From the NCBI GenBank assembly GCA_016218705.1, contig JACRDC010000093.1, positions 1 to 56,754 of the forward strand: a DNA stretch of 56,754 bases. The letters are read 5' to 3'. The notes beneath the pieces were generated by a model. It saw nothing but the letters and a program-made list of their open reading frames with translations. It was not told the DNA's origin and ran no database searches. Position 1 is the stretch's first letter. Each line of letters begins with the position of its first letter. This DNA is from Desulfarculus sp. (GTDB taxonomy: Bacteria > Desulfobacterota > Desulfarculia > Desulfarculales > Desulfarculaceae). Both the position numbers and the translations under genes were made by a program. Shown in pieces: positions 1 through 56,754 of the stretch.

Positions 1-61
1 CAAAATGCGCCTCTAAAAACCGCATCTTCCGAACCTCCTGCAACAGCTCTGTCCGCCTCAT
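1..61 (-). CDS. Transposase, N-terminal fragment (ISNCY-like), runs off the window
   Basis: Only the first 20 codons are inside the window. The peptide starts MRRTELLQEV and continues with a KMRF motif. As remembered, this resembles the start of ISNCY-family transposases, which carry an N-terminal helix-turn-helix and mobilise their own element. The ATG is at 61-59 on the minus strand and has a strong ribosome binding site, GGAGGTG at 73-67, five bases upstream. The inverted-repeat-like sequence at 91-141 lies just upstream, as expected for the left end of an insertion sequence. The family assignment rests on a short stretch, so another IS family with a similar N-terminus is possible. Confidence 0.6.
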   Translation of the reverse strand, partial: MRRTELLQEVRKMRFLEAHF

Positions 62-90
62 CGGGGCACCTCCATGGACCCCAACTCAAA

Positions 91-141
91 CCGGACAACT
101 CATGTGCTACAAGTCCGGACAGTTTATGTGTCAGCTACAAT
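91..141. mobile_element. IS end with duplicated CCGGACA units
   Basis: Two tandem units begin CCGGACAACT (91-100) and CCGGACAGTT (115-124). Each continues with an ATGTG...GCTACAA block. The reverse complement matches the sequence at 56634-56670 near the other end of the window, which also carries two TGTCCGG units separated by a GTAGCACATAAAC-type block. The transposase start codon lies immediately outward. I read this as the terminal repeat of an insertion sequence whose body lies left of the window. Confidence 0.6.
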
Positions 142-155
142 ACGCCCGCCGGAAC

Positions 156-184
156 TTGTCAAGGCCAGGCCCTCGGTGTACCCT
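156..184 (+). promoter_or_regulatory. Possible sigma-70 promoter for the first gene group
   Basis: TTGTCA at 156-161 is followed after 17 bp by TACCCT at 179-184. The -35 element is good and the -10 element is poor. It lies 33 bp before the first start codon and just inside the IS end. Weak evidence. Confidence 0.3.
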
Positions 185-216
185 CAGTTTTATTTCGCGG
201 GCCAAGCGGGAGCCTC

Positions 217-609
217 ATGAGCCAGTCAGCCTTTGAGTGCCAGCGTTGCAGCCAATGTTGCCACGGCGAGGGTGGCATCACCCTGGAGGCCGGCGAGGTT
301 CCGGCGGCGGCGGCCCTGCTGGGGTTGTCGGAGCAGGAGTTCACCGCCGCCTACTGCGATCTCAAGCTGGACATCTACCACATCCGCGTCAACCAGGATG
401 GCGACTGCGCCCTGCTGGGGCCGGATGGCTGCCGCATACACCAGGCCAAGCCGCGCATCTGCCAGCGCTGGCCCTTCTTCGCGGCCCTGCTCCGGGACCC
501 GGGGGCCTTCGAGGAGGCCAAGCTCTCCTGCCCAGGCTTTCGCCTCACGGCCAGCCATCAAGACTTCCTGGAGCAATACCGCGCCGAAAACGGCGAGAAG
601 GACCGTTAA
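217..609 (+). CDS. YkgJ-type cysteine cluster (Fe-S/zinc) protein
   Basis: A 130-residue protein with the N-terminal cluster C8-x2-C11-x2-C14-C15 and further cysteines near residues 44-85, including a GCRIHQAKPRICQRWPF stretch. This is the pattern of the YkgJ / UPF0153 family, presumed to bind an Fe-S cluster or zinc; the molecular function is not established. It is soluble, with no signal peptide. The ATG has GGGAG upstream. It ends three bases before the isocitrate dehydrogenase start, so the two are very likely co-transcribed. Nothing points to a specific substrate. Confidence 0.8.
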   Translation: MSQSAFECQRCSQCCHGEGGITLEAGEVPAAAALLGLSEQEFTAAYCDLKLDIYHIRVNQDGDCALLGPDGCRIHQAKPRICQRWPFFAALLRDPGAFEEAKLSCPGFRLTASHQDFLEQYRAENGEKDR

Positions 610-612
610 GCC

Positions 613-1845
613 GTGAGCCAGAGCGCTTCCATATTGCATAAGCTGCCCGCCGGGTCCCAGGCCATCGCCATTGGCCCGGACGGGCGTCTCAAGGTGCCCG
701 ACCACCCGGCGGTGGGCTTCATCGAGGGCGACGGCACCGGCCCCGACATCTGGCGGGCCAGCCGCCTGATATTGGAGGCGGCGGTGGCCAAGGCCTACGG
801 CGGGGCGCGGCGCATCTACTGGGTAGAGCTGTTGGCCGGCGAGAAGGCCTTTTTCGAGACCGGCGAGTACCTGCCGGCCCCCACCGTGGAGGCCATCAAG
901 GACCTCAAGGTGGCCATCAAGGGGCCGCTGACCACGCCGGTGGGGGGAGGCTTCCGCTCCATCAACGTCACCCTGCGCCAGGTGCTGGACCTCTACGCCT
1001 GCATACGGCCCGTGCGCTACATAGAGGGCGTGCCCAGCCCGGTCAGGCACCCCGAGCGGGTGGACATGGTGGTCTTTCGCGAAAACACCGAGGACGTCTA
1101 CGCGGGCATCGAGTGGCCGGCCGGCTCGGACCAGGCCCGGCGCCTGATCCAGTTCCTCAACGACGACCTGGGCACCAGCATCGCCCCTGGCTGCGCCATC
1201 GGCATCAAGCCCATGAGCGCTTTAGGCAGCCAAAGGCTCATCCGCCGCGCCCTGGATTATGCCCTGGCCCGGGGACGGACCAGCGTGACCCTGGTGCACA
1301 AGGGCAACATCCAGAAGTTCACCGAGGGCGGCTTCCGCGACTGGGGCTACGAGTTGGCGGCGCGCGAGTACGGCGGCCGGGTGGTGAGCGAGGAGCACCA
1401 GCCCAAAGCCGGGCAGGTGGTGCTCAAGGACCGCATCGCCGACAACATGTTCCAGCAGGCGCTCCTGCGTCCCGAGGAGTACGCGGTGCTGGCCACGCCC
1501 AACCTGAACGGCGATTATCTCTCCGACGCCCTGGCCGCCCAGGTGGGCGGGTTGGGCATGGCCCCCGGGGCCAACATCGGCGACCGCGCGGCGGTCTTCG
1601 AGGCCACCCACGGCTCGGCGCCCAAGTACGCCGGCCAGGACAAGGTCAACCCCGGCTCGGTGGTGCTCTCCGGGGCCATGCTCCTGGAGCACCTGGGCTG
1701 GCTGGAGGCCGCCGAGCTGATCGCGCCGGCCCTATCACGGGCCATCCAGGCCGGCCAGGTGACCTACGACCTGGCCCGCCAGATCCCCGGGGCCAAGGAA
1801 GTTCCCTGCTCGGTCTTCGCCCAGCGGGTGGTGGAGATGATGTAG
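613..1845 (+). CDS. icd: Isocitrate dehydrogenase (NADP-type)
   Basis: Oxidative decarboxylation of isocitrate to 2-oxoglutarate, cytosolic. The 410-residue protein matches bacterial Icd in length and motifs: GDGTGPD near residue 37, the substrate loop RSINVTLRQ (whose Ser corresponds to the regulatory serine of the Escherichia coli enzyme), [37 protein letters not shown], and [11 protein letters not shown] near the coenzyme site. It starts at GTG 613, three bases after the YkgJ-type gene. 2-Oxoglutarate links it to the nitrogen-assimilation genes further along, but no regulatory link is visible here. No kinase/phosphatase (AceK) gene is nearby. Confidence 0.93.
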
Positions 1846-1867
1846 CTCTCGGGAGGGGCCAGCCATC

Positions 1868-2635
1868 ATGCCGCCTTCCCTGCCGGCCCTGCTCAAGGCC
1901 TTGCTGGACCTGGCCCTGCCGCCGGGCTGCCCGGCCTGCGCGGGGCCGCCGGCCGGCCAAGGCCCTTTCTGCGCCGCCTGCCAGCGGGAGCTGGGCCTGG
2001 CCGGGCCTTGGGCCTGCCCCCGGTGCGGCCAGCCCCAGCCCCAGGGCCAGCCGGGGCAGCTCTGCCTGGCCTGCCGCTTCGATCCCCCGGCCCATGACCG
2101 CCTGTTCTGCCTGGCCCTGCACCAGGGTCCCCTGGCCCGGGCGGTGCGCGACTTCAAGTACCGCCGCCGCCTGTCCACCGGCGCGGCCCTGGCCCGCTTC
2201 CTGGCCCAGGGTCTGCCCTCTGATATACTGGACGAGGCCCAGGTCATGGCCCCGGTGCCCCTGCATTACCGGCGCCTCTTGGCGCGGGGCTTCAACCAGG
2301 CCCTGGTGCTGGCCCGGGGGCTGGCGACCTCGCGGCCCCGGGAGGGCCGGCCGCTCTTGGCCCCCGGCCTGCTGCGGAGGCTGCGCCACACCCGGCCCCA
2401 GGTGGGCCTGGCCCTGACGGCCCGCCAGGACAACGTGGCCGGGGCCTTTGCCGTGCATCCCCGGCGTCTGGACCTGGTGGAAGGCCGTCGGGTGCTCTTG
2501 GTGGATGACGTCTACACCACCGGCGCCACGGTGGGCGAATGCGCCCGGGTGCTCAAACAGGCCGGCGCCAGCCGAGTCACGGTGGTCACCCTGGCCCGGG
2601 CCCCTGGACGGGGGCCGGGACCGGCGGAGGGATAG
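1868..2635 (+). CDS. ComF-family phosphoribosyltransferase-like protein
   Basis: A 255-residue ComF-type protein. The N-terminal third carries a four-pair cysteine zinc-ribbon (GCPACAG, FCAACQ, CPRCGQ, LCLAC). The C-terminal half is a type I phosphoribosyltransferase fold with the PRPP-binding motif VLLVDDVYTTGAT near residue 211 and the family signature around LLARGFNQA. ComF homologues assist DNA uptake in competent bacteria, but in most species the role is unknown; no competence genes are nearby. It lies 22 bp after icd and 4 bp before rfaE2, so it is likely in the same transcript. Confidence 0.85.
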   Translation: MPPSLPALLKALLDLALPPGCPACAGPPAGQGPFCAACQRELGLAGPWACPRCGQPQPQGQPGQLCLACRFDPPAHDRLFCLALHQGPLARAVRDFKYRRRLSTGAALARFLAQGLPSDILDEAQVMAPVPLHYRRLLARGFNQALVLARGLATSRPREGRPLLAPGLLRRLRHTRPQVGLALTARQDNVAGAFAVHPRRLDLVEGRRVLLVDDVYTTGATVGECARVLKQAGASRVTVVTLARAPGRGPGPAEG

Positions 2636-2639
2636 GCCC

Positions 2640-3137
2640 TTGGAATTCGACGCGAGGCAGAAAATCGTGACCCTGCCGGAGGCCGCGCGGGCCGCCTGGC
2701 GGGCGCGGGCCGCCGGCGGCCGGGTGGTCTTCACCAACGGCTGCTTCGACCTCCTGCACGCCGGCCACGTGCGCTACCTGGGCCAGGCCCGCGCCCTGGG
2801 CGACCTGCTCATCCTGGGGCTCAACTCGGACTCGAGCGTGCGCGGCCTGGAGAAAGGCCACGACCGTCCCCTGGTGCCCCAGGAAGAGCGGGCCGAGGTG
2901 GTGGCCGGACTCATGGCCGTGGATTTGGTGGTGATCTTCGAGGAGCCCACACCGCTCAAGCTCATCGAGACCATCGCCCCCGACGTTTTGGTCAAGGGTG
3001 GCGACTGGCCGCCCCAGACCATCGTGGGCCACCAGTTCGTGAGCGCCCGCGGCGGCCGGGTGCTGTCCATCCCCCTGGTGCCGGGGCTGTCCACCACCAA
3101 CCTGGCCCAACGCATCCGCCACAAGAGCGGGGGTTGA
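2640..3137 (+). CDS. rfaE2: D-glycero-beta-D-manno-heptose-1-phosphate adenylyltransferase (RfaE2)
   Basis: Transfers AMP from ATP to heptose-1-phosphate in ADP-heptose synthesis for lipopolysaccharide inner core. The nucleotidyltransferase motif TNGCFDLLHAGH lies near residues 33-44, with a KGGDW motif and the family ending TNLAQRIR. I place the start at TTG 2640 (MEFDARQ...), giving 165 residues, the usual length of the free-standing domain. GGAGG at 2626-2630 lies nine bases upstream. A longer in-frame reading would overlap comF extensively and is unlikely. The kinase domain (RfaE1) is absent, so it must be encoded elsewhere. Presence of the gene implies a Gram-negative cell with heptose-containing LPS. 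Confidence 0.88.
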   Translation: MEFDARQKIVTLPEAARAAWRARAAGGRVVFTNGCFDLLHAGHVRYLGQARALGDLLILGLNSDSSVRGLEKGHDRPLVPQEERAEVVAGLMAVDLVVIFEEPTPLKLIETIAPDVLVKGGDWPPQTIVGHQFVSARGGRVLSIPLVPGLSTTNLAQRIRHKSGG

Positions 3138-3202
3138 CAAAGTCAGTATCCGACGGTGGAATTAGGGGGCCAGCCCCGCCGCACGCGCCTGGAGGGATGA
3201 CC

Positions 3203-4249
3203 ATGCCATCCGACCCTGACCTCGCCTCCTCCCGTTGGGACAGGCTCAAGGGCCTGAACCCCCTGGCCGCCGGCCTGGGGCCGGCCGGCCGCCTCCTGCG
3301 CGCCCTGGCCCTGTGCCTGGTGCTCTACCTGCTCTGCGCCCCCTTCATAATGCTCCTTGAATACTACCGGGCCTTCCCGGCTTTCTTCGACCCCACCCCC
3401 CAGGCCGCTCCGGCCGGCGAGGTGGCCACCCCGGCCAGCCAGCCGCCCCGGGGCACCGTCTACACCGACACCCTGCTGCGCATGGGCGATGGGATGCTCG
3501 TCGCCTGGCTGCCCAACGACGTGCTGTGGCCCAGCGCCATCCTGGACAACCCCCAGAACTTCCAGTTGGGCCAGTTGGAGGTGATGCGCTACGCCACCCG
3601 CGTGCTCAGGGACAAACTCTCGCGCCAGCGCACCACCGACAAGATAGACCCCGAGGCTGACCTGGCCTTCACCTGCTTCAGCAACAACCCCCGGGCCTGG
3701 ATGCTGCCCTCGGCCGAGGGCAAGTACGCCGACGGCCTCAAGGCCCTGAAGCGCTACCGCGCCGGCCTGACCGGCGGCACGAGCTACTTCTTCCCCCGCT
3801 CCGACAACCTGGCCGAGCTCTTGGAGCAGTTCATCAGCCTCTTGGGCGGCGTGGACACCCGCCTGGCCAACGCCCCCCGCGACTGGCCGGTGCGCCTGAG
3901 CGAGGAGACCGCCGGCGACCGCTATAGCCAGGGCGAGCACCGCGAAAAGGTGCGGGTGCCCTGGACCCAGATAGACGACAACTTCTACTTCGCGCGGGGA
4001 GTGGCCTACGGCATCCGCGAGGTGCTGGCGGCGGTGCGCTGGGAGTTTCGGGAGATCATAAGCATCAAGCGCTCGGGCGAACTACTGGACAACATCATCG
4101 AGGAACTGGGCCTAGCCGACTTCGAGCCACTGTGGGTGCTCAACGGCTCGCGCGATTCCATCTTCGCCAACCATAGCCTGAGCATGATGGCCACCCTGGA
4201 AGACGCGCGCCAAAAGCTCATCAACCTGCAACACGTATTGGAACGCTAG
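3203..4249 (+). CDS. DUF2333-family membrane-anchored protein
   Basis: About 348 residues. One hydrophobic segment (residues about 30-55, ALALCLVLYLLCAPFIMLL) probably anchors the protein, with the rest periplasmic. The body contains DGMLVAWLPND, WPSAILDNPQNFQLGQ and SFIxLLGG-like stretches that I associate from memory with DUF2333, a conserved proteobacterial family of unknown function. ATG 3203 is preferred because GGAGGG at 3191-3196 is six bases upstream; ATG 3197 directly abuts that site. Helical C-terminal region, no catalytic motif seen. It follows rfaE2 on the same strand. Family assignment is moderately secure; function is unknown. Confidence 0.65.
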   Translation: MPSDPDLASSRWDRLKGLNPLAAGLGPAGRLLRALALCLVLYLLCAPFIMLLEYYRAFPAFFDPTPQAAPAGEVATPASQPPRGTVYTDTLLRMGDGMLVAWLPNDVLWPSAILDNPQNFQLGQLEVMRYATRVLRDKLSRQRTTDKIDPEADLAFTCFSNNPRAWMLPSAEGKYADGLKALKRYRAGLTGGTSYFFPRSDNLAELLEQFISLLGGVDTRLANAPRDWPVRLSEETAGDRYSQGEHREKVRVPWTQIDDNFYFARGVAYGIREVLAAVRWEFREIISIKRSGELLDNIIEELGLADFEPLWVLNGSRDSIFANHSLSMMATLEDARQKLINLQHVLER

Positions 4250-4279
4250 CGCCCGCCGGGCCGGGCCGGGGATCGCCAC

Positions 4280-4471
4280 ATGATGGAACCACCACGCTGC
4301 GTGGGCTGCCTATTCTGCGAGGAACTGCTGCCGGATTTCATCCGCTGCACCAACGCCGACGTGGCCCAGGACGCGGGCTGGGATGAAACCTACCTGATGC
4401 AGGGCTACCTGGACCTGCCCCTGCCCCAGCCCGGGGCCCCGCCCTGCTTCTGGTTCGTGCAGAAACGCTAG
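4280..4471 (+). CDS. Small cysteine-containing hypothetical protein
   Basis: A 63-residue protein with a CVGCLFCEE motif at residues 7-15 and one more Cys near residue 23, plus a C-terminal CFWFVQKR. The clustered cysteines suggest a metal or Fe-S site. No family is recognised. It sits 30 bp after the DUF2333 gene on the same strand and is followed at once by a strong palindromic hairpin. Ribosome binding site is weak (GGGGATCGCC). A real gene is likely from compact spacing and Cys pattern but is not certain. Confidence 0.5.
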   Translation: MMEPPRCVGCLFCEELLPDFIRCTNADVAQDAGWDETYLMQGYLDLPLPQPGAPPCFWFVQKR

Positions 4472-4479
4472 GCGCCTGG

Positions 4480-4503
4480 GAGAAAGCCATGGATGGCTTT
4501 CTC
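4480..4503. terminator. Bidirectional hairpin terminator between convergent genes
   Basis: Perfect 11-bp stem GAGAAAGCCAT (4480-4490) and ATGGCTTTCTC (4493-4503) with a 2-base loop. An outer TAGGCGCC pair flanks it. It separates the plus-strand group ending at 4471 from the minus-strand gene ending at 4514. Confidence 0.65.
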
Positions 4504-4513
4504 CGACACACTC

Positions 4514-4915
4514 CTAGGCGCCGCTCCCCTGGCCGGCGGCGGCCCTTTGGATGTGGGCCACCAGGTTGGAGAACTCGCAGGGCTTGTTCAGATAGGCAAA
4601 GGCCCCCTCCTCCAGGCACTGCCGGGCTATCTGGTTGGAGCCGTGCCCGGTGAGCATCACCACCCTGATCTTGGGCAGTAGCACCCTGAGGGTGCGCAAG
4701 ACCTCCAGGCCGTCCATGCCGGCCATCTTGAGGTCCAGCACCGCCACCTCGAACTCTATGGCCCGCGCCTGGCGCAGGGCCTCGGCGCCGTTGTTGGCGA
4801 TGCTGACGTCGTAGCCCAGACGCCGCAGGCGCTTGGAAACCACCAGGGCGAACTCCACCTCGTCGTCCACGAACAGCACCTTGGTGCCGGGATCGGTGGG
4901 ACTATGCGCGCTCAT
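4514..4915 (-). CDS. Single-domain response regulator (CheY-like receiver)
   Basis: A 133-residue stand-alone receiver. The acidic pair lies in LFVDDE (residues 14-19), the phospho-acceptor is D61 in VLDLKMAGMDGL, the conserved Thr is in MLTGHGS and the Lys in LNKPCE. There is no output domain, so it probably acts by protein contact or as a phosphorelay intermediate. It is the last gene of the signalling operon and overlaps the preceding receiver gene by four bases (ATGA). The motif block DLKMAGMDG...LTGHGS is shared with the neighbouring receiver and resembles the receiver of the gene at 17196-18410, hinting at a common kinase. Confidence 0.85.
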   Translation of the reverse strand: MSAHSPTDPGTKVLFVDDEVEFALVVSKRLRRLGYDVSIANNGAEALRQARAIEFEVAVLDLKMAGMDGLEVLRTLRVLLPKIRVVMLTGHGSNQIARQCLEEGAFAYLNKPCEFSNLVAHIQRAAAGQGSGA

Positions 4916-5316
4916 GACAGGTTGTCGGCCTCCCCTGGGCTGGCCTCGGCGGCCGCCTGGATGCGTTCCAACAGCGTCTGCAGGTCGCAGGGCTTGCTGA
5001 GGTAATCATAAGCCCCCAGGGCCAGAATGTCTTGCATGGATGCCAGGCTGCCATGGCCGGTGAGCAGGATCACCGGCAGGCGAGGATACAGGGCCTTGAT
5101 CTGTTTCAAGGTGGCCAGGCCGTCCATGCCGGCCATCTTGAGGTCCAGCACCACCACCGCCACCGGGCCGCGCTCCAGTTCCTCCAGGGCCAAGGGTCCG
5201 CTCAGGGCGGTGCGCACCGTCATCCCCCGGCGGGACAGGCGCCGGGCCAGGGTCTGCACGAAACCCTCCTCGTCATCCACCAAGAGCACGGTCAGTTCCG
5301 CCTGCGGCCCGCTCAT
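4912..5316 (-). CDS. Single-domain response regulator (CheY-like receiver)
   Basis: A 134-residue receiver with LLVDDEE near residue 11, phospho-acceptor D58 in VVLDLKMAGMDG, Thr in LLTGHGS and Lys in LSKPCD. No output domain is present. It is a paralogue of the next gene; both keep the same motif block around the Asp and Thr. It starts 52 bp after the histidine kinase stop and overlaps the following receiver by four bases, so translation is probably coupled. Likely phosphorylated by one of the two kinases of this operon, which cannot be settled from sequence alone. Confidence 0.85.
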   Translation of the reverse strand: MSGPQAELTVLLVDDEEGFVQTLARRLSRRGMTVRTALSGPLALEELERGPVAVVVLDLKMAGMDGLATLKQIKALYPRLPVILLTGHGSLASMQDILALGAYDYLSKPCDLQTLLERIQAAAEASPGEADNLS

Positions 5317-5368
5317 GATACTCCTTCCACCCGCCGCCGCGCCACGTCCGCCGAGGGACCGGCGCGGT

Positions 5369-7084
5369 TCAGGGTTTGGCCGCCGCCCCGGAGGCGGCCA
5401 GCATGGTCTGGGACACGGCCGGCAGGTGCACCTGGAAGGTGGCGCCCTTGCCCTGGCCGCCGGTCACCTCGATCTTGCCCCCCAGCTTGCTGACGATGCC
5501 AAAGCAGATGCTTAGTCCCAGGCCGGTGCCCTGGCCCACCGGCTTGGTGGTGAAGAAAGGATCGAAGATGCGCGGCAGCACCGCCTCGGGGATGCCCGGC
5601 CCGTCGTCCTTGACCGATAGTATAACCCCCATGCTGCCCGCCGGCCTGGTGGAGACGGTTATGGTGCCGCCGGTCTTTTCCATGGCGTCTGTGGAGTTCT
5701 TGATGAGGTTGATGAGCACCTGCTGCAACTCCGAGGGCGAGGCGTTGACCTGGGGCAGGCCGGGGGCCAGGTCCTGGACGATCTGGATGTTGGCATAGCT
5801 GGCCGGCCGCTCCAGAAAGTCCACCACCTCGTGGATCAGGTCATTGATCTGGGTCAGCTCCACCGGGGAGTCGGTGCGCCGGGCGAAACCCAAAAGCTTG
5901 TGGGTTATCTCCTTGCAACGCTGCCCCTGGGTGTTGATCTGCCTTAAGGCCCGCTCGAATTCCTGGTGGTTGGGGCTCTTGTGGAAGCATTCCTCCTCGT
6001 CGGTCATGAGGTCCTGCACCCAGCCGGCCTCCTCAATCATGATGGCCACGGGGTTGTTGATCTCGTGGGCCACGCCGGCGGCCAGCTCCCCCAGGGCCGA
6101 GAGCTTGCCGGACTGGATTACCTGTTCGTTCAAAAGCTCCTTTTCGCGGTCGGCCTGGGCGATGCGCCCCACCAGGTGGCGGGTGAAGACCACCGTGGTC
6201 AGGGTGACGATCAAGAGGCCGAAACCGCCGATGGCGATGGCCAGGTGCAGGGTGGTGGACAGTTGCCCCAGGGCGTCCTCGGTGTCCTGCTGGCAGATCA
6301 AGAGCCACTGGCCGTATTTCAGCCAGGTCTCGGCCATCACCACGCTGCGCCCGCGCCGGATGATGTTCTCGTCCACCCGCACGCCGGTGAAGTACTCGGG
6401 CAGGGGCAGGTCGGCGTCGCTGAGCAAGAAGCCGTGGCTGCGGGACTGGGTCTGGTACAGGCCCTCCTGGTTGAGGATGAAGGCCTCGCCGGTGTTGCCC
6501 AGGCGCACGCCCTCCACCAGGGAACTGAACTGGGCGATGTCAATGGTGGCCCTGAGCACGTAGTTCTGGCCGTCGCGGCTGACCTTGACGGCGATGATGA
6601 AGTGGGGCACCCCGCGCACGCCCTTGAAGACGTCGCTTACGTACAGGCCCTTGGCCATGACCTCCTTGAACCAGAGGGCATCGGCGTAATCGGCTTCGCG
6701 CAGGCCATAGGGGCCGGCGTAGGCCAGGTGGCGTCCCTGGGCGTTCAGAAAGCCCAGGTCCACGTAGACCCGGTAGACGGCGTTGATCGAGTTGAGGATG
6801 TTCTGCATCTCGGCCGGCTGGGACATCTCGGACACGCTGTGCAGGTTGGCGGTGTAGCGCAGGTCGGACAGGCGCTCGTTCAGAAAGTCGTCTATGGTGC
6901 GGCTGTGCGACTCCACCACCTGCCGCAGGGAGTTGAGCACCTGGGAGCGCAGGGATTCCTGGAAATTGGAATAGAAGACGAAATAGGTCAGGGCATAGGG
7001 AATGAAGGCCACCACGGCGATGGCCAGGGCAATCTTGCGCCCCAGGAACTTGTAGTAGGGGGCCTGGGGCTCCTGACTGCTCAC
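5369..7084 (-). CDS. Membrane sensor histidine kinase with extracytoplasmic Cache-type domain
   Basis: A 571-residue protein. A transmembrane segment lies at residues about 16-38, followed by a long periplasmic region (about 40-270) that looks like a double Cache sensor (AVYRVYVDLGFLNAQGRHL and GVPHFIIAVKVSRDG stretches). A second membrane segment (LAIAIGGFGLLIVTLTTVVF) follows. The HisKA motif GVAHEINNP places the phospho-acceptor at H340. The HATPase domain has N, G1 (DDGPGIP), F (PFFTTK) and G2 (GQGTGLGLS) boxes. Cache domains usually sense small carboxylates, amino acids or similar ligands. It lies between the NtrC-type regulator and two receivers in one operon; the ligand is not visible from sequence. 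Confidence 0.88.
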   Translation of the reverse strand: MSSQEPQAPYYKFLGRKIALAIAVVAFIPYALTYFVFYSNFQESLRSQVLNSLRQVVESHSRTIDDFLNERLSDLRYTANLHSVSEMSQPAEMQNILNSINAVYRVYVDLGFLNAQGRHLAYAGPYGLREADYADALWFKEVMAKGLYVSDVFKGVRGVPHFIIAVKVSRDGQNYVLRATIDIAQFSSLVEGVRLGNTGEAFILNQEGLYQTQSRSHGFLLSDADLPLPEYFTGVRVDENIIRRGRSVVMAETWLKYGQWLLICQQDTEDALGQLSTTLHLAIAIGGFGLLIVTLTTVVFTRHLVGRIAQADREKELLNEQVIQSGKLSALGELAAGVAHEINNPVAIMIEEAGWVQDLMTDEEECFHKSPNHQEFERALRQINTQGQRCKEITHKLLGFARRTDSPVELTQINDLIHEVVDFLERPASYANIQIVQDLAPGLPQVNASPSELQQVLINLIKNSTDAMEKTGGTITVSTRPAGSMGVILSVKDDGPGIPEAVLPRIFDPFFTTKPVGQGTGLGLSICFGIVSKLGGKIEVTGGQGKGATFQVHLPAVSQTMLAASGAAAKP

Positions 7085-7135
7085 CGGGCCACCTCCAGCG
7101 ATGGCGGGAGGCGCAGGCCGGTGTTGGCCGCCGGG

Positions 7136-8494
7136 CTACTGCTCCATGCCATAGCGCTTCAACTTTCTCCACAGGGACACCCGGTCCACGCCCAGGATCT
7201 CTGCGGCCTTGGTGCGGTTGCCCCGGGTCTGGGCCAGCACCCACAGGATGTATTGGCGCTCCTTTTCTTCCAGCGAGGGCAGGCCGCCCTCGGGCCCCCC
7301 CCCGGCCAGGGAGGTCTCCTTGAGGTCGTCGGGCAGGTCCTTTACCTCCAGCACCTCGCCGGTGCTCAAGGCCACCGCCCGCTCGATGATGTTCTCCAGT
7401 TCGCGCACGTTGCCGGGAAAATGATAGCCGCTTAAGGCCCGCATCATCTCCTGGGAGATGCCCCGTATGTTCCTGTTCTGCTGGGCGGCGTATTTCTGCA
7501 GGAAATGGGTGGCCAACAGCGGGATGTCGTCCTTGCGCTCGCGCAGGGGGGGGACGTTCAGGCTGACCACGTTGAGACGGTAGAAGAGGTCGGAGCGGAA
7601 GCGCCCCTGTTCCACCAGCTTCTTGAGGTCCTGGTGGGTGGCGGCCACGATGCGCACGTCCACGTTCACCGGCTCGGTGCCCCCCACCCGCAAGACCACC
7701 TTCTCCTGGATGACCCTGAGCAGCTTGACCTGCATGGGCGTGGGCATGTCGCCGATCTCGTCCAGGAAGATGGTGCCGCCGTCGGCGGCCTCGAACAGGC
7801 CGCGCTTGGTGGCCACCGCCCCGGTGAAGGCCCCCCGCTCGTGGCCGAAGAGCTCGCTGGCCAGAAGCTCCTCGGTGAACGCCCCGCAGTTGAAAGCCAT
7901 GAAGCGCCCCCCCGCCCGGGGGCTGGCGTAGTGCACCGCCCGGGCGAAGACCTCCTTGCCGGTGCCCGTCTCGCCGGAGATCAGCACGTTGCAGTCGGTG
8001 GGGGCGATCTGGCCCAGGGTGCGCACCAGCTTGAGGATATTGGCGTTCTTGCCCAGTACCAGCCCCAGGCCGTCGCGGGCCTTAAGCTCGCTGCGCAGTT
8101 GGTGCAGTTCCTCCTTGAGCCGCGATTTTTCCAGGGCGTGGGCCACCTGGGCGCGCACCTCGTCAATCTTGTAGGGCTTGGCGATGTAGTGGAAGGCCCC
8201 CAGCTTCATGGCCTCGATGGCCGAATCCACCGAGGCGTAGGCGGTGAGCATGATGACCTCGGTGTCGGGATGGCGCGAGCGCACCTCGGCCAGCACCGCC
8301 ATGCCGTCCACCTTCTCCATGCGCAGATCGGTCATCACCAGGTGGTAGGAGCCCCTGGCCAGCTTCTGCAGGGCCTCGGCCCCGCCCCCGGCCGGCTCGA
8401 TCTGATACTCCCCGCCTTTTTCCAGGATGTGCTGGAGGTTGCGCCGGGCCACCGCGTCGTCTTCCACGATGAGTATGCGAGGCTTGAAGGGCAT
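7136..8494 (-). CDS. NtrC-family sigma-54-dependent response regulator
   Basis: A 452-residue activator with the full three-domain plan. The receiver (residues 1-120) has IVEDD and phospho-acceptor D56 in MTDLRMEKVDG. The AAA+ domain (about 145-375) has Walker A GETGTGKE, the sigma-54 contact loop GAFTGA and Walker B IFLDEIGDM. The C-terminal Fis-type helix-turn-helix (TKAAEILGVDRVSLWRKLKRYG) binds DNA. It follows the upstream kinase by three bases, so the two form a cognate pair. It is the natural candidate to bind the GTTGC-N5-GCARC palindromes at 10072, 10387 and 18592, which sit 84-86 bp upstream of three sigma-54 promoters (inference). Confidence 0.93.
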   Translation of the reverse strand: MPFKPRILIVEDDAVARRNLQHILEKGGEYQIEPAGGGAEALQKLARGSYHLVMTDLRMEKVDGMAVLAEVRSRHPDTEVIMLTAYASVDSAIEAMKLGAFHYIAKPYKIDEVRAQVAHALEKSRLKEELHQLRSELKARDGLGLVLGKNANILKLVRTLGQIAPTDCNVLISGETGTGKEVFARAVHYASPRAGGRFMAFNCGAFTEELLASELFGHERGAFTGAVATKRGLFEAADGGTIFLDEIGDMPTPMQVKLLRVIQEKVVLRVGGTEPVNVDVRIVAATHQDLKKLVEQGRFRSDLFYRLNVVSLNVPPLRERKDDIPLLATHFLQKYAAQQNRNIRGISQEMMRALSGYHFPGNVRELENIIERAVALSTGEVLEVKDLPDDLKETSLAGGGPEGGLPSLEEKERQYILWVLAQTRGNRTKAAEILGVDRVSLWRKLKRYGMEQ

Positions 8495-8497
8495 GGC

Positions 8498-9952
<1,455 letters not shown>

Positions 9953-9979
9953 GTTTGCCTCGGCTGGATATGTGGGCAT

Positions 9980-9996
9980 GTAATTTTCGTGCCAAA
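9980..9996 (-). promoter_or_regulatory. Sigma-54 promoter of the signalling operon
   Basis: On the minus strand the sequence reads TTGGCACGAAAATTACA: -24 GG at 9993-9992 and, after ten bases, AC in place of the usual GC at the -12 position. The -24 block matches the consensus exactly. The palindrome at 10072-10086 is centred 86 bp upstream. Confidence 0.7.
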
Positions 9997-10071
9997 GAGG
10001 GCCTTGTGAACAACATGCTGATTATATGGCACCTTGCGCGGCCAGACTTGTCCAGGCCCAAGGGTGGGCTT

Positions 10072-10086
10072 GTTGCATTAAGCAAC
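10072..10086. promoter_or_regulatory. Upstream activator site, GTTGC-ATTAA-GCAAC
   Basis: Perfect 5-5-5 palindrome. Its centre (10079) lies 86 bp upstream of the -24 GG of the minus-strand sigma-54 promoter. It has the same arms as the site at 10387. Probably bound by the NtrC-type regulator encoded at 7136-8494 (inference). Confidence 0.65.
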
Positions 10087-10386
10087 CATCCCGCCCGCAA
10101 CCGTCATGCCATTGGCCGCGATATTTACTCATTACCCCAAGGCTACCGCCGCTGCAAATTGTGGCGAGGCCCTGGCGCGCTCCCCGGCCACCGGCTGAGT
10201 GGCCAGGGATTTCGTTAACTTGCGGCCCCGGGCCTGGGCAGGGGCCGGCGCCCTGGGCCCCTGGCGGCCCCTGCAGGGGTGGATTTCCGGGGCCGTTGAA
10301 ATGTGAAACACCGCGCCCCCCCTGATGCAACAGGATAGCAAATACCTCCAATTTATTGGATTTATTGATTCGGCCCGCCCCGGGCC

Positions 10387-10401
10387 GTTGCATTAGGCAA
10401 C
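10387..10401. promoter_or_regulatory. Upstream activator site, GTTGC-ATTAG-GCAAC
   Basis: Perfect 5-5-5 palindrome identical in both arms to the site at 10072. Its centre (10394) lies 84 bp upstream of the -24 GG of the plus-strand sigma-54 promoter at 10476. Confidence 0.65.
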
Positions 10402-10475
10402 GCACCTGCCCAGGGACCCACCGGGATCCCGGCGGAGCAGCCACGAGATTTCAGCTAGTTATACCCCAGCGGCCC

Positions 10476-10492
10476 TTGGCACGAATATTCCA
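10476..10492 (+). promoter_or_regulatory. Sigma-54 promoter of the DASS permease operon
   Basis: TTGGCACGAATATTCCA: -24 GG at 10478-10479, ten-base spacing, CC at 10490-10491 where GC is usual. The start codon follows 70 bp downstream with GGGAGG as ribosome binding site. Confidence 0.75.
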
Positions 10493-10561
10493 AATACCTG
10501 GCGCGGTATCGTTTAGTGCTTTTGCGAACAAGTACCCGGCAAGCAACGCGGGAGGTTACAG

Positions 10562-12094
10562 ATGACCGACAAGAATATCGCGCAGGCAGGCCCCGGTTCT
10601 GGCGGCCTGCCCCCCATGCCCGAGGTCTTCGAACTGGCCCCGGTCAAAGCACCAATTGACTACAAGCGCATCGGCTTCATAGCCCTGGGCGTGCTGGTCT
10701 TCGCCATCTTTTATCTGGCTGGCGAGCTGCCCCAGGCCACCGACCCCCTGGGCAAGGTGTTCAGGCTCAGCCGCGAGGGGCAGATGTCCATCGGCCTGTT
10801 CCTCATGGCCGGCATCTGGTGGGTCTTCGAGGTGCTGCCCATCGGCGTCACGGCCATCATGATCGGGGTGATGCAGGCCCTGTTCATGATCCGCAAGCCC
10901 GACGACGCCCTGCGCGACTTCTTCGACCCCTCGGTGTGGTTCATCTTCGGCTCCCTGGTGCTGGGCATGGCCTTCACCCGCTCGGGGCTCACCAAGCGCA
11001 TGGCCTACAAGATGCTCACCCTGGTGGGCGAGAACACGCGCTTCATCCTGTTGGGCTGCTTCATCGCCGTGGCCCTGATGACCCTCTTGATGGCCCACAC
11101 CGCCGTGGCCGCGGCCATGATCCCGCTCCTCATGGCCGTGCACAATCTCTACACCGACGGCGAGGAGAAGGTCACCAAGTTCGGCAAGGCCCTGTTCATC
11201 GGCATGGCCTACGTGGCCGGGGCCGGCTCGGTCATCACCTTCCTGGGCGCCGCCCGGGGCGTGGCGGCGGCCGGCATGTACAAGACCTTCACCGGCAACG
11301 ACATCGGCTTCTTCGAGCTGACCTGGTACATGTGGCCGGTGGGCATCTCCATGGTCTTCATGATCTGGCTTTTGATGACCACGGCCTTCAAGCCCGAAAA
11401 GCCCCGCATCGTGGGCCTGCGCGAGAAGGTGGCCGTGCTGTCCAAGGAACAGGGGGGCATGAACTGGAAGGAAAAGTTCGTGCTAACCTGCGCGGGCCTG
11501 GTGGTGCTGATGTTCGCCCTCAAGAGCTTCGTGCCGGCGCTCAAGGACCTGGACCGGGCGGCCATCATGCTCATCCCCACCATGCTCTTCTATCTCACCG
11601 GAGTGCTGAAGGTGGAGGACCTGGAGGACATGCCCTGGAACATCGCCCTGCTCTTCGGCGGGGCCATGTCCATCGGCTTCTGCCTGTGGCAGACCGGGGC
11701 GGCCGAGTGGCTGGCCGTGCACTGGCTCACCTTCTTCAAGGAATCCCACTGGTTGGTCTTCGTGCTCTCCATCGCCTTCTTCGTGCTCATCATGACCAAC
11801 TTCATCATGAACGTGGCGGCCATAGCCATCAGCCTGCCGGTCTCCCTGGTGGTGGCCAAGTACATGGGCGTCTCTCCCGAGGTGGTGATGTACGCCTCCC
11901 TCATCACCGCCGGCATGCCCTTCAACCTGCTCATCGGCGCGGCGCCCAACGCCATGGCCTACGAGTCCAAGCAGTTCACCACCGGCGAGTTCTTCATTTG
12001 GGGCTGGCCGGCCAACATAATCTTGATGATAATCCTGGCCGTGGCCATCACCGTGATTTGGCCTCTCTTTGGCATGCCGATCTTGGTAAAGTAG
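10562..12094 (+). CDS. SLC13/DASS-family anion permease
   Basis: A 510-residue inner-membrane protein with about a dozen hydrophobic segments, of the divalent anion:sodium symporter family, which carries dicarboxylates, sulfate or phosphate. The two helix-break regions of the family are recognisable but variant: MAHTAVAAAMIPLL near residue 180 and TNFIMNVAAIAISLPVSL near residue 415, each in place of the classical Ser-Asn-Thr motif. ATG 10562 has GGGAGG upstream. It is the first gene downstream of the sigma-54 promoter and heads a four-gene group with a CBS protein, a PEP-synthase-like protein and a second permease. The substrate cannot be read from sequence; dicarboxylate or sulfate are the main candidates. 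Confidence 0.85.
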   Translation: MTDKNIAQAGPGSGGLPPMPEVFELAPVKAPIDYKRIGFIALGVLVFAIFYLAGELPQATDPLGKVFRLSREGQMSIGLFLMAGIWWVFEVLPIGVTAIMIGVMQALFMIRKPDDALRDFFDPSVWFIFGSLVLGMAFTRSGLTKRMAYKMLTLVGENTRFILLGCFIAVALMTLLMAHTAVAAAMIPLLMAVHNLYTDGEEKVTKFGKALFIGMAYVAGAGSVITFLGAARGVAAAGMYKTFTGNDIGFFELTWYMWPVGISMVFMIWLLMTTAFKPEKPRIVGLREKVAVLSKEQGGMNWKEKFVLTCAGLVVLMFALKSFVPALKDLDRAAIMLIPTMLFYLTGVLKVEDLEDMPWNIALLFGGAMSIGFCLWQTGAAEWLAVHWLTFFKESHWLVFVLSIAFFVLIMTNFIMNVAAIAISLPVSLVVAKYMGVSPEVVMYASLITAGMPFNLLIGAAPNAMAYESKQFTTGEFFIWGWPANIILMIILAVAITVIWPLFGMPILVK

Positions 12095-12182
12095 CCGGGG
12101 CGATTTCCACGCCCTCTGTCTGGATTTGGTTAATCGCGCCGGCGCCGGCGGCACCGGTCCACATCGCGGGGAGATTTAAGAC

Positions 12183-12683
12183 ATGAGCAAGGTCAAGACG
12201 GAAAAGAAGGTGCGGGACCTCACGGTACCCCTGGCCGACTACCCTCACATGCCCTACTGGGCCACCCTCAAGGAGGCGGTGGTGCAGCTCACCCTGGCCC
12301 AGCAGGGCCGGGGACCCGAGGAGCGCCGGCGCAAGGTGCTGGTCTTCGACGAGGCCTACAAGCTCCAGGGCGTGCTCACCCAGCGCGACATCCTCAGGGG
12401 CATCGAGCCCCAGTTCGCCCGCGACCTGGTGGAGGGGGCCACGCCCCTGTGGGACGACCTCTTCTCCGCCTCAGCCCAGCAGCAGGCCAAGAAGGCCATC
12501 AAGGACTTCATGTCACCGGTGGGCACGGTGGTGCAGGCTGATGACGGCCTGTTGAAGGCCAGCCACGTCATGGTCATGGAAGGCGTGGACTTGGTGCCGG
12601 TGATGGAGGACAATCGCGTGCTGGGCGTGGTGCGCCTGGACGACGTGTTCCACGAGATCAGCAAGACCATCCTGTCCAACTGA
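12183..12683 (+). CDS. CBS-domain protein
   Basis: A 166-residue soluble protein with a CBS pair. The first CBS covers roughly residues 15-75 (KVLVFDEAYKLQGVLTQRDILRGI), the second about 103-160 (DFMSPVGTVVQADDGLLKASHVMVMEGVDL, LGVVRLDDVFHEI). CBS pairs bind adenine nucleotides and commonly regulate transporters or enzymes. It lies 88 bp after the permease and 21 bp before the PEP-synthase-like gene, so an energy-sensing role for this transport operon is a reasonable inference. No other domain is present. Confidence 0.85.
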   Translation: MSKVKTEKKVRDLTVPLADYPHMPYWATLKEAVVQLTLAQQGRGPEERRRKVLVFDEAYKLQGVLTQRDILRGIEPQFARDLVEGATPLWDDLFSASAQQQAKKAIKDFMSPVGTVVQADDGLLKASHVMVMEGVDLVPVMEDNRVLGVVRLDDVFHEISKTILSN

Positions 12684-12704
12684 TAGCCATCGCGCGGTGA
12701 CTCC

Positions 12705-15323
12705 ATGGTTTTGGGCACTCTGGCGGGCATGGGATTCAGGCGCAAGCGCCCTGGCGGTGGCGGGGGGGATGGTCCGTCCCTCCCGCCGGCCGCCGTCCCG
12801 CCCGAGTTGGCCGACCGCTACCAGGCCTTCATCAGCCTGCTGGGGGCCAACAACCGCGCCCTGGAGATCATGGCCGAGTTGCAGGCCCGCGTGCGCGGCG
12901 AGGTGGAGCTTTCCACCGAATACGTGCAGACCAGCGTGGACGAGTTGGCCCTCCAGGTGGGGGCCATAGTGGCGGCCCTGGCCCAGATGTCGCCGGAGTC
13001 GGCCCAAGGCCTGAGCGAGGTCTATGAGGACCTGGTGGGGGGCATACGCCTGCGCCTGTCCAGCCGCCGGGCCATACCCGAGGCCGAGCTGGTGCTGCCG
13101 TTTACGGCCATCGGCCCCGACATGGAGGAAGTGGTGGGGGGCAAGGCCGCCCACCTGGGCGAGATGGCCTCCCAACTGGGCCTGCCGGTGCCCCCGGGGT
13201 TCGCCATCACCACCTACGCCTTCAAGCGCTTTCTGGACCACAACGGCCTGTGGGAGCGCATCCACGAGGTCATGGCCCGCTCCTGCCTGGACGAGCCCCA
13301 GGGGGTGCTGGACGCCTGCCGCTCGGTGGAGGACCTCATTGGCCAGGGGCAAATGCCTCTGGAGCTGGAGCGGGCCATGCAGGGGGCCTTGGCCCCCCTT
13401 CTGCGCGCCCACCCCCTGGCCACGGGGGTGGCGGTGCGCAGCAGCGCGGTCATGGAGGACACCTCGGCCGGCTTCGCCGGCCAATATCAGACCGCCCTCA
13501 ACGTGGCGCCTTCGGCCCTGGCCGGCCACTACCGCCGGGTCATCGCCAGCCAGTTCAGCCCCCACGTGGTCAGCTACCGTCATCAGCGGGGCCTGGGTCT
13601 GGAAGACGTGGCCATGGCCGTGGCGGTGATGCTCATGATCCCGGCCCAGGCCTCGGGCGTGCTCTACACCTGCAACCCCAACGACCCCGAGCAGAAGGCC
13701 ATGATGATCAGCGCCGTGCGCGGCCTGGGGGCCAGGGCCGTGGGCGGCCAGATGCCCACCAGCCTATATCTGGTGGATAAGGCCCCCATGGCGGCGGTGC
13801 TGAGGGAAGAGATCATCGGCCAGGAGACCATGACCGTCTGCCTGGCCGGGGGCGGGGTGGCCGAGGTGCCGGTGCCGCCCCAGGAGCAAGAGGAGCCCAT
13901 CCTGGGGCCGGCCCACCTGCGCGCCCTGGCCGGCCTGGGCCTGAGGCTGGAGGAGCACTACGGCCGCCCGGTGGACGTGGAGTGGGCCCTGGGGCCGGAC
14001 GGCCAGATGTACCTGCTGCAGGCCCGGGGCCTGCGCATCATCGCCAAGGGCATCAAGCCCGCCGACTACGACCGCCTGGTGGCCGGCCACCCGGTGCTGC
14101 TGAGCGGCGGCCTCACCGCCAGCCCGGGCGTGGCCGCCGGGCCGGTGGTGCAGGTGCAGACCTCCTCCGACCTGGCCAAGGTCACCCCGGGCTGCGTGCT
14201 GGTGGCCCAATCCAGCCTGCCCGAATATTCCCTGTTCCTGGACCAGGCCGCCGCCCTGGTCACCGAGGTGGGGGCCGTGGCCTCCCATCTGGCCTCGGTG
14301 GCCCGCGAGCGCCGGGTGCCGGCGGTCTTCGCGGCCCAGGGCGCCCGCCAGGTCCTGGCCGTGGGCCAGCCGGTGACCGTGGACGCCGACCGGGGCGTCA
14401 TCTACCAGGGCCGCATCCAGGCCCTGGTGGCGCTGCAAAAGAAACGCTTCCTGGCCCTGGCCGAAACCCAGGCCTATCACAACCTGGAGCGGGTGCTCTC
14501 GCGCATCATCCCGCTGAACCTCACCGACCCCCGCCTGCCCGAGTTCAGCCCGGCCGGCTGCCGCAGCCTGCACGACATCACCCGCTACTGCCACGAGATG
14601 GCCATGCAGGGGATGTTCCACTACGCCGAGGCCTGCCTGGACCAGACCGGCGGCGATGTCTGCCTGACCCAGGGCTCGGCCCGCCGGCTCACCGCCGACT
14701 TCCCCCTGGAGCTGTATCTAATAGACCTGGGCGGCGGCATTCGCCAGGGCGCCCCGGCCTCCACGGTGGGCGAGGACGACATCGTGAGCCTGCCCATGCT
14801 GGGGCTCCTCAGGGGCATCCACTCGGTGGAATGGCGCGGCCCCGGCGCCGTGGAGGCCCACACCCTGGCCAAGTCCCTGGCTGAGCGTGGCGAGGGCCAG
14901 CATTCCGGCCTGGCCTTTAGGCACAACTACGTCCTCTTGGGCCGCGAGTACATGAACCTGAGCACCCGCCTGGGCTTTCATTACTCCACCCTGGACGCCT
15001 ACTGCTCGGCCACCGACGGCGACAACTACATCCGCATGGCCTTCATGCGCGGCGGCGCCGACCCGGCCCGGCGCGCCCGGCGCGCCCGCTACATCGGCAC
15101 CATCCTGGAGCGCTCCGGCTTCTGGGTGGAGGTCAAGGAAGACAACGTCTTCGCGCGCATGGAGAAATACCCGGCGGAGCTGCTCTTGGCCAAGCTCCAG
15201 GTCATCGGGCGGCTCATCGTGGGCACCCGCCAGATGGACATGGTCATGTTCAACGACACGGTCGTTGATTGGTATATCGAGGAGTTCATGAAGGGCGAGG
15301 GCTCGCCCTCGCTGAGCGGTTAG
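12705..15323 (+). CDS. PEP-synthase-like protein with swivelling His domain and non-standard C-terminus
   Basis: 872 residues. After an N-terminal helical region (about 1-120) comes the nucleotide-binding domain of the PEP synthase/pyruvate phosphate dikinase family (GGKAAHLGEMA; VRSSAVMEDTSAGFAGQY; SGVLYTCNP). The swivelling phosphohistidine domain follows (SGGLTASPGVAAGPV, then H528 in VASHLASVARE). The usual C-terminal PEP/pyruvate TIM barrel is not recognisable; about 300 other residues follow, including DLGGGIRQG, FRHNYVLLGREYMNLSTRLGFHYSTLDAY and WYIEEFMKG. It may therefore be a phosphotransfer regulator rather than a gluconeogenic enzyme (inference). Start ATG 12705 has a weak ribosome binding site; ATG 12729 is an alternative. 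In operon with the CBS protein and permeases. Confidence 0.75.
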   Translation: MVLGTLAGMGFRRKRPGGGGGDGPSLPPAAVPPELADRYQAFISLLGANNRALEIMAELQARVRGEVELSTEYVQTSVDELALQVGAIVAALAQMSPESAQGLSEVYEDLVGGIRLRLSSRRAIPEAELVLPFTAIGPDMEEVVGGKAAHLGEMASQLGLPVPPGFAITTYAFKRFLDHNGLWERIHEVMARSCLDEPQGVLDACRSVEDLIGQGQMPLELERAMQGALAPLLRAHPLATGVAVRSSAVMEDTSAGFAGQYQTALNVAPSALAGHYRRVIASQFSPHVVSYRHQRGLGLEDVAMAVAVMLMIPAQASGVLYTCNPNDPEQKAMMISAVRGLGARAVGGQMPTSLYLVDKAPMAAVLREEIIGQETMTVCLAGGGVAEVPVPPQEQEEPILGPAHLRALAGLGLRLEEHYGRPVDVEWALGPDGQMYLLQARGLRIIAKGIKPADYDRLVAGHPVLLSGGLTASPGVAAGPVVQVQTSSDLAKVTPGCVLVAQSSLPEYSLFLDQAAALVTEVGAVASHLASVARERRVPAVFAAQGARQVLAVGQPVTVDADRGVIYQGRIQALVALQKKRFLALAETQAYHNLERVLSRIIPLNLTDPRLPEFSPAGCRSLHDITRYCHEMAMQGMFHYAEACLDQTGGDVCLTQGSARRLTADFPLELYLIDLGGGIRQGAPASTVGEDDIVSLPMLGLLRGIHSVEWRGPGAVEAHTLAKSLAERGEGQHSGLAFRHNYVLLGREYMNLSTRLGFHYSTLDAYCSATDGDNYIRMAFMRGGADPARRARRARYIGTILERSGFWVEVKEDNVFARMEKYPAELLLAKLQVIGRLIVGTRQMDMVMFNDTVVDWYIEEFMKGEGSPSLSG

Positions 15324-15348
15324 ACTTGCTGGCGAAAGGACACGGCCA

Positions 15349-17079
15349 ATGAGGAAATGGGTTTCCCTGCTAACGTTGTTGACGCTGCTAGCGCTGCTTT
15401 GCCCGACCGCCGGCGCGGCGGCCGCCGCCAATGCCGGCGGGGCCGGCGACATCCTGGTCATCACCGGCAAGGTGGCCAATGCCCAGGGCAAGGGTGTCAA
15501 GGACGCCGGCCTCGAGATCGCCGTCAACGGCCAGAAGTTGCACCTGGACGACGAACTGGTCACCCTGAAGGACGGCAAGTATCACGCCGAGGTCAAGCTG
15601 CCGGCCGGCGCCCTGCCCGCGGCCAAGGTGACCCTGGAGGTGAAAAAGCCTTCCTATCACGACTCGGGGCAGGTGACCCTGGGCCAGGTATTCAAGGACC
15701 GCGAGGACGACAAGGGCAACGCCCAGTACCTGGCCCAGCAAAACGTCACCATCAAGCGGAGCATCTCTCCGGCCTTCTGGATCGCCACCCTGGTGCTCCT
15801 GGCGGTGTACGTGCTCATCGCCTTCGAGCTGATGCACCGCACCCTGGCGGCGGTGCTGGGCGGCTCCCTCTTGCTCACCATCTCCTACACCGCCGGCACC
15901 TTCAATCCCGCCTTCTTCGTGATGTCTTTCGAGGACGCCATGAAGGCCATAGACATGAACGTCATCTTCCTCTTGATGGCCATGATGATCATCGTGGGCG
16001 TGATGAAGAAGACCGGCGTGTTCCAGTGGCTGGCCTACAAGGCCTTCCAGTTGGCCAAGGGCAATGTCTACGTCCTGGCCGCCTTCATGATGTTCATCAC
16101 GGCCTTTGTCTCGGCCTTTTTGGACAACGTCACCACCATGCTCTTGATCATCCCGGTGACCATGGAGATCTGCGGCACGCTCAAGATCAACCCCATCGCC
16201 CTCTTGTTGCCCGAGGCCTTCGCCAGCAACGTGGGCGGCACGGCCACCCTGATCGGCGACCCGCCCAACATCATGATCGGCTCCTACGCCAAGCTGACCT
16301 TCGTGGACTTCGTCAGCCATCTGAGCATCATTTGCTTCCTGTGCCTGATCGTCACCATCATCTGGTACGTGTGGTGGTACAAGAAGGACTACCAGAAGGC
16401 CGAGGTCAAGGATGTGCCGCGCATGACCGAATACCTGCGCGAGGCCTACAAGATCACCAACGCCAAGCTGCTGGCCATCGGCGGCACCATCCTGGCCATC
16501 ACCATCTTCCTGTTCATCGTGCACGGGGCCCTGCACATGGAGCCCTCGGTGGCCGCGCTCATCGGCGCGGCGGTGCTCCTGGTCTTAAGCAAGGTGGACA
16601 TCGTGGAGATGCTGGAGAAGGAGATCGAGTGGCCCACGCTCATCTTCTTCATGTTCCTCTTCGTGGTGGTCTCCGGGGCCGAGGAGGCGGGCCTGATCCA
16701 GATCATCGCCGACTGGGTCAAGGACATGAGCCAGGGGTCCAAGGTGGTGGCCATCATCTTGATCCTGTGGGTCAGCGCCATCGCCAGCGCCTTCATTGAC
16801 AACATCCCCTTCACCGCCACCATGCTGCCCATCGTGGCCTACCTGACCGAGGTGATCCCCGGCGCCCAGACGGGCGTGTTGTGGTGGGCCTTGAGCCTGG
16901 GCGCCTGCCTGGGCGGCAACGGCACCATGATCGGCGCTAGCGCCAACGTGGTCACCTCGGGCATGGCCGAGAAGGCCGGCTACCCCATCAGCTTCATGGC
17001 CTACATGAAGGCCGCCTGGTGGCCCATGATAATCACCATCTTCATGTGCATGGGCTGGCTCTTGTTGGTCGAGAAATAG
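15349..17079 (+). CDS. ArsB/NhaD-superfamily permease with exported N-terminal domain
   Basis: 576 residues. A cleavable-looking signal sequence (residues 1-27, ending AGAAAAA) precedes an exported beta-rich domain of about 115 residues (ILVITGKVANAQGKGVKDAGLEIAVNG), resembling a carboxypeptidase-regulatory or Ig-like fold. The membrane part has about 11 helices with two ion-transporter signatures: SAFLDNVTTMLLIIPV with GGTATLIGDPPNIMIG, and SAFIDNIPFTATMLPIV with GGNGTMIGASANVV. This symmetry is typical of ArsB/NhaD/SLC13-type carriers. Such permeases move Na+/H+, arsenite or dicarboxylates; which applies is unknown. It is the last gene of the operon and is followed by a strong terminator. 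Confidence 0.8.
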   Translation: MRKWVSLLTLLTLLALLCPTAGAAAAANAGGAGDILVITGKVANAQGKGVKDAGLEIAVNGQKLHLDDELVTLKDGKYHAEVKLPAGALPAAKVTLEVKKPSYHDSGQVTLGQVFKDREDDKGNAQYLAQQNVTIKRSISPAFWIATLVLLAVYVLIAFELMHRTLAAVLGGSLLLTISYTAGTFNPAFFVMSFEDAMKAIDMNVIFLLMAMMIIVGVMKKTGVFQWLAYKAFQLAKGNVYVLAAFMMFITAFVSAFLDNVTTMLLIIPVTMEICGTLKINPIALLLPEAFASNVGGTATLIGDPPNIMIGSYAKLTFVDFVSHLSIICFLCLIVTIIWYVWWYKKDYQKAEVKDVPRMTEYLREAYKITNAKLLAIGGTILAITIFLFIVHGALHMEPSVAALIGAAVLLVLSKVDIVEMLEKEIEWPTLIFFMFLFVVVSGAEEAGLIQIIADWVKDMSQGSKVVAIILILWVSAIASAFIDNIPFTATMLPIVAYLTEVIPGAQTGVLWWALSLGACLGGNGTMIGASANVVTSGMAEKAGYPISFMAYMKAAWWPMIITIFMCMGWLLLVEK

Positions 17080-17108
17080 GGCTTGAACCCACCTCGCCCT
17101 AGGTAAAG

Positions 17109-17144
17109 AAGTCAGCCGCCCGGGAGGCACCGGGCGGCTGACTT
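17109..17144. terminator. Strong bidirectional terminator hairpin
   Basis: Perfect 15-bp stem, AAGTCAGCCGCCCGG (17109-17123) with CCGGGCGGCTGACTT (17130-17144), around a 6-base loop. The A/T ends of the stem allow function in both directions. It lies between the convergent genes ending at 17079 and 17196. Confidence 0.8.
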
Positions 17145-17195
17145 GCTTCCTGGCCAGGCGTGGAGGAGGGCCTGGTTTCGGTCTGGGGTATGGTA

Positions 17196-18410
17196 TCAGG
17201 CCCCGCGGGCCTTGATCTTTTGATAGGCCCGGCCCATGGTCTGTTGCAGGGTCTCCATGTCCACTGGCTTTTTAAGGAAGGCGAAGGCCCCCAGGGCCAG
17301 GCAGCGCTCGCGGTCGGCCGGCGAACCGTGGCCGGTGAGGATTATCACCTCCACGGCGGGGTGGTCCTGCTTGATGCGGCGCAGCACCTCCATGCCGTCC
17401 ATGCCGGGCATCTTGAGGTCCAGGACCATAACGTCGGGCTCGCTCTCCCGGGCCAGCCGCAGGGCCTGGTGGCCGTCGTGGGCCACCACCGAGCTGATCT
17501 GGCGCAGACGCAGGCGCTCCGACAGGGTCTGCACGAATTCGGGCTCGTCATCCACCAGGAAGACCTTGGGCGGCATGGGGGCCGGCGCCTCCTCCTGGGG
17601 CTGACGGCCGGCGCGCACTTCTAGCAACCCGGGGTCCACGCCCTCCACACGGCCCACCCACTGGGAGATGTCGCTGGCCTGCTGGCTGGTGAGCATGGCC
17701 CCGCCTTGGCCGGCGATGAGCACCCGGCCCGCCGATACCTCCACCACCACCCCGCCGCCGGCCAGGCCCTGGTCGGCCAGGGCCATCTCCACCCGCGCCG
17801 CCAGGGCGAAGTCGGCCACGGCCTGCTGGGAGTCGCTGGTGGGCATCAACAGCACGCTGCGGGCGTGCTCCAGGATCAGGCTTACCGTGCCCGCCAGGCC
17901 GCCCTGGTCCATGGGCACCAGGATGTCGTAGATATCGCTGGACCAGGCCTGCCGGCCTTGCACCAGGTCCACCCAGGCCATGGCCTGCTCGTCGGCCCGG
18001 CCGATGCGGGCGGCGGCCTCCCGGGGGGCCAGGCCGTCCAGGCGCCTGGCCAGGTCCAGGCGGCTGGGCATATCGGCGATGAGGCAGACGCTGAGCACGT
18101 GGGACACCGTGGGCGGGATGAGATGGGAGCCGTGGCCCAGGTAGACCATGTTCTCCCGTTGCAGGAGCTCGGCCATGGCCAGGCGCAGGCGGCCCAGCAG
18201 GCGGCCGCGCTCGCGGGGGTAACGCTCAAAAAGCGCCAAGTCGTCGAAGATGGCCCCGGCCCAGCGGGTCTCGGGCAGGGCCGGAGGCCAGTCCACCCGG
18301 GCCAGGAGCGCCGCGTCGTCCAGGAGCGGGCAATCCAGCCCCTGGGCCACCGCCTGGGCCACCTGGCGCCCCTGGCAGTAGAGACCGCTGAATATGCTAA
18401 CCACCGACAT
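17196..18410 (-). CDS. Cytidylate-kinase-like / BON-like / receiver fusion protein
   Basis: 404 residues starting at ATG 18410 (MSVVSIFSG), with AGGAGG eleven bases upstream. Residues 1-185 resemble the cytidylate kinase-like P-loop family (DDLALFERYPRERG, VYLGHGSHLIP, SRLDLARRLDGL), but the phosphate-binding loop is degenerate (SGLYCQGRQVAQ), so catalysis is doubtful. Residues about 205-275 look like a BON domain (VVVEVSAGRVLIAGQGG...VEGVDPGLLEV). The C-terminal receiver (about 285-404) is complete: FLVDDEPEF, phospho-Asp in VLDLKMPGMDG, LTGHGS, KKP. It is transcribed alone from a sigma-54 promoter with GTTGC palindromes, matching the adjacent operons. The order of domains is clear; their role is not. 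Confidence 0.75.
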   Translation of the reverse strand: MSVVSIFSGLYCQGRQVAQAVAQGLDCPLLDDAALLARVDWPPALPETRWAGAIFDDLALFERYPRERGRLLGRLRLAMAELLQRENMVYLGHGSHLIPPTVSHVLSVCLIADMPSRLDLARRLDGLAPREAAARIGRADEQAMAWVDLVQGRQAWSSDIYDILVPMDQGGLAGTVSLILEHARSVLLMPTSDSQQAVADFALAARVEMALADQGLAGGGVVVEVSAGRVLIAGQGGAMLTSQQASDISQWVGRVEGVDPGLLEVRAGRQPQEEAPAPMPPKVFLVDDEPEFVQTLSERLRLRQISSVVAHDGHQALRLARESEPDVMVLDLKMPGMDGMEVLRRIKQDHPAVEVIILTGHGSPADRERCLALGAFAFLKKPVDMETLQQTMGRAYQKIKARGA

Positions 18411-18499
18411 GGACCGGGCCGTCCTCCTTCCGGGCGCTGGGCACCTCCCGCTGGCCGTGTACACGCGGGCAGGCATTACCGTCTCGCGGCCATCAAGCA

Positions 18500-18516
18500 T
18501 GGAAAAGTTGTGCCAA
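18500..18516 (-). promoter_or_regulatory. Sigma-54 promoter of the kinase-like/receiver gene
   Basis: Minus strand reads TTGGCACAACTTTTCCA: -24 GG at 18514-18513, ten-base spacing, CC at 18502-18501. The palindrome at 18592-18606 is centred 85 bp upstream. Start codon is 90 bp downstream. Confidence 0.7.
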
Positions 18517-18591
18517 TACGATCCAGGCATTTTTAAATAATTATATCGCCCATTTATCGTTAGAGGTCCACGGCGCCGCCGCCGGGGCGCC

Positions 18592-18606
18592 GTTGCACTT
18601 TGCAGC
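18592..18606. promoter_or_regulatory. Upstream activator site, GTTGC-ACTTT-GCAGC
   Basis: Same 5-5-5 layout as the sites at 10072 and 10387, with one mismatch in the right arm. Its centre (18599) is 85 bp upstream of the -24 GG at 18514. Confidence 0.6.
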
Positions 18607-18688
18607 AGATCGCGGTGCCCGGCCCGGGGCCATGCAAAATTATCATGAATGATCGAAAGGTTATCCACCAAGCCCCGGCCGGGACGCC

Positions 18689-18703
18689 GTTGCACCTTGA
18701 AAC
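18689..18703. promoter_or_regulatory. Second, weaker activator site, GTTGC-ACCTT-GAAAC
   Basis: Left arm identical to the other sites, right arm with one mismatch; it lies within a longer palindrome GCCGTT...AACGGC (18687-18707). It is centred 97 bp beyond the 18592 site, so it could support cooperative binding. Confidence 0.45.
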
Positions 18704-18846
18704 GGCACACCCCTGGCCAGACCGGAGAGACGGCCGCGCCCCATGGGGCCGCTTGCGCGGGCCGGGCCGGGGAACCATCTTTAGAATAGACCGTTTATCA
18801 GTTGGACCGCGCGGGCCGATAAGATAGGCAAAGAGGGAGGTGAGTC

Positions 18847-19239
18847 ATGCTGGCCCTCCTGCGTCAGGCCAAGGTGCGCACTTATCGCCTGGAAAACCTG
18901 CTCCTGCTGGAGACCCTGGTCTTCCTGTGCATCCCGCCGGGGCGCGTGAAGGACATCATGCGCCTCATACGCCTGGGCGCCTCGCCCGCCGGCTCCCTCA
19001 GCGGCCTAAGCCCCAGGATACTGCACCGCCTGGAGGAGGCCCTCCTGAACTCCCTGCCCGGCGCCCTGAGCGCCCAGGCCCGGATACAAGGCCCCTGCCT
19101 GGAGTTGGACCTGGCCTGGCCCGACCTGCTGGCCAACCTGCGCATCACCCCCCGGGAGGGGCGGCTGCGCGTGGACCTGGCAATCAGCGGCCATGGCCAG
19201 GAGGTCATGGAGATGGCCCGCGACGCCATGGTGCTGTAG
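18847..19239 (+). CDS. Hypothetical protein
   Basis: A 130-residue protein of no family I recognise. It is rich in Leu, Arg and Ala, mostly helical in its first half (LLRQAKVRTYRLENLLLLETLVF) and more beta-like at the end (ARIQGPCLELDLAWPDLL, GRLRVDLAISGHG). There is a moderately hydrophobic stretch near residues 18-35 but no clear membrane helix or signal peptide. The ribosome binding site GGGAGGTGAG is strong and correctly spaced, which supports a real gene. It stands alone between the kinase-receiver gene and a convergent dehydrogenase gene. Confidence 0.6.
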   Translation: MLALLRQAKVRTYRLENLLLLETLVFLCIPPGRVKDIMRLIRLGASPAGSLSGLSPRILHRLEEALLNSLPGALSAQARIQGPCLELDLAWPDLLANLRITPREGRLRVDLAISGHGQEVMEMARDAMVL

Positions 19240-19259
19240 GCCCGGTGCCCGGGCTGGCT

Positions 19260-20105
19260 TCAGGAATACTCGTAGAAGCCCCGCCCGCTCTTGCGGCCCA
19301 GGCGTCCCTGTTCCACCATCTCCTCCACCAGGCCCCTGCCGCCGGTCATGCACTGCTCGCCCTGGCGGGCGAAGGAGTCCATTATCAAGAGCACCGTGTC
19401 CAGCCCCACCAGGTCGGCGATCTGCATGGGTCCCAGGCTCCAGCCGTAGCCCAGGCGCATGCCCATGTCCACCTCGGCGGCGCTGGCCACGCCCTGCTCC
19501 ACCAGTGCCAGGGCCTGGCTCAGGGCGGCGGCGTAGACGCGGTTGATGACAAAGCCGGTGACATCCTTGCGCACCGCCAGGGGCTGCTTGCCCAGGCCCT
19601 TCACCAGCTCCAGGCCGGCTTGGAAGGCCTCCTCGCTGGTGCCCTGGTGGCGCACCACCTCCACCATGGGGGACAACGGCACCGGCGGCGTGAAGTGCAG
19701 GCCCAGCAGGCGCTCGGGCCTCTTGAGCCCCTGGGCCAGGGTGGAGATGGGTATGGACGAGGTGTTGCTGGCCAGCACGGCACTAGGCGAGGCCAAGTCT
19801 TCCACCTGGGCGAAAATCCGCCGCTTCAACTCCAGCTTCTCGGGCGCCGCCTCGATGACCATGTCGGCCTGGGCCGCGCCCATGAGGTCGCCGGCCACGC
19901 TGAGGTTGGCCAGTATCTCCCGGGCACCCCGCGCCAGCCGGCCCTTGGCCTCCAGCTTGTCCAGGGAGGCCGCTATCTGCCCCAAGGCCCGGCCCAGGGC
20001 GGCGGGGTCGGGGTCGCTCATCTGCACGGTGTAGCCGGCCTGGGCCGCGTTCTGGGCTATGCCCGAGCCCATGACCCCGGCGCCGATGACCAAGATTCTT
20101 TGCAT
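19260..20105 (-). CDS. 3-Hydroxyacyl-CoA (3-hydroxybutyryl-CoA) dehydrogenase
   Basis: A 281-residue NAD-dependent dehydrogenase of the short hbd type. The Rossmann motif GAGVMGSGIAQNAAQAG is at residues 8-24, with acidic D31/D33 for NAD specificity. The catalytic His lies in LGLHFTPPVPLSPMVEVV (classically HFFNP), and the C-terminal domain has DVTGFVINRVYAAALSQA and GYGWSLGPMQIADLVGLD. It interconverts 3-hydroxyacyl-CoA and 3-oxoacyl-CoA in fatty-acid oxidation or butyrate metabolism. The EtfBA genes nearby fit acyl-CoA oxidation. No thiolase or acyl-CoA dehydrogenase gene is present in the window. Confidence 0.88.
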   Translation of the reverse strand: MQRILVIGAGVMGSGIAQNAAQAGYTVQMSDPDPAALGRALGQIAASLDKLEAKGRLARGAREILANLSVAGDLMGAAQADMVIEAAPEKLELKRRIFAQVEDLASPSAVLASNTSSIPISTLAQGLKRPERLLGLHFTPPVPLSPMVEVVRHQGTSEEAFQAGLELVKGLGKQPLAVRKDVTGFVINRVYAAALSQALALVEQGVASAAEVDMGMRLGYGWSLGPMQIADLVGLDTVLLIMDSFARQGEQCMTGGRGLVEEMVEQGRLGRKSGRGFYEYS

Positions 20106-20172
20106 GTCTTCATCCTCTACCGGACGCGGGGCGTCCAGGCCAAAGCCGCCAGTCTGGCGTGAATGGCGAATT

Positions 20173-20874
20173 TCAGACCAGGGTGACCAGCTCGGGGCGC
20201 CGGGTGGCCTGCAAATGGGCCACCGAATTGAAGCACTCCAGGCTTAAGGAGCGCTCGTTGTAGCGCAGCACCGTGACCGAGGCGTTGCGCACCTGCCAGG
20301 TCAGCCGCAGGGCCACCTCGTCGCTCAGGCCCAGGGCCAGGCGCATGGCCGCCGAGATGGGGCCGCCGGAGGTGAACAGGGCCACCCGCTTGCCCCGGCC
20401 CTCCATGGCCATGACCCCCCTGATCCAGCCCGCCACCCGCTCCTGAAAGCCCAGCCAGGTCTCGGGGCCGGCCTCCTGGGGGCCGGCGTCCAGCCAGTTG
20501 AGCATGGCCCGCTCATAGAGCGCCCGAAAGCTCTGGCGGTCCTGGGCCAGGTCGCGCACCTCCTGGTCGTGCAGGTGCTCCACGCCCTTGATGCGCGCCA
20601 GTTGGGTCTTGAAGATGGCGAAGGCGTTGTATTCGTCGCCCGCCGGCTGGGGCACCAGGGCGCCGGGGTCGTGGCCCAGGCCTTCCAGCACCAACTGGCC
20701 GGTGTGGCGCTGGCGCTGCATGGTGCCCGAGTAGGCGGCGTCGAAGCCCACGCCCAGCTCGGCCAGGTAGCGGCCCAGGATGGCGGCCTGCTCCTGGCCC
20801 AGGGGCGAGAGGCGGTCGTAGTTGTCGGTGTTGATGCTGGCTTGGCCGTGGCGTATGAGATAGAGCTCGCTCAT
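20173..20874 (-). CDS. Histidine phosphatase family protein (phosphoglycerate-mutase-like)
   Basis: A 233-residue protein with the family signature LIRHGQAS at residues 5-12, the second Arg/Glu region (FDAAYSGTMQRQRHTGQL) and the downstream ALFTSGGPISAAM segment. In this family the usual second catalytic His sits in the GGxxH-like motif; here the equivalent reads TSGGPI, so that His may be replaced and activity is uncertain. It is followed on the same strand by the hydroxyacyl-CoA dehydrogenase after 67 bp and may be co-transcribed. Substrate is unknown; it could act on phosphosugars, phosphoproteins or be regulatory. Confidence 0.8.
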   Translation of the reverse strand: MSELYLIRHGQASINTDNYDRLSPLGQEQAAILGRYLAELGVGFDAAYSGTMQRQRHTGQLVLEGLGHDPGALVPQPAGDEYNAFAIFKTQLARIKGVEHLHDQEVRDLAQDRQSFRALYERAMLNWLDAGPQEAGPETWLGFQERVAGWIRGVMAMEGRGKRVALFTSGGPISAAMRLALGLSDEVALRLTWQVRNASVTVLRYNERSLSLECFNSVAHLQATRRPELVTLV

Positions 20875-21045
20875 GGCGGGGGGCCTCCGGCGCTGATGGT
20901 TGCGGGCGCCGTTGCCGGGCGCCCCCTACAATGCTGTCGCGTCCCCGGCGGCCTGTCAACAAAAAAGAGCGCTTGCTCGCTTTTATTCTTGCCGGCCCGG
21001 CGCCCCTGCCCTACACTGAGGGCCAGTTCATGGGAGGCCCACGAC

Positions 21046-21816
21046 GTGAAGATACTGGTCTGCCTCAAGCAGGTACCCGAGCCCGAAAGCCACCTTCAGT
21101 GGCTGGAAGACGGCGGCGTGGCGCCGGTGCCGGGCGCCCGCTTCCAGATGGGCAGCCTGGACGCCCAGGCCCTGGAGTGGGCCTTGACCCTGGCCCAGGA
21201 CCACCAGGGCATCTCCGTGGAGGCCGTTTGCGCCGGTCCTGCCCGGGCGGCGGCGGTCCTGGAGCGCGCCCGGGGCATGGGCGCGGCCCAGGCCTGCCAC
21301 ATCCTCACGCCCGAGGGCGCCGGCCCGCCGGCGCTCACGCTGGCCACCTGGCTGGCGGCCTGGGCCGGGCCGCGGGCCTATGATCTAATCCTAACCGGCG
21401 GCATGAGCCAGGACGCCATGCGCGGCCAGGTGGGGCCGCTCTTGGCCGGGCTCTTGGGCCTTAACTGGGCCACACTGGCCGTTGACATGCGGCTCACCGA
21501 CCAGGGCCGGCTCCACCTGGAGCGCGAGGTGGAGGCGGGCCGGCGCCAGGCCCTGGAACTGGACCTGCCGGCCCTGGTGACCGTGCAAAGCTCCCCCCGC
21601 GAGCCCCGCTACCCCAGCCTCTCGGGCCTGCTCAAGGCCAAGGCCAGCCCGCCCCAGGTGGTGGAGGCCACGGGCCTGCCGCCGCGCGCGCCCCAGGTGG
21701 CGGCCCTGGGCGCCCGGCGGCCCCAGCGCCGCCGCGCCGGGCGCGCCCTGAACGGCACCCTGGCCCAGCAGGCCCAGGAGCTGTGCGCCATTCTGCGCCA
21801 GCGGGGGCTGTTATGA
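21046..21816 (+). CDS. etfB: Electron transfer flavoprotein, beta subunit
   Basis: 256 residues starting at GTG 21046 (MKILVCLKQVPEPES), with GGGAGG nine bases upstream. The N-terminal KILVCLKQVP, the segment YDLILTGGMSQDAMRGQVGPLLAGLLG and the family signature VTVQSSPREPRYPSLSGLLKA are all present. With EtfA it forms the FAD/AMP-containing heterodimer that carries electrons from acyl-CoA dehydrogenases to a membrane quinone reductase or, in bifurcating systems, to NAD. Its stop overlaps the etfA start by four bases (ATGA), so the two are translationally coupled. Confidence 0.9.
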   Translation: MKILVCLKQVPEPESHLQWLEDGGVAPVPGARFQMGSLDAQALEWALTLAQDHQGISVEAVCAGPARAAAVLERARGMGAAQACHILTPEGAGPPALTLATWLAAWAGPRAYDLILTGGMSQDAMRGQVGPLLAGLLGLNWATLAVDMRLTDQGRLHLEREVEAGRRQALELDLPALVTVQSSPREPRYPSLSGLLKAKASPPQVVEATGLPPRAPQVAALGARRPQRRRAGRALNGTLAQQAQELCAILRQRGLL

Positions 21817-22796
21817 GCGCCCAGGCCCCCGCCAACCTGGTGGTCATGGCCCACGCCGTGCAGGGCGCCCTGGCCCCCAGCGCCGCCGAGCTTTTGGGCC
21901 TGGCCCGCCGCCTGGCTGGCCAGGGGCCAGCGGCCATCAAGGCCGTGCTGGTGGGCCAGGGCCTGGAGGCGGCGGCCCGGGAAATGGCCGGCCTGGGCCT
22001 GGCGGAGGTGATCCTCTTGGAGGGGCCGGGGCTAGCCGCCTACAGCGGCCCGGCCTGGGTGCAAGCGCTGACCCCGGTCCTGGAGGCCCTGGCCCCGGCC
22101 TGGGTGCTGGTGCCCCATGACAGCCAGGGGCAGGACTATGCCCCGGTATTGAGCTTAAGCCTGGACGCCGCCTGCCTGGGGCCGGTGGAGGGCCTGGAGG
22201 ACATGGACGGCGGGCCGGCCTTTCTGTGCCCCGGCCAGGGCGGCAAGGCGCTGTATGTCCAGCGGCCCCTGACCGCTGGGGCGGTTATCAGCGTGCTGCC
22301 CGGTGCCTTCCCGGCGTCCGAGGCTAAAGGCCCGGCGGCGCCCCTGACCCGCCTGACCATCGCCACGCAGACACCGGGCCTCAGGCACCTGGGGGAAACG
22401 GAAGGCCACGGCCAGAGCCGCGAGCTGGTCCAGGCCCAGAGGGTGCTGGCCGTGGGCCGGGGCCTGGGCAAACGCGAGAACCTGGCCCAGGCCCAGGAGC
22501 TGGCCGCCTGCCTGGACGCCTGCCTGGCCGGCTCGCGCCCCCTGTGCGACCTGGGCTGGCTTGGCTACGACCAGCAGGTGGGGCAGACCGGCGCCACGGT
22601 GACGCCCAGGCTGTACCTGGCCTGCGGCATCTCCGGGGCGCGCCAGCACACCCTGGGCATGCGGGGCTCCGGCTTCATCGTGGCCATAAACCACGACCCC
22701 CAGGCCCCCATCCACGACCTGGCCGACCTCAGCGTAGTGGCCGACCTACCCAGTTTCCTGCGGGAGATGCTGGAGGCCTGCCGGGCTAAAACCTGA
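21813..22796 (+). CDS. etfA: Electron transfer flavoprotein, alpha subunit
   Basis: 327 residues from ATG 21813. The C-terminal FAD-binding domain is clear: [63 protein letters not shown] and [23 protein letters not shown]. The N-terminal domain has the expected length, with no extra ferredoxin domain. Together with etfB it forms a compact two-gene unit. No cognate dehydrogenase or EtfAB:quinone oxidoreductase gene adjoins, so the electron partners must be encoded elsewhere. The neighbouring hydroxyacyl-CoA dehydrogenase is transcribed in the other direction. The region after its stop is an inverted pair of palindromic repeats that may act as terminator. Confidence 0.9.
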
Positions 22797-22851
22797 CGGC
22801 CAGTCTCGTGCCAATTGAACGTCACCCATATGGTTCTATCAATCAGGACAA

Positions 22852-22965
22852 GACGGGCGGGGATAAACCCCGCCCAGCATCTCTTGACAACCAACACGGT
22901 TGCCATTAAGAAAAACCATTGATTACATTGTATTAATGTAGGGGCGGGGTTTATCCCCGCCCGTG
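22852..22965. repeat. Inverted pair of GC-rich palindromic repeats
   Basis: One copy at 22852-22875 (arms GGGCGGGG / CCCCGCCC around ATAAA) and one at 22941-22965 in the opposite orientation, with a 65-bp A+T-rich spacer. The same palindrome recurs at 34091-34115 and 38666-38690. The pair can fold as one long hairpin, like a miniature inverted-repeat element, and lies between the convergent genes etfA and the NrpR-like regulator. Confidence 0.75.
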
Positions 22966-23006
22966 TATTTTCCTTTGACTAAAATACGCCTGCGACCAAT
23001 TTGGTC

Positions 23007-24011
23007 TCAGCTTGCCTTGAACTGTCCCAGCACCTGGGCGTAGTGCCCCAGGTCCTCGAAGGGCATGAGGGTGCCCATGGCGCGGTTGCGGGTGGGGATG
23101 CCGGCCTCCTCCACGGCGGCCAGGGGATTGAGGCCGCCCACCACCACCAGCCCCACCCGCCCCGGCGAGACCGGCACCTCCAACAGCGGCTGGCCGGGGC
23201 GCCCCACCAGGATGATGCCCCCCAGGCCGGCCCGCTCCATGCGCGCCGACAGGCGCCGGGCCAGGGGCGCCGCCGGGGCCGGTATCTCGCGGAAGCTGGC
23301 CCCCACCACGCCCTCGCCCGTGCGCACCGCCCGAAGCACCGCCGTCATCTGGCCCTTGATGAAGATCTCCAGGGGGTCCAGTGTGGTGCCGTCGTAGTTG
23401 ATGATCTGGGTGAAGCGCACCGGTTTGCCCCCCGCCACCTGCAACAGCCCCCCGAAGCGGTTGGTGGTGGGTATGCCCTCGGACAAGAGCACGCCATTGA
23501 CGCTCACCGAGCAGATGGTGGCCACCACGTATTCATCCGGCCCCACGCTCAGGCGCCCCACCCGCGAGCCGGGGCCGGCCAGCAAGAGGCTGTTGCCCAT
23601 GGAGAAGCCGCCGGCAAAGACCTCGCCCATCACCTTGGCCGCCGCGCCCACGTGCGAAGACTCCAGGGTGGAGAGGTTGACCACCACCTCGCCCTTGCTG
23701 GCGCGCAGGCGAAAGCGCATGCCATAGGTCAGTGCGTCAACCCGGGCGGCCACGAAGCCCACCTTCTCCACCACGTAGGCGTTTTCCAGCTCCTGGCGCC
23801 CCTGGGCTGTGAGCCGGCGGCCCCGGCGCCCCTCGCGGACGGTGAGCCCCTGGCGGTCGGTGTGCCCCAGGTAGTAGCGGATGGTGCGCTGGCTCATTTC
23901 GGTGCCGGCCAAGGCCAGGGCCTGTGCGATGCGCGTGCCGCCCAGGGGGCGGTCGGATTCGTCCAGGACCCGCAGGATGTCCAGGATTTTGCGGCGGCTG
24001 CGTTCGTCCAT
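23007..24011 (-). CDS. NrpR-like transcriptional regulator (winged helix + DUF128 domain)
   Basis: About 334 residues from ATG 24011 (MDERSRRKIL), which has GGAG seven bases upstream; an ATG at 24041 lacks a site. Residues 1-70 form the winged-helix domain (ILDILRVLDESDRPLGGTRIAQAL, MSQRTIRYYLGHTDRQGLT, GRRGRRLTAQG). The remainder is a single DUF128/NrpR regulatory domain (VVNLSTLESSHVGAAAKVM, FSMGNSLLLAGPGSRVGR, GIILVGRPGQPLLEVPVSPGRVGLVVVGGLNPLAAVEEAG). In methanogens NrpR represses nitrogen-assimilation genes and senses 2-oxoglutarate; bacterial homologues are less studied. Divergent from the nadE-to-gltB operon, which it may control (inference). Confidence 0.82.
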   Translation of the reverse strand: MDERSRRKILDILRVLDESDRPLGGTRIAQALALAGTEMSQRTIRYYLGHTDRQGLTVREGRRGRRLTAQGRQELENAYVVEKVGFVAARVDALTYGMRFRLRASKGEVVVNLSTLESSHVGAAAKVMGEVFAGGFSMGNSLLLAGPGSRVGRLSVGPDEYVVATICSVSVNGVLLSEGIPTTNRFGGLLQVAGGKPVRFTQIINYDGTTLDPLEIFIKGQMTAVLRAVRTGEGVVGASFREIPAPAAPLARRLSARMERAGLGGIILVGRPGQPLLEVPVSPGRVGLVVVGGLNPLAAVEEAGIPTRNRAMGTLMPFEDLGHYAQVLGQFKAS

Positions 24012-24410
24012 GCTCATACTCCGGCCAGGGGATTGGCCCAAAGCTAGCGCGTCTTGGGGGCCTGGTCAAGGGCCTATACTGCAATATTGCCGTATTTTGC
24101 CGGCCACGGGCCGTCCCGGCCCCAGGGGGGCACCGCCGGCCTTTATATTAGCATGCCTAATAACTCAGCCCAAGCCCCTATATAAGTCATTAGCCCTGGT
24201 CAAGGCCTGGCCCCTTGACAGGCCAGGCCGTCTATGGGATATAGGGCAATTGTTGCCGCTCTGTCTGGCCGGGGAGAAATCCCTGTATCCCTGGGAGTGA
24301 TGGGATATAATCCCGCCCAGGGCCGGTGTTTTGCTGCCCCGTCACGGCGACAGGCATTGTCACGCCCCTATTCCATGGGGGCATCCGGCGGATGGAAGCG
24401 AAGTCCGATC
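24012..24410. other. Divergent intergenic region, NrpR-like gene / nadE operon
   Basis: About 400 bp without a gene. It contains two palindromes: GCAATATTGC at 24081-24090 and TATTAG-CATGC-CTAATA at 24146-24162, both possible operators. TATAAT at 24306-24311 is a candidate -10 for the plus-strand operon, but the matching -35 (CTGTAT at 24283) is poor. Confidence 0.55.
24146..24162. promoter_or_regulatory. Candidate operator palindrome TATTAG-N5-CTAATA
   Basis: Perfect 6-bp arms around CATGC, 135 bp upstream of the NrpR-like start and 249 bp upstream of nadE. Its binding protein is unknown; the adjacent NrpR-like regulator is the first candidate. It does not match the archaeal NrpR operator GGAA-N6-TTCC. 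Confidence 0.35.
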
Positions 24411-26114
24411 ATGCCCACCCTGCGCATAGCCCTGGCCCAGATCAACCCCGTGGTGGGTGATTTCGCGGCCAACGCAGCCCTCATCGCCGGCTTTTTGCGC
24501 CAGGCCTGGCAGGGTGGCGCCCATCTGGCCGTTTTCCCCGAGCTGTGCCTGTGCGGCTACCCGCCCGAGGACCTCCTGCTCAAGCCCCGCTTCCTGGCCG
24601 ACACCCGCCAGGCCCTGGCCCAGGTGGCCCAGGCCACCCAGGGCATCACCGCCGTGGTGGGCTACGCCGAGGAAGACCAGGGCCAGGTATACAACAGCGC
24701 CGCCCTGCTGCACGACGGCGCGTGGCTGGCCTCCTACCGCAAGACCGAGCTGCCCAACTACGGCGTCTTCGACGAAAAGCGCTACTTCACCCCCGGTCAG
24801 GGCGGCCTGCTCCTGGACCTGGGGGGCGTGCGCATCTTGCTCAGCATCTGCGAGGACCTCTGGGTGCCCGGCAGCGACAGCCAGCGCGCGGCCCTGGCCA
24901 ACCAGGCCCAGGTGACCATAAACATCTCGGCCTCGCCCTTCCACGCCGGCAAGCTGGAATTGCGCCGCCAGATAGTCAGCGACTTCGCCCGGCGCACCGG
25001 CACTCTGGTCTGCTACGCCAACCTGCTGGGCGGCCAGGACGAGCTGGTCTTCGACGGCGGCAGCCTCATCATTGATCCCCAGGGGGGGCTGCTGGCCTGC
25101 GCGCGGCGCTTCGAGCAGGACCTCATGCTCTGCGATCTGGACCTACCCGAGGCCGGCGGCCTGCCCCAGCCGAAAGCCCCGGACCGCCTGCTCTGCCTGC
25201 CGGCCCCGCCGGCCCCCGCCGGCCCGTCGGCCCCGCCGGCCTGCGCCCCGGAGATGGGCCTGGAGGAGGAGGTCTACCGCGCCCTGGTGCTGGGCACCGG
25301 CGACTATGTGCGCAAGAACGGCTTCAAGAAGGTGGTGCTGGGGCTCTCGGGGGGCATTGATTCCTCCCTGGTGGCAGCGGTGGCCGCGCAGGCCCTGGGC
25401 CGGGACAACGTGGTGGGCGTGACCATGCCCAGCCAGTTCACCTCCAAGGAGACCCGCTCCGACGCCGAGGTCATGGCCGCCAACCTGGGCATCCGCCTCA
25501 TCACGGTGCCCATCAAGGCCATCCTGGCGGTGTACCTGGCCGAGTTGGAGGAGGCCTTCGGCCCCGGCCCCCGGGGGGTGGAGGTGGAGAACCTGCAGGC
25601 GCGCATCCGGGGCAACACCCTCATGGCCCTAAGCAACCGCTTCGGTTGGCTGGTACTCACCACCGGCAACAAGAGCGAGACGGCGGTGGGCTACTGCACC
25701 CTCTACGGCGACATGGCCGGCGGGTTCGCCGTCATCAAGGACGTGCCCAAGACCCTGGTCTACCAACTGGCCGCCCACGTCAACGCCCAGGCCGGCCACG
25801 AATTGATTCCCCAGAGCGTCATTGACCGCCCGCCCTCGGCCGAGCTTCGGCCCGACCAGAAGGACGAGGACTCCCTGCCCCCCTACGCCGTGCTGGACCC
25901 CATCCTCACGGCCTATGTGGAGCAGGACAAGGCCCTGGACGAGATCGCGGCCCTGGGCTTTGAGCCCGGCGTGGTGCGCGAGATCGTGCGGCTGGTGGAC
26001 CTCAACGAGTACAAGCGCCGGCAGGCCCCGCCGGGGGTGAAGATCACCCCCAAGGCCTTTGGCCGCGACCGGCGCCTGCCCATAACCAACCACTACCGCC
26101 CGGGCTGGGACTAG
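24411..26114 (+). CDS. nadE: Glutamine-dependent NAD+ synthetase
   Basis: 567 residues from ATG 24411 ([13 protein letters not shown]). The N-terminal nitrilase-type glutaminase has the catalytic triad E44 ([15 protein letters not shown]), K111 ([10 protein letters not shown]) and C147 (SICEDLW). The C-terminal ATP-pyrophosphatase domain has the P-loop [14 protein letters not shown] near residue 312, then [22 protein letters not shown] and [19 protein letters not shown]. It converts nicotinate adenine dinucleotide to NAD+ with glutamine as nitrogen donor. It is the first gene of a plus-strand run ending at gltB, 91 bp before the next gene, so linkage to glutamine metabolism is natural. Confidence 0.93.
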
Positions 26115-26205
26115 GGCCAGCCGGGCTGAACCCGGCCCGCCGGCCGCCCCTCGGGCGCGGCCTTTGCTCATGCGGGCCGGGCGGGACATGCAAAAAGGAG
26201 TGACC

Positions 26206-26643
26206 ATGGCCGCCGCCAAACCTGACAGCAATTTTTCGCCGGAGATAGTGGCGCTCTACTGCCGGCAGTGCCTGGACGCCGAGGAGCGCCCCCAGGAGGG
26301 CGCCCGCCCGGCCAAGGGCTTCAACGCCCGCCTGGTGATGCTGCCTTGCAGCGGCAAGGTGGAGGCCTATCAGATGCTCAGGATACTGGAGCAGGGGGCG
26401 GACGGGGTGCTGTTGGTGGGCTGCCCGGAGAACGCCTGCCGCTTCCTGGTGGGCAGCCGGCGGGCCGAGAAGCGCCTGACCCACGCCGGCCAGCTCCTGG
26501 ACCTGGTCAACATGGGCGCCGGCCGCCTGGCGCTCAAACGCGCCGCCGACCTTACCACCGCCGACATCCTGGCCCTGGCCGGCCAACTGGCCGAGCGGGT
26601 CAAGACCCTGGGGCCCAACCCCATGAAAGGAGACAGCCTCTAA
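26206..26643 (+). CDS. MvhD/FlpD-like iron-sulfur subunit
   Basis: 145 residues from ATG 26206, with AGGAG five bases upstream. The protein follows the MvhD pattern: IVALYCRQC near the N-terminus, VMLPCSGKVEAYQMLRILEQGADGVLLVGCPENACRF and a following RRAEKRLTHAGQLL. MvhD-type proteins carry a 2Fe-2S cluster and join hydrogenases or dehydrogenases to heterodisulfide reductase HdrABC; in acetogens an MvhD is found with MetFV. Here it directly precedes metV (stop and start share one base), so an electron-transfer role for methylene-THF reductase is likely. No hdrABC genes are in the window, which is a gap in the expected complex. Confidence 0.8.
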   Translation: MAAAKPDSNFSPEIVALYCRQCLDAEERPQEGARPAKGFNARLVMLPCSGKVEAYQMLRILEQGADGVLLVGCPENACRFLVGSRRAEKRLTHAGQLLDLVNMGAGRLALKRAADLTTADILALAGQLAERVKTLGPNPMKGDSL

Positions 26644-27311
26644 TGATCGTAGCCGAGTGGAAACCAATCCCCGAGCTTCTGGCCTCGCTTAAGGGCCATA
26701 AGAACGTCCTGTTGGTGGGCTGCGCCACCTGCGTGGCCGAGTGCGCCGCCGGCGGCGAGCGCGAGGTGCTGACCCTGGCCCCGGTGCTCAAGATGGGGCT
26801 CAAGGACCAGGGCCAGGAGGTCAACATCATCACCCGCACCCTGGAGCGCCAGTGCGAGCCCGAGTTCGTGGAGGAACTGGCGGAGATAGCGCCCCAGGTG
26901 GACGCCATCATGAGCCTCGCCTGCGGCATCGGCATGCAGTTGGTGGCCGAGCGCTTCATTGACCTGCCGCTCTACCCCGGCGTCAACACCACCTCCCTGG
27001 CCATCCGCGAGCAGCCCGGCCTGTGGACGGCGCGCTGCGCCGCCTGCGGCGACTGCATGCTGGGCGAGACCTTTGGCCTGTGCCCCGTGGCCCGCTGCGC
27101 CAAGAGCCTGATGAACGGCCCCTGCGGCGGCACCCGCAAGGACGGCAAGTGCGAGGTGGACGAAAACACCGAGTGCATCTGGCGCCTGATCGTGGAGCGC
27201 GCCGAGGCCAAGGGCCGCCTGGAAGACCTGGTCAAGGTGCGCCCCAGCAAGAACTGGTCAAACTCCGGCCATGGCGGCCCCAAGAGAATGCTGAGGGAGG
27301 ACCTGCGCTAA
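26643..27311 (+). CDS. metV: MetV, zinc/Fe-S partner of methylene-tetrahydrofolate reductase
   Basis: 222 residues. Two cysteine-rich regions are visible: VGCATCVAECAAGG near residues 21-34 and, in the C-terminal half, CAACGDCMLGETFGLCPVARC followed by LMNGPCGGTRKDGKCEVD. The latter is the hallmark of the MTHFR C-terminal-type domain (MetV). In Moorella and related organisms MetV forms the core of the reductase with MetF. It overlaps mvhD-like by one base and metF by one base (TAATG at both junctions), giving tight translational coupling. Function: electron input to the MetF flavin (known of the family). Confidence 0.87.
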   Translation: MIVAEWKPIPELLASLKGHKNVLLVGCATCVAECAAGGEREVLTLAPVLKMGLKDQGQEVNIITRTLERQCEPEFVEELAEIAPQVDAIMSLACGIGMQLVAERFIDLPLYPGVNTTSLAIREQPGLWTARCAACGDCMLGETFGLCPVARCAKSLMNGPCGGTRKDGKCEVDENTECIWRLIVERAEAKGRLEDLVKVRPSKNWSNSGHGGPKRMLREDLR

Positions 27312-28249
27312 TGAAAACCCCGGTACAAACCAAGCTGCAACAGGCCATCGCCGCCGGACGCTTCGCGCTGACCCTGGAGATAGGCCCGCCCCAGAGCCCC
27401 AATCCCGAGCCCCTGCGTAAAAAGGCCGAGATCATCAAGGGCCTGGCCGACGGCTACAACGTCACCGACAACCAGACCGCCGTGGTGCGCATGAGCTCCA
27501 TCGCCGCCTCCAAGATCATCCTGGAGATGGGGCTGGAGCCGGTGATGCAGATGGTCTGCCGCGACCGCAACCGCATCGCCATGCAGTCCGACCTGCTGGG
27601 CGCCTCGGCCCTGGGCCTCAAGAACGTGCTGGCGCTTTCCGGCGACCACCAGAAGGCTTCCGCCGCCGGCAAGCTCAAGGGCCACCCCGGGGCCAAGAAC
27701 GTCTACGACATAGACTCCATCCAGCTCATCGCCACCATCAAGGGCCTGCGCGACGAGGCCAAGCAGGAGGGCGGCGACGCCATCGCCGAGCCGGCGCCCT
27801 TTTTCATCGGCGCGGCCTGGACGCCCCTGGGCACCCCGCGCAACTTCCGCGTGCTGCGCCTGGCCAAGAAGATCGCCGCCGGCGCCGACTTCATCCAGAC
27901 CCAGGCCGTCTACGACGTGCCGGCCTTCGCCGCCCAGGTGGCCAAGGCCCGCGACATGGGGCTCACCGACAAGGCCGCCATCCTGGCCGGCATCATCGTG
28001 CCCCGCTCCGCTGGCATGCTCAGCTACATGGACCGCCAGGTGCCCGGCGTGGAGGTGCCCGCCGAGCTGATCGCGCGCATGAAGCAGGCCAAGGACGCCA
28101 AGGCCGAGGGCATCAAGGTCACGGTGGAGCTGATCCAGGCCGTGCGCGCCATCCCCGGCGTCAAGGGCGTGCACCTGCAGGCCATCGAGGCCGAGGAGCT
28201 GTTGCCCGAGATCGTGAAGGCGGCCGGGCTGTCGCCCCAGGACAGGTAG
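27311..28249 (+). CDS. metF: 5,10-Methylenetetrahydrofolate reductase
   Basis: 312 residues starting at ATG 27311. It has the MTHFR fold signatures: FALTLEIGPPQSPNPEPL at the N-terminus, DNQTAVVRMSSIAAS, PVMQMVCRDRNRIAMQSDLLGASALGLKNVLALSGDH, and ADFIQTQAVYDVPAF. It reduces methylene-THF to methyl-THF using FAD, for methionine synthesis or, with MetV and MvhD, in the methyl branch of the Wood-Ljungdahl pathway (in either direction). The MetV partner indicates a ferredoxin/hydride-type enzyme rather than the simple NADH-dependent one. Followed after 53 bp by the glutamate synthase genes on the same strand. Confidence 0.92.
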   Translation: MKTPVQTKLQQAIAAGRFALTLEIGPPQSPNPEPLRKKAEIIKGLADGYNVTDNQTAVVRMSSIAASKIILEMGLEPVMQMVCRDRNRIAMQSDLLGASALGLKNVLALSGDHQKASAAGKLKGHPGAKNVYDIDSIQLIATIKGLRDEAKQEGGDAIAEPAPFFIGAAWTPLGTPRNFRVLRLAKKIAAGADFIQTQAVYDVPAFAAQVAKARDMGLTDKAAILAGIIVPRSAGMLSYMDRQVPGVEVPAELIARMKQAKDAKAEGIKVTVELIQAVRAIPGVKGVHLQAIEAEELLPEIVKAAGLSPQDR

Positions 28250-28302
28250 GTCCCAGGACGCGGGCCGCCGGCCCGCGCAAAGCATAAGGCGGGAACCAAG
28301 CA

Positions 28303-31263
28303 ATGCCTAAGAAGTACCACGTGGACGTCAATCCCACCGCGCCGCGTTTCGCGCCGGTGACCAAGACGGCGGCCTTCGAGAGCGACGGCTGCCTGGGGTG
28401 CCTGAAGTGCGTCAAGCGCACCAGTTGCATCTACAAGGTCTACCAGAAGCACGACTTCGACCCCTTGCGGGTGGTGGACACCACCGACGTGGATTGCCTG
28501 TCCTGCATGCGCTGCGTGCAGGAATGCAAGAAGGCCATCCTCACCCGGGGCCGCAACCCCCAGTTCGACCGCCTGGGTGATGAATACTGGCGGCCCGACA
28601 TCCTGGCCACCCTGTGGAAGCAGGCCGAGACCGGTAAGATACCCGTCTCGGGCGCCGGCTACCGGGGCAACTTCTCGGGGCCGGGCTTCGACCAGATGTG
28701 GACCGACATGAGCGAGATCGTGCGCCCCACCCGCGACGGCATCCACGGCCGCGAGTACATCAGCACCGTGGTGGAGCTGGGGCGGCGGCCGGGGCAACTT
28801 GTCTTCGACCAGGACGGCGCCCTGGCGGTGGATATCCCCCCCTACCGCGAGATCCCCCTGCCCATCGTCTTCGACATCCCCCGCAAGGGCAAATTGACCG
28901 CCGGCAACCGCCGGGCCATGGCCCTGGCCGCCCAAAAGCTGGGCACCCTGGCCGCCGCCACCCAGGAAGAGGCCGAGGGCGCCCTCAAGGACCTGCGCGG
29001 CTCGCTGATGGTGCTCTTGCACCAGGCGCCGGCCAACGCCAAGGTGCTTGAAGGCCTGGCCATGGTGGAGCTGCCCTGGTCCGATACGGTGATGGAGCAG
29101 GTGGCCAAGGTCAAAAAACTGCGGCCCGGCATAGTCACCAGCGTGCGCCTGCCCCTGGACGAGCGCGCCGCCTCCAACGCCGCGCTGTTGGCCCGGGAGG
29201 GCGCCGAGGTGATCCACCTCCTGGCCAACTCGGCCGGCAGGGGCTTTGGCCAGCGGGCCGAGGCCTTCGTGGCCAAGCTCACCCGCGAGGTGCACCTCAA
29301 GCTGGTGGAGGACTCCACCCGCGACCAGATCACCCTCTTGGTCAGCGGCGGCGTGGCCCTGGCCGAGCACGTGGCCAAGGCCATCATCAGCGGCGCCGAC
29401 GCCGTGGGCCTGGGCTTGGCCCTCATGGTGGGCCTGGAGTGCCGCCTGTGCGGCAACTGCGCCGAGGGCGCGCCGTGCCCGGTGTCCATGGAGAGCGTGG
29501 ACGAGGCCTGGGGCTTCAAGCGGCTGATGAACCTCATCGGCGCCTACCACTCCCAGATCATCGAGCTTATGGGCGCCATGGGCATGCGCGAGGTGCGGCG
29601 TCTGCGCGGCGAGGTGGGCCGGGCCATGGTCTTCGACGACCTGGAGCGCATGAGCTTCGCGCCCATCTTCGGCCAGCGCATCAGCGAGGGGCAGGGACGC
29701 CTCATGCCCCCCGACCCCCTGGACTACGCCGCCAGCAACGGCTTCGCCCTGACCAAGGACCTGGTCAAGCCGTCTCCCAGCCGCTACCGCAACCCGCTGA
29801 CCAAGTTCCGCGTGGAGCGCACCACCGATTGCATCGCCTGCGGCAAGTGCGCCGAGGTCTGCGGCTTCGGGGTGCACAAGAAGGCTGGCCAGGCCATGCT
29901 GGGCACCCGCTCCCGCTTCTGCATGGGCGCCGAATACTGCAAGGCCCGGGGCGCCTTCTGCGCCGACACCTGCCCGGTGGGGGCGCTGCGCGTGGGCGCC
30001 AATCCGGCCTGGAAGACCTTCGGCGACCCCCGCTGGCCCGCAGACCTCCTGGTGGCCACCTGGGAGCAGGCCGAGACCGGCCGTCCACCGGCCAGCAACC
30101 TGGAATACCGCGTGGGCAATAGCGGCGGCGGCTTCGACCGCATGGACTTCGTCATCCCCGCCGAGGCCCCGGACAAGTCCTTCGGGCCAGGGGACGTGGA
30201 CCTGACGGTGGAACTCAACCGCCGGCGCGACGAAGAGCGCCCGCGCATCACCATCGGCTGGCCCATCTACGGCGGTGGCATGAGCTTCGGCTCGGTGAGC
30301 CTGTCCACCATGGTCAGCCGCGGCAAGGCCTTCGCCACCTACGACTCCTTCACCTGCACCGGCGAGGGCGGCTACCCCGACGTGCTCAAGCCCTACGACG
30401 ACCACGTCATCACCCAGGTGGCCACGGGGCTCTTCGGCGTGCGCGAGGAGACCATCCAGCGGGTGCGCATCGTGGAGTTCAAGTACGCCCAGGGCGCCAA
30501 GCCCGGCCTGGGCGGCCACCTCTTGGGCGACAAGGTCACCCCCGAGGTGGCGCGCATGCGCGAGGCCACCGAGGGCAGCTCGCTCTTCTCGCCCTTCCCC
30601 TTCCACTCGGTCTACTCGGTGGAGGACCACAAGAAGCACGTGGATTGGATCAAGATGATCAATCCGCGCACCCTCGTCTCGGTCAAGGTCTCCACCCCGG
30701 TGGACGTGGACATGGTGGCCGTGGGCAGCTTCTACGCCGGGGCGCACATCGTGCACCTGGACGGCTCCTACGGCGGCACCGGCGCCGCCCCCGACATCGC
30801 CAAGAAGAACATCGCCATGCCCATCGAGTACGCCATTCCCCTGGTACACCGCTTCCTCAAGGAGGAAGGCATCCGCGATCAGGTGACCCTGGTGGCCTCG
30901 GGCGGCCTGCGCACCGCCTGGGACGTGGCCAAGGCCATCGCCCTGGGCGCCGACGCCATCGTCATCGGCACCGCCGACATGGTGGCCCTGGAATGCATCC
31001 GCTGCGCCAACTGCGAGTCCGGGCGCGGCTGCCCCCGGGGCATCGCCACCACCGACAGCGAGTTGGCCCTGGCCTACGGCACCGAGTGGGGCTCCCAGCG
31101 GCTCATCAACCTCTACCACTCCTGGGCGGTGCAGCTCCAGACCCTCTTGTGGCGGCTGGGGCTCAAAAGCATCCGCGACCTGGTGGGGCGCAGCGACCTG
31201 TTGACCCACCTGGACTACCAGCAGCCCGACAATCCCAAGGCTGAACGCCGCATGGGGCAGTAA
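28303..31263 (+). CDS. FMN/ferredoxin glutamate synthase, internally duplicated
   Basis: 986 residues made of two tandem modules. The first ferredoxin domain has C30-C33-C36-C42 and C65-C68-C71-C75. It is followed by a shortened synthase-like part with VSGGVALAEHVAKAIISGADAVGLGLAL and CRLCGNCAEGAPC (residues about 350-395). A second ferredoxin domain starts near residue 510 (CIACGKCAEVC) and leads to a full FMN synthase domain (GGGMSFGSVSLSTM, FKYAQGAKPGLGGHLLG, LDGSYGGTGAAP, ASGGLRTAWDVAKAIALGADAI, CIRCANCESGRGC). The first module lacks the GGMSFG and QGAKPG segments, so it is probably non-catalytic. With the next gene it forms a glutamate synthase from 2-oxoglutarate and glutamine-derived ammonia. 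Stop and next start are two bases apart. Confidence 0.85.
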   Translation: MPKKYHVDVNPTAPRFAPVTKTAAFESDGCLGCLKCVKRTSCIYKVYQKHDFDPLRVVDTTDVDCLSCMRCVQECKKAILTRGRNPQFDRLGDEYWRPDILATLWKQAETGKIPVSGAGYRGNFSGPGFDQMWTDMSEIVRPTRDGIHGREYISTVVELGRRPGQLVFDQDGALAVDIPPYREIPLPIVFDIPRKGKLTAGNRRAMALAAQKLGTLAAATQEEAEGALKDLRGSLMVLLHQAPANAKVLEGLAMVELPWSDTVMEQVAKVKKLRPGIVTSVRLPLDERAASNAALLAREGAEVIHLLANSAGRGFGQRAEAFVAKLTREVHLKLVEDSTRDQITLLVSGGVALAEHVAKAIISGADAVGLGLALMVGLECRLCGNCAEGAPCPVSMESVDEAWGFKRLMNLIGAYHSQIIELMGAMGMREVRRLRGEVGRAMVFDDLERMSFAPIFGQRISEGQGRLMPPDPLDYAASNGFALTKDLVKPSPSRYRNPLTKFRVERTTDCIACGKCAEVCGFGVHKKAGQAMLGTRSRFCMGAEYCKARGAFCADTCPVGALRVGANPAWKTFGDPRWPADLLVATWEQAETGRPPASNLEYRVGNSGGGFDRMDFVIPAEAPDKSFGPGDVDLTVELNRRRDEERPRITIGWPIYGGGMSFGSVSLSTMVSRGKAFATYDSFTCTGEGGYPDVLKPYDDHVITQVATGLFGVREETIQRVRIVEFKYAQGAKPGLGGHLLGDKVTPEVARMREATEGSSLFSPFPFHSVYSVEDHKKHVDWIKMINPRTLVSVKVSTPVDVDMVAVGSFYAGAHIVHLDGSYGGTGAAPDIAKKNIAMPIEYAIPLVHRFLKEEGIRDQVTLVASGGLRTAWDVAKAIALGADAIVIGTADMVALECIRCANCESGRGCPRGIATTDSELALAYGTEWGSQRLINLYHSWAVQLQTLLWRLGLKSIRDLVGRSDLLTHLDYQQPDNPKAERRMGQ

Positions 31264-31265
31264 TC

Positions 31266-33944
31266 ATGAAGCACGAGAGGACCGGCACAGTGGCCAGGCT
31301 AGTTGACATAAACGGCAACCCCGTCCGCCCCGCGGGGCCGGACGATCTCCCAGGACTGACCGAGCGCATCCTGGCCCACCGGCGCAAGCTGGCGGCCCAG
31401 GGCGGGGCCATCAGCCCCCAGAAGGCCGCCGAGGAAGGCGGCTGCGGGGTGGTGGGCTTCGCGGCCAGCGTGCCGGTGCGCGGGCGTCACATCTTCGAGC
31501 CCTCGGTGCAGATGCACAACCGGGGCAACGGCAAGGGCGGCGGCATCGCCGCGGCGGGTCTATCGGCCCAGCAACTGGGCGTGGACGCCGCCACCCTCAA
31601 GAACGACTACATCCTGCAGGTGGCCCTGCTTGACCCCTCGGCCGAGGCCGAGGTGGAGCAGGCCTGGGTCAGCCCCTTCCTGGAGGTGCACCACAAGGCC
31701 GCCGTCACGCCGGTCATGGACTGGCGCGACCTGGGCCTGGAGGTCAGGCCCCCCGACGTGGTGCGCTACTTCGTGCGCGTCAAGGACCAGGCCCTGGACA
31801 AGTTCGCCGCCGAGACCAAGATGGAGGGGATGGAGCGCCGGGCGGTGGAGGACGAGTTCATCTACCGCAACTCCTTCAACCTCAACCAGAACTTCTACAC
31901 CAGCCTAGGCGAGAAGCGGGCCTTCGTCTTGAGCCACGCCCGCGACCTGGTGATCCTCAAGCTGGTGGGCTACGCCGAGCACGTGGTGCAGTACTACGGC
32001 ATGGAGGACTTCAAGGCCCACATGTGGATCGCCCACCAGCGCTACCCCACCAAGGGCCGCGTGTGGCACCCCGGCGGCAGCCACCCCTTCATCGGCCTCA
32101 ACGAGGCCCTGGTGCACAACGGCGACTTCGCCAACTACTACAGCGTCTCGGAGTACCTGCGCCAGCACGGCATCGTCACCCAGTTCCTCACCGACACCGA
32201 GGTCTCGGCGCTTCTGTTCGACCTGCTCAGCCGGGTCTACCACTACCCGCTGGAGTACGTCATCGAGGCCATGGCCCCCACCACCGAGCTGGACTTCGAC
32301 CGTCTGCCGGCCGACAAGCAGAAGGTGTACAAGGCCATCCAGGCCCAGCACATCCACGGCTCGCCCGACGGCCCCTGGTTCTTCATCATCGCCCGCAGCC
32401 GGCCCGACCTGGGCAACTACCAGCTCCTGGGCATCACCGACACGGCCATGCTGCGGCCCCAGGTCTTCGCCCTGCAAGAGGGCGAGGTGACCATCGGCCT
32501 GGTGGGCTCGGAGAAGCAGGCAATTGACGCCACCCTGCGCTCTTTAACCGAGGACGACCCCCGCTTCCGCCGGGTGGCCGACCGCTACTGGAACGCGCGC
32601 GGCGGCAGCGCCACCGACGGCGGGGCCTTCATCTTCAACGTGCAGGCCCAGGCAGGCGGCGGCTTCGAGCTGACCTGCACCGACAAATTCGGCACGCCCA
32701 TCCTCTGCCCGCCGGGGCAGTTCAAGGTGGATGAGTCCGAGCCCCTGGCCGCCCCCGCCCAGCCCGCCGGCCTGGTCCTGGGCCAGGGCACGGCGCCAGA
32801 GACCTTCGCCCGGGTGGCCGGCGCGGCGGCCTCCTACAACTTCGCCAACTGGCGCTGGCTTACTCACCAGGCGCTGGCCCTGGCGGCCCAGGACGACCAG
32901 GGCACCGCCTGGGCCCTGGAGTTCCTCACCCTGCTTAACGACATGCGCTACGATTGCGGCGGCCTGAAGCGCAGCATGGTCTTGCAGCTCATACGCGACG
33001 CCATCAACTCCCTGCTGGACGCCGTGCCGCCCCTGGCTGCCCAGGCCGGCCGGGCTTTTGCCCGCGTGGACTGGGCCACCCGGGGCGATTTGCGCGCGCC
33101 GGTGGGCAACGAGAAGACCCTGGTGGTCTTTGCCCGCGAGTTCGAGCCCGAGGGCGACGACTGCGACTCGCGGCTGGAGGTGGCGGCCCACGGCCTGGGC
33201 TGGCGCCGGTTCGTCGTCTACGGCCTCAAGGGCCAGCGCTTCCACGGCTGCGCCCTGGGCGTGGACAGCCAGGACGTGCGCATTGACCTCTACGGCAGCT
33301 CCGGCGACTACCTGGCCTCGGGCATTGACGGGCTGACCATCGTGGTGCACGGCAACGCCCAGGACCAACTGGGCCAGATCATGAAGCAGGGCACCCTGGT
33401 GGTGCACGGCGACGTGGGCCAGACCTTCATGTATGGCGCCAAGGGCGGCGAGGTCTACGTCAAGGGCAACGCTGCCGGCCGGCCGCTCATCAACGCCGTG
33501 GGGCGGCCCCGGGTGGTGATCAACGGCACCTGCCTGGACTTTTTGGCCGAGTCCTTCATGGCCGGCGACCCCTTGAAGGGCGGCGGCTTCGTGGTGCTCA
33601 ACGGCGTGGAGTTCGACGACCAGGGCCGGGTGCGCCCCCTGGCCAGCCCCTACCCGGGCAGCAACCTCTTCTCCCTGGCCTCGGGCGGCGCCATCTACGT
33701 GCGCGACCCCCACCGCCAACTGGTGGACCAGCAACTCAACGGCGGCCACTACTTCGACATGACCCAGGAGGACTGGCAGCTCATCCTGCCCTACCTGCAA
33801 AAGAACCAGGAGCTGTTCGGCATCTCCATCGAGGATGACCTGTTGATGGTGGACGGCCAGAGGCGCTCGCCCCTGGAGGTCTACCGCAAGGTGGGGGCCG
33901 TCAAGCTGGCCGTGCTGGCCAAGCAGGAGGCCCTGCCGGAGTAA
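31266..33944 (+). CDS. Glutamate synthase subunit: class II amidotransferase + GXGXG domain
   Basis: 892 residues. The class II glutamine amidotransferase nucleophile is C60 in EEGGCGVVGFAAS, preceded by an unusually long 59-residue leader that would have to be removed to expose the Cys. The GATase body includes MHNRGNGKGGG, AHQRYPTKGRVWHPGGSHPFIGLNEALVHNGDF and FLTDTEVSA. The C-terminal third is the GXGXG beta-helix domain (LVVHGDVGQTFMYGAKGGEVYVKGNAAGRPLINAVG). The central FMN domain of ordinary GltB is missing and is supplied by the preceding gene, so this resembles the split archaeal-type arrangement. The stop is followed directly by a two-hairpin repeat element. Confidence 0.87.
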   Translation: MKHERTGTVARLVDINGNPVRPAGPDDLPGLTERILAHRRKLAAQGGAISPQKAAEEGGCGVVGFAASVPVRGRHIFEPSVQMHNRGNGKGGGIAAAGLSAQQLGVDAATLKNDYILQVALLDPSAEAEVEQAWVSPFLEVHHKAAVTPVMDWRDLGLEVRPPDVVRYFVRVKDQALDKFAAETKMEGMERRAVEDEFIYRNSFNLNQNFYTSLGEKRAFVLSHARDLVILKLVGYAEHVVQYYGMEDFKAHMWIAHQRYPTKGRVWHPGGSHPFIGLNEALVHNGDFANYYSVSEYLRQHGIVTQFLTDTEVSALLFDLLSRVYHYPLEYVIEAMAPTTELDFDRLPADKQKVYKAIQAQHIHGSPDGPWFFIIARSRPDLGNYQLLGITDTAMLRPQVFALQEGEVTIGLVGSEKQAIDATLRSLTEDDPRFRRVADRYWNARGGSATDGGAFIFNVQAQAGGGFELTCTDKFGTPILCPPGQFKVDESEPLAAPAQPAGLVLGQGTAPETFARVAGAAASYNFANWRWLTHQALALAAQDDQGTAWALEFLTLLNDMRYDCGGLKRSMVLQLIRDAINSLLDAVPPLAAQAGRAFARVDWATRGDLRAPVGNEKTLVVFAREFEPEGDDCDSRLEVAAHGLGWRRFVVYGLKGQRFHGCALGVDSQDVRIDLYGSSGDYLASGIDGLTIVVHGNAQDQLGQIMKQGTLVVHGDVGQTFMYGAKGGEVYVKGNAAGRPLINAVGRPRVVINGTCLDFLAESFMAGDPLKGGGFVVLNGVEFDDQGRVRPLASPYPGSNLFSLASGGAIYVRDPHRQLVDQQLNGGHYFDMTQEDWQLILPYLQKNQELFGISIEDDLLMVDGQRRSPLEVYRKVGAVKLAVLAKQEALPE

Positions 33945-34013
33945 GCCGCGCGCCGCGGCGGGCGATAACGGGTCGAGTGGTGCCCTGGGGACAACCAGGG
34001 TTGCCGGCTCCCG
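33945..34013 (+). repeat. Two-hairpin dispersed element, copy 4, abutting the gltB-type stop
   Basis: Begins at the base after the TAA. Hairpin 1 is GCCGCG-CGC-CGCGGC (33945-33959), then the conserved GGGCGATAACGGGTCG (33960-33975), then hairpin 2 with CCCTGG/CCAGGG arms, ending GCCGGCTCCC. The same layout occurs downstream of bamD and twice at 38988-39127. It may act as terminator or 3'-end stabiliser. Confidence 0.6.
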
Positions 34014-34036
34014 TTGAGCGGTTGCCGCGAAAAGAA

Positions 34037-34115
34037 GGTGCGGGTCGGGGGGAATCCCGCCCCTGCATCGAGACATTCCTCTGAAATGTAGGGGCGGGGT
34101 TTATCCCCGCCCGTG
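34037..34115. repeat. Inverted pair of GC-rich palindromic repeats (one degenerate)
   Basis: A good copy at 34091-34115 matches 22941-22965 over 25 bases. A degenerate copy in reverse orientation lies at 34037-34067. The two are joined by 23 bp that are themselves partly complementary (GATGCAGGGGCGGG-like on one side, AATGTAGGGGCGGG on the other). Confidence 0.65.
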
Positions 34116-34296
34116 CATTTTAGTTTTTGATAGCGCTACCTTGGCGCTAATCCCCCCTGTGGACCGCCCAGTATCACCACCTGGGGTCATGTACTTTCCC
34201 CACCGTATTTTTGTCATTTTACCTATACAAATTTGTGTCTTCTGCTAAACTAAGCTACTCTTAGGTAGGAATACACCACTGTTTGACGAGGCTTTC
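34116..34296. other. Leader region of the NifA-like activator gene
   Basis: About 180 bp, markedly richer in A+T than the genes. It includes a small hairpin AGCGC/GCGCT at 34131-34147 and the GCTACT-CTTA-GGTAGG site at 34254-34269. No convincing sigma-70 or sigma-54 promoter was found for the gene. Confidence 0.5.
34254..34269. promoter_or_regulatory. Candidate activator site GCTACT-CTTA-GGTAGG
   Basis: Same 6-4-6 layout as the two sites before glnA (CCTACC-GTTT-GGTAGG and CCCACC-GGCT-GGTAGG), with the right arm identical. It lies only 27 bp before the start codon of the NifA-like gene, a position suited to self-repression. Confidence 0.4.
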
Positions 34297-35853
<1,557 letters not shown>

Positions 35854-35888
35854 GATTAACTAGCCCGTCATACACTATCGTGGCCATC

Positions 35889-35919
35889 CCGCCCGGGAGC
35901 CCCCAGGGGACCCGGGCGG
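35889..35919 (+). terminator. Hairpin terminator after the NifA-like gene
   Basis: Stem CCGCCCGGG (35889-35897) with CCCGGGCGG (35911-35919) and a 13-base loop that can itself pair. No T-tract follows, so it may depend on Rho or merely protect the 3' end. Confidence 0.5.
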
Positions 35920-35982
35920 TCCCTTGAGGACAACCAGCTTATATCATGGCGTTTTTGTTACAGGCCCCCCGCTGGGTGCCAA

Positions 35983-35999
35983 CTGGCACATCCCTTGCC
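35983..35999 (+). promoter_or_regulatory. Sigma-54 promoter of the porin gene
   Basis: CTGGCACATCCCTTGCC: -24 GG at 35985-35986 and -12 GC at 35997-35998 with exact ten-base spacing. The start codon is 108 bp downstream. No clear activator palindrome was found upstream. Confidence 0.75.
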
Positions 36000-36106
36000 T
36001 TGCCTACCTGTCAATACCGCGGCCCCCAGGGCCGCCTTAAACGACAGGGGCCTGGAGGGCGGGATGGGCCCGCCCCGGACAGGCCCTGGGCAAAAGGGAG
36101 TTCGAC

Positions 36107-36892
36107 ATGAAGAAGCTGGTTTATTCGCTGGTATTGGCCCTGGGGCTCTTGGCCCAGACCGCGCTACTGCCCGGCGGCGTCCTGGCCGCCGACGAGGCCG
36201 CCGCCGACAAGCCCCCCGAGTGGAAGGTGGACGCCGCCGCGGCCTACAACTCCAAGTACATCTGGCGCGGCATCATGCAGGTCAACGACCCGGTGCTGCA
36301 GCCCTCCCTCAACGTCAACAAGGGTGGCTTCACCTTCAACGTGTGGGGCTCCTGGGACCTGACCAACAAGAACACCCGCAAGAACAGCTTCACCGAGATT
36401 GACCTGACCGCCGAGTACGCCTTCAGCTTCGGCGACTTCAGCTTCCCGGTGGGCGTCATCCACTACCTCTTCCCCAACACGCCCTACCCGGCCACCACCG
36501 AGCTCTACGCCGGCGTCAGCTACACCTGGCTGGTCACCCCCAGCATCAAGGTCTTCAAGGACATTGACGAGTCCCACGGCATCTATGTCCTGGCCTCCCT
36601 GGCCTACGCCTACGACCTGCCCGCGGTGGTCAAGGACGTCACCTGGCAGCTCACCGCCAGCATCAGCGGCGCCTGGGGCGACAAGGAGAACAACAAGTTC
36701 TACTGGGCCGGCACCGACTCCGACTCCTTCACCGACTCCCTGCTGACCATCGGTCTGCCCATCAAGATCAAGGAGACCGTGACCATCACCCCGGCCTACA
36801 GCCAGGTGTGGCTGCTGGACAGCAAGATCAAGGACGCCGCCCACTACGACAGCAAGAACTTCTACGGCCTGACCTTGAGCGTGAGCTTCTAG
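36107..36892 (+). CDS. Outer-membrane beta-barrel protein (TorF-like porin)
   Basis: 261 residues with a signal peptide (MKKLVYSLVLALGLLAQTALL...LAADEA, cleavage near residue 28). The mature part alternates polar and aromatic residues in many short strands (AYNSKYIWRGIMQVNDPVLQPSLN, FNVWGSWDLTNKN, FTEIDLTAEYAFSFGDFSFPVG) and ends in the C-terminal Phe (TLSVSF) typical of BamA substrates. The YIWRG segment near the start suggests the TorF putative porin family. It is expressed from its own sigma-54 promoter, between the NifA-like activator and glnA, so a role in uptake of a nitrogen source is plausible. Followed by a terminator. Confidence 0.7.
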   Translation: MKKLVYSLVLALGLLAQTALLPGGVLAADEAAADKPPEWKVDAAAAYNSKYIWRGIMQVNDPVLQPSLNVNKGGFTFNVWGSWDLTNKNTRKNSFTEIDLTAEYAFSFGDFSFPVGVIHYLFPNTPYPATTELYAGVSYTWLVTPSIKVFKDIDESHGIYVLASLAYAYDLPAVVKDVTWQLTASISGAWGDKENNKFYWAGTDSDSFTDSLLTIGLPIKIKETVTITPAYSQVWLLDSKIKDAAHYDSKNFYGLTLSVSF

Positions 36893-36912
36893 CCCTGGCC
36901 CAAACAGGAAGG

Positions 36913-36967
36913 CCGCCCCTTGTCTCCAGCCACCGGGAAGCGCCCTGGCGGCTGGAGAGAGGGGCGG
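36913..36967 (+). terminator. Terminator hairpin after the porin gene
   Basis: Long interrupted stem: CCGCCCCTTGTCTCCAGCC (36913-36931) pairs with GGCTGGAGAGAGGGGCGG (36950-36967) around an 18-base loop. It is followed by TCAAGCCCTTGTTCT. Confidence 0.65.
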
Positions 36968-36988
36968 TCAAGCCCTTGTTCTAGTTGG

Positions 36989-37036
36989 CCTACCGTTTGG
37001 TAGGGTGACCGGCGATCAAACCCACCGGCTGGTAGG
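36989..37036. promoter_or_regulatory. Two activator sites upstream of glnA (CCTACC-N4-GGTAGG type)
   Basis: CCTACC-GTTT-GGTAGG at 36989-37004 is perfect; CCCACC-GGCT-GGTAGG at 37021-37036 has one mismatch. Their centres are 117 and 85 bp upstream of the -24 GG of the glnA promoter, normal for sigma-54 enhancers, and 32 bp (three helical turns) apart. The NifA-like protein is the likely binder (inference). Confidence 0.6.
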
Positions 37037-37111
37037 AGGAGCCGACGGTCTGCCAGATGGTTGCCAGGCACTTTTCTCGCCATAACCGCTGGTTGCCACT
37101 TTTGTGCTTGG

Positions 37112-37128
37112 TTGGCGCAGAATTTGCC
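37112..37128 (+). promoter_or_regulatory. Sigma-54 promoter of glnA
   Basis: TTGGCGCAGAATTTGCC: -24 GG at 37114-37115, -12 GC at 37126-37127, ten-base spacing. TATAAT at 37129-37134 overlaps the end and could be a sigma-70 -10 element, but its -35 spacing is poor. Confidence 0.7.
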
Positions 37129-37255
37129 TATAATGAGGCATGCCGACGTTTTTGTAGAACAGACCCCAAATAGGTTGCCGTCTGGGTGGGCCGCTGGCCG
37201 TGCCCGCGGCGCGGCCAAGCCACCAAGGCGATAATTACCAAGGAGGATTCCGAGC

Positions 37256-38584
37256 ATGGCAGTGATGACTAAGGAGAGTGTGCTGAAGGCGGTCAAGGAC
37301 AACAACATCAAGTTCATCCGCCTGTGGTTCACCGACATTCTGGGCTTCCTCAAAAGCTTCGCCATCTCCCCCTCGGAGCTGGAAGGCGCCTTTGACGAGG
37401 GCATGGGCTTCGACGGCTCCTCCATCCAGGGCTTCTGCCGCATTGACGAGTCCGACATGGTGGCCAAGCCCGACGCCAGCACCTTCACCCTGCTGCCCTG
37501 GCGTCCCACCGAGGGCGGCGTGGCCCGCATGTTCTGCGACATCCTTAACCCCGACGGCACCCCCTACGAGGGCGACCCCCGCTACGTGCTCAAGCGCAAC
37601 CTGAAGAAGGCCGCCGACCTGGGCTACACCATGTACGTGGGTCCGGAGCTGGAGTTCTTCTACTTCAAGGACAACAAGGGCACCGAGTTCCTGGACTACG
37701 GCGGCTACTTCGATCTCACCCCCCTGGACGTGGCCTCCGACCTCAGGCGCGACACCATCCTGGCGCTGGAGAAGATGGGCATCGCCGTGGAGTACAGCCA
37801 CCACGAGGTGGCCCCCAGCCAGCACGAGATTGACCTGCGCTACCAGGAAGCCCTCAAGATGGCCGACGCGGCCATGACCTACCGCCTGACGGTCAAAGAG
37901 ATCGCCATGAAGCACGGCGTGTACGCCACCTTCATGCCCAAGCCCATCTTCGGCCAGAACGGCTCGGGCATGCACGTGCACCAGTCGCTGTTCAAGGGCA
38001 AGAAGAACGCCTTCTTCGACGCCAAGGACGAGTACAGCCTCTCGGCCCAGGGCAAGGCCTACATCGCCGGTCTGCTCAAGCACGCCCCGGAGATCAGCTC
38101 CATCGTGGCCCAGTGGGTCAACTCCTACAAGCGCCTGGTGCCTGGCTACGAGGCCCCGGCCTACATCGCCTGGGCGCGGCGCAACCGCTCCTGCCTGGTG
38201 CGCGTGCCCATGTACAAGCCCGGCAAGGAAGCCGCCACCCGCTGCGAGCTGCGCTGCCCCGACCCCGCGGCCAACCCCTACCTGACCTTCGCCGCCATGC
38301 TGGCCGCCGGCCTCAAGGGCATCCAGGAAAACTACACCCTGCCGACCCCCATCGAGGAGGACATCTTCGAGATGGGTCCCAAGGAGTTGAAGAAGCACAA
38401 GATCAACTCCATGCCCGGCAGCCTGGGCGAGGCCGTGGAGATCACCGCCAAGAGCTCCCTGGTCAAGGAGTGCCTGGGCGAGCACGTCTTCGAGCAGTTC
38501 GTGGAGAACAAGCGCATCGAGTGGGACAAGTTCCGCATCCACGTCAGCCAGTGGGAGCTGGACCGCTACCTCCCCATTCTGTGA
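37256..38584 (+). CDS. glnA: Glutamine synthetase, type I-alpha
   Basis: 442 residues from ATG 37256, with AAGGAGGA about eight bases upstream. Conserved motifs: MGFDGSSIQGF, YVGPELEFFYF, SHHEVAPSQHEIDLRY, FMPKPIFGQNGSGMHVHQSL, NSYKRLVPGYEAPAYIAWARRNRS and RCELRCPDPAANPYL. The C-terminal region (YTLPTPIEEDIFEMGPKEL) has no adenylylation-site Tyr, and the short length fits the GSI-alpha class, which is controlled by feedback rather than GlnE. It makes glutamine from glutamate, ammonia and ATP, supplying the split glutamate synthase encoded 4 kb upstream. Transcription appears sigma-54 dependent with two enhancer palindromes. Confidence 0.95.
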   Translation: MAVMTKESVLKAVKDNNIKFIRLWFTDILGFLKSFAISPSELEGAFDEGMGFDGSSIQGFCRIDESDMVAKPDASTFTLLPWRPTEGGVARMFCDILNPDGTPYEGDPRYVLKRNLKKAADLGYTMYVGPELEFFYFKDNKGTEFLDYGGYFDLTPLDVASDLRRDTILALEKMGIAVEYSHHEVAPSQHEIDLRYQEALKMADAAMTYRLTVKEIAMKHGVYATFMPKPIFGQNGSGMHVHQSLFKGKKNAFFDAKDEYSLSAQGKAYIAGLLKHAPEISSIVAQWVNSYKRLVPGYEAPAYIAWARRNRSCLVRVPMYKPGKEAATRCELRCPDPAANPYLTFAAMLAAGLKGIQENYTLPTPIEEDIFEMGPKELKKHKINSMPGSLGEAVEITAKSSLVKECLGEHVFEQFVENKRIEWDKFRIHVSQWELDRYLPIL

Positions 38585-38604
38585 GATAAAGCCAGCCAGT
38601 CGCC

Positions 38605-38637
38605 GACCGGCGGGGTTCGCCCCGCCGGTCGTTTTTT
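38605..38637 (+). terminator. Rho-independent terminator of glnA
   Basis: Stem GACCGGCGGGG / CCCCGCCGGTC with a TTCG tetraloop, followed by GTTTTTT. Textbook intrinsic terminator 20 bp after the stop codon. Confidence 0.93.
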
Positions 38638-38665
38638 GGCCAACCCGTGGCAGGGCTGCTCTATT

Positions 38666-38690
38666 CGGGGCGGGGTTTATTCCCGCCCGT
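38666..38690. repeat. GC-rich palindromic repeat, single copy
   Basis: Matches the copies at 22941 and 34091 apart from one central change (TTTATT before CCCGCCCG instead of TTTATC). It has no partner copy beside it here. Confidence 0.7.
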
Positions 38691-38714
38691 CTTAATGAGC
38701 TGCAAGGAAAAAAA

Positions 38715-38910
38715 CCAAGCGGTTCTTTTTTATGCCCCGCCTCGCCGCCCGGCCATACCGCGCCCCGCCGGTGCGGGGGCCTCACCGTTTAACCGCCTTC
38801 CACTGCGAGCCAGGAACGCATCGTCTCCCTGGTTTGGGCCGGCCGTAATTCTCGGTGCTCCTTCCGGCGATTAAGAATGGCCGGGCTAGAGGCGGGGCAC
38901 GGGGTCTGGG
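38715..38910. repeat. Inverted-pair intergenic element, copy A
   Basis: A unit with core ATGGCCGGGC, then a GCGGGRCAC-type block, occurs on the minus strand at 38758-38715 and on the plus strand at 38876-38910, separated by about 117 bp. The minus unit ends AAAAGAACCGCTT, as does the plus unit of the second element (47897-48100). Confidence 0.5.
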
Positions 38911-38987
38911 TGAAGAAAAGTACTGGACGCCGCTGGCCCCAGGATGCTCGGGCTGGGGCGAAGAATGGTCCTGGATCGCCCTGCAAT

Positions 38988-39127
38988 GGGAGCCGCCAGC
39001 CTCGGCCATGGCGACAGCTTCAACCGACCCGTATATGCCCAGCCCGGGGCACCGGGCTGGGAGCCGCCGGCCTCGGCCATGGCGATAGCCTCAACCGACC
39101 CGTTATCGCCCAGCCCAGGCACCGGGC
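38988..39127 (-). repeat. Two-hairpin dispersed element, tandem copies 1 and 2
   Basis: Copy 1 is 38988-39058, copy 2 is 39059-39127; both read on the minus strand. Each has hairpin 1 (AGCCCGG...CCGGGCT or AGCCCGG...CTGGGCT with one G-U pair), the conserved GGGC plus 12-base block ending CGGGTCG, and hairpin 2 closing with GGCGGCTCCC. The pair is about 87% identical. They lie 60 bp before trmI. Confidence 0.7.
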
Positions 39128-39186
39128 TTTGCCCTGCGGGGGGATTTGGGATATAACCCTGCCCTGAACCTCACGCGGGAGCCGTC

Positions 39187-40098
39187 ATGACCGATTCCAG
39201 CCACAACCTCAACTTCAGCGTGGGCGAGCCCATGCTCCTGGTGGACGAGCGCGACCGCGAGTACCTGGTGGTGGTGCCGCCGCCCGAGGGGCCACCGGCC
39301 CGGTTGCGCGGCGAGGCCTTCGCCAGCGAGATATTGTGCCAGCAACAGGACGGCGGGGTGCTGGTCAGCCCCCAGCGCAAGCGCTACCTGGTCTTGCGCC
39401 CCACCCTGGGCCAGATCGTGATGAACATGCCCCGCCAGGCCCAGGTCATCTATCCCAAGGACCTGGCGCTCTTGTTGATGTGGGGCGACGTGGCCCCCGG
39501 CCAGCGCGTGGTGGAGATCGGCTGCGGCCACGGCGCCCTGACCATGGCCCTGTTGCGCGCCCTGGGGCCGGAGGGGCGGCTCACCACCTATGACCTGCGC
39601 CGCGACCACCTCAACCGCACCCGCAAGAACATCGCCGCCTACCTGGGGCCTGAGTTTCTGGAGCGCTGGACCCCGGTGGTGGGCGACCCCAGCCAGGAGG
39701 GTGTTGCCGAGCAGGGTGTGGACCGCCTGTTCAGCGACGTGCCCGAGCCCTGGACCATGCTGGAGGCCGCCGCGGCCTGCCTGCACCCCGGCGGCATCTG
39801 GGCGGCCTACCTGCCCACGGTGTTGCAGATGGCCGAGCAGGTCAAGGGGCTCAACGGCCACCCGGCCTTTGGCCTGGCCCAGTGCTTCGAGGCCTTGCAA
39901 CGCTTCTGGCAGGTCAAGCCGCCCTCGGTGCGCCCCAAGCACAGCATGAGCGCCCACACCGGCTTCTTGGTCATGGGCCGGCGGCGCTACAAGCCGGCCC
40001 TGCCACCCGCCCAGGCGGCCCCGCTTCCCCAGACCGAGGCCGGGGCCTCGGCACCACCACCGGAAACCGGCCCCGCGCCAACCGGGGAGACGGCATGA
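39187..40098 (+). CDS. trmI: tRNA (adenine-N1)-methyltransferase, TrmI type
   Basis: 303 residues. The N-terminal small beta domain (about 1-75) precedes RQAQVIYPKDLALLLMWGDVAPGQRVVEIGCGHGALTMALLRALGPEGRLTTYDLRRDH, in which EIGCGHGALT is the SAM-binding motif I. DVPEPWTMLEAAAACLHPGG is the family's active-site region (usually DxPxPW). It would methylate A58 of tRNA using S-adenosylmethionine. A proline/alanine-rich tail of about 40 residues ends the protein and is probably unstructured. ATG 39187 has CGGGAG upstream. The next gene follows after 38 bp. Confidence 0.85.
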   Translation: MTDSSHNLNFSVGEPMLLVDERDREYLVVVPPPEGPPARLRGEAFASEILCQQQDGGVLVSPQRKRYLVLRPTLGQIVMNMPRQAQVIYPKDLALLLMWGDVAPGQRVVEIGCGHGALTMALLRALGPEGRLTTYDLRRDHLNRTRKNIAAYLGPEFLERWTPVVGDPSQEGVAEQGVDRLFSDVPEPWTMLEAAAACLHPGGIWAAYLPTVLQMAEQVKGLNGHPAFGLAQCFEALQRFWQVKPPSVRPKHSMSAHTGFLVMGRRRYKPALPPAQAAPLPQTEAGASAPPPETGPAPTGETA

Positions 40099-40136
40099 CG
40101 GTTGGCTTGTGCGGGCGGTTGTGCTAGATAGTAATT

Positions 40137-40568
40137 ATGGTTGTCTACGATCTGCAATGCGCCCAGGGCCATGCCTTCGAGGGCTGGTTCGAGGGGCTCG
40201 AGGACCTGGAAGGGCAGCTCCTGGCCAGGCTGGTTACCTGCCCGGTCTGCGGCCTGTCCAAGGTGAAAAGGGTGCCCTCGGGCTTTGGCATCGCCAAAAA
40301 GCGCGGCGGCGAGCCGGACCACGAGATGGCCGCCCGCCTGGTGGGCCAGGCCCTGCAACGCTATTTGCGCGAGAACTTCGACGACGTGGGCGCCGGGTTC
40401 GCCAGCGAGGCCCTCAAGATTCACTACGGGGTCTCCGAGGCGCGCAACATCCGCGGGGTCTCCACCCCCCAGGAGGAAGAGGTGCTCAAGTCCGAGGGCG
40501 TCAGCTTCTTCAAGGTCGGCGCCAGCCCTTCCTCCCCCCCGCCCGAGAGCGATTCCGAGGACGACTAG
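40137..40568 (+). CDS. DUF1178-family protein
   Basis: 143 residues with the family start MVVYDLQCAQGHAFEGWF and a CPVCG motif near residue 39, giving two cysteine positions that may bind zinc together with C8 and a nearby His. The middle is helical (MAARLVGQALQRYLRENFDDVG) and followed by the conserved ALKIHYGVSEARNIRGVSTPQEEEVLKSEGV. DUF1178 is a widespread proteobacterial family of unknown function. No ribosome binding site stands out. Likely co-transcribed with trmI. Confidence 0.85.
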   Translation: MVVYDLQCAQGHAFEGWFEGLEDLEGQLLARLVTCPVCGLSKVKRVPSGFGIAKKRGGEPDHEMAARLVGQALQRYLRENFDDVGAGFASEALKIHYGVSEARNIRGVSTPQEEEVLKSEGVSFFKVGASPSSPPPESDSEDD

Positions 40569-40859
40569 CCCCCCAACCAGTCCTCCCGCCGCGCCGAGTC
40601 CGCCCGGCGACAGGCCCCGCTTCCGCCTTCCCGGCAGGCCAGTTATTGCATATTGTGCATATATGTGAACATTTTCCGCTTGCGCGGCGGGTGGTATGTG
40701 GTATGCCCATAACTTTCCGGCCTTGGCGCGCGGCATCAGACAGCAGATTTGCGGCTGACGGTCCCCCAAGGAAATGCTAGCCTAGTACCAGCCTCGGGTA
40801 AAAGGCATATACGGCTGCCCGGGGCTCATCCAACCATTCGACATGCCCTGGAGGTCCCT

Positions 40860-41654
40860 ATGAAACGCGTCCTCATGCCCTGCCTGGTCCTGCTCCTCTG
40901 CCTGGGCCTGGCCCTGCCCGCCCTGGCCAGCGACGCCCCGGCCGGCAAACCCTCGCCCGACCAGGTCTTGCAGATGCTCAAAGACGGCAACGCCCGCTAC
41001 ATGGCCGGCAAGTCCACGGGCGAACACCGCGACCCGGCCCGCATGAAGCTTTCCGGGGAGTCAGACCAGGGCAAGTACGCCTATTGCACCATCCTTAGCT
41101 GCTCCGACTCCCGGGTGCCGGCCGAGCTTATCTTCGACGCCGGCATCATGGATGTCTTCGTGGTGCGCGTGGCCGGCAACGTGGCCAAGACCGACGAGAT
41201 CGGCACCATCGAGTACGGCTTGGCCCACGTGCACACACCCGTGCTGGTGGTCATGGGCCACACCGGCTGCGGCGCGGTCAACGCGGTCATCGCCGAGATG
41301 GAGGGGCACGGCCACGAGCTGGAGCGCAACATCCCGCCCCTGGTGGCCCCCATCGTGCCGGCGGTCAAGCGCGCCCAGTCCAAGCACCCCGAGAAGAAGG
41401 GCAAGGAACTGGCGCCCCTGGCCATCGAGGAGAACGTCTGGCAGGCCATCAGCAACCTGTTCATGGCCAGTCCGGCCACCCGCAACCTGGTCAAGGAGCA
41501 CAAGGTCAAGGTGGTGGGGGCCATGTACGACCTCAGCTCGGGCAAGGTCACCTTCCTGCCCGAGGCCAAGGTGGGCCAGATACTGACCCGCGTGGAGGCC
41601 TCTCCCAAGAAGGCCACCAATGTCATGTACGAGAAGCCGGCGGCCAAGAACTAG
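40860..41654 (+). CDS. Exported beta-class carbonic anhydrase
   Basis: 264 residues from ATG 40860, with TGGAGG five bases upstream. A signal peptide (MKRVLMPCLVLLLCLGLALPALAS, cleavage near residue 23) directs it to the periplasm. Zinc ligands and catalytic pair of a beta carbonic anhydrase are all present: C81, D83 and R85 in SCSDSRVP, H134 and C137 in GHTGCGAV. It interconverts CO2 and bicarbonate. Most beta enzymes are cytosolic, but exported ones are known. An insertion of about 20 residues (KRAQSKHPEKKGKELAPLA) follows the zinc site. Monocistronic, with an intrinsic terminator. Confidence 0.9.
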   Translation: MKRVLMPCLVLLLCLGLALPALASDAPAGKPSPDQVLQMLKDGNARYMAGKSTGEHRDPARMKLSGESDQGKYAYCTILSCSDSRVPAELIFDAGIMDVFVVRVAGNVAKTDEIGTIEYGLAHVHTPVLVVMGHTGCGAVNAVIAEMEGHGHELERNIPPLVAPIVPAVKRAQSKHPEKKGKELAPLAIEENVWQAISNLFMASPATRNLVKEHKVKVVGAMYDLSSGKVTFLPEAKVGQILTRVEASPKKATNVMYEKPAAKN

Positions 41655-41845
41655 CCGCCGTCTCTTTTGCCCCGCTTTTTGACCGCCCCCTGCGCCTTCT
41701 CCACGGCGCAGGGGGCGTTTTTAGCCACCAGCCGCCGCAATTTGGAGCAGTACAGGGCCGCGAAGGTCCGGCAGGAGCCGGCCCCGTCCACGCCCTCCTC
41801 CTGGGGAAAGCTGGCCTCTGGGCAGGAGAGATCGCACCAGCGCAT
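41651..41845 (-). CDS. Small cysteine-rich protein
   Basis: 64 residues starting MRWCDLSCPEASF with an AAGGA/GAGGAG ribosome binding site upstream. Cysteines at positions 4, 8, 25, 33 and 46 suggest a metal or Fe-S site. The tail is basic (KKRGKR). A conserved small protein of this pattern exists in related bacteria as far as I remember, but I can give no name. It is convergent with the carbonic anhydrase gene, and its last codons overlap the latter by four bases. The carbonic anhydrase terminator lies inside its coding sequence. Confidence 0.6.
   Translation of the reverse strand: MRWCDLSCPEASFPQEEGVDGAGSCRTFAALYCSKLRRLVAKNAPCAVEKAQGAVKKRGKRDGG
41685..41722 (+). terminator. Intrinsic terminator of the carbonic anhydrase gene
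   Basis: Stem GCCCCCTGCGCC (41685-41696) with GGCGCAGGGGGC (41705-41716), 8-base loop, then GTTTTT. It lies within the antisense small Cys gene (codons about 43-53). Confidence 0.85.
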
Positions 41846-42008
41846 GGTCCTTGCTCCTCGTGCTTGGCATGCCCCCCAGCCAGGACCATAACCGCCGGCC
41901 ACGCCACGGTCAACCCCGCCTGGATGATTGACAAAAACCCCCAAGACTGCTAGCCTCAACACCTAGTTTTCATTGACACATGGGCAGCTTTACCCAGGGC
42001 GGGCGGGC

Positions 42009-43259
42009 ATGCGCGGCGAGATCATCTGCATAGGCGACGAGCTCATCAGCGGCCGGGTGGCGGAGTCCAACTCCCGCTACGCAGCCGCCCGCCTATGGCC
42101 CCTGGATATCGGCCTGGCCTGGGTGGTGATGGTGGGCGACGACCCAGCGGCCATCCAGGAGGCCTTGGCCCAGGCCTGCGCCCGCGCTGATTACCTCATC
42201 GTCAGCGGCGGCCTGGGCACCACCGAGGACGACCTCACCGCGGCCCAGGCCGCCCGCTTCCTGGGGCTGGAGTTGGCGGAGCACCCCCAAAAGCTCCAGC
42301 AACTGGAGGACATGCTGCGCCCGCGCGGCCGTGATCTCACCCCCGAGATCAGGCGCATGGCCAGCATGCCCTCGGGCGCCCGCCCCCTGGACCCCCGTAG
42401 CGCCGGCTTCGCCCTGAATAGCGCCGACGGCCGGCCCCTCTACTTCCTGCCCGGGGTCCCGCTGGAGTTCCGGCGCATCATGGAGCACACGGTGCTGCCC
42501 GAGCTGGCGGCCCGGGCCGGGGCCGGGGTGGTGGCGCGCCGCGAGCTGCGTGTCTACGGCCTGCCCGAGAGCGAGGTGGGCCGCCGCCTGGCCGGCCTGA
42601 CCCAAAGCTTCTCCGGCGCCGGGCTGGGCTACTACCCGGTCTTCCCCGAGGTGCACCTCATCCTCAGCCAGCGCGCCGCCGGTCAAGAGGCCGCCAGCGC
42701 CGCCCTGGAGCCCCTGGAGGCCGAGGTGCGGCGCCGTCTGGAGGGCCATGTGGTGGCCCAAGGCGGGGCCAGCCTGGAACAGACCGTGGCCGCCCTGCTC
42801 AGCGGCCAGCACCTGACCCTGGCCTTGGCCGAGTCCTGCACCGGCGGGCTCATCGGCCACCGCCTGACCTCGGTGCCCGGGGCCAGCGACTTCCTGGAGC
42901 GCGGCCTGGTGGTCTACTCCAACCGGGCCAAGGCCGAGCTGCTGGATGTCAGCCCCGCCACCCTGGAAACCCACGGCGCGGTCAGCGCCCAGTGTGCCCA
43001 GGAGATGGCCCAGGGCGCGCGCCAGCGGGCCGGCGTGGACGTGGGCCTGGCCGTCACCGGCATCGCCGGTCCCACAGGCGGCAGCGAGCAGAAACCCGTG
43101 GGCACCGTGTTCTTCGGGCTGAGCCACGCTGGCGGCACCCAGACCCTCCAGCGGCGTTTTTACGGCGACCGCGCCATGGTCAAGGCCCAGGCCGCCGAGA
43201 CGGCCCTGGACCTGCTGCGCCGGTACCTGGAGGAGCATGCGCCTGTTCGTGGCTCTTGA
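42009..43259 (+). CDS. cinA: CinA-family protein (ADP-ribose pyrophosphatase/NMN deamidase)
   Basis: 416 residues from ATG 42009 (MRGEIICIGDELISG). The N-terminal MoaB/COG1058 domain shows SGGLGTTEDDLT and FLPGVPLEFRRIM. The C-terminal PncC-type NMN deamidase domain (about 260-416) has LALAESCTGGLIGHRLTSVPGASDFLERGLVVYSNRAK, AVSAQCAQEMAQGAR, and AVTGIAGPTGGSEQKPVGTVFFG. It recycles pyridine nucleotides. The start is preceded by GGGCGGGC, a weak site. Its 3' end overlaps thpR by 23 bases. The order cinA-thpR-recA is common in bacteria. Confidence 0.92.
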   Translation: MRGEIICIGDELISGRVAESNSRYAAARLWPLDIGLAWVVMVGDDPAAIQEALAQACARADYLIVSGGLGTTEDDLTAAQAARFLGLELAEHPQKLQQLEDMLRPRGRDLTPEIRRMASMPSGARPLDPRSAGFALNSADGRPLYFLPGVPLEFRRIMEHTVLPELAARAGAGVVARRELRVYGLPESEVGRRLAGLTQSFSGAGLGYYPVFPEVHLILSQRAAGQEAASAALEPLEAEVRRRLEGHVVAQGGASLEQTVAALLSGQHLTLALAESCTGGLIGHRLTSVPGASDFLERGLVVYSNRAKAELLDVSPATLETHGAVSAQCAQEMAQGARQRAGVDVGLAVTGIAGPTGGSEQKPVGTVFFGLSHAGGTQTLQRRFYGDRAMVKAQAAETALDLLRRYLEEHAPVRGS

Positions 43260-43812
43260 ACTGCCGCCGGAGGTGAAGCAGGCCGCGGCCCTGGTCACGG
43301 CCCAGCTCAAAAAGAGCGGCGCCGACGTCAAGTGGGTGGCCGGCGATAACCTGCACCTGACGCTCAAGTTCCTGGGCGAGGTGGCCCCGGAGGGCCTGGC
43401 GGGGCTCAAGGCCGCCCTGGCCCAGGCCCTGGCCGGGCGGGCGGCCCTGGATCTGGCCTTGGAGGGCTGCTGGGCCTTCCCCTCGCCCCAGCGGCCCCAG
43501 GTGGTCTGGCTGGGGCTCACGGGCCAGTTGGAGGCCCTGGCCGGCCTGGCCCAGGCCGTCCAGGCGGCGGTGGAGCCCCTGGGCTTCGCCCCCGAGGGCC
43601 GGGCCTTCCAGGCCCACCTGACCCTGGGGCGCCTGCGGCGCGGGCGGGGGCCATCGCCCTCGGCCCGGCCCCTGGCCCAGGCCTTGGCCGGCCTGGCCGG
43701 CTACCAGGGAGCGGAGTTCCTGGCCCGCCAGGTGGCCCTGATGGAGAGCACGCTCACTCCCCGGGGGCCTATATACCAGCCCCTGGCGATGTGGGAGCTG
43801 GCCAAAACCTAG
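43237..43812 (+). CDS. thpR: RNA 2',3'-cyclic phosphodiesterase (LigT/ThpR)
   Basis: 191 residues. The two HxT motifs of the 2H phosphoesterase superfamily are H40-L-T42 (NLHLTLKFLG) and H127-L-T129 (FQAHLTLGRL). N-terminus MRLFVALELP is typical. It opens 2',3'-cyclic phosphates at RNA ends; the physiological substrate is uncertain. It starts inside the end of cinA (23-base overlap), indicating translational coupling, and is followed by 226 bp of A+T-richer DNA before recA. Confidence 0.9.
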   Translation: MRLFVALELPPEVKQAAALVTAQLKKSGADVKWVAGDNLHLTLKFLGEVAPEGLAGLKAALAQALAGRAALDLALEGCWAFPSPQRPQVVWLGLTGQLEALAGLAQAVQAAVEPLGFAPEGRAFQAHLTLGRLRRGRGPSPSARPLAQALAGLAGYQGAEFLARQVALMESTLTPRGPIYQPLAMWELAKT

Positions 43813-44038
43813 CCAGTCTCAAATGACGGTTGCGTGCTAGCCAATAGTATAGTATCAATAATCTGCGGCGGCGCGCCGGGAGACAGGCCCCGGCCCAGAC
43901 GGCCAGAATATATGGCCCCCTGGCTTGGCGGCGCGCAAATAATACCCAGGCGGCCCTGGCTTGCGGGTAACATAGGGGCCGCCTGACAGCGAGCGTGCAA
44001 ACATGCCCGGGGCTCGCCCCGGCGGCGGGAGGATACCC

Positions 44039-45085
<1,047 letters not shown>

Positions 45086-45094
45086 GTATTTCAC

Positions 45095-45129
45095 GGCCGC
45101 CGGCTCACCACCGGCGGCCGGCCTCTTTA
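45095..45129 (+). terminator. Terminator between recA and alaS
   Basis: Stem GGCCGCCGG (45095-45103) with CCGGCGGCC (45111-45119), 7-base loop, followed by GGCCTCTTTATT. Weak T-tract, so partial read-through into alaS is possible. Confidence 0.7.
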
Positions 45130-45145
45130 TTAAAGGACCAACGAC

Positions 45146-47806
<2,661 letters not shown>

Positions 47807-47896
47807 CTCATACCATTTTAACAACGATCATTTGGTATTAGGTTGTTGCCCCTTGATCTGGGCATCCTCTGGCCGGCGGGTTTTGATTTTTGGCTG

Positions 47897-48100
47897 CCCA
47901 AGCCCCGTGTCCCGCTCTTAGCCCGGCCATTCCTAGGGCACCGGCAGGGGGCTGCTATGATCCAACCCGGCAAGGAATACGGGATACCTGCGGCCCCTGC
48001 CCACGCCAGGGCGGAGAGTCCACCCCGCGCCGGCACCCGCACAGGCAAAGCCAGTATGGCCGGGCGGCTCTAGCGGGACACAAAAAGAAACCGCTTAGGT
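47897..48100. repeat. Inverted-pair intergenic element, copy B
   Basis: Minus-strand unit at 47932-47897 and plus-strand unit at 48054-48100, each with the ATGGCCGGGC core and a GCGGGACAC block, separated by about 121 bp. Same layout and similar length as the element at 38715-38910, though the sequence between the units is only weakly alike. Confidence 0.5.
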
Positions 48101-48223
48101 ATTCTTGGGCCGCCTAAACTGCAAGGGCTGTACCCAGAGGAAATCTGACGAGAAAACCATACGTCTGATCTGAAATGCGTATCAAACCACCTCAGCCATT
48201 CTTGGGGGCGTGGAAAGCAAGAA

Positions 48224-48243
48224 GGGAGGGGTACCCCCCTCCC
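48224..48243. terminator. GC-rich hairpin
   Basis: GGGAGGGG (48224-48231) pairs with CCCCTCCC (48236-48243) around TACC. No T-tract. It may serve as a secondary end for bamD transcription. Confidence 0.35.
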
Positions 48244-48279
48244 CTACCGCCATGCCTGATAACGTGGCAAGCTGTCAGC

Positions 48280-48346
48280 GGGAGCCGCCAGCGGTTGCTG
48301 GCCGGCAGCCTAAACCGACCCGTGTATGCCCGCCCGGGCACCGGGC
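48280..48346 (-). repeat. Two-hairpin dispersed element, copy 3, abutting the bamD stop
   Basis: Read on the minus strand it begins at the base after the bamD TAG: hairpin 1 GCCCGG-TGC-CCGGGC, conserved GGGCATACACGGGTCG, then hairpin 2 (GCCAGC-AACC-GCTGGC core) ending GGCGGCTCCC. Layout matches copy 4 at the gltB-type stop. Confidence 0.7.
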
Positions 48347-49168
48347 CTAGAAGGGGGTGGGAGGCCCCAGGTCGCGGTCGGCGGCCACCGGCCGTCCGCC
48401 GGGGTCCAGGCTCGGCGGGGCCACCAGGTCGCGGCGCTCTTCCTGACGCTTGGCGCGCTCCTCGGGGCTGATGGCTTCCAGCTTGGCCTGGGCCTGTTGG
48501 ATCTTGGCCATGGCGTCTCCATAGAGACCCACGTCGGGGAATTGGGTCAGCACCCGCTTGTAGCGTCCGATGGCCGCCTCGTACTGCTTGGTGCGCATGT
48601 AAAAATCGCCCACGAACATGTCGTGGTTGGCCTGGCGCTCCAGGGCCTCCTTGAGGCGGGGGTAGGCCTTCTGGGCCCACTCGCTGCTGGGGTGCTGGCG
48701 CACCAGACGCTGGAAGACCTCGGTGGCCTTGCGGGCGTTGGTGGGGTCGCGGTCCGGGGTGAGCATCTGGGAGTGGTGGACCATGCCCATTTGGTAATAG
48801 GCGTAGGGCACGCCCTCGTTCTTGGGGTGCAGGCGGATGAAATCATCGAAGGCCAGGACCGCCTCGTCGTAGCGCTTGGCCTTGTAGTAGGCGTCGCCCA
48901 CCCGCAGGTCGGCCAGGAGGGCGTAGCGGCTGTAGGGGTAGCGGTCCTTGAGCTGCTGATACAGGTCGGCGGCCTCGTCCCAGTTGCCCTCCTTGAAGGC
49001 GGTCTCGGCCTCGTTGGCCAAGACCTGGGCCGGGGCGTCGAAGGCCTCGCCGCGGTCTCCGCTCCTACCGCCCAGTCCCCTGAACCAACTGGTCATGCCG
49101 CAGCCGGTGGAGCCCAGCAGCAGGGCCAGAAGCAGGCACCATGCGAGCAGGCGTATGCTTAATTTCAT
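48347..49168 (-). CDS. bamD: Outer-membrane protein assembly factor BamD
   Basis: 273 residues. A lipoprotein signal with lipobox LLGSTGC (acylated Cys at residue 23) anchors it to the outer membrane. TPR-like repeats follow: AFKEGNWDEAADLYQQLKDRYPYSRYALLADLRVGDAYYKAKRYDEAVLAFDDFIRLHPKN and the downstream pairs. It is part of the BAM complex that inserts beta-barrel proteins such as the porin at 36107. The C-terminus is a disordered, proline-rich tail. It overlaps trxB by four bases, giving an unusual trxA-trxB-bamD operon on the minus strand. Confidence 0.9.
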   Translation of the reverse strand: MKLSIRLLAWCLLLALLLGSTGCGMTSWFRGLGGRSGDRGEAFDAPAQVLANEAETAFKEGNWDEAADLYQQLKDRYPYSRYALLADLRVGDAYYKAKRYDEAVLAFDDFIRLHPKNEGVPYAYYQMGMVHHSQMLTPDRDPTNARKATEVFQRLVRQHPSSEWAQKAYPRLKEALERQANHDMFVGDFYMRTKQYEAAIGRYKRVLTQFPDVGLYGDAMAKIQQAQAKLEAISPEERAKRQEERRDLVAPPSLDPGGRPVAADRDLGPPTPF

Positions 49169-50088
49169 GTTCCGTGCTCTTCCAGATAACGTTGGGCCGC
49201 GAAGGAGGCCACGGCGCCGTCGCCGGCGGCCACCACGATCTGACGCAGGATGGAGGCGCGGCAGTCACCGGCGGCGAAGACCCCGGGCAGGCTGGTCTGC
49301 ATGTTGAGGTCGGTGACGATGAAGCCCTCCGGGTCCAGGGGCAGCGAGTCCTTGAGAAAGCTGGTGTTGGGGTTGGTACCGACGAAGACGAAGGCCCCCT
49401 CGGCCGCCAGGCGTCTTTCCTGGCCGCTCTTGAGGTCCTTGAGCAAGACCGACTCCACGCCGCCTGTGCCCTCGATGGCCAGGGGCGCGTGGGACCACAG
49501 CACCTCTATCAGGGGGTTGGCCTGCACCCGTTCGCAGAGCACCTTGCAGGCCCGAAGCTCGTCGCGGCGGTGCACCAGGTAGACCTTCTTGGCGAACTTG
49601 GTGAGGAAGGCCGCCTCCTCGGCCGCGGTGTTGCCGCCGCCAAAGGCCACCACCACCTTGTCGCGAAAAAAGGGGCCGTCGCAGGTGCCGCAGTAGGACA
49701 CCCCCCGGCCGGCCAGCTCGGCCTCGCCTGGTACCCCCAGCTTGCGGGGGCTGGCGCCGGTGGCCAGGATCAGGGCCTTGGCCCCCACGGGGCCGTAGTC
49801 GGTGTCCAGCACCTTCAGACCGCCCTCGAGCTTGAGGCCCCTGACCTCGCTGCTCTTGATCTCCAAGCCGAATTTAAGGGCGTGATCGCGGAAGCGGTCG
49901 GCCAGATCAAAACCACTGACCCCGGCCAAGTCGCCGGGCCAGTTCTCCACCCAATGGGTATTGAGCACCTGGCCGCCGGGGCTCAGGCGCTCCAGGAGCA
50001 GGGTATCCAGGCGGGCGCGGGCGGCGTAGAGGCCGGCGGTGAGCCCGGCCGGCCCCGCCCCCACGATGACCAGGTCGCGGATGTCCAT
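49165..50088 (-). CDS. trxB: Thioredoxin-disulfide reductase
   Basis: 307 residues from ATG 50088 (MDIRDLVIVGAGPAGLTAG). The FAD-binding GAGPAG motif is at residues 10-15, the redox-active pair C133/C136 in SYCGTCDGPF, the second nucleotide motif FGGGNTAAEEAAFL and the C-terminal FAD motif GVFAAGDCRA. It transfers electrons from NADPH (or another donor) to thioredoxin. It lies 14 bp after trxA and overlaps bamD by four bases. A longer frame would overlap trxA completely and is not used. Start has a weak GGGGG ribosome binding site, suggesting coupling with trxA. Confidence 0.93.
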   Translation of the reverse strand: MDIRDLVIVGAGPAGLTAGLYAARARLDTLLLERLSPGGQVLNTHWVENWPGDLAGVSGFDLADRFRDHALKFGLEIKSSEVRGLKLEGGLKVLDTDYGPVGAKALILATGASPRKLGVPGEAELAGRGVSYCGTCDGPFFRDKVVVAFGGGNTAAEEAAFLTKFAKKVYLVHRRDELRACKVLCERVQANPLIEVLWSHAPLAIEGTGGVESVLLKDLKSGQERRLAAEGAFVFVGTNPNTSFLKDSLPLDPEGFIVTDLNMQTSLPGVFAAGDCRASILRQIVVAAGDGAVASFAAQRYLEEHGT

Positions 50089-50102
50089 GGGGGTAGCGCC
50101 CC

Positions 50103-50429
50103 CTACAGCAGTTTTTGCAAGGCCTGCTCGATGTGGCTCTTGCTCACGGCGCCGGTGATCTGGTCGGCCACCTGGCCGCCCTTGAACATGATGAGGGTGG
50201 GGATGGCCCGGATGCCGTACTGGCCGGGGGTCTTGGGGCTCTCGTCCACGTTGAGCTTGGCCACCTTGACCTTGCCGGCGTACTGCTCGCTTAGTTCCTC
50301 GACCACCGGGGCGATGGCCCGGCAGGGACCGCACCAGGAGGCCCAGAAATCCACCAGCACGGGGGTTTCGCTCTTGAGCACCTCGGCGTCGAAGGTGTCG
50401 TCAGTCACCTGGAGAACGTTTCCTGCCAT
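50103..50429 (-). CDS. trxA: Thioredoxin
   Basis: 108 residues, standard size, with active site WCGPC (C33 and C36), conserved cis-Pro in [10 protein letters not shown] and the N-terminal [14 protein letters not shown]. It reduces protein disulfides with electrons from the adjacent TrxB. GAGGAG lies 9 bases upstream of the start. Expressed from a sigma-70 promoter at 50517-50545. The gene heads the trxA-trxB-bamD operon. Confidence 0.96.
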
Positions 50430-50516
50430 CAGCTTCTCTCCTCGTGGCTAGCAAGGTTTGGGGTCCGCCCCGGGGTGGTCCCAAGCTTCTTTCAATTGCT
50501 GAGCTTTACCCTATAA

Positions 50517-50545
50517 TCTATAGACTGCCAAGGTCCCTTTGTCAA
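50517..50545 (-). promoter_or_regulatory. Sigma-70 promoter of trxA
   Basis: On the minus strand TTGACA (50545-50540), 17-bp spacer, TATAGA (50522-50517). It is divergent from radA; TATAAT at 50512-50517 on the plus strand may serve radA, but with a poor -35 (CTTTCA at 50489). Confidence 0.75.
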
Positions 50546-50621
50546 CGAAGCGGGCCAGAGGCGGCGGGGCGGCCCAGCAAACAGGGTAGCCCAAACCGCC
50601 CAGCAAATGGAGCTTTGTCCC

Positions 50622-51962
50622 TTGGCCAAGAGCCGTCTAGTCTACGTCTGCCAGGCCTGCGGGGCCTCTCACCCCAAATGGCTGGGGCGCTGCCCTGCCT
50701 GCCAGGCCTGGGACTCCCTGGCCGAGGAGGCCCTGGCCCCGGCCAGCCCCGCCGCCCCCGGCCCGGCCGCCCAGCCCCTGGCCCTCAAGCAGGCCTGGGG
50801 CCGGCCCGAGAAGCGCACCATGAGCGGCCTGGGCGAACTGGACCGGGTGCTGGGCGGTGGCCTGGTGCCGGGCATGGTGACCCTGGTGGGCGGCGAGCCG
50901 GGCATAGGCAAGTCTACCCTGATGCTGCAACTGGCCGCCAGCCTGGGGGCGGGCGGCCTGCCGGTCTTGTACGTGGCCGCCGAGGAATCGGCCCGCCAGG
51001 TGGGCCTAAGGGCCCAGCGCCTGGGGCTCACGGACAGCCCGGTGGCGCTCTTGAACGAGACCGGCCTGGAGCAAATCACCCAGGCCTGGCGCTCGGGCGG
51101 CTACGGCGCCGTGGTGGTGGACAGCGTGCAGGCCATAAGAAGCGCCGATTTGCCCAGCCTGGCCGGCTCCCTGGGCCAGGTGCGCCAATGCGCCGGCGAG
51201 CTGGCCGCCCTGGCCAAACAGACCGGCGCGGCCCTGTTCCTGGTGGGGCACGTGACCAAGGAGGGCGCCCTGGCCGGCCCCCGGGTGCTGGAGCACATGG
51301 TGGACACGGTGCTCTACTTCGAGTCGGAGCTGGCCTCCTCCTTGCGCCTGTTGCGCGCGGTCAAAAACCGCTTCGGCGCCACCGACGAGGTGGGGGTCTT
51401 CGAGATGGGCGAAGAGGGCCTACGCACCGTGGCCAATCCCTCGGCCCTGTTCCTGGCCCAGCGGCCGGCCGAGGCCCCTGGCAGCGCCGTCTGCGCGGCC
51501 TTGAGCGGCACCCGGCCACTGTTGGTGGAGGTGCAGGCCCTGGTCAGCCCCTCGGGCCTGGCCATGCCCCGGCGCCAGGCGCTCGGCCTGGACGCCGGCC
51601 GCCTGCACATGCTCTGCGCGGTCTTGGGCATCCACGCCGGCCTGGACCTAAGCGGCCACGACGTCTTCGTCAACCTGGCCGGGGGCATCAAGCTGGGCGA
51701 ACCGGCGGCGGATTTGGCCGTGGCCGTGGCCGTGGCCAGCTCCTTTCACGCCCGCGCCGTGCCGGCCCAGGTGGTCTGCTTTGGCGAGGTGGGCCTGGCC
51801 GGCGAACTCAGGGCCGTCAGCCGCGCCCCGGCCCGCCTGGCCGAGGCCGCCCGCCAGGGCTTCACCCGGGCGCTGACCGCCCCCACCCGCCTGGACAAGC
51901 CGGTGGAGATGGAGGTGCTGGCGGCCACCCGCCTGGCCCAGGCCTTGGAGGTGTTGTGGTGA
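50622..51962 (+). CDS. radA: DNA repair protein RadA
   Basis: 446 residues. I use TTG 50622, giving MAKSRLVYVCQACG, the classical RadA N-terminus; GGAG at 50609-50612 is nine bases upstream. An ATG at 50607 has no site. The zinc finger is CQACG...CPAC (residues about 10-29). Walker A GGEPGIGKS lies near residue 90, with the RadA-specific KNRFGATDEVGVFEM and the C-terminal Lon-protease-like domain (GHDVFVNLAGGIKLGEPAADLAVAVAVASS). It promotes branch migration of recombination intermediates. Followed by the toxin-antitoxin pair. Confidence 0.94.
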   Translation: MAKSRLVYVCQACGASHPKWLGRCPACQAWDSLAEEALAPASPAAPGPAAQPLALKQAWGRPEKRTMSGLGELDRVLGGGLVPGMVTLVGGEPGIGKSTLMLQLAASLGAGGLPVLYVAAEESARQVGLRAQRLGLTDSPVALLNETGLEQITQAWRSGGYGAVVVDSVQAIRSADLPSLAGSLGQVRQCAGELAALAKQTGAALFLVGHVTKEGALAGPRVLEHMVDTVLYFESELASSLRLLRAVKNRFGATDEVGVFEMGEEGLRTVANPSALFLAQRPAEAPGSAVCAALSGTRPLLVEVQALVSPSGLAMPRRQALGLDAGRLHMLCAVLGIHAGLDLSGHDVFVNLAGGIKLGEPAADLAVAVAVASSFHARAVPAQVVCFGEVGLAGELRAVSRAPARLAEAARQGFTRALTAPTRLDKPVEMEVLAATRLAQALEVLW

Positions 51963-52086
51963 GTTCCCCTTGCAGACGGACAGCTTGCCTGGCGGGCGTT
52001 GGCCTATTGCCAGGCGGCTGTCCCAAGGGTTACAGTTGATTAACCGGATTGTCGTTACCGGCAAGCGAACTGGGCGCGGGCAGAAA

Positions 52087-52383
52087 ATGGACATCCGCTT
52101 TCCTGCCGAAGAAATAGAGGCGTTCTGCCGCCGCTGGAAGGTAGCCGAGCTTTCGGTCTTTGGCTCCGCCAGACGCGGGGGAATGAGCCCGGACTCTGAT
52201 GTGGACCTCTTGATCGAATTCAACGAGGACGCCAGTTGGAGCCTCTTCGACTGGGTGGATATGATCGCCGAACTCAAGGCCATCCTGGGCCGGGAGGTGG
52301 ACCTGGTATCCAAGCAGGGCCTGCGCAACCCTTACCGGCGCCAGGCCATCCTGGCCGAGGCCGAGATACTCTATGCCGCTTGA
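52087..52383 (+). CDS. MntA-type nucleotidyltransferase antitoxin
   Basis: 98 residues from ATG 52087 (MDIRFPAEEI). The minimal nucleotidyltransferase motif is GSARRG at residues 26-31 followed by D38 and D40 in DSDVDLLIEF, with a third acidic in EVDLVS. In HEPN/MNT modules this protein AMPylates and silences the HEPN toxin. The next gene overlaps it by 11 bases. The 124 bp before the gene are somewhat lower in GC than neighbours, consistent with a mobile module. Longer upstream reading is possible but lacks a ribosome binding site. Confidence 0.85.
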   Translation: MDIRFPAEEIEAFCRRWKVAELSVFGSARRGGMSPDSDVDLLIEFNEDASWSLFDWVDMIAELKAILGREVDLVSKQGLRNPYRRQAILAEAEILYAA

Positions 52384-52729
52384 ACCCCGCGACGCCGCCT
52401 ATTTGTGGGACATGCTGGACGCCGCCGAGGCGGTGGCGGTTTTTGTGGCGGGCCGCTCATACCAGGAATATTTGGCCGACAGGATGTTGCGCGGCGCAGT
52501 GGAACGCCACCTGGAGATCATCGGGGAGGCCGCCAACAAGGTTTCCCAGGCCTGCCATGAGGGGCACCCTCAGATACCCTGGCGCCAGATAATTGCCCAG
52601 AGACATGTGTTGATTCACGACTATGGCGAGGTCCAGCACGACCTGGTGTGGAAAGTGGCCACTTTCCATGTTCCCGCTCTCATCGAGGCGCTGAAGGAAT
52701 TACTGCCTTCGCCGCCCGGCGCGGCCTGA
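52373..52729 (+). CDS. HepT-type HEPN toxin (DUF86)
   Basis: 118 residues, all-helical. The catalytic motif Rx4HxY is R77...H82-x-Y84 in QRHVLIHDYGEV, typical of HEPN ribonucleases. DRMLRGAVERHLEIIGEAANKVSQ is the family's conserved helix. As part of a MntA/HepT pair it would cleave RNA unless AMPylated on the Tyr. The partner precedes and overlaps by 11 bases, in the usual order. Such pairs may act in phage defence; no other defence gene is nearby. Confidence 0.87.
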   Translation: MPLEPRDAAYLWDMLDAAEAVAVFVAGRSYQEYLADRMLRGAVERHLEIIGEAANKVSQACHEGHPQIPWRQIIAQRHVLIHDYGEVQHDLVWKVATFHVPALIEALKELLPSPPGAA

Positions 52730-52742
52730 CCGTCCACCTTCC

Positions 52743-54011
52743 CTAATCTGGCTGGGAGGCGCGGATGGCCAGCAGGCGCGCCCGCACCTCCCCCGGGGCC
52801 AAACCCGTCTCTCTACAAATGCGCGCCACCTCGTCGGCCTCGGGGTGATAGCGCCAGGCATCTCCCACCCGCGCGCGCTTGACCAGCACCGGCCCCCAGG
52901 GGGTGTCCACGCTGATCTGCTCGCGGGGCAGGATGCGGCGCTCGGTCAGGCGCAGGCGCAGGCCCAGGCTGGTGGTCTGGGTGAGCACCAGGCGGGCCAT
53001 GTCCTCGGCGCGCTCCGGCGGGCAGAGCACCGTGAGCATGAGCCCGGGCCGGCCCTTCTTCATGTAGAGCGGCGCGGCGGCCACGTCCAGGGCGCCTTCA
53101 TCGAGTAAACGCTGGAAGATGATCGGCAGGTCCTCGGGCGACTGGTCGTCCAGGTGGCAGACCAACTCGGCCACGGTGTCTCGCCCCAGTTCTTCGGCGG
53201 CCTCGCCCAGCATGAGCCGCACCAGGTTGGGGCCGCCCTGGCTGGGCCGGCTGCCGCCGCCCCAGCCCTGGGCCTTTAGGCGCATGGCCGGCAGCGGCCC
53301 GAACTCGCCGGCCAGGGTGGACACAAGAGCCGCGCCGGTGGGCGTGACCGTCTCCACCGCCGCGGGCCAACTGGTCACGGGCAGGCCCTCCAGCAGGTTC
53401 ACCACCGCCGGCGCCGGCAGGGGCAGGCGGCCATGGGCGCAGTCCACGAAGCCCCGGCCCAGGGGCAGGGGCGAGCAGACCACCCGCTCCACCCGTAGCC
53501 AGTTCAGCCCGGCGCAGAAGGCCACCACGTCCACCATGGCGTCCACGGCCCCCACCTCGTGGAAGTGCACCTCTTGCGGGGTGCTGCCGTGTACCTTGGC
53601 CTCGGCGCCGGCCAGGCGCTGAAACACCCGCGCCGCCGGTTGGGCGATGGCGGTGGGCAGGCGCTCCAGCAGGGCCAGTATCTCGGGCAGGCCCCGGCGG
53701 GAGGCCGTCTGCTCCGGGTGGTGGTGGCCGTGGCCGTGATCGTGGTGATGGTGGTGGCCGTGGTGGTGGCCGTGGCCGTGATCGTGCTGGGGCGGCTGAT
53801 CGGGCACCTGGCCGTGTACCGTAACCGCCAGGCGGCTGGCGGCCACGCCCATGTGCTCCACCCTGGCCCGCTCCAGGCCCACGCCCTCCAGGCCCAGGGC
53901 CGCCACCAGGGCCTCAAGCTCGGCCAGCGGCCAGCCCAGGTCCATGAGCGCGCCGGCCAGCATGTCGCCGGAGAGCCCGCCGCAGGCGTCTATGTAAAGG
54001 ATGCGGGGCAT
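52743..54011 (-). CDS. larC: Nickel-insertion protein LarC
   Basis: 422 residues. N-terminus MPRILYIDACGGLSGDMLAGALMDLGWP is the LarC signature. A His/Asp/Gly-rich stretch (residues about 75-99, encoded by near-repetitive DNA at 53716-53789) probably stores nickel. HFHEVGAVDAMVDVV and PTGAALVSTL follow. LarC inserts nickel (CTP-dependent) into the pyridinium thio-cofactor of lactate racemase and related enzymes. In some species larC is made by a programmed frameshift; here the gene is a single frame. LarB, LarE and LarA are not in the window. It starts one base after the lon stop, so the two are in one operon. Confidence 0.9.
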   Translation of the reverse strand: MPRILYIDACGGLSGDMLAGALMDLGWPLAELEALVAALGLEGVGLERARVEHMGVAASRLAVTVHGQVPDQPPQHDHGHGHHHGHHHHHDHGHGHHHPEQTASRRGLPEILALLERLPTAIAQPAARVFQRLAGAEAKVHGSTPQEVHFHEVGAVDAMVDVVAFCAGLNWLRVERVVCSPLPLGRGFVDCAHGRLPLPAPAVVNLLEGLPVTSWPAAVETVTPTGAALVSTLAGEFGPLPAMRLKAQGWGGGSRPSQGGPNLVRLMLGEAAEELGRDTVAELVCHLDDQSPEDLPIIFQRLLDEGALDVAAAPLYMKKGRPGLMLTVLCPPERAEDMARLVLTQTTSLGLRLRLTERRILPREQISVDTPWGPVLVKRARVGDAWRYHPEADEVARICRETGLAPGEVRARLLAIRASQPD

Positions 54012-54012
54012 G

Positions 54013-56499
54013 CTATTTCTTTTTGCCCGCGCCCGGCTTCTTGGCCGGGGCCTTGGCGCCGGGCTTCTTGGCGGCGGCGGCCTTGGCCTTGGTCTTCTTG
54101 GCCGGGGCGCGCTTCTTCTTGGGCTTGCCGGTCAGCGCCACCTCCAGCACCTGGTCCACGTGGCTGACGAAGCGTATGTCCAAGGCTCGGCGCACCTTGG
54201 GCGGTATCTCCGAGACCTCCTTCTGGTTCTTGGCTGGCACCAGGATGGTCTTGATGCCGGCGCGCAGGGCGGCCAGGGCCTTTTCCTTGAGCCCGCCGAT
54301 GGGCAGCACCTTGCCGGTCAGCGTCACCTCGCCGGTCATGGCCACGTCCTCCTTGACCGGCACGCCGGTGAAGGCGCTGACCATGGCCGTGGTGATGGTG
54401 ATGCCGGCGCTGGGGCCGTCCTTGGGGATGGCGCCCGAGGGCACGTGCAGGTGCAGGTCCAGGTCATCGAAAAAATCGGCCTTGAGCCCGAACTGCCTGG
54501 CCCGGCTGCGGGCAAACGACAGCGCCGCCTGCACCGACTCCTTCATGATCTCGCCCAGGCTGCCGGTGATGGTCAGGTTGCCCTTGCCCTCCACCAGGGA
54601 GGCCTCCACGCGCAACACCTCGCCGCCGAAGGCCGTCCAGGCCAGGCCCGTGGCCACCCCCACCTCGCCCTCGCCCTTCTCCTCATCGGGCAAGAACTTG
54701 GGCACGCCCAAAAGCTTGGTCACCCCGGCGGCCTTGACCGCGAAGGGGCCCTTGCTGCCCTCGGCCACCCGGCGGGCCAGTTTGCGGCAGATGGATGCCA
54801 GCTCGCGCTCCAGGTTGCGCAGCCCCGCCTCGCGGGTGTAGCCCCGGATGGCCTCCATGATGGCCCCATCGCTGATGGAGACCTGTCCGGGCTTGAGGCC
54901 GTTCTCCTTGATCTGGCGGGGCAGGATGTGGCTGCGGGCGATCTCGATCTTGTCCTCGTCGGTGTAGCCCGATAGCTCGATCACCTCCATGCGGTCCAGG
55001 AGGGCCTCGGGGATGGTGTCCTCCATGTTGGCCGTGGTGATGAACATCACCTTGCTAAGATCAAAGGGCAGGTTGAGGTAGTGGTCGCTGAAGGCGAAGT
55101 TCTGCTCCGGGTCCAGCACCTCCAACAGGGCCGAGGTGGGATCGCCGCGAAAATCGCTGCCCACCTTGTCCACCTCGTCAATCATGAAGACCGGGTTGTT
55201 GGCCCCGGCGCTTTTGAGCCCCTGGATGATGCGGCCCGGCAGGGCGCCGATGTAGGTGCGGCGGTGCCCGCGTATCTCGGCCTCGTCGCGCACGCCACCC
55301 AGGCTCATGCGCACGAACTTGCGCCCCAGGGCGCGGGCGATGGAGCGGCCCAGGCTGGTCTTGCCCACCCCCGGCGGCCCCAGGAAGCACAGGATGGGGC
55401 CTTTCATCTTGGGGTTGAGCTTGCGCACCGCCAGGTACTCCAGGATGCGCTCCTTGACCTTCTTGAGGTCGTAGTGGTCCTCGTCCAGGATGCGGGCCGC
55501 GCGGGCGATGTCCATGCGGTCCTTGGTGGACTCGTTCCAAGGCAGCTCCACGATCCAGTCCAGGTAGGTGCGCAGAATGTTGGCCTCCGCCGCCTCGGGC
55601 TGCATCTGCTCCAGGCGGCCCAGTTGCTTGAAGGCCTCCTTGCGCGCCTCCTCGGCCAGGCCCTTGTTCTCCAGGGCCTGGCGCAGGTCCATGAGCTCCT
55701 GGTGGCGCTCGTCGGCGTCGCCCAGCTCGCGGCGGATGGCCCGCATCTGCTCCCTGAGGAAGTACTCCCGCTGGCTCTTGGTCATCTCCTCCTTGGCCTC
55801 GGACTGGATCTTGGCCTGCATGGTGGAGACCTCCAGCTCCTTGCCCAGGTGCTCATGCACCTTCTTGAGCCGCTCCACCGGGTCGCCCTCCTCCAGTATC
55901 TCCTGGGCCTCCTCGATCTTGAGCCGAAGGTTGCTGGCCACCATGTCGGCAAGGCGGCCTGGCTCCTCCACCGAGTTCAATATGGCCATGACGTCGCCGG
56001 AGAGGAGCCCGCGCAGGGCCAGGATCTTCTCGCTGGCCTCGCGCACCGAACGCATCAGCGCCTCCACCTCCACGCTGATCTCGGTTTCCTCGCGCTCGTC
56101 CAGGGGCTCGATGCCCACCTCCATGAAGGGCTTGTGGCGCTGCCAGGAGCTGATGACCGCCCGGGTCAGCCCCTGCACCAGCACCTTGAGCCGGCCGTCG
56201 GCCAGCTTGAGCTGGCGCATGACCATGCCCACCGATCCGACCTCGTAGAGGTCGCCGGCCGCCGGGTGCTCCACGTTCTGATCGCGCTGGGCGGCCAGGA
56301 AGACCAACTGGTCCCGGGCCATGGCCGCCTCCACGGCGGCGATGGAGTGGTCGCGGGCCACGAACAGAGGCAGGATCATGTAAGGGAAGACCACCACGTC
56401 GCGCACCGGCAACAGGGGCAGGGTCTCGGGCAGGGGGGCCTCCTCCATCTCCTCGGGGGGCACGTTCTCGGGGGGGCTGGGGCTGCTTTTTTTGGCCAT
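54013..56499 (-). CDS. lon: ATP-dependent protease Lon
   Basis: 828 residues. The N-terminal substrate domain ([21 protein letters not shown]) is followed by a long helical region, the AAA+ domain with Walker [10 protein letters not shown] and IDEVDKVG, and the protease domain with the catalytic Ser in [11 protein letters not shown] and Lys in [18 protein letters not shown] lysine/alanine/proline-rich tail of about 35 residues ends the protein, which is unusual for Lon. I use ATG 56499 (MAKKSSPSP), because the upstream ATG 56574 overlaps the -10 element of the promoter and cannot be in the mRNA. First gene of the lon-larC operon. Confidence 0.95.
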
Positions 56500-56572
56500 A
56501 TCTCCATCACCGCCAGGCGCCGCCGGACGCGGCCAGGGCCGCCGATTAAGTGGAAACGGCAGGAATTTTTTC

Positions 56573-56600
56573 ATCCTATCAGAACAGGTTGGGGTGTCAA
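56573..56600 (-). promoter_or_regulatory. Sigma-70 promoter of lon
   Basis: On the minus strand TTGACA (56600-56595), 16-bp spacer, TAGGAT (56578-56573). Expected transcription start near 56566, giving a leader of about 65 bases before ATG 56499. A second TTGACA (56626-56621) has no good -10. No heat-shock (CIRCE-type) repeat was seen. Confidence 0.7.
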
Positions 56601-56633
56601 CCGGGGCCGGGCGCCCGTGTTGTCAACAAATAG

Positions 56634-56754
56634 AACTGTCCGGTGTAGTAGCACATAAACTGTCCGGTTTTTTGCGCGAGGGGGAATCCCCGGAGGGCGT
56701 AGCCCGGAGGGGATTTCCCCTCGCGAGCCGCCGTGCGCCCCCCCTATGCGGCGG
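56634..56754. mobile_element. IS end (right), continuing beyond the window
   Basis: AACTGTCCGG at 56634-56643 and again ACTGTCCGG near 56659-56667, with GTAGCACATAAAC between, match the reverse complement of 91-124. Farther right is a hairpin CGCGAGGGG...CCCCTCGCG (56675-56732), probably the terminator of the transposase. This looks like the 3' end of an element whose transposase would read on the minus strand, the same direction as at the left edge. Confidence 0.55.

Follow-up and report, generated by a model that had tools for sequence, protein, structure and literature searches.

A glutamate synthase subunit of Desulfarculus sp. joined to a degenerate paralogue, a probable iron–sulfur adaptor for exchangeable electron donors

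Glutamate synthase is one of the principal routes by which nitrogen enters metabolism. The known forms are supplied with electrons by NAD(P)H or ferredoxin; F420H2 has been proposed as a further donor. Several described systems resemble parts of the locus reported here. In the FGltS(I) and FGltS(II) systems of methanogens, a glutamate synthase subunit is likewise matched with an alternative electron-input subunit, in this case an FrhB/FdhB-like F420H2 dehydrogenase, a pairing proposed from gene context; the parts of that report available to us describe no pseudo-synthase adaptor (PMC3448663). An MvhD-MetV-MetF module is known from the MetFV-MvhD-HdrABC complex of Moorella thermoacetica, as far as the accessible text of two papers citing Mock et al. 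2014 describes it (PMC6085437, PMC7325909). In a published Hdr-type system with an NADH site, MvhD adjoins a protein with a glutamate-synthase-like part, which appears to be GltD-like rather than a synthase barrel. In the accessible text of the open-licence literature, including PMC2702500, PMC5736913, PMC9012536, PMC7325909, PMC6085437, PMC7117923, PMC12054007, PMC3448663, and PMC6046458, no connection was found between MvhD or MetVF and a pseudo-subunit of glutamate synthase; since the coverage is that of open-licence papers only, this is no proof of absence.

The window, i.e., the whole analyzed stretch of 56,754 nucleotides (contig JACRDC010000093.1), carries on its forward strand an ATG-initiated open reading frame of 986 amino acids (28303–31263, from the list of open reading frames). 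The first-pass annotation described it as two homologous ferredoxin-plus-synthase modules, and the alignment that it proposed agrees: BLASTP of residues 1–500 against 501–986 matches the barrel ends (33% over 199 amino acids, E 3e-25) and the ferredoxin ends (32% over 139 amino acids, E 5e-14; both E values for a single comparison), and each half, scanned separately, matches the Pfam Glu_synthase family (PF01645). The first half (residues 1–485; 28303–29757, + strand) contains a ferredoxin domain at residues 30–75 (C30/33/36/42/65/68/71/75), a conserved SGAGY...RPTRDGIHGRE stretch at 116–151, a degenerate barrel, and the barrel-end cluster motif CxxCxxCx5C (C380, C383, C386, and C392). The second half (residues 486–986; 29758–31263, + strand) has its own ferredoxin domain at 510–557 (C510/513/516/520/540/546/553/557), followed by the glutamate synthase FMN domain and the same CxxCxxCx5C motif (C898, C901, C904, and C910). 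The SGG barrel end is found in both, so that all the features claimed for each half are present. As the annotation had also noted, GGMSFG (658–663) and QGAKPG (730–735) are missing from the first half; these, TGEGG, and GGTGAA occur in the second half only. The second half matches PF01645 over profile positions 57–368 with 302.1 bits, while the first half matches only positions 195–368 with 47.7 bits against a cut-off of 20.4.

The second half retains the synthase segments of the glutamate synthase alpha subunit (GltS; PDB 1ea0, 1ofd, and 7mfm; PF01645), aligns with the solved GltS chains at E 8e-52, and has three barrel-end cysteines that align with cysteines of these chains. The GXGXG domain of GltS is present as well, together with a putative amidotransferase domain, and the modelled first half has the same fold. 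Unlike GltS, the window system is split into two genes and has an extra cysteine (CxxCxxCx5C), two ferredoxin domains, a degenerate first barrel, and no GltD-type gene on its contig, where none of the eight Fer4_20 places of the genome is located. The ordinary synthase subunit of ~510 amino acids, examined at eight loci (L201–L208), is comparable in having a ferredoxin domain and a synthase barrel with separate amidotransferase and GXGXG parts, but neither a first half nor MvhD was found at these eight loci (7.5–12.5 kb each). The earlier statement that the gene departs from the usual GltB2 form is upheld. MvhD was likewise absent from two loci of further PF01645 paralogues within the same span, while two of the eight ordinary loci gave a short, weak match to the FAD-oxidase query described below (E 5e-4 and 1e-5; ~65 amino acids).

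AlphaFold2 predicts a complete (beta/alpha)8-like barrel for the first half, and on this ground we reject the half barrel that a match to only the second half of the PF01645 profile might indicate; hence the motifs described as lost are gone, but no truncated barrel is predicted. In a fold search with this model, glutamate synthase alpha subunits take the first five places (Z 20.8–22.2 over 298–318 residues, at 3.4–4.3 A); however, IMPDH and mandelate oxidase reach a nearly equal Z of 20.2, and the fold alone therefore cannot single out GltS. Together with the PF01645 and BLASTP matches, the fold match speaks against the first half belonging to an unrelated family, the outcome that the annotation had named as refuting its view. 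In the full-length model (pTM 0.54), the arrangement between domains is poor and the ferredoxin and 115–152 regions have pLDDT <50; thus, cluster distances are not measurable.

The first half is present in 76 of 297 genomes of the phylum, mostly as a separate gene of ~470 amino acids ahead of the second half. Clustering of 158 records at 98% yielded 109 distinct copies, with L018 and L117 additionally dropped as second-half type; 68 of these are split from the second half, 36 are fused to it, and five have no second half on the contig. GGMS, QGAK, GTGAA, and TGEGG each occur in none of the 109, while among the 88 second halves long enough on their contigs, GGMS is found in 82, QGAKP in 88, GGTGAA in 87, and TGEGG in 87. 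All eight ferredoxin cysteines are kept in 104 of the 109 first halves, the others comprising four truncated copies and one that has lost them. In a tree with 28 first halves, for which second halves and ordinary subunits provided the root and one second half containing a stop (L100) was left out, the first halves form one clade (99% SH-aLRT). A recent tandem duplication inside the window gene, as the annotation's mention of a duplication might suggest, is ruled out because the first halves form this clade of their own and mostly stand as separate genes; the single-gene form in the window is a later gene fusion. The first half is instead an old paralogue, and the absence of the catalytic and FMN segments from all 109 copies leads us to class it as a pseudo-synthase rather than a synthase.

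Of the two roles previously offered for the first half, a built-in electron entry or a structural domain, the former is best backed by gene context. We regard it as probable, from sequence comparisons, that the first half is an iron–sulfur adaptor wiring exchangeable electron donors to the synthase half; the window gene would then combine the synthase subunit of a split glutamate synthase of archaeal-like type with an adaptor derived from a subunit of that kind. By homology, the second half is predicted to perform the chemistry, in which glutamine-derived ammonia, 2-oxoglutarate, and two electrons yield glutamate, with the ammonia supplied by the amidotransferase encoded next door. The first half would contribute its two-cluster ferredoxin domain, supplemented in most MvhD-type systems by the four cysteines of a barrel-end cluster, and an exchangeable input module would dock on it, so that electrons may pass from the input through the first-half clusters to the second-half clusters and FMN. 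In the window and most genomes, this input would be an MvhD-type protein, often with MetV and MetF; elsewhere, a GlcD/GlcF-like FAD oxidase would take its place. We infer the absence of FMN from the first half as well as the identity of the reductant of MvhD; FMN may be bound by the first half, most of all by the copy in the window.

Within 4 kb upstream on the same strand, 83 of the 109 first halves have MvhD, 13 have the FAD oxidase, one has neither, and 12 have too little sequence; among the 82 copies with >2.5 kb upstream, the counts are 70, 11, and one, respectively. MetV and/or MetF occur at 63 of the 83 MvhD loci, including the window, and the MetF-only class comprises three loci, at one of which (L094) the match overlaps the first-half start as a fragment and is probably not a gene. 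The barrel-end cluster is present at 80 MvhD-type loci, absent from two, and cut off in one, while it is absent from 12 FAD-oxidase-type loci and present at one, the exceptions being L041 and L088, where the cluster is lost with MvhD still present, and L188. On a tree of 107 of the 109 first halves, with short rows left out, the donor switch amounts to one change and one independent pair; this correlation is therefore weak evidence and at most suggestive of the barrel-end cluster as a docking site for MvhD. Few FAD-oxidase types occur, and they are related to one another.

These FAD oxidases resemble those of the LctD/GlcD-GlcF type (7qh2_C), with FAD_binding_4, mostly FAD-oxidase_C, and a GlcF-like Fer4_8, TIGR00387 remaining below its cut-off; they differ in lying beside, or being fused to, the first half and synthase. 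At eight loci (f13 and f31), one frame encodes the FAD oxidase together with the first half and the synthase, or at least its beginning. Six of these fusions run through to the amidotransferase/GXGXG part, and the frame is broken further downstream in L110 and L195; one, of 2529 amino acids (L108), was profiled whole. No C..C..C...C motif was found in the 500 amino acids before the matched second half in any of the eight, and the ferredoxin domain that separates the oxidase from the synthase is thus the one in the first half.

Pseudo-enzyme subunits are frequently structural, and the first half could accordingly be a non-redox scaffold, i.e., an oligomerization or regulatory pseudo-subunit with a relic ferredoxin domain, MvhD, MetV, and MetF being co-regulated without contact. 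The strong conservation of RPTRDG[IF]HGRE outside the cysteines (99 of 109 first halves) and the loss of the barrel-end cluster with MvhD retained in L041 and L088 fit this proposal. It is opposed by the eight ferredoxin cysteines kept in 104 of 109 copies, by the input module at 81 of the 82 loci with >2.5 kb upstream, and by the fusion of the input to the first half at eight loci, and we consider a scaffold rather unlikely. An active enzyme of another kind, with an FMN barrel and a different substrate and linked to the synthase, would agree with the complete predicted barrel and with the SGG glycines kept in 108 of 109 copies. Against it stand the missing synthase segments and the second phosphate-loop position, aligned with Gly889 in the IGTA loop of the second half, which is Asp in 93 of 109 first halves and Gly in seven, the window's copy having Gly; furthermore, non-systematic inspection showed no new active-site signature, and such an enzyme seems very improbable.

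MvhD might also serve the methylene-tetrahydrofolate reductase (MetVF) only, with the synthase genes merely downstream in a shared nitrogen/one-carbon operon. MvhD-MetV-MetF is a known module, associated with HdrABC in Moorella according to the accessible text (PMC6085437, PMC7325909); in the window, MvhD, MetV, and MetF are joined by 4-base overlaps with the preceding stop, and of the 12 other MvhDs extracted from the same genome, it is the three near MetF genes that score highest with a glt-linked MvhD profile. MvhD adjacency could partly reflect sharing with MetVF. However, 20 of the 83 MvhD loci have neither MetV nor MetF (12 of them with >2.5 kb upstream and eight with less), the eight ordinary synthase loci examined have no MvhD, and three loci have two MvhDs: in L097, one lies directly before the first half and a separate MvhD-MetV-MetF set follows a 1020-amino-acid HdrA-like protein, while L103 and L113 have the order MvhD-MetV-MetF-MvhD-first half. 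MvhD therefore appears, from these gene neighborhoods, to go with the first half and not only with MetVF, and the restriction to MetVF is judged quite unlikely.

If the adaptor reading holds, a dead synthase relative would act as an electron socket for swappable donors, namely MvhD, often with methylene-tetrahydrofolate reductase parts, or else an FAD oxidase of the hydroxyacid type. This solution would be new, and through it sulfate reducers and other anaerobes could couple nitrogen assimilation to electron flow of the one-carbon or Hdr type. The reading would also prevent the first half from being mistaken for an active glutamate synthase; furthermore, the source of electrons for the enzyme in these anaerobes can be put to a direct test. 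A one-carbon-driven glutamate synthase, in which MetF would oxidize 5-methyl-tetrahydrofolate and MetV, MvhD, and the pseudo-synthase would pass the electrons straight to glutamate formation, is a doubtful extension. Were it true, the (reverse) Wood-Ljungdahl pathway would feed ammonia assimilation directly, MetF-MetV-MvhD would correspond in function to the FAD oxidase, i.e., a flavin dehydrogenase plus an Fe-S wire in the same place, and MvhD loci without MetF would draw electrons from another dehydrogenase.

In the Pfam scan, the operon of the window consists of five genes on the + strand, encoding an FlpD, MetV, MetF, the synthase fusion, and a GATase/GXGXG protein, with NadE and NrpR upstream. 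The likely partners MvhD, MetV, and MetF lie just upstream of the coordinates given in the first-pass annotation. The MvhD/FlpD-like protein, the proposed electron input (26164–26643; PF02662, 74.9 bits against 22.3), likely starts at the ATG at 26206, as read from the open reading frame; it is followed by a MetV-like methylene-tetrahydrofolate reductase C-terminal protein (26640–27311; PF12225, 112.5 bits) and a MetF-like methylene-tetrahydrofolate reductase (27308–28249; PF02219, 130.7 bits). Here, the module adjoins a glutamate synthase, and unlike in the Moorella complex (as far as its accessible description goes), HdrABC is not among the genes of the operon; nor is an FrhB/FdhB-like subunit, as an F420-dependent glutamate synthase would have, among its five genes. 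Two bases past the synthase stop begins the gene for an 892-amino-acid protein (31266–33944) with a GXGXG domain (PF01493, 59.9 bits against 32.5) and a putative glutamine amidotransferase domain, for which PF13522 scores 27.0 bits, at its cut-off, and glmS/purF-type GATase matches fall below theirs; an EEGG-C-GVVGF motif with its cysteine was read by eye. For the NrpR operator, which we take to be GGAA-N6-TTCC, the sole match lies far off at 15353, with 0.57 expected by chance, and gives no support. The wider context comprises the NrpR-type nitrogen regulator (23007–24041, − strand; PF01995, 252.4 bits; PF08461, 55.6 bits), a GAF and sigma-54 activator with a Fis-type HTH (34297–35853, + strand; PF00158, 249.1 bits), and a putative glutamine synthetase (37256–38584, + strand) read from its open reading frame, with tblastn homologues beside first-half genes at other loci.

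The relatives of this MvhD in the PDB are MvhD chains, and the protein has the cluster cysteines of its family. Its four cysteines (C33, C62, C87, and C92) are each kept in 84–85 of 86 first-half-adjacent MvhDs, the rest being gaps, while the second position of the CxxC (33–36) is variable, with Cys in 12 of the 86 glt-linked copies. The cysteines of the glt-linked MetVs are conserved in 59–65 of 65.

The open reading frame at 28303-31263 (+) encodes 986 residues, and its two halves, aligned with each other as the first-pass annotation had suggested, are homologous, with 33% over 199 aa at the barrel end (E 3e-25) and 32% over 139 aa at the ferredoxin end (E 5e-14). The features listed in that annotation are all found: each half contains a ferredoxin domain (C30-C75 and C510-C557), a VSGG or ASGG segment and a CxxCxxCx5C cluster (residues 380-392 and 898-910), while GGMSFG (658-663) and QGAKPG (730-735) are confined to the second half. 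PF01645 covers the second half almost in full (302.1 bits); on the first half, it matches only profile positions 195-368 (47.7 bits; cut-off 20.4). An antisense ORF of 1061 aa (28024-31209, -) covers the gene and most likely results from high G+C.

The first half constitutes a family of its own. With residues 1-476 as the query, a homologue was found at E 1.3e-70 or better in 76 of 297 phylum genomes, evenly drawn from a larger group and including the window's own; the matches in genomes G150 and G273 are partial, and the open frame spans 456-511 aa in 61 of the 76. Five further genomes show 27-29% identity across most of the query within frames of 1924-2553 aa. A search of wider genome contigs added 24 loci, mostly fused copies, from MAGs labeled Desulfarculaceae, Nitrospiria, Fibrobacteria, Chloroflexi, Phycisphaerae and others, although any single MAG contig may be mis-binned. 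Context retrieval yielded 158 first-half records, 109 of them distinct at 98%, with two records left out as second-half type. Among these 109, 36 are fused to the second half (28 window-type, 8 with an FAD oxidase), 68 are split from it, and 5 lie on contigs from which it is absent.

None of the 109 contains GGMS, QGAK, GTGAA or TGEGG. Among the second halves, 88 extend far enough on their contigs to be scored: GGMS occurs in 82 of them, QGAKP and CxxCxxCx5C in all 88, and GGTGAA and TGEGG in 87 each. All eight ferredoxin cysteines are retained in 104 first halves, the exceptions being four cut by contig ends and locus L053, which lacks several; the SGG glycines persist in 108. At the site where the second half has the glycine of its IGTA loop, 93 first halves carry Asp and 7, the window's copy among them, Gly. 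Structure prediction, also proposed in the first-pass annotation, gave a complete barrel for the first half (AlphaFold2; residues 181-420 mostly at pLDDT >85), with the ferredoxin, 115-152 and C-terminal regions poorly predicted. Glutamate synthase alpha subunits ranked top in VIA-align (1ea0: Z 22.2, 302 residues, 3.5 A); Z was only slightly lower, 20.2, for IMPDH and mandelate oxidase. The full-length model has an unreliable domain arrangement (pTM 0.54).

Directly upstream of the window's gene lie MvhD/FlpD (26164-26643, +), MetV (26640-27311, +) and MetF (27308-28249, +), with 4-base overlaps between MvhD and MetV and between MetV and MetF. The next gene downstream (31266-33944, +), which starts 2 bases past the synthase gene, encodes an 892-aa protein that combines glutamine amidotransferase and GXGXG domains. 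The operon is flanked by NrpR and a sigma-54 activator and followed by a glutamine synthetase-like ORF, which together indicate a nitrogen-assimilation setting. The NrpR-type regulator (23007-24041, -) belongs to a type best known from archaea; the operator motif of this type had no match near the operon in the window.

On the same strand within 4 kb upstream, MvhD accompanies 83 of the 109 first halves, an FAD oxidase with a ferredoxin domain 13, and neither accompanies 1 (L187), with 12 having too little upstream sequence to call; where more than 2.5 kb is available (n = 82), the counts are 70, 11 and 1. The 83 MvhD loci comprise 53 with MetV and MetF, 7 with MetV only, 3 with MetF only (one a doubtful fragment) and 20 with neither, 12 of which have more than 2.5 kb upstream. 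Seven loci (L042, L090, L092, L093, L101, L154, L165) have the order MvhD-MetV-first half and no MetF; MetV seems to persist there in the absence of the flavoprotein that normally partners it. The order is MvhD-MetV-MetF-MvhD-first half in L103 and L113; in L097, MvhD sits immediately before the first half, and another MvhD-MetV-MetF set, ~3 kb past the operon, follows a 1020-aa HdrA-like protein. HisH-like glutamine amidotransferase and HisF-like genes, named by profile in L052 and by clustering in L049 and L116, adjoin MvhD at L049:89-1468, L052:4164-5543 and L116:6708-8121. MvhD was absent from 8 control loci of ordinary synthase subunits, two of which gave a short weak FAD-oxidase match, and from 2 loci of further PF01645 paralogues. 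One such paralogue type, of ~530-570 aa, occurs in the window's own genome (G000:C13:47350-47742; L003, L118) and at L094:6780-8372, L095:12245-13957 and L115:4930-6540, in the latter three upstream of the glutamate synthase operon's MvhD.

Of the stand-alone FAD oxidases, all four that were scanned carry FAD_binding_4 and Fer4_8, three of them also FAD-oxidase_C; both of those compared with NCBIfam models resemble GlcD joined to the GlcF N-terminus, under curated cut-offs. In eight loci (L108, L109, L110, L193-L197), a single frame runs from the oxidase through the first half into the synthase, covering at least the beginning of the latter; six extend through the amidotransferase/GXGXG part (2531-2553 aa), the frame being broken further down in L110 and L195. 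The L108 fusion (2201-9787, -; 2529 aa), the sole single-chain form profiled whole, comprises FAD oxidase, Fer4_8, pseudo-synthase, synthase and amidotransferase/GXGXG domains, the amidotransferase scoring slightly below cut-off (26.4 bits); in the other full-length fusions, this last part was identified by tblastn. A C..C..C...C motif is absent from the 500 aa preceding the matched second half in all eight.

In a 41-row tree rooted on second halves and ordinary subunits, first halves form a single clade (99%), with FAD-oxidase types branching earliest and MvhD types nested (96%), an order that is tentative because this is a quick tree. In a 107-row tree, the 28 rows with window-type fusions make up a single clade (100%), and fused and split states require two changes in total. 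Of the MvhD-type copies, 80 have the barrel-end cluster, 2 lack it and 1 is cut off, and 12 of 13 FAD-oxidase types lack it; the donor switch amounts to one change and one independent pair on this tree, so the association of cluster and donor is not independent evidence.

The homology and degeneracy of the first half, its retained cysteines, its gene partners and the natural fusions are all observed. We interpret this half as an iron-sulfur adaptor. We infer a physical complex in which the adaptor would lack FMN, and electrons would flow from a donor module to the first-half clusters, thence to the second-half clusters and FMN, and finally to glutamate. The ultimate reductant is likewise conjectural. 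With 15 FlpD and 5 MTHFR places in the own genome, the window's MvhD and MetF look like dedicated paralogues. When a profile of glt-linked MvhDs was compared with 12 other own MvhDs extracted, the top three scorers lay near MetF genes, a pattern that fits either a methyl-THF donor or a donor common to MetVF and glutamate synthase.

MetFV-MvhD-HdrABC is already known (passages of PMC6085437, PMC7325909), and an alternative input subunit has been proposed for F420-dependent glutamate synthases (passages of PMC3448663). In the portions of the open-access literature searched, neither a pseudo-synthase adaptor nor a link of glutamate synthase with MvhD/MetVF was found described. An in-frame TGA occurs in 5 of the 15 MvhD/FlpD places of the own genome and probably encodes selenocysteine, as described for Desulfobacterium autotrophicum (passages of PMC2702500); in the solved MvhD homologue 9sfi_K, the residue aligned with C87 of the window's MvhD is given as X, which may be Sec.
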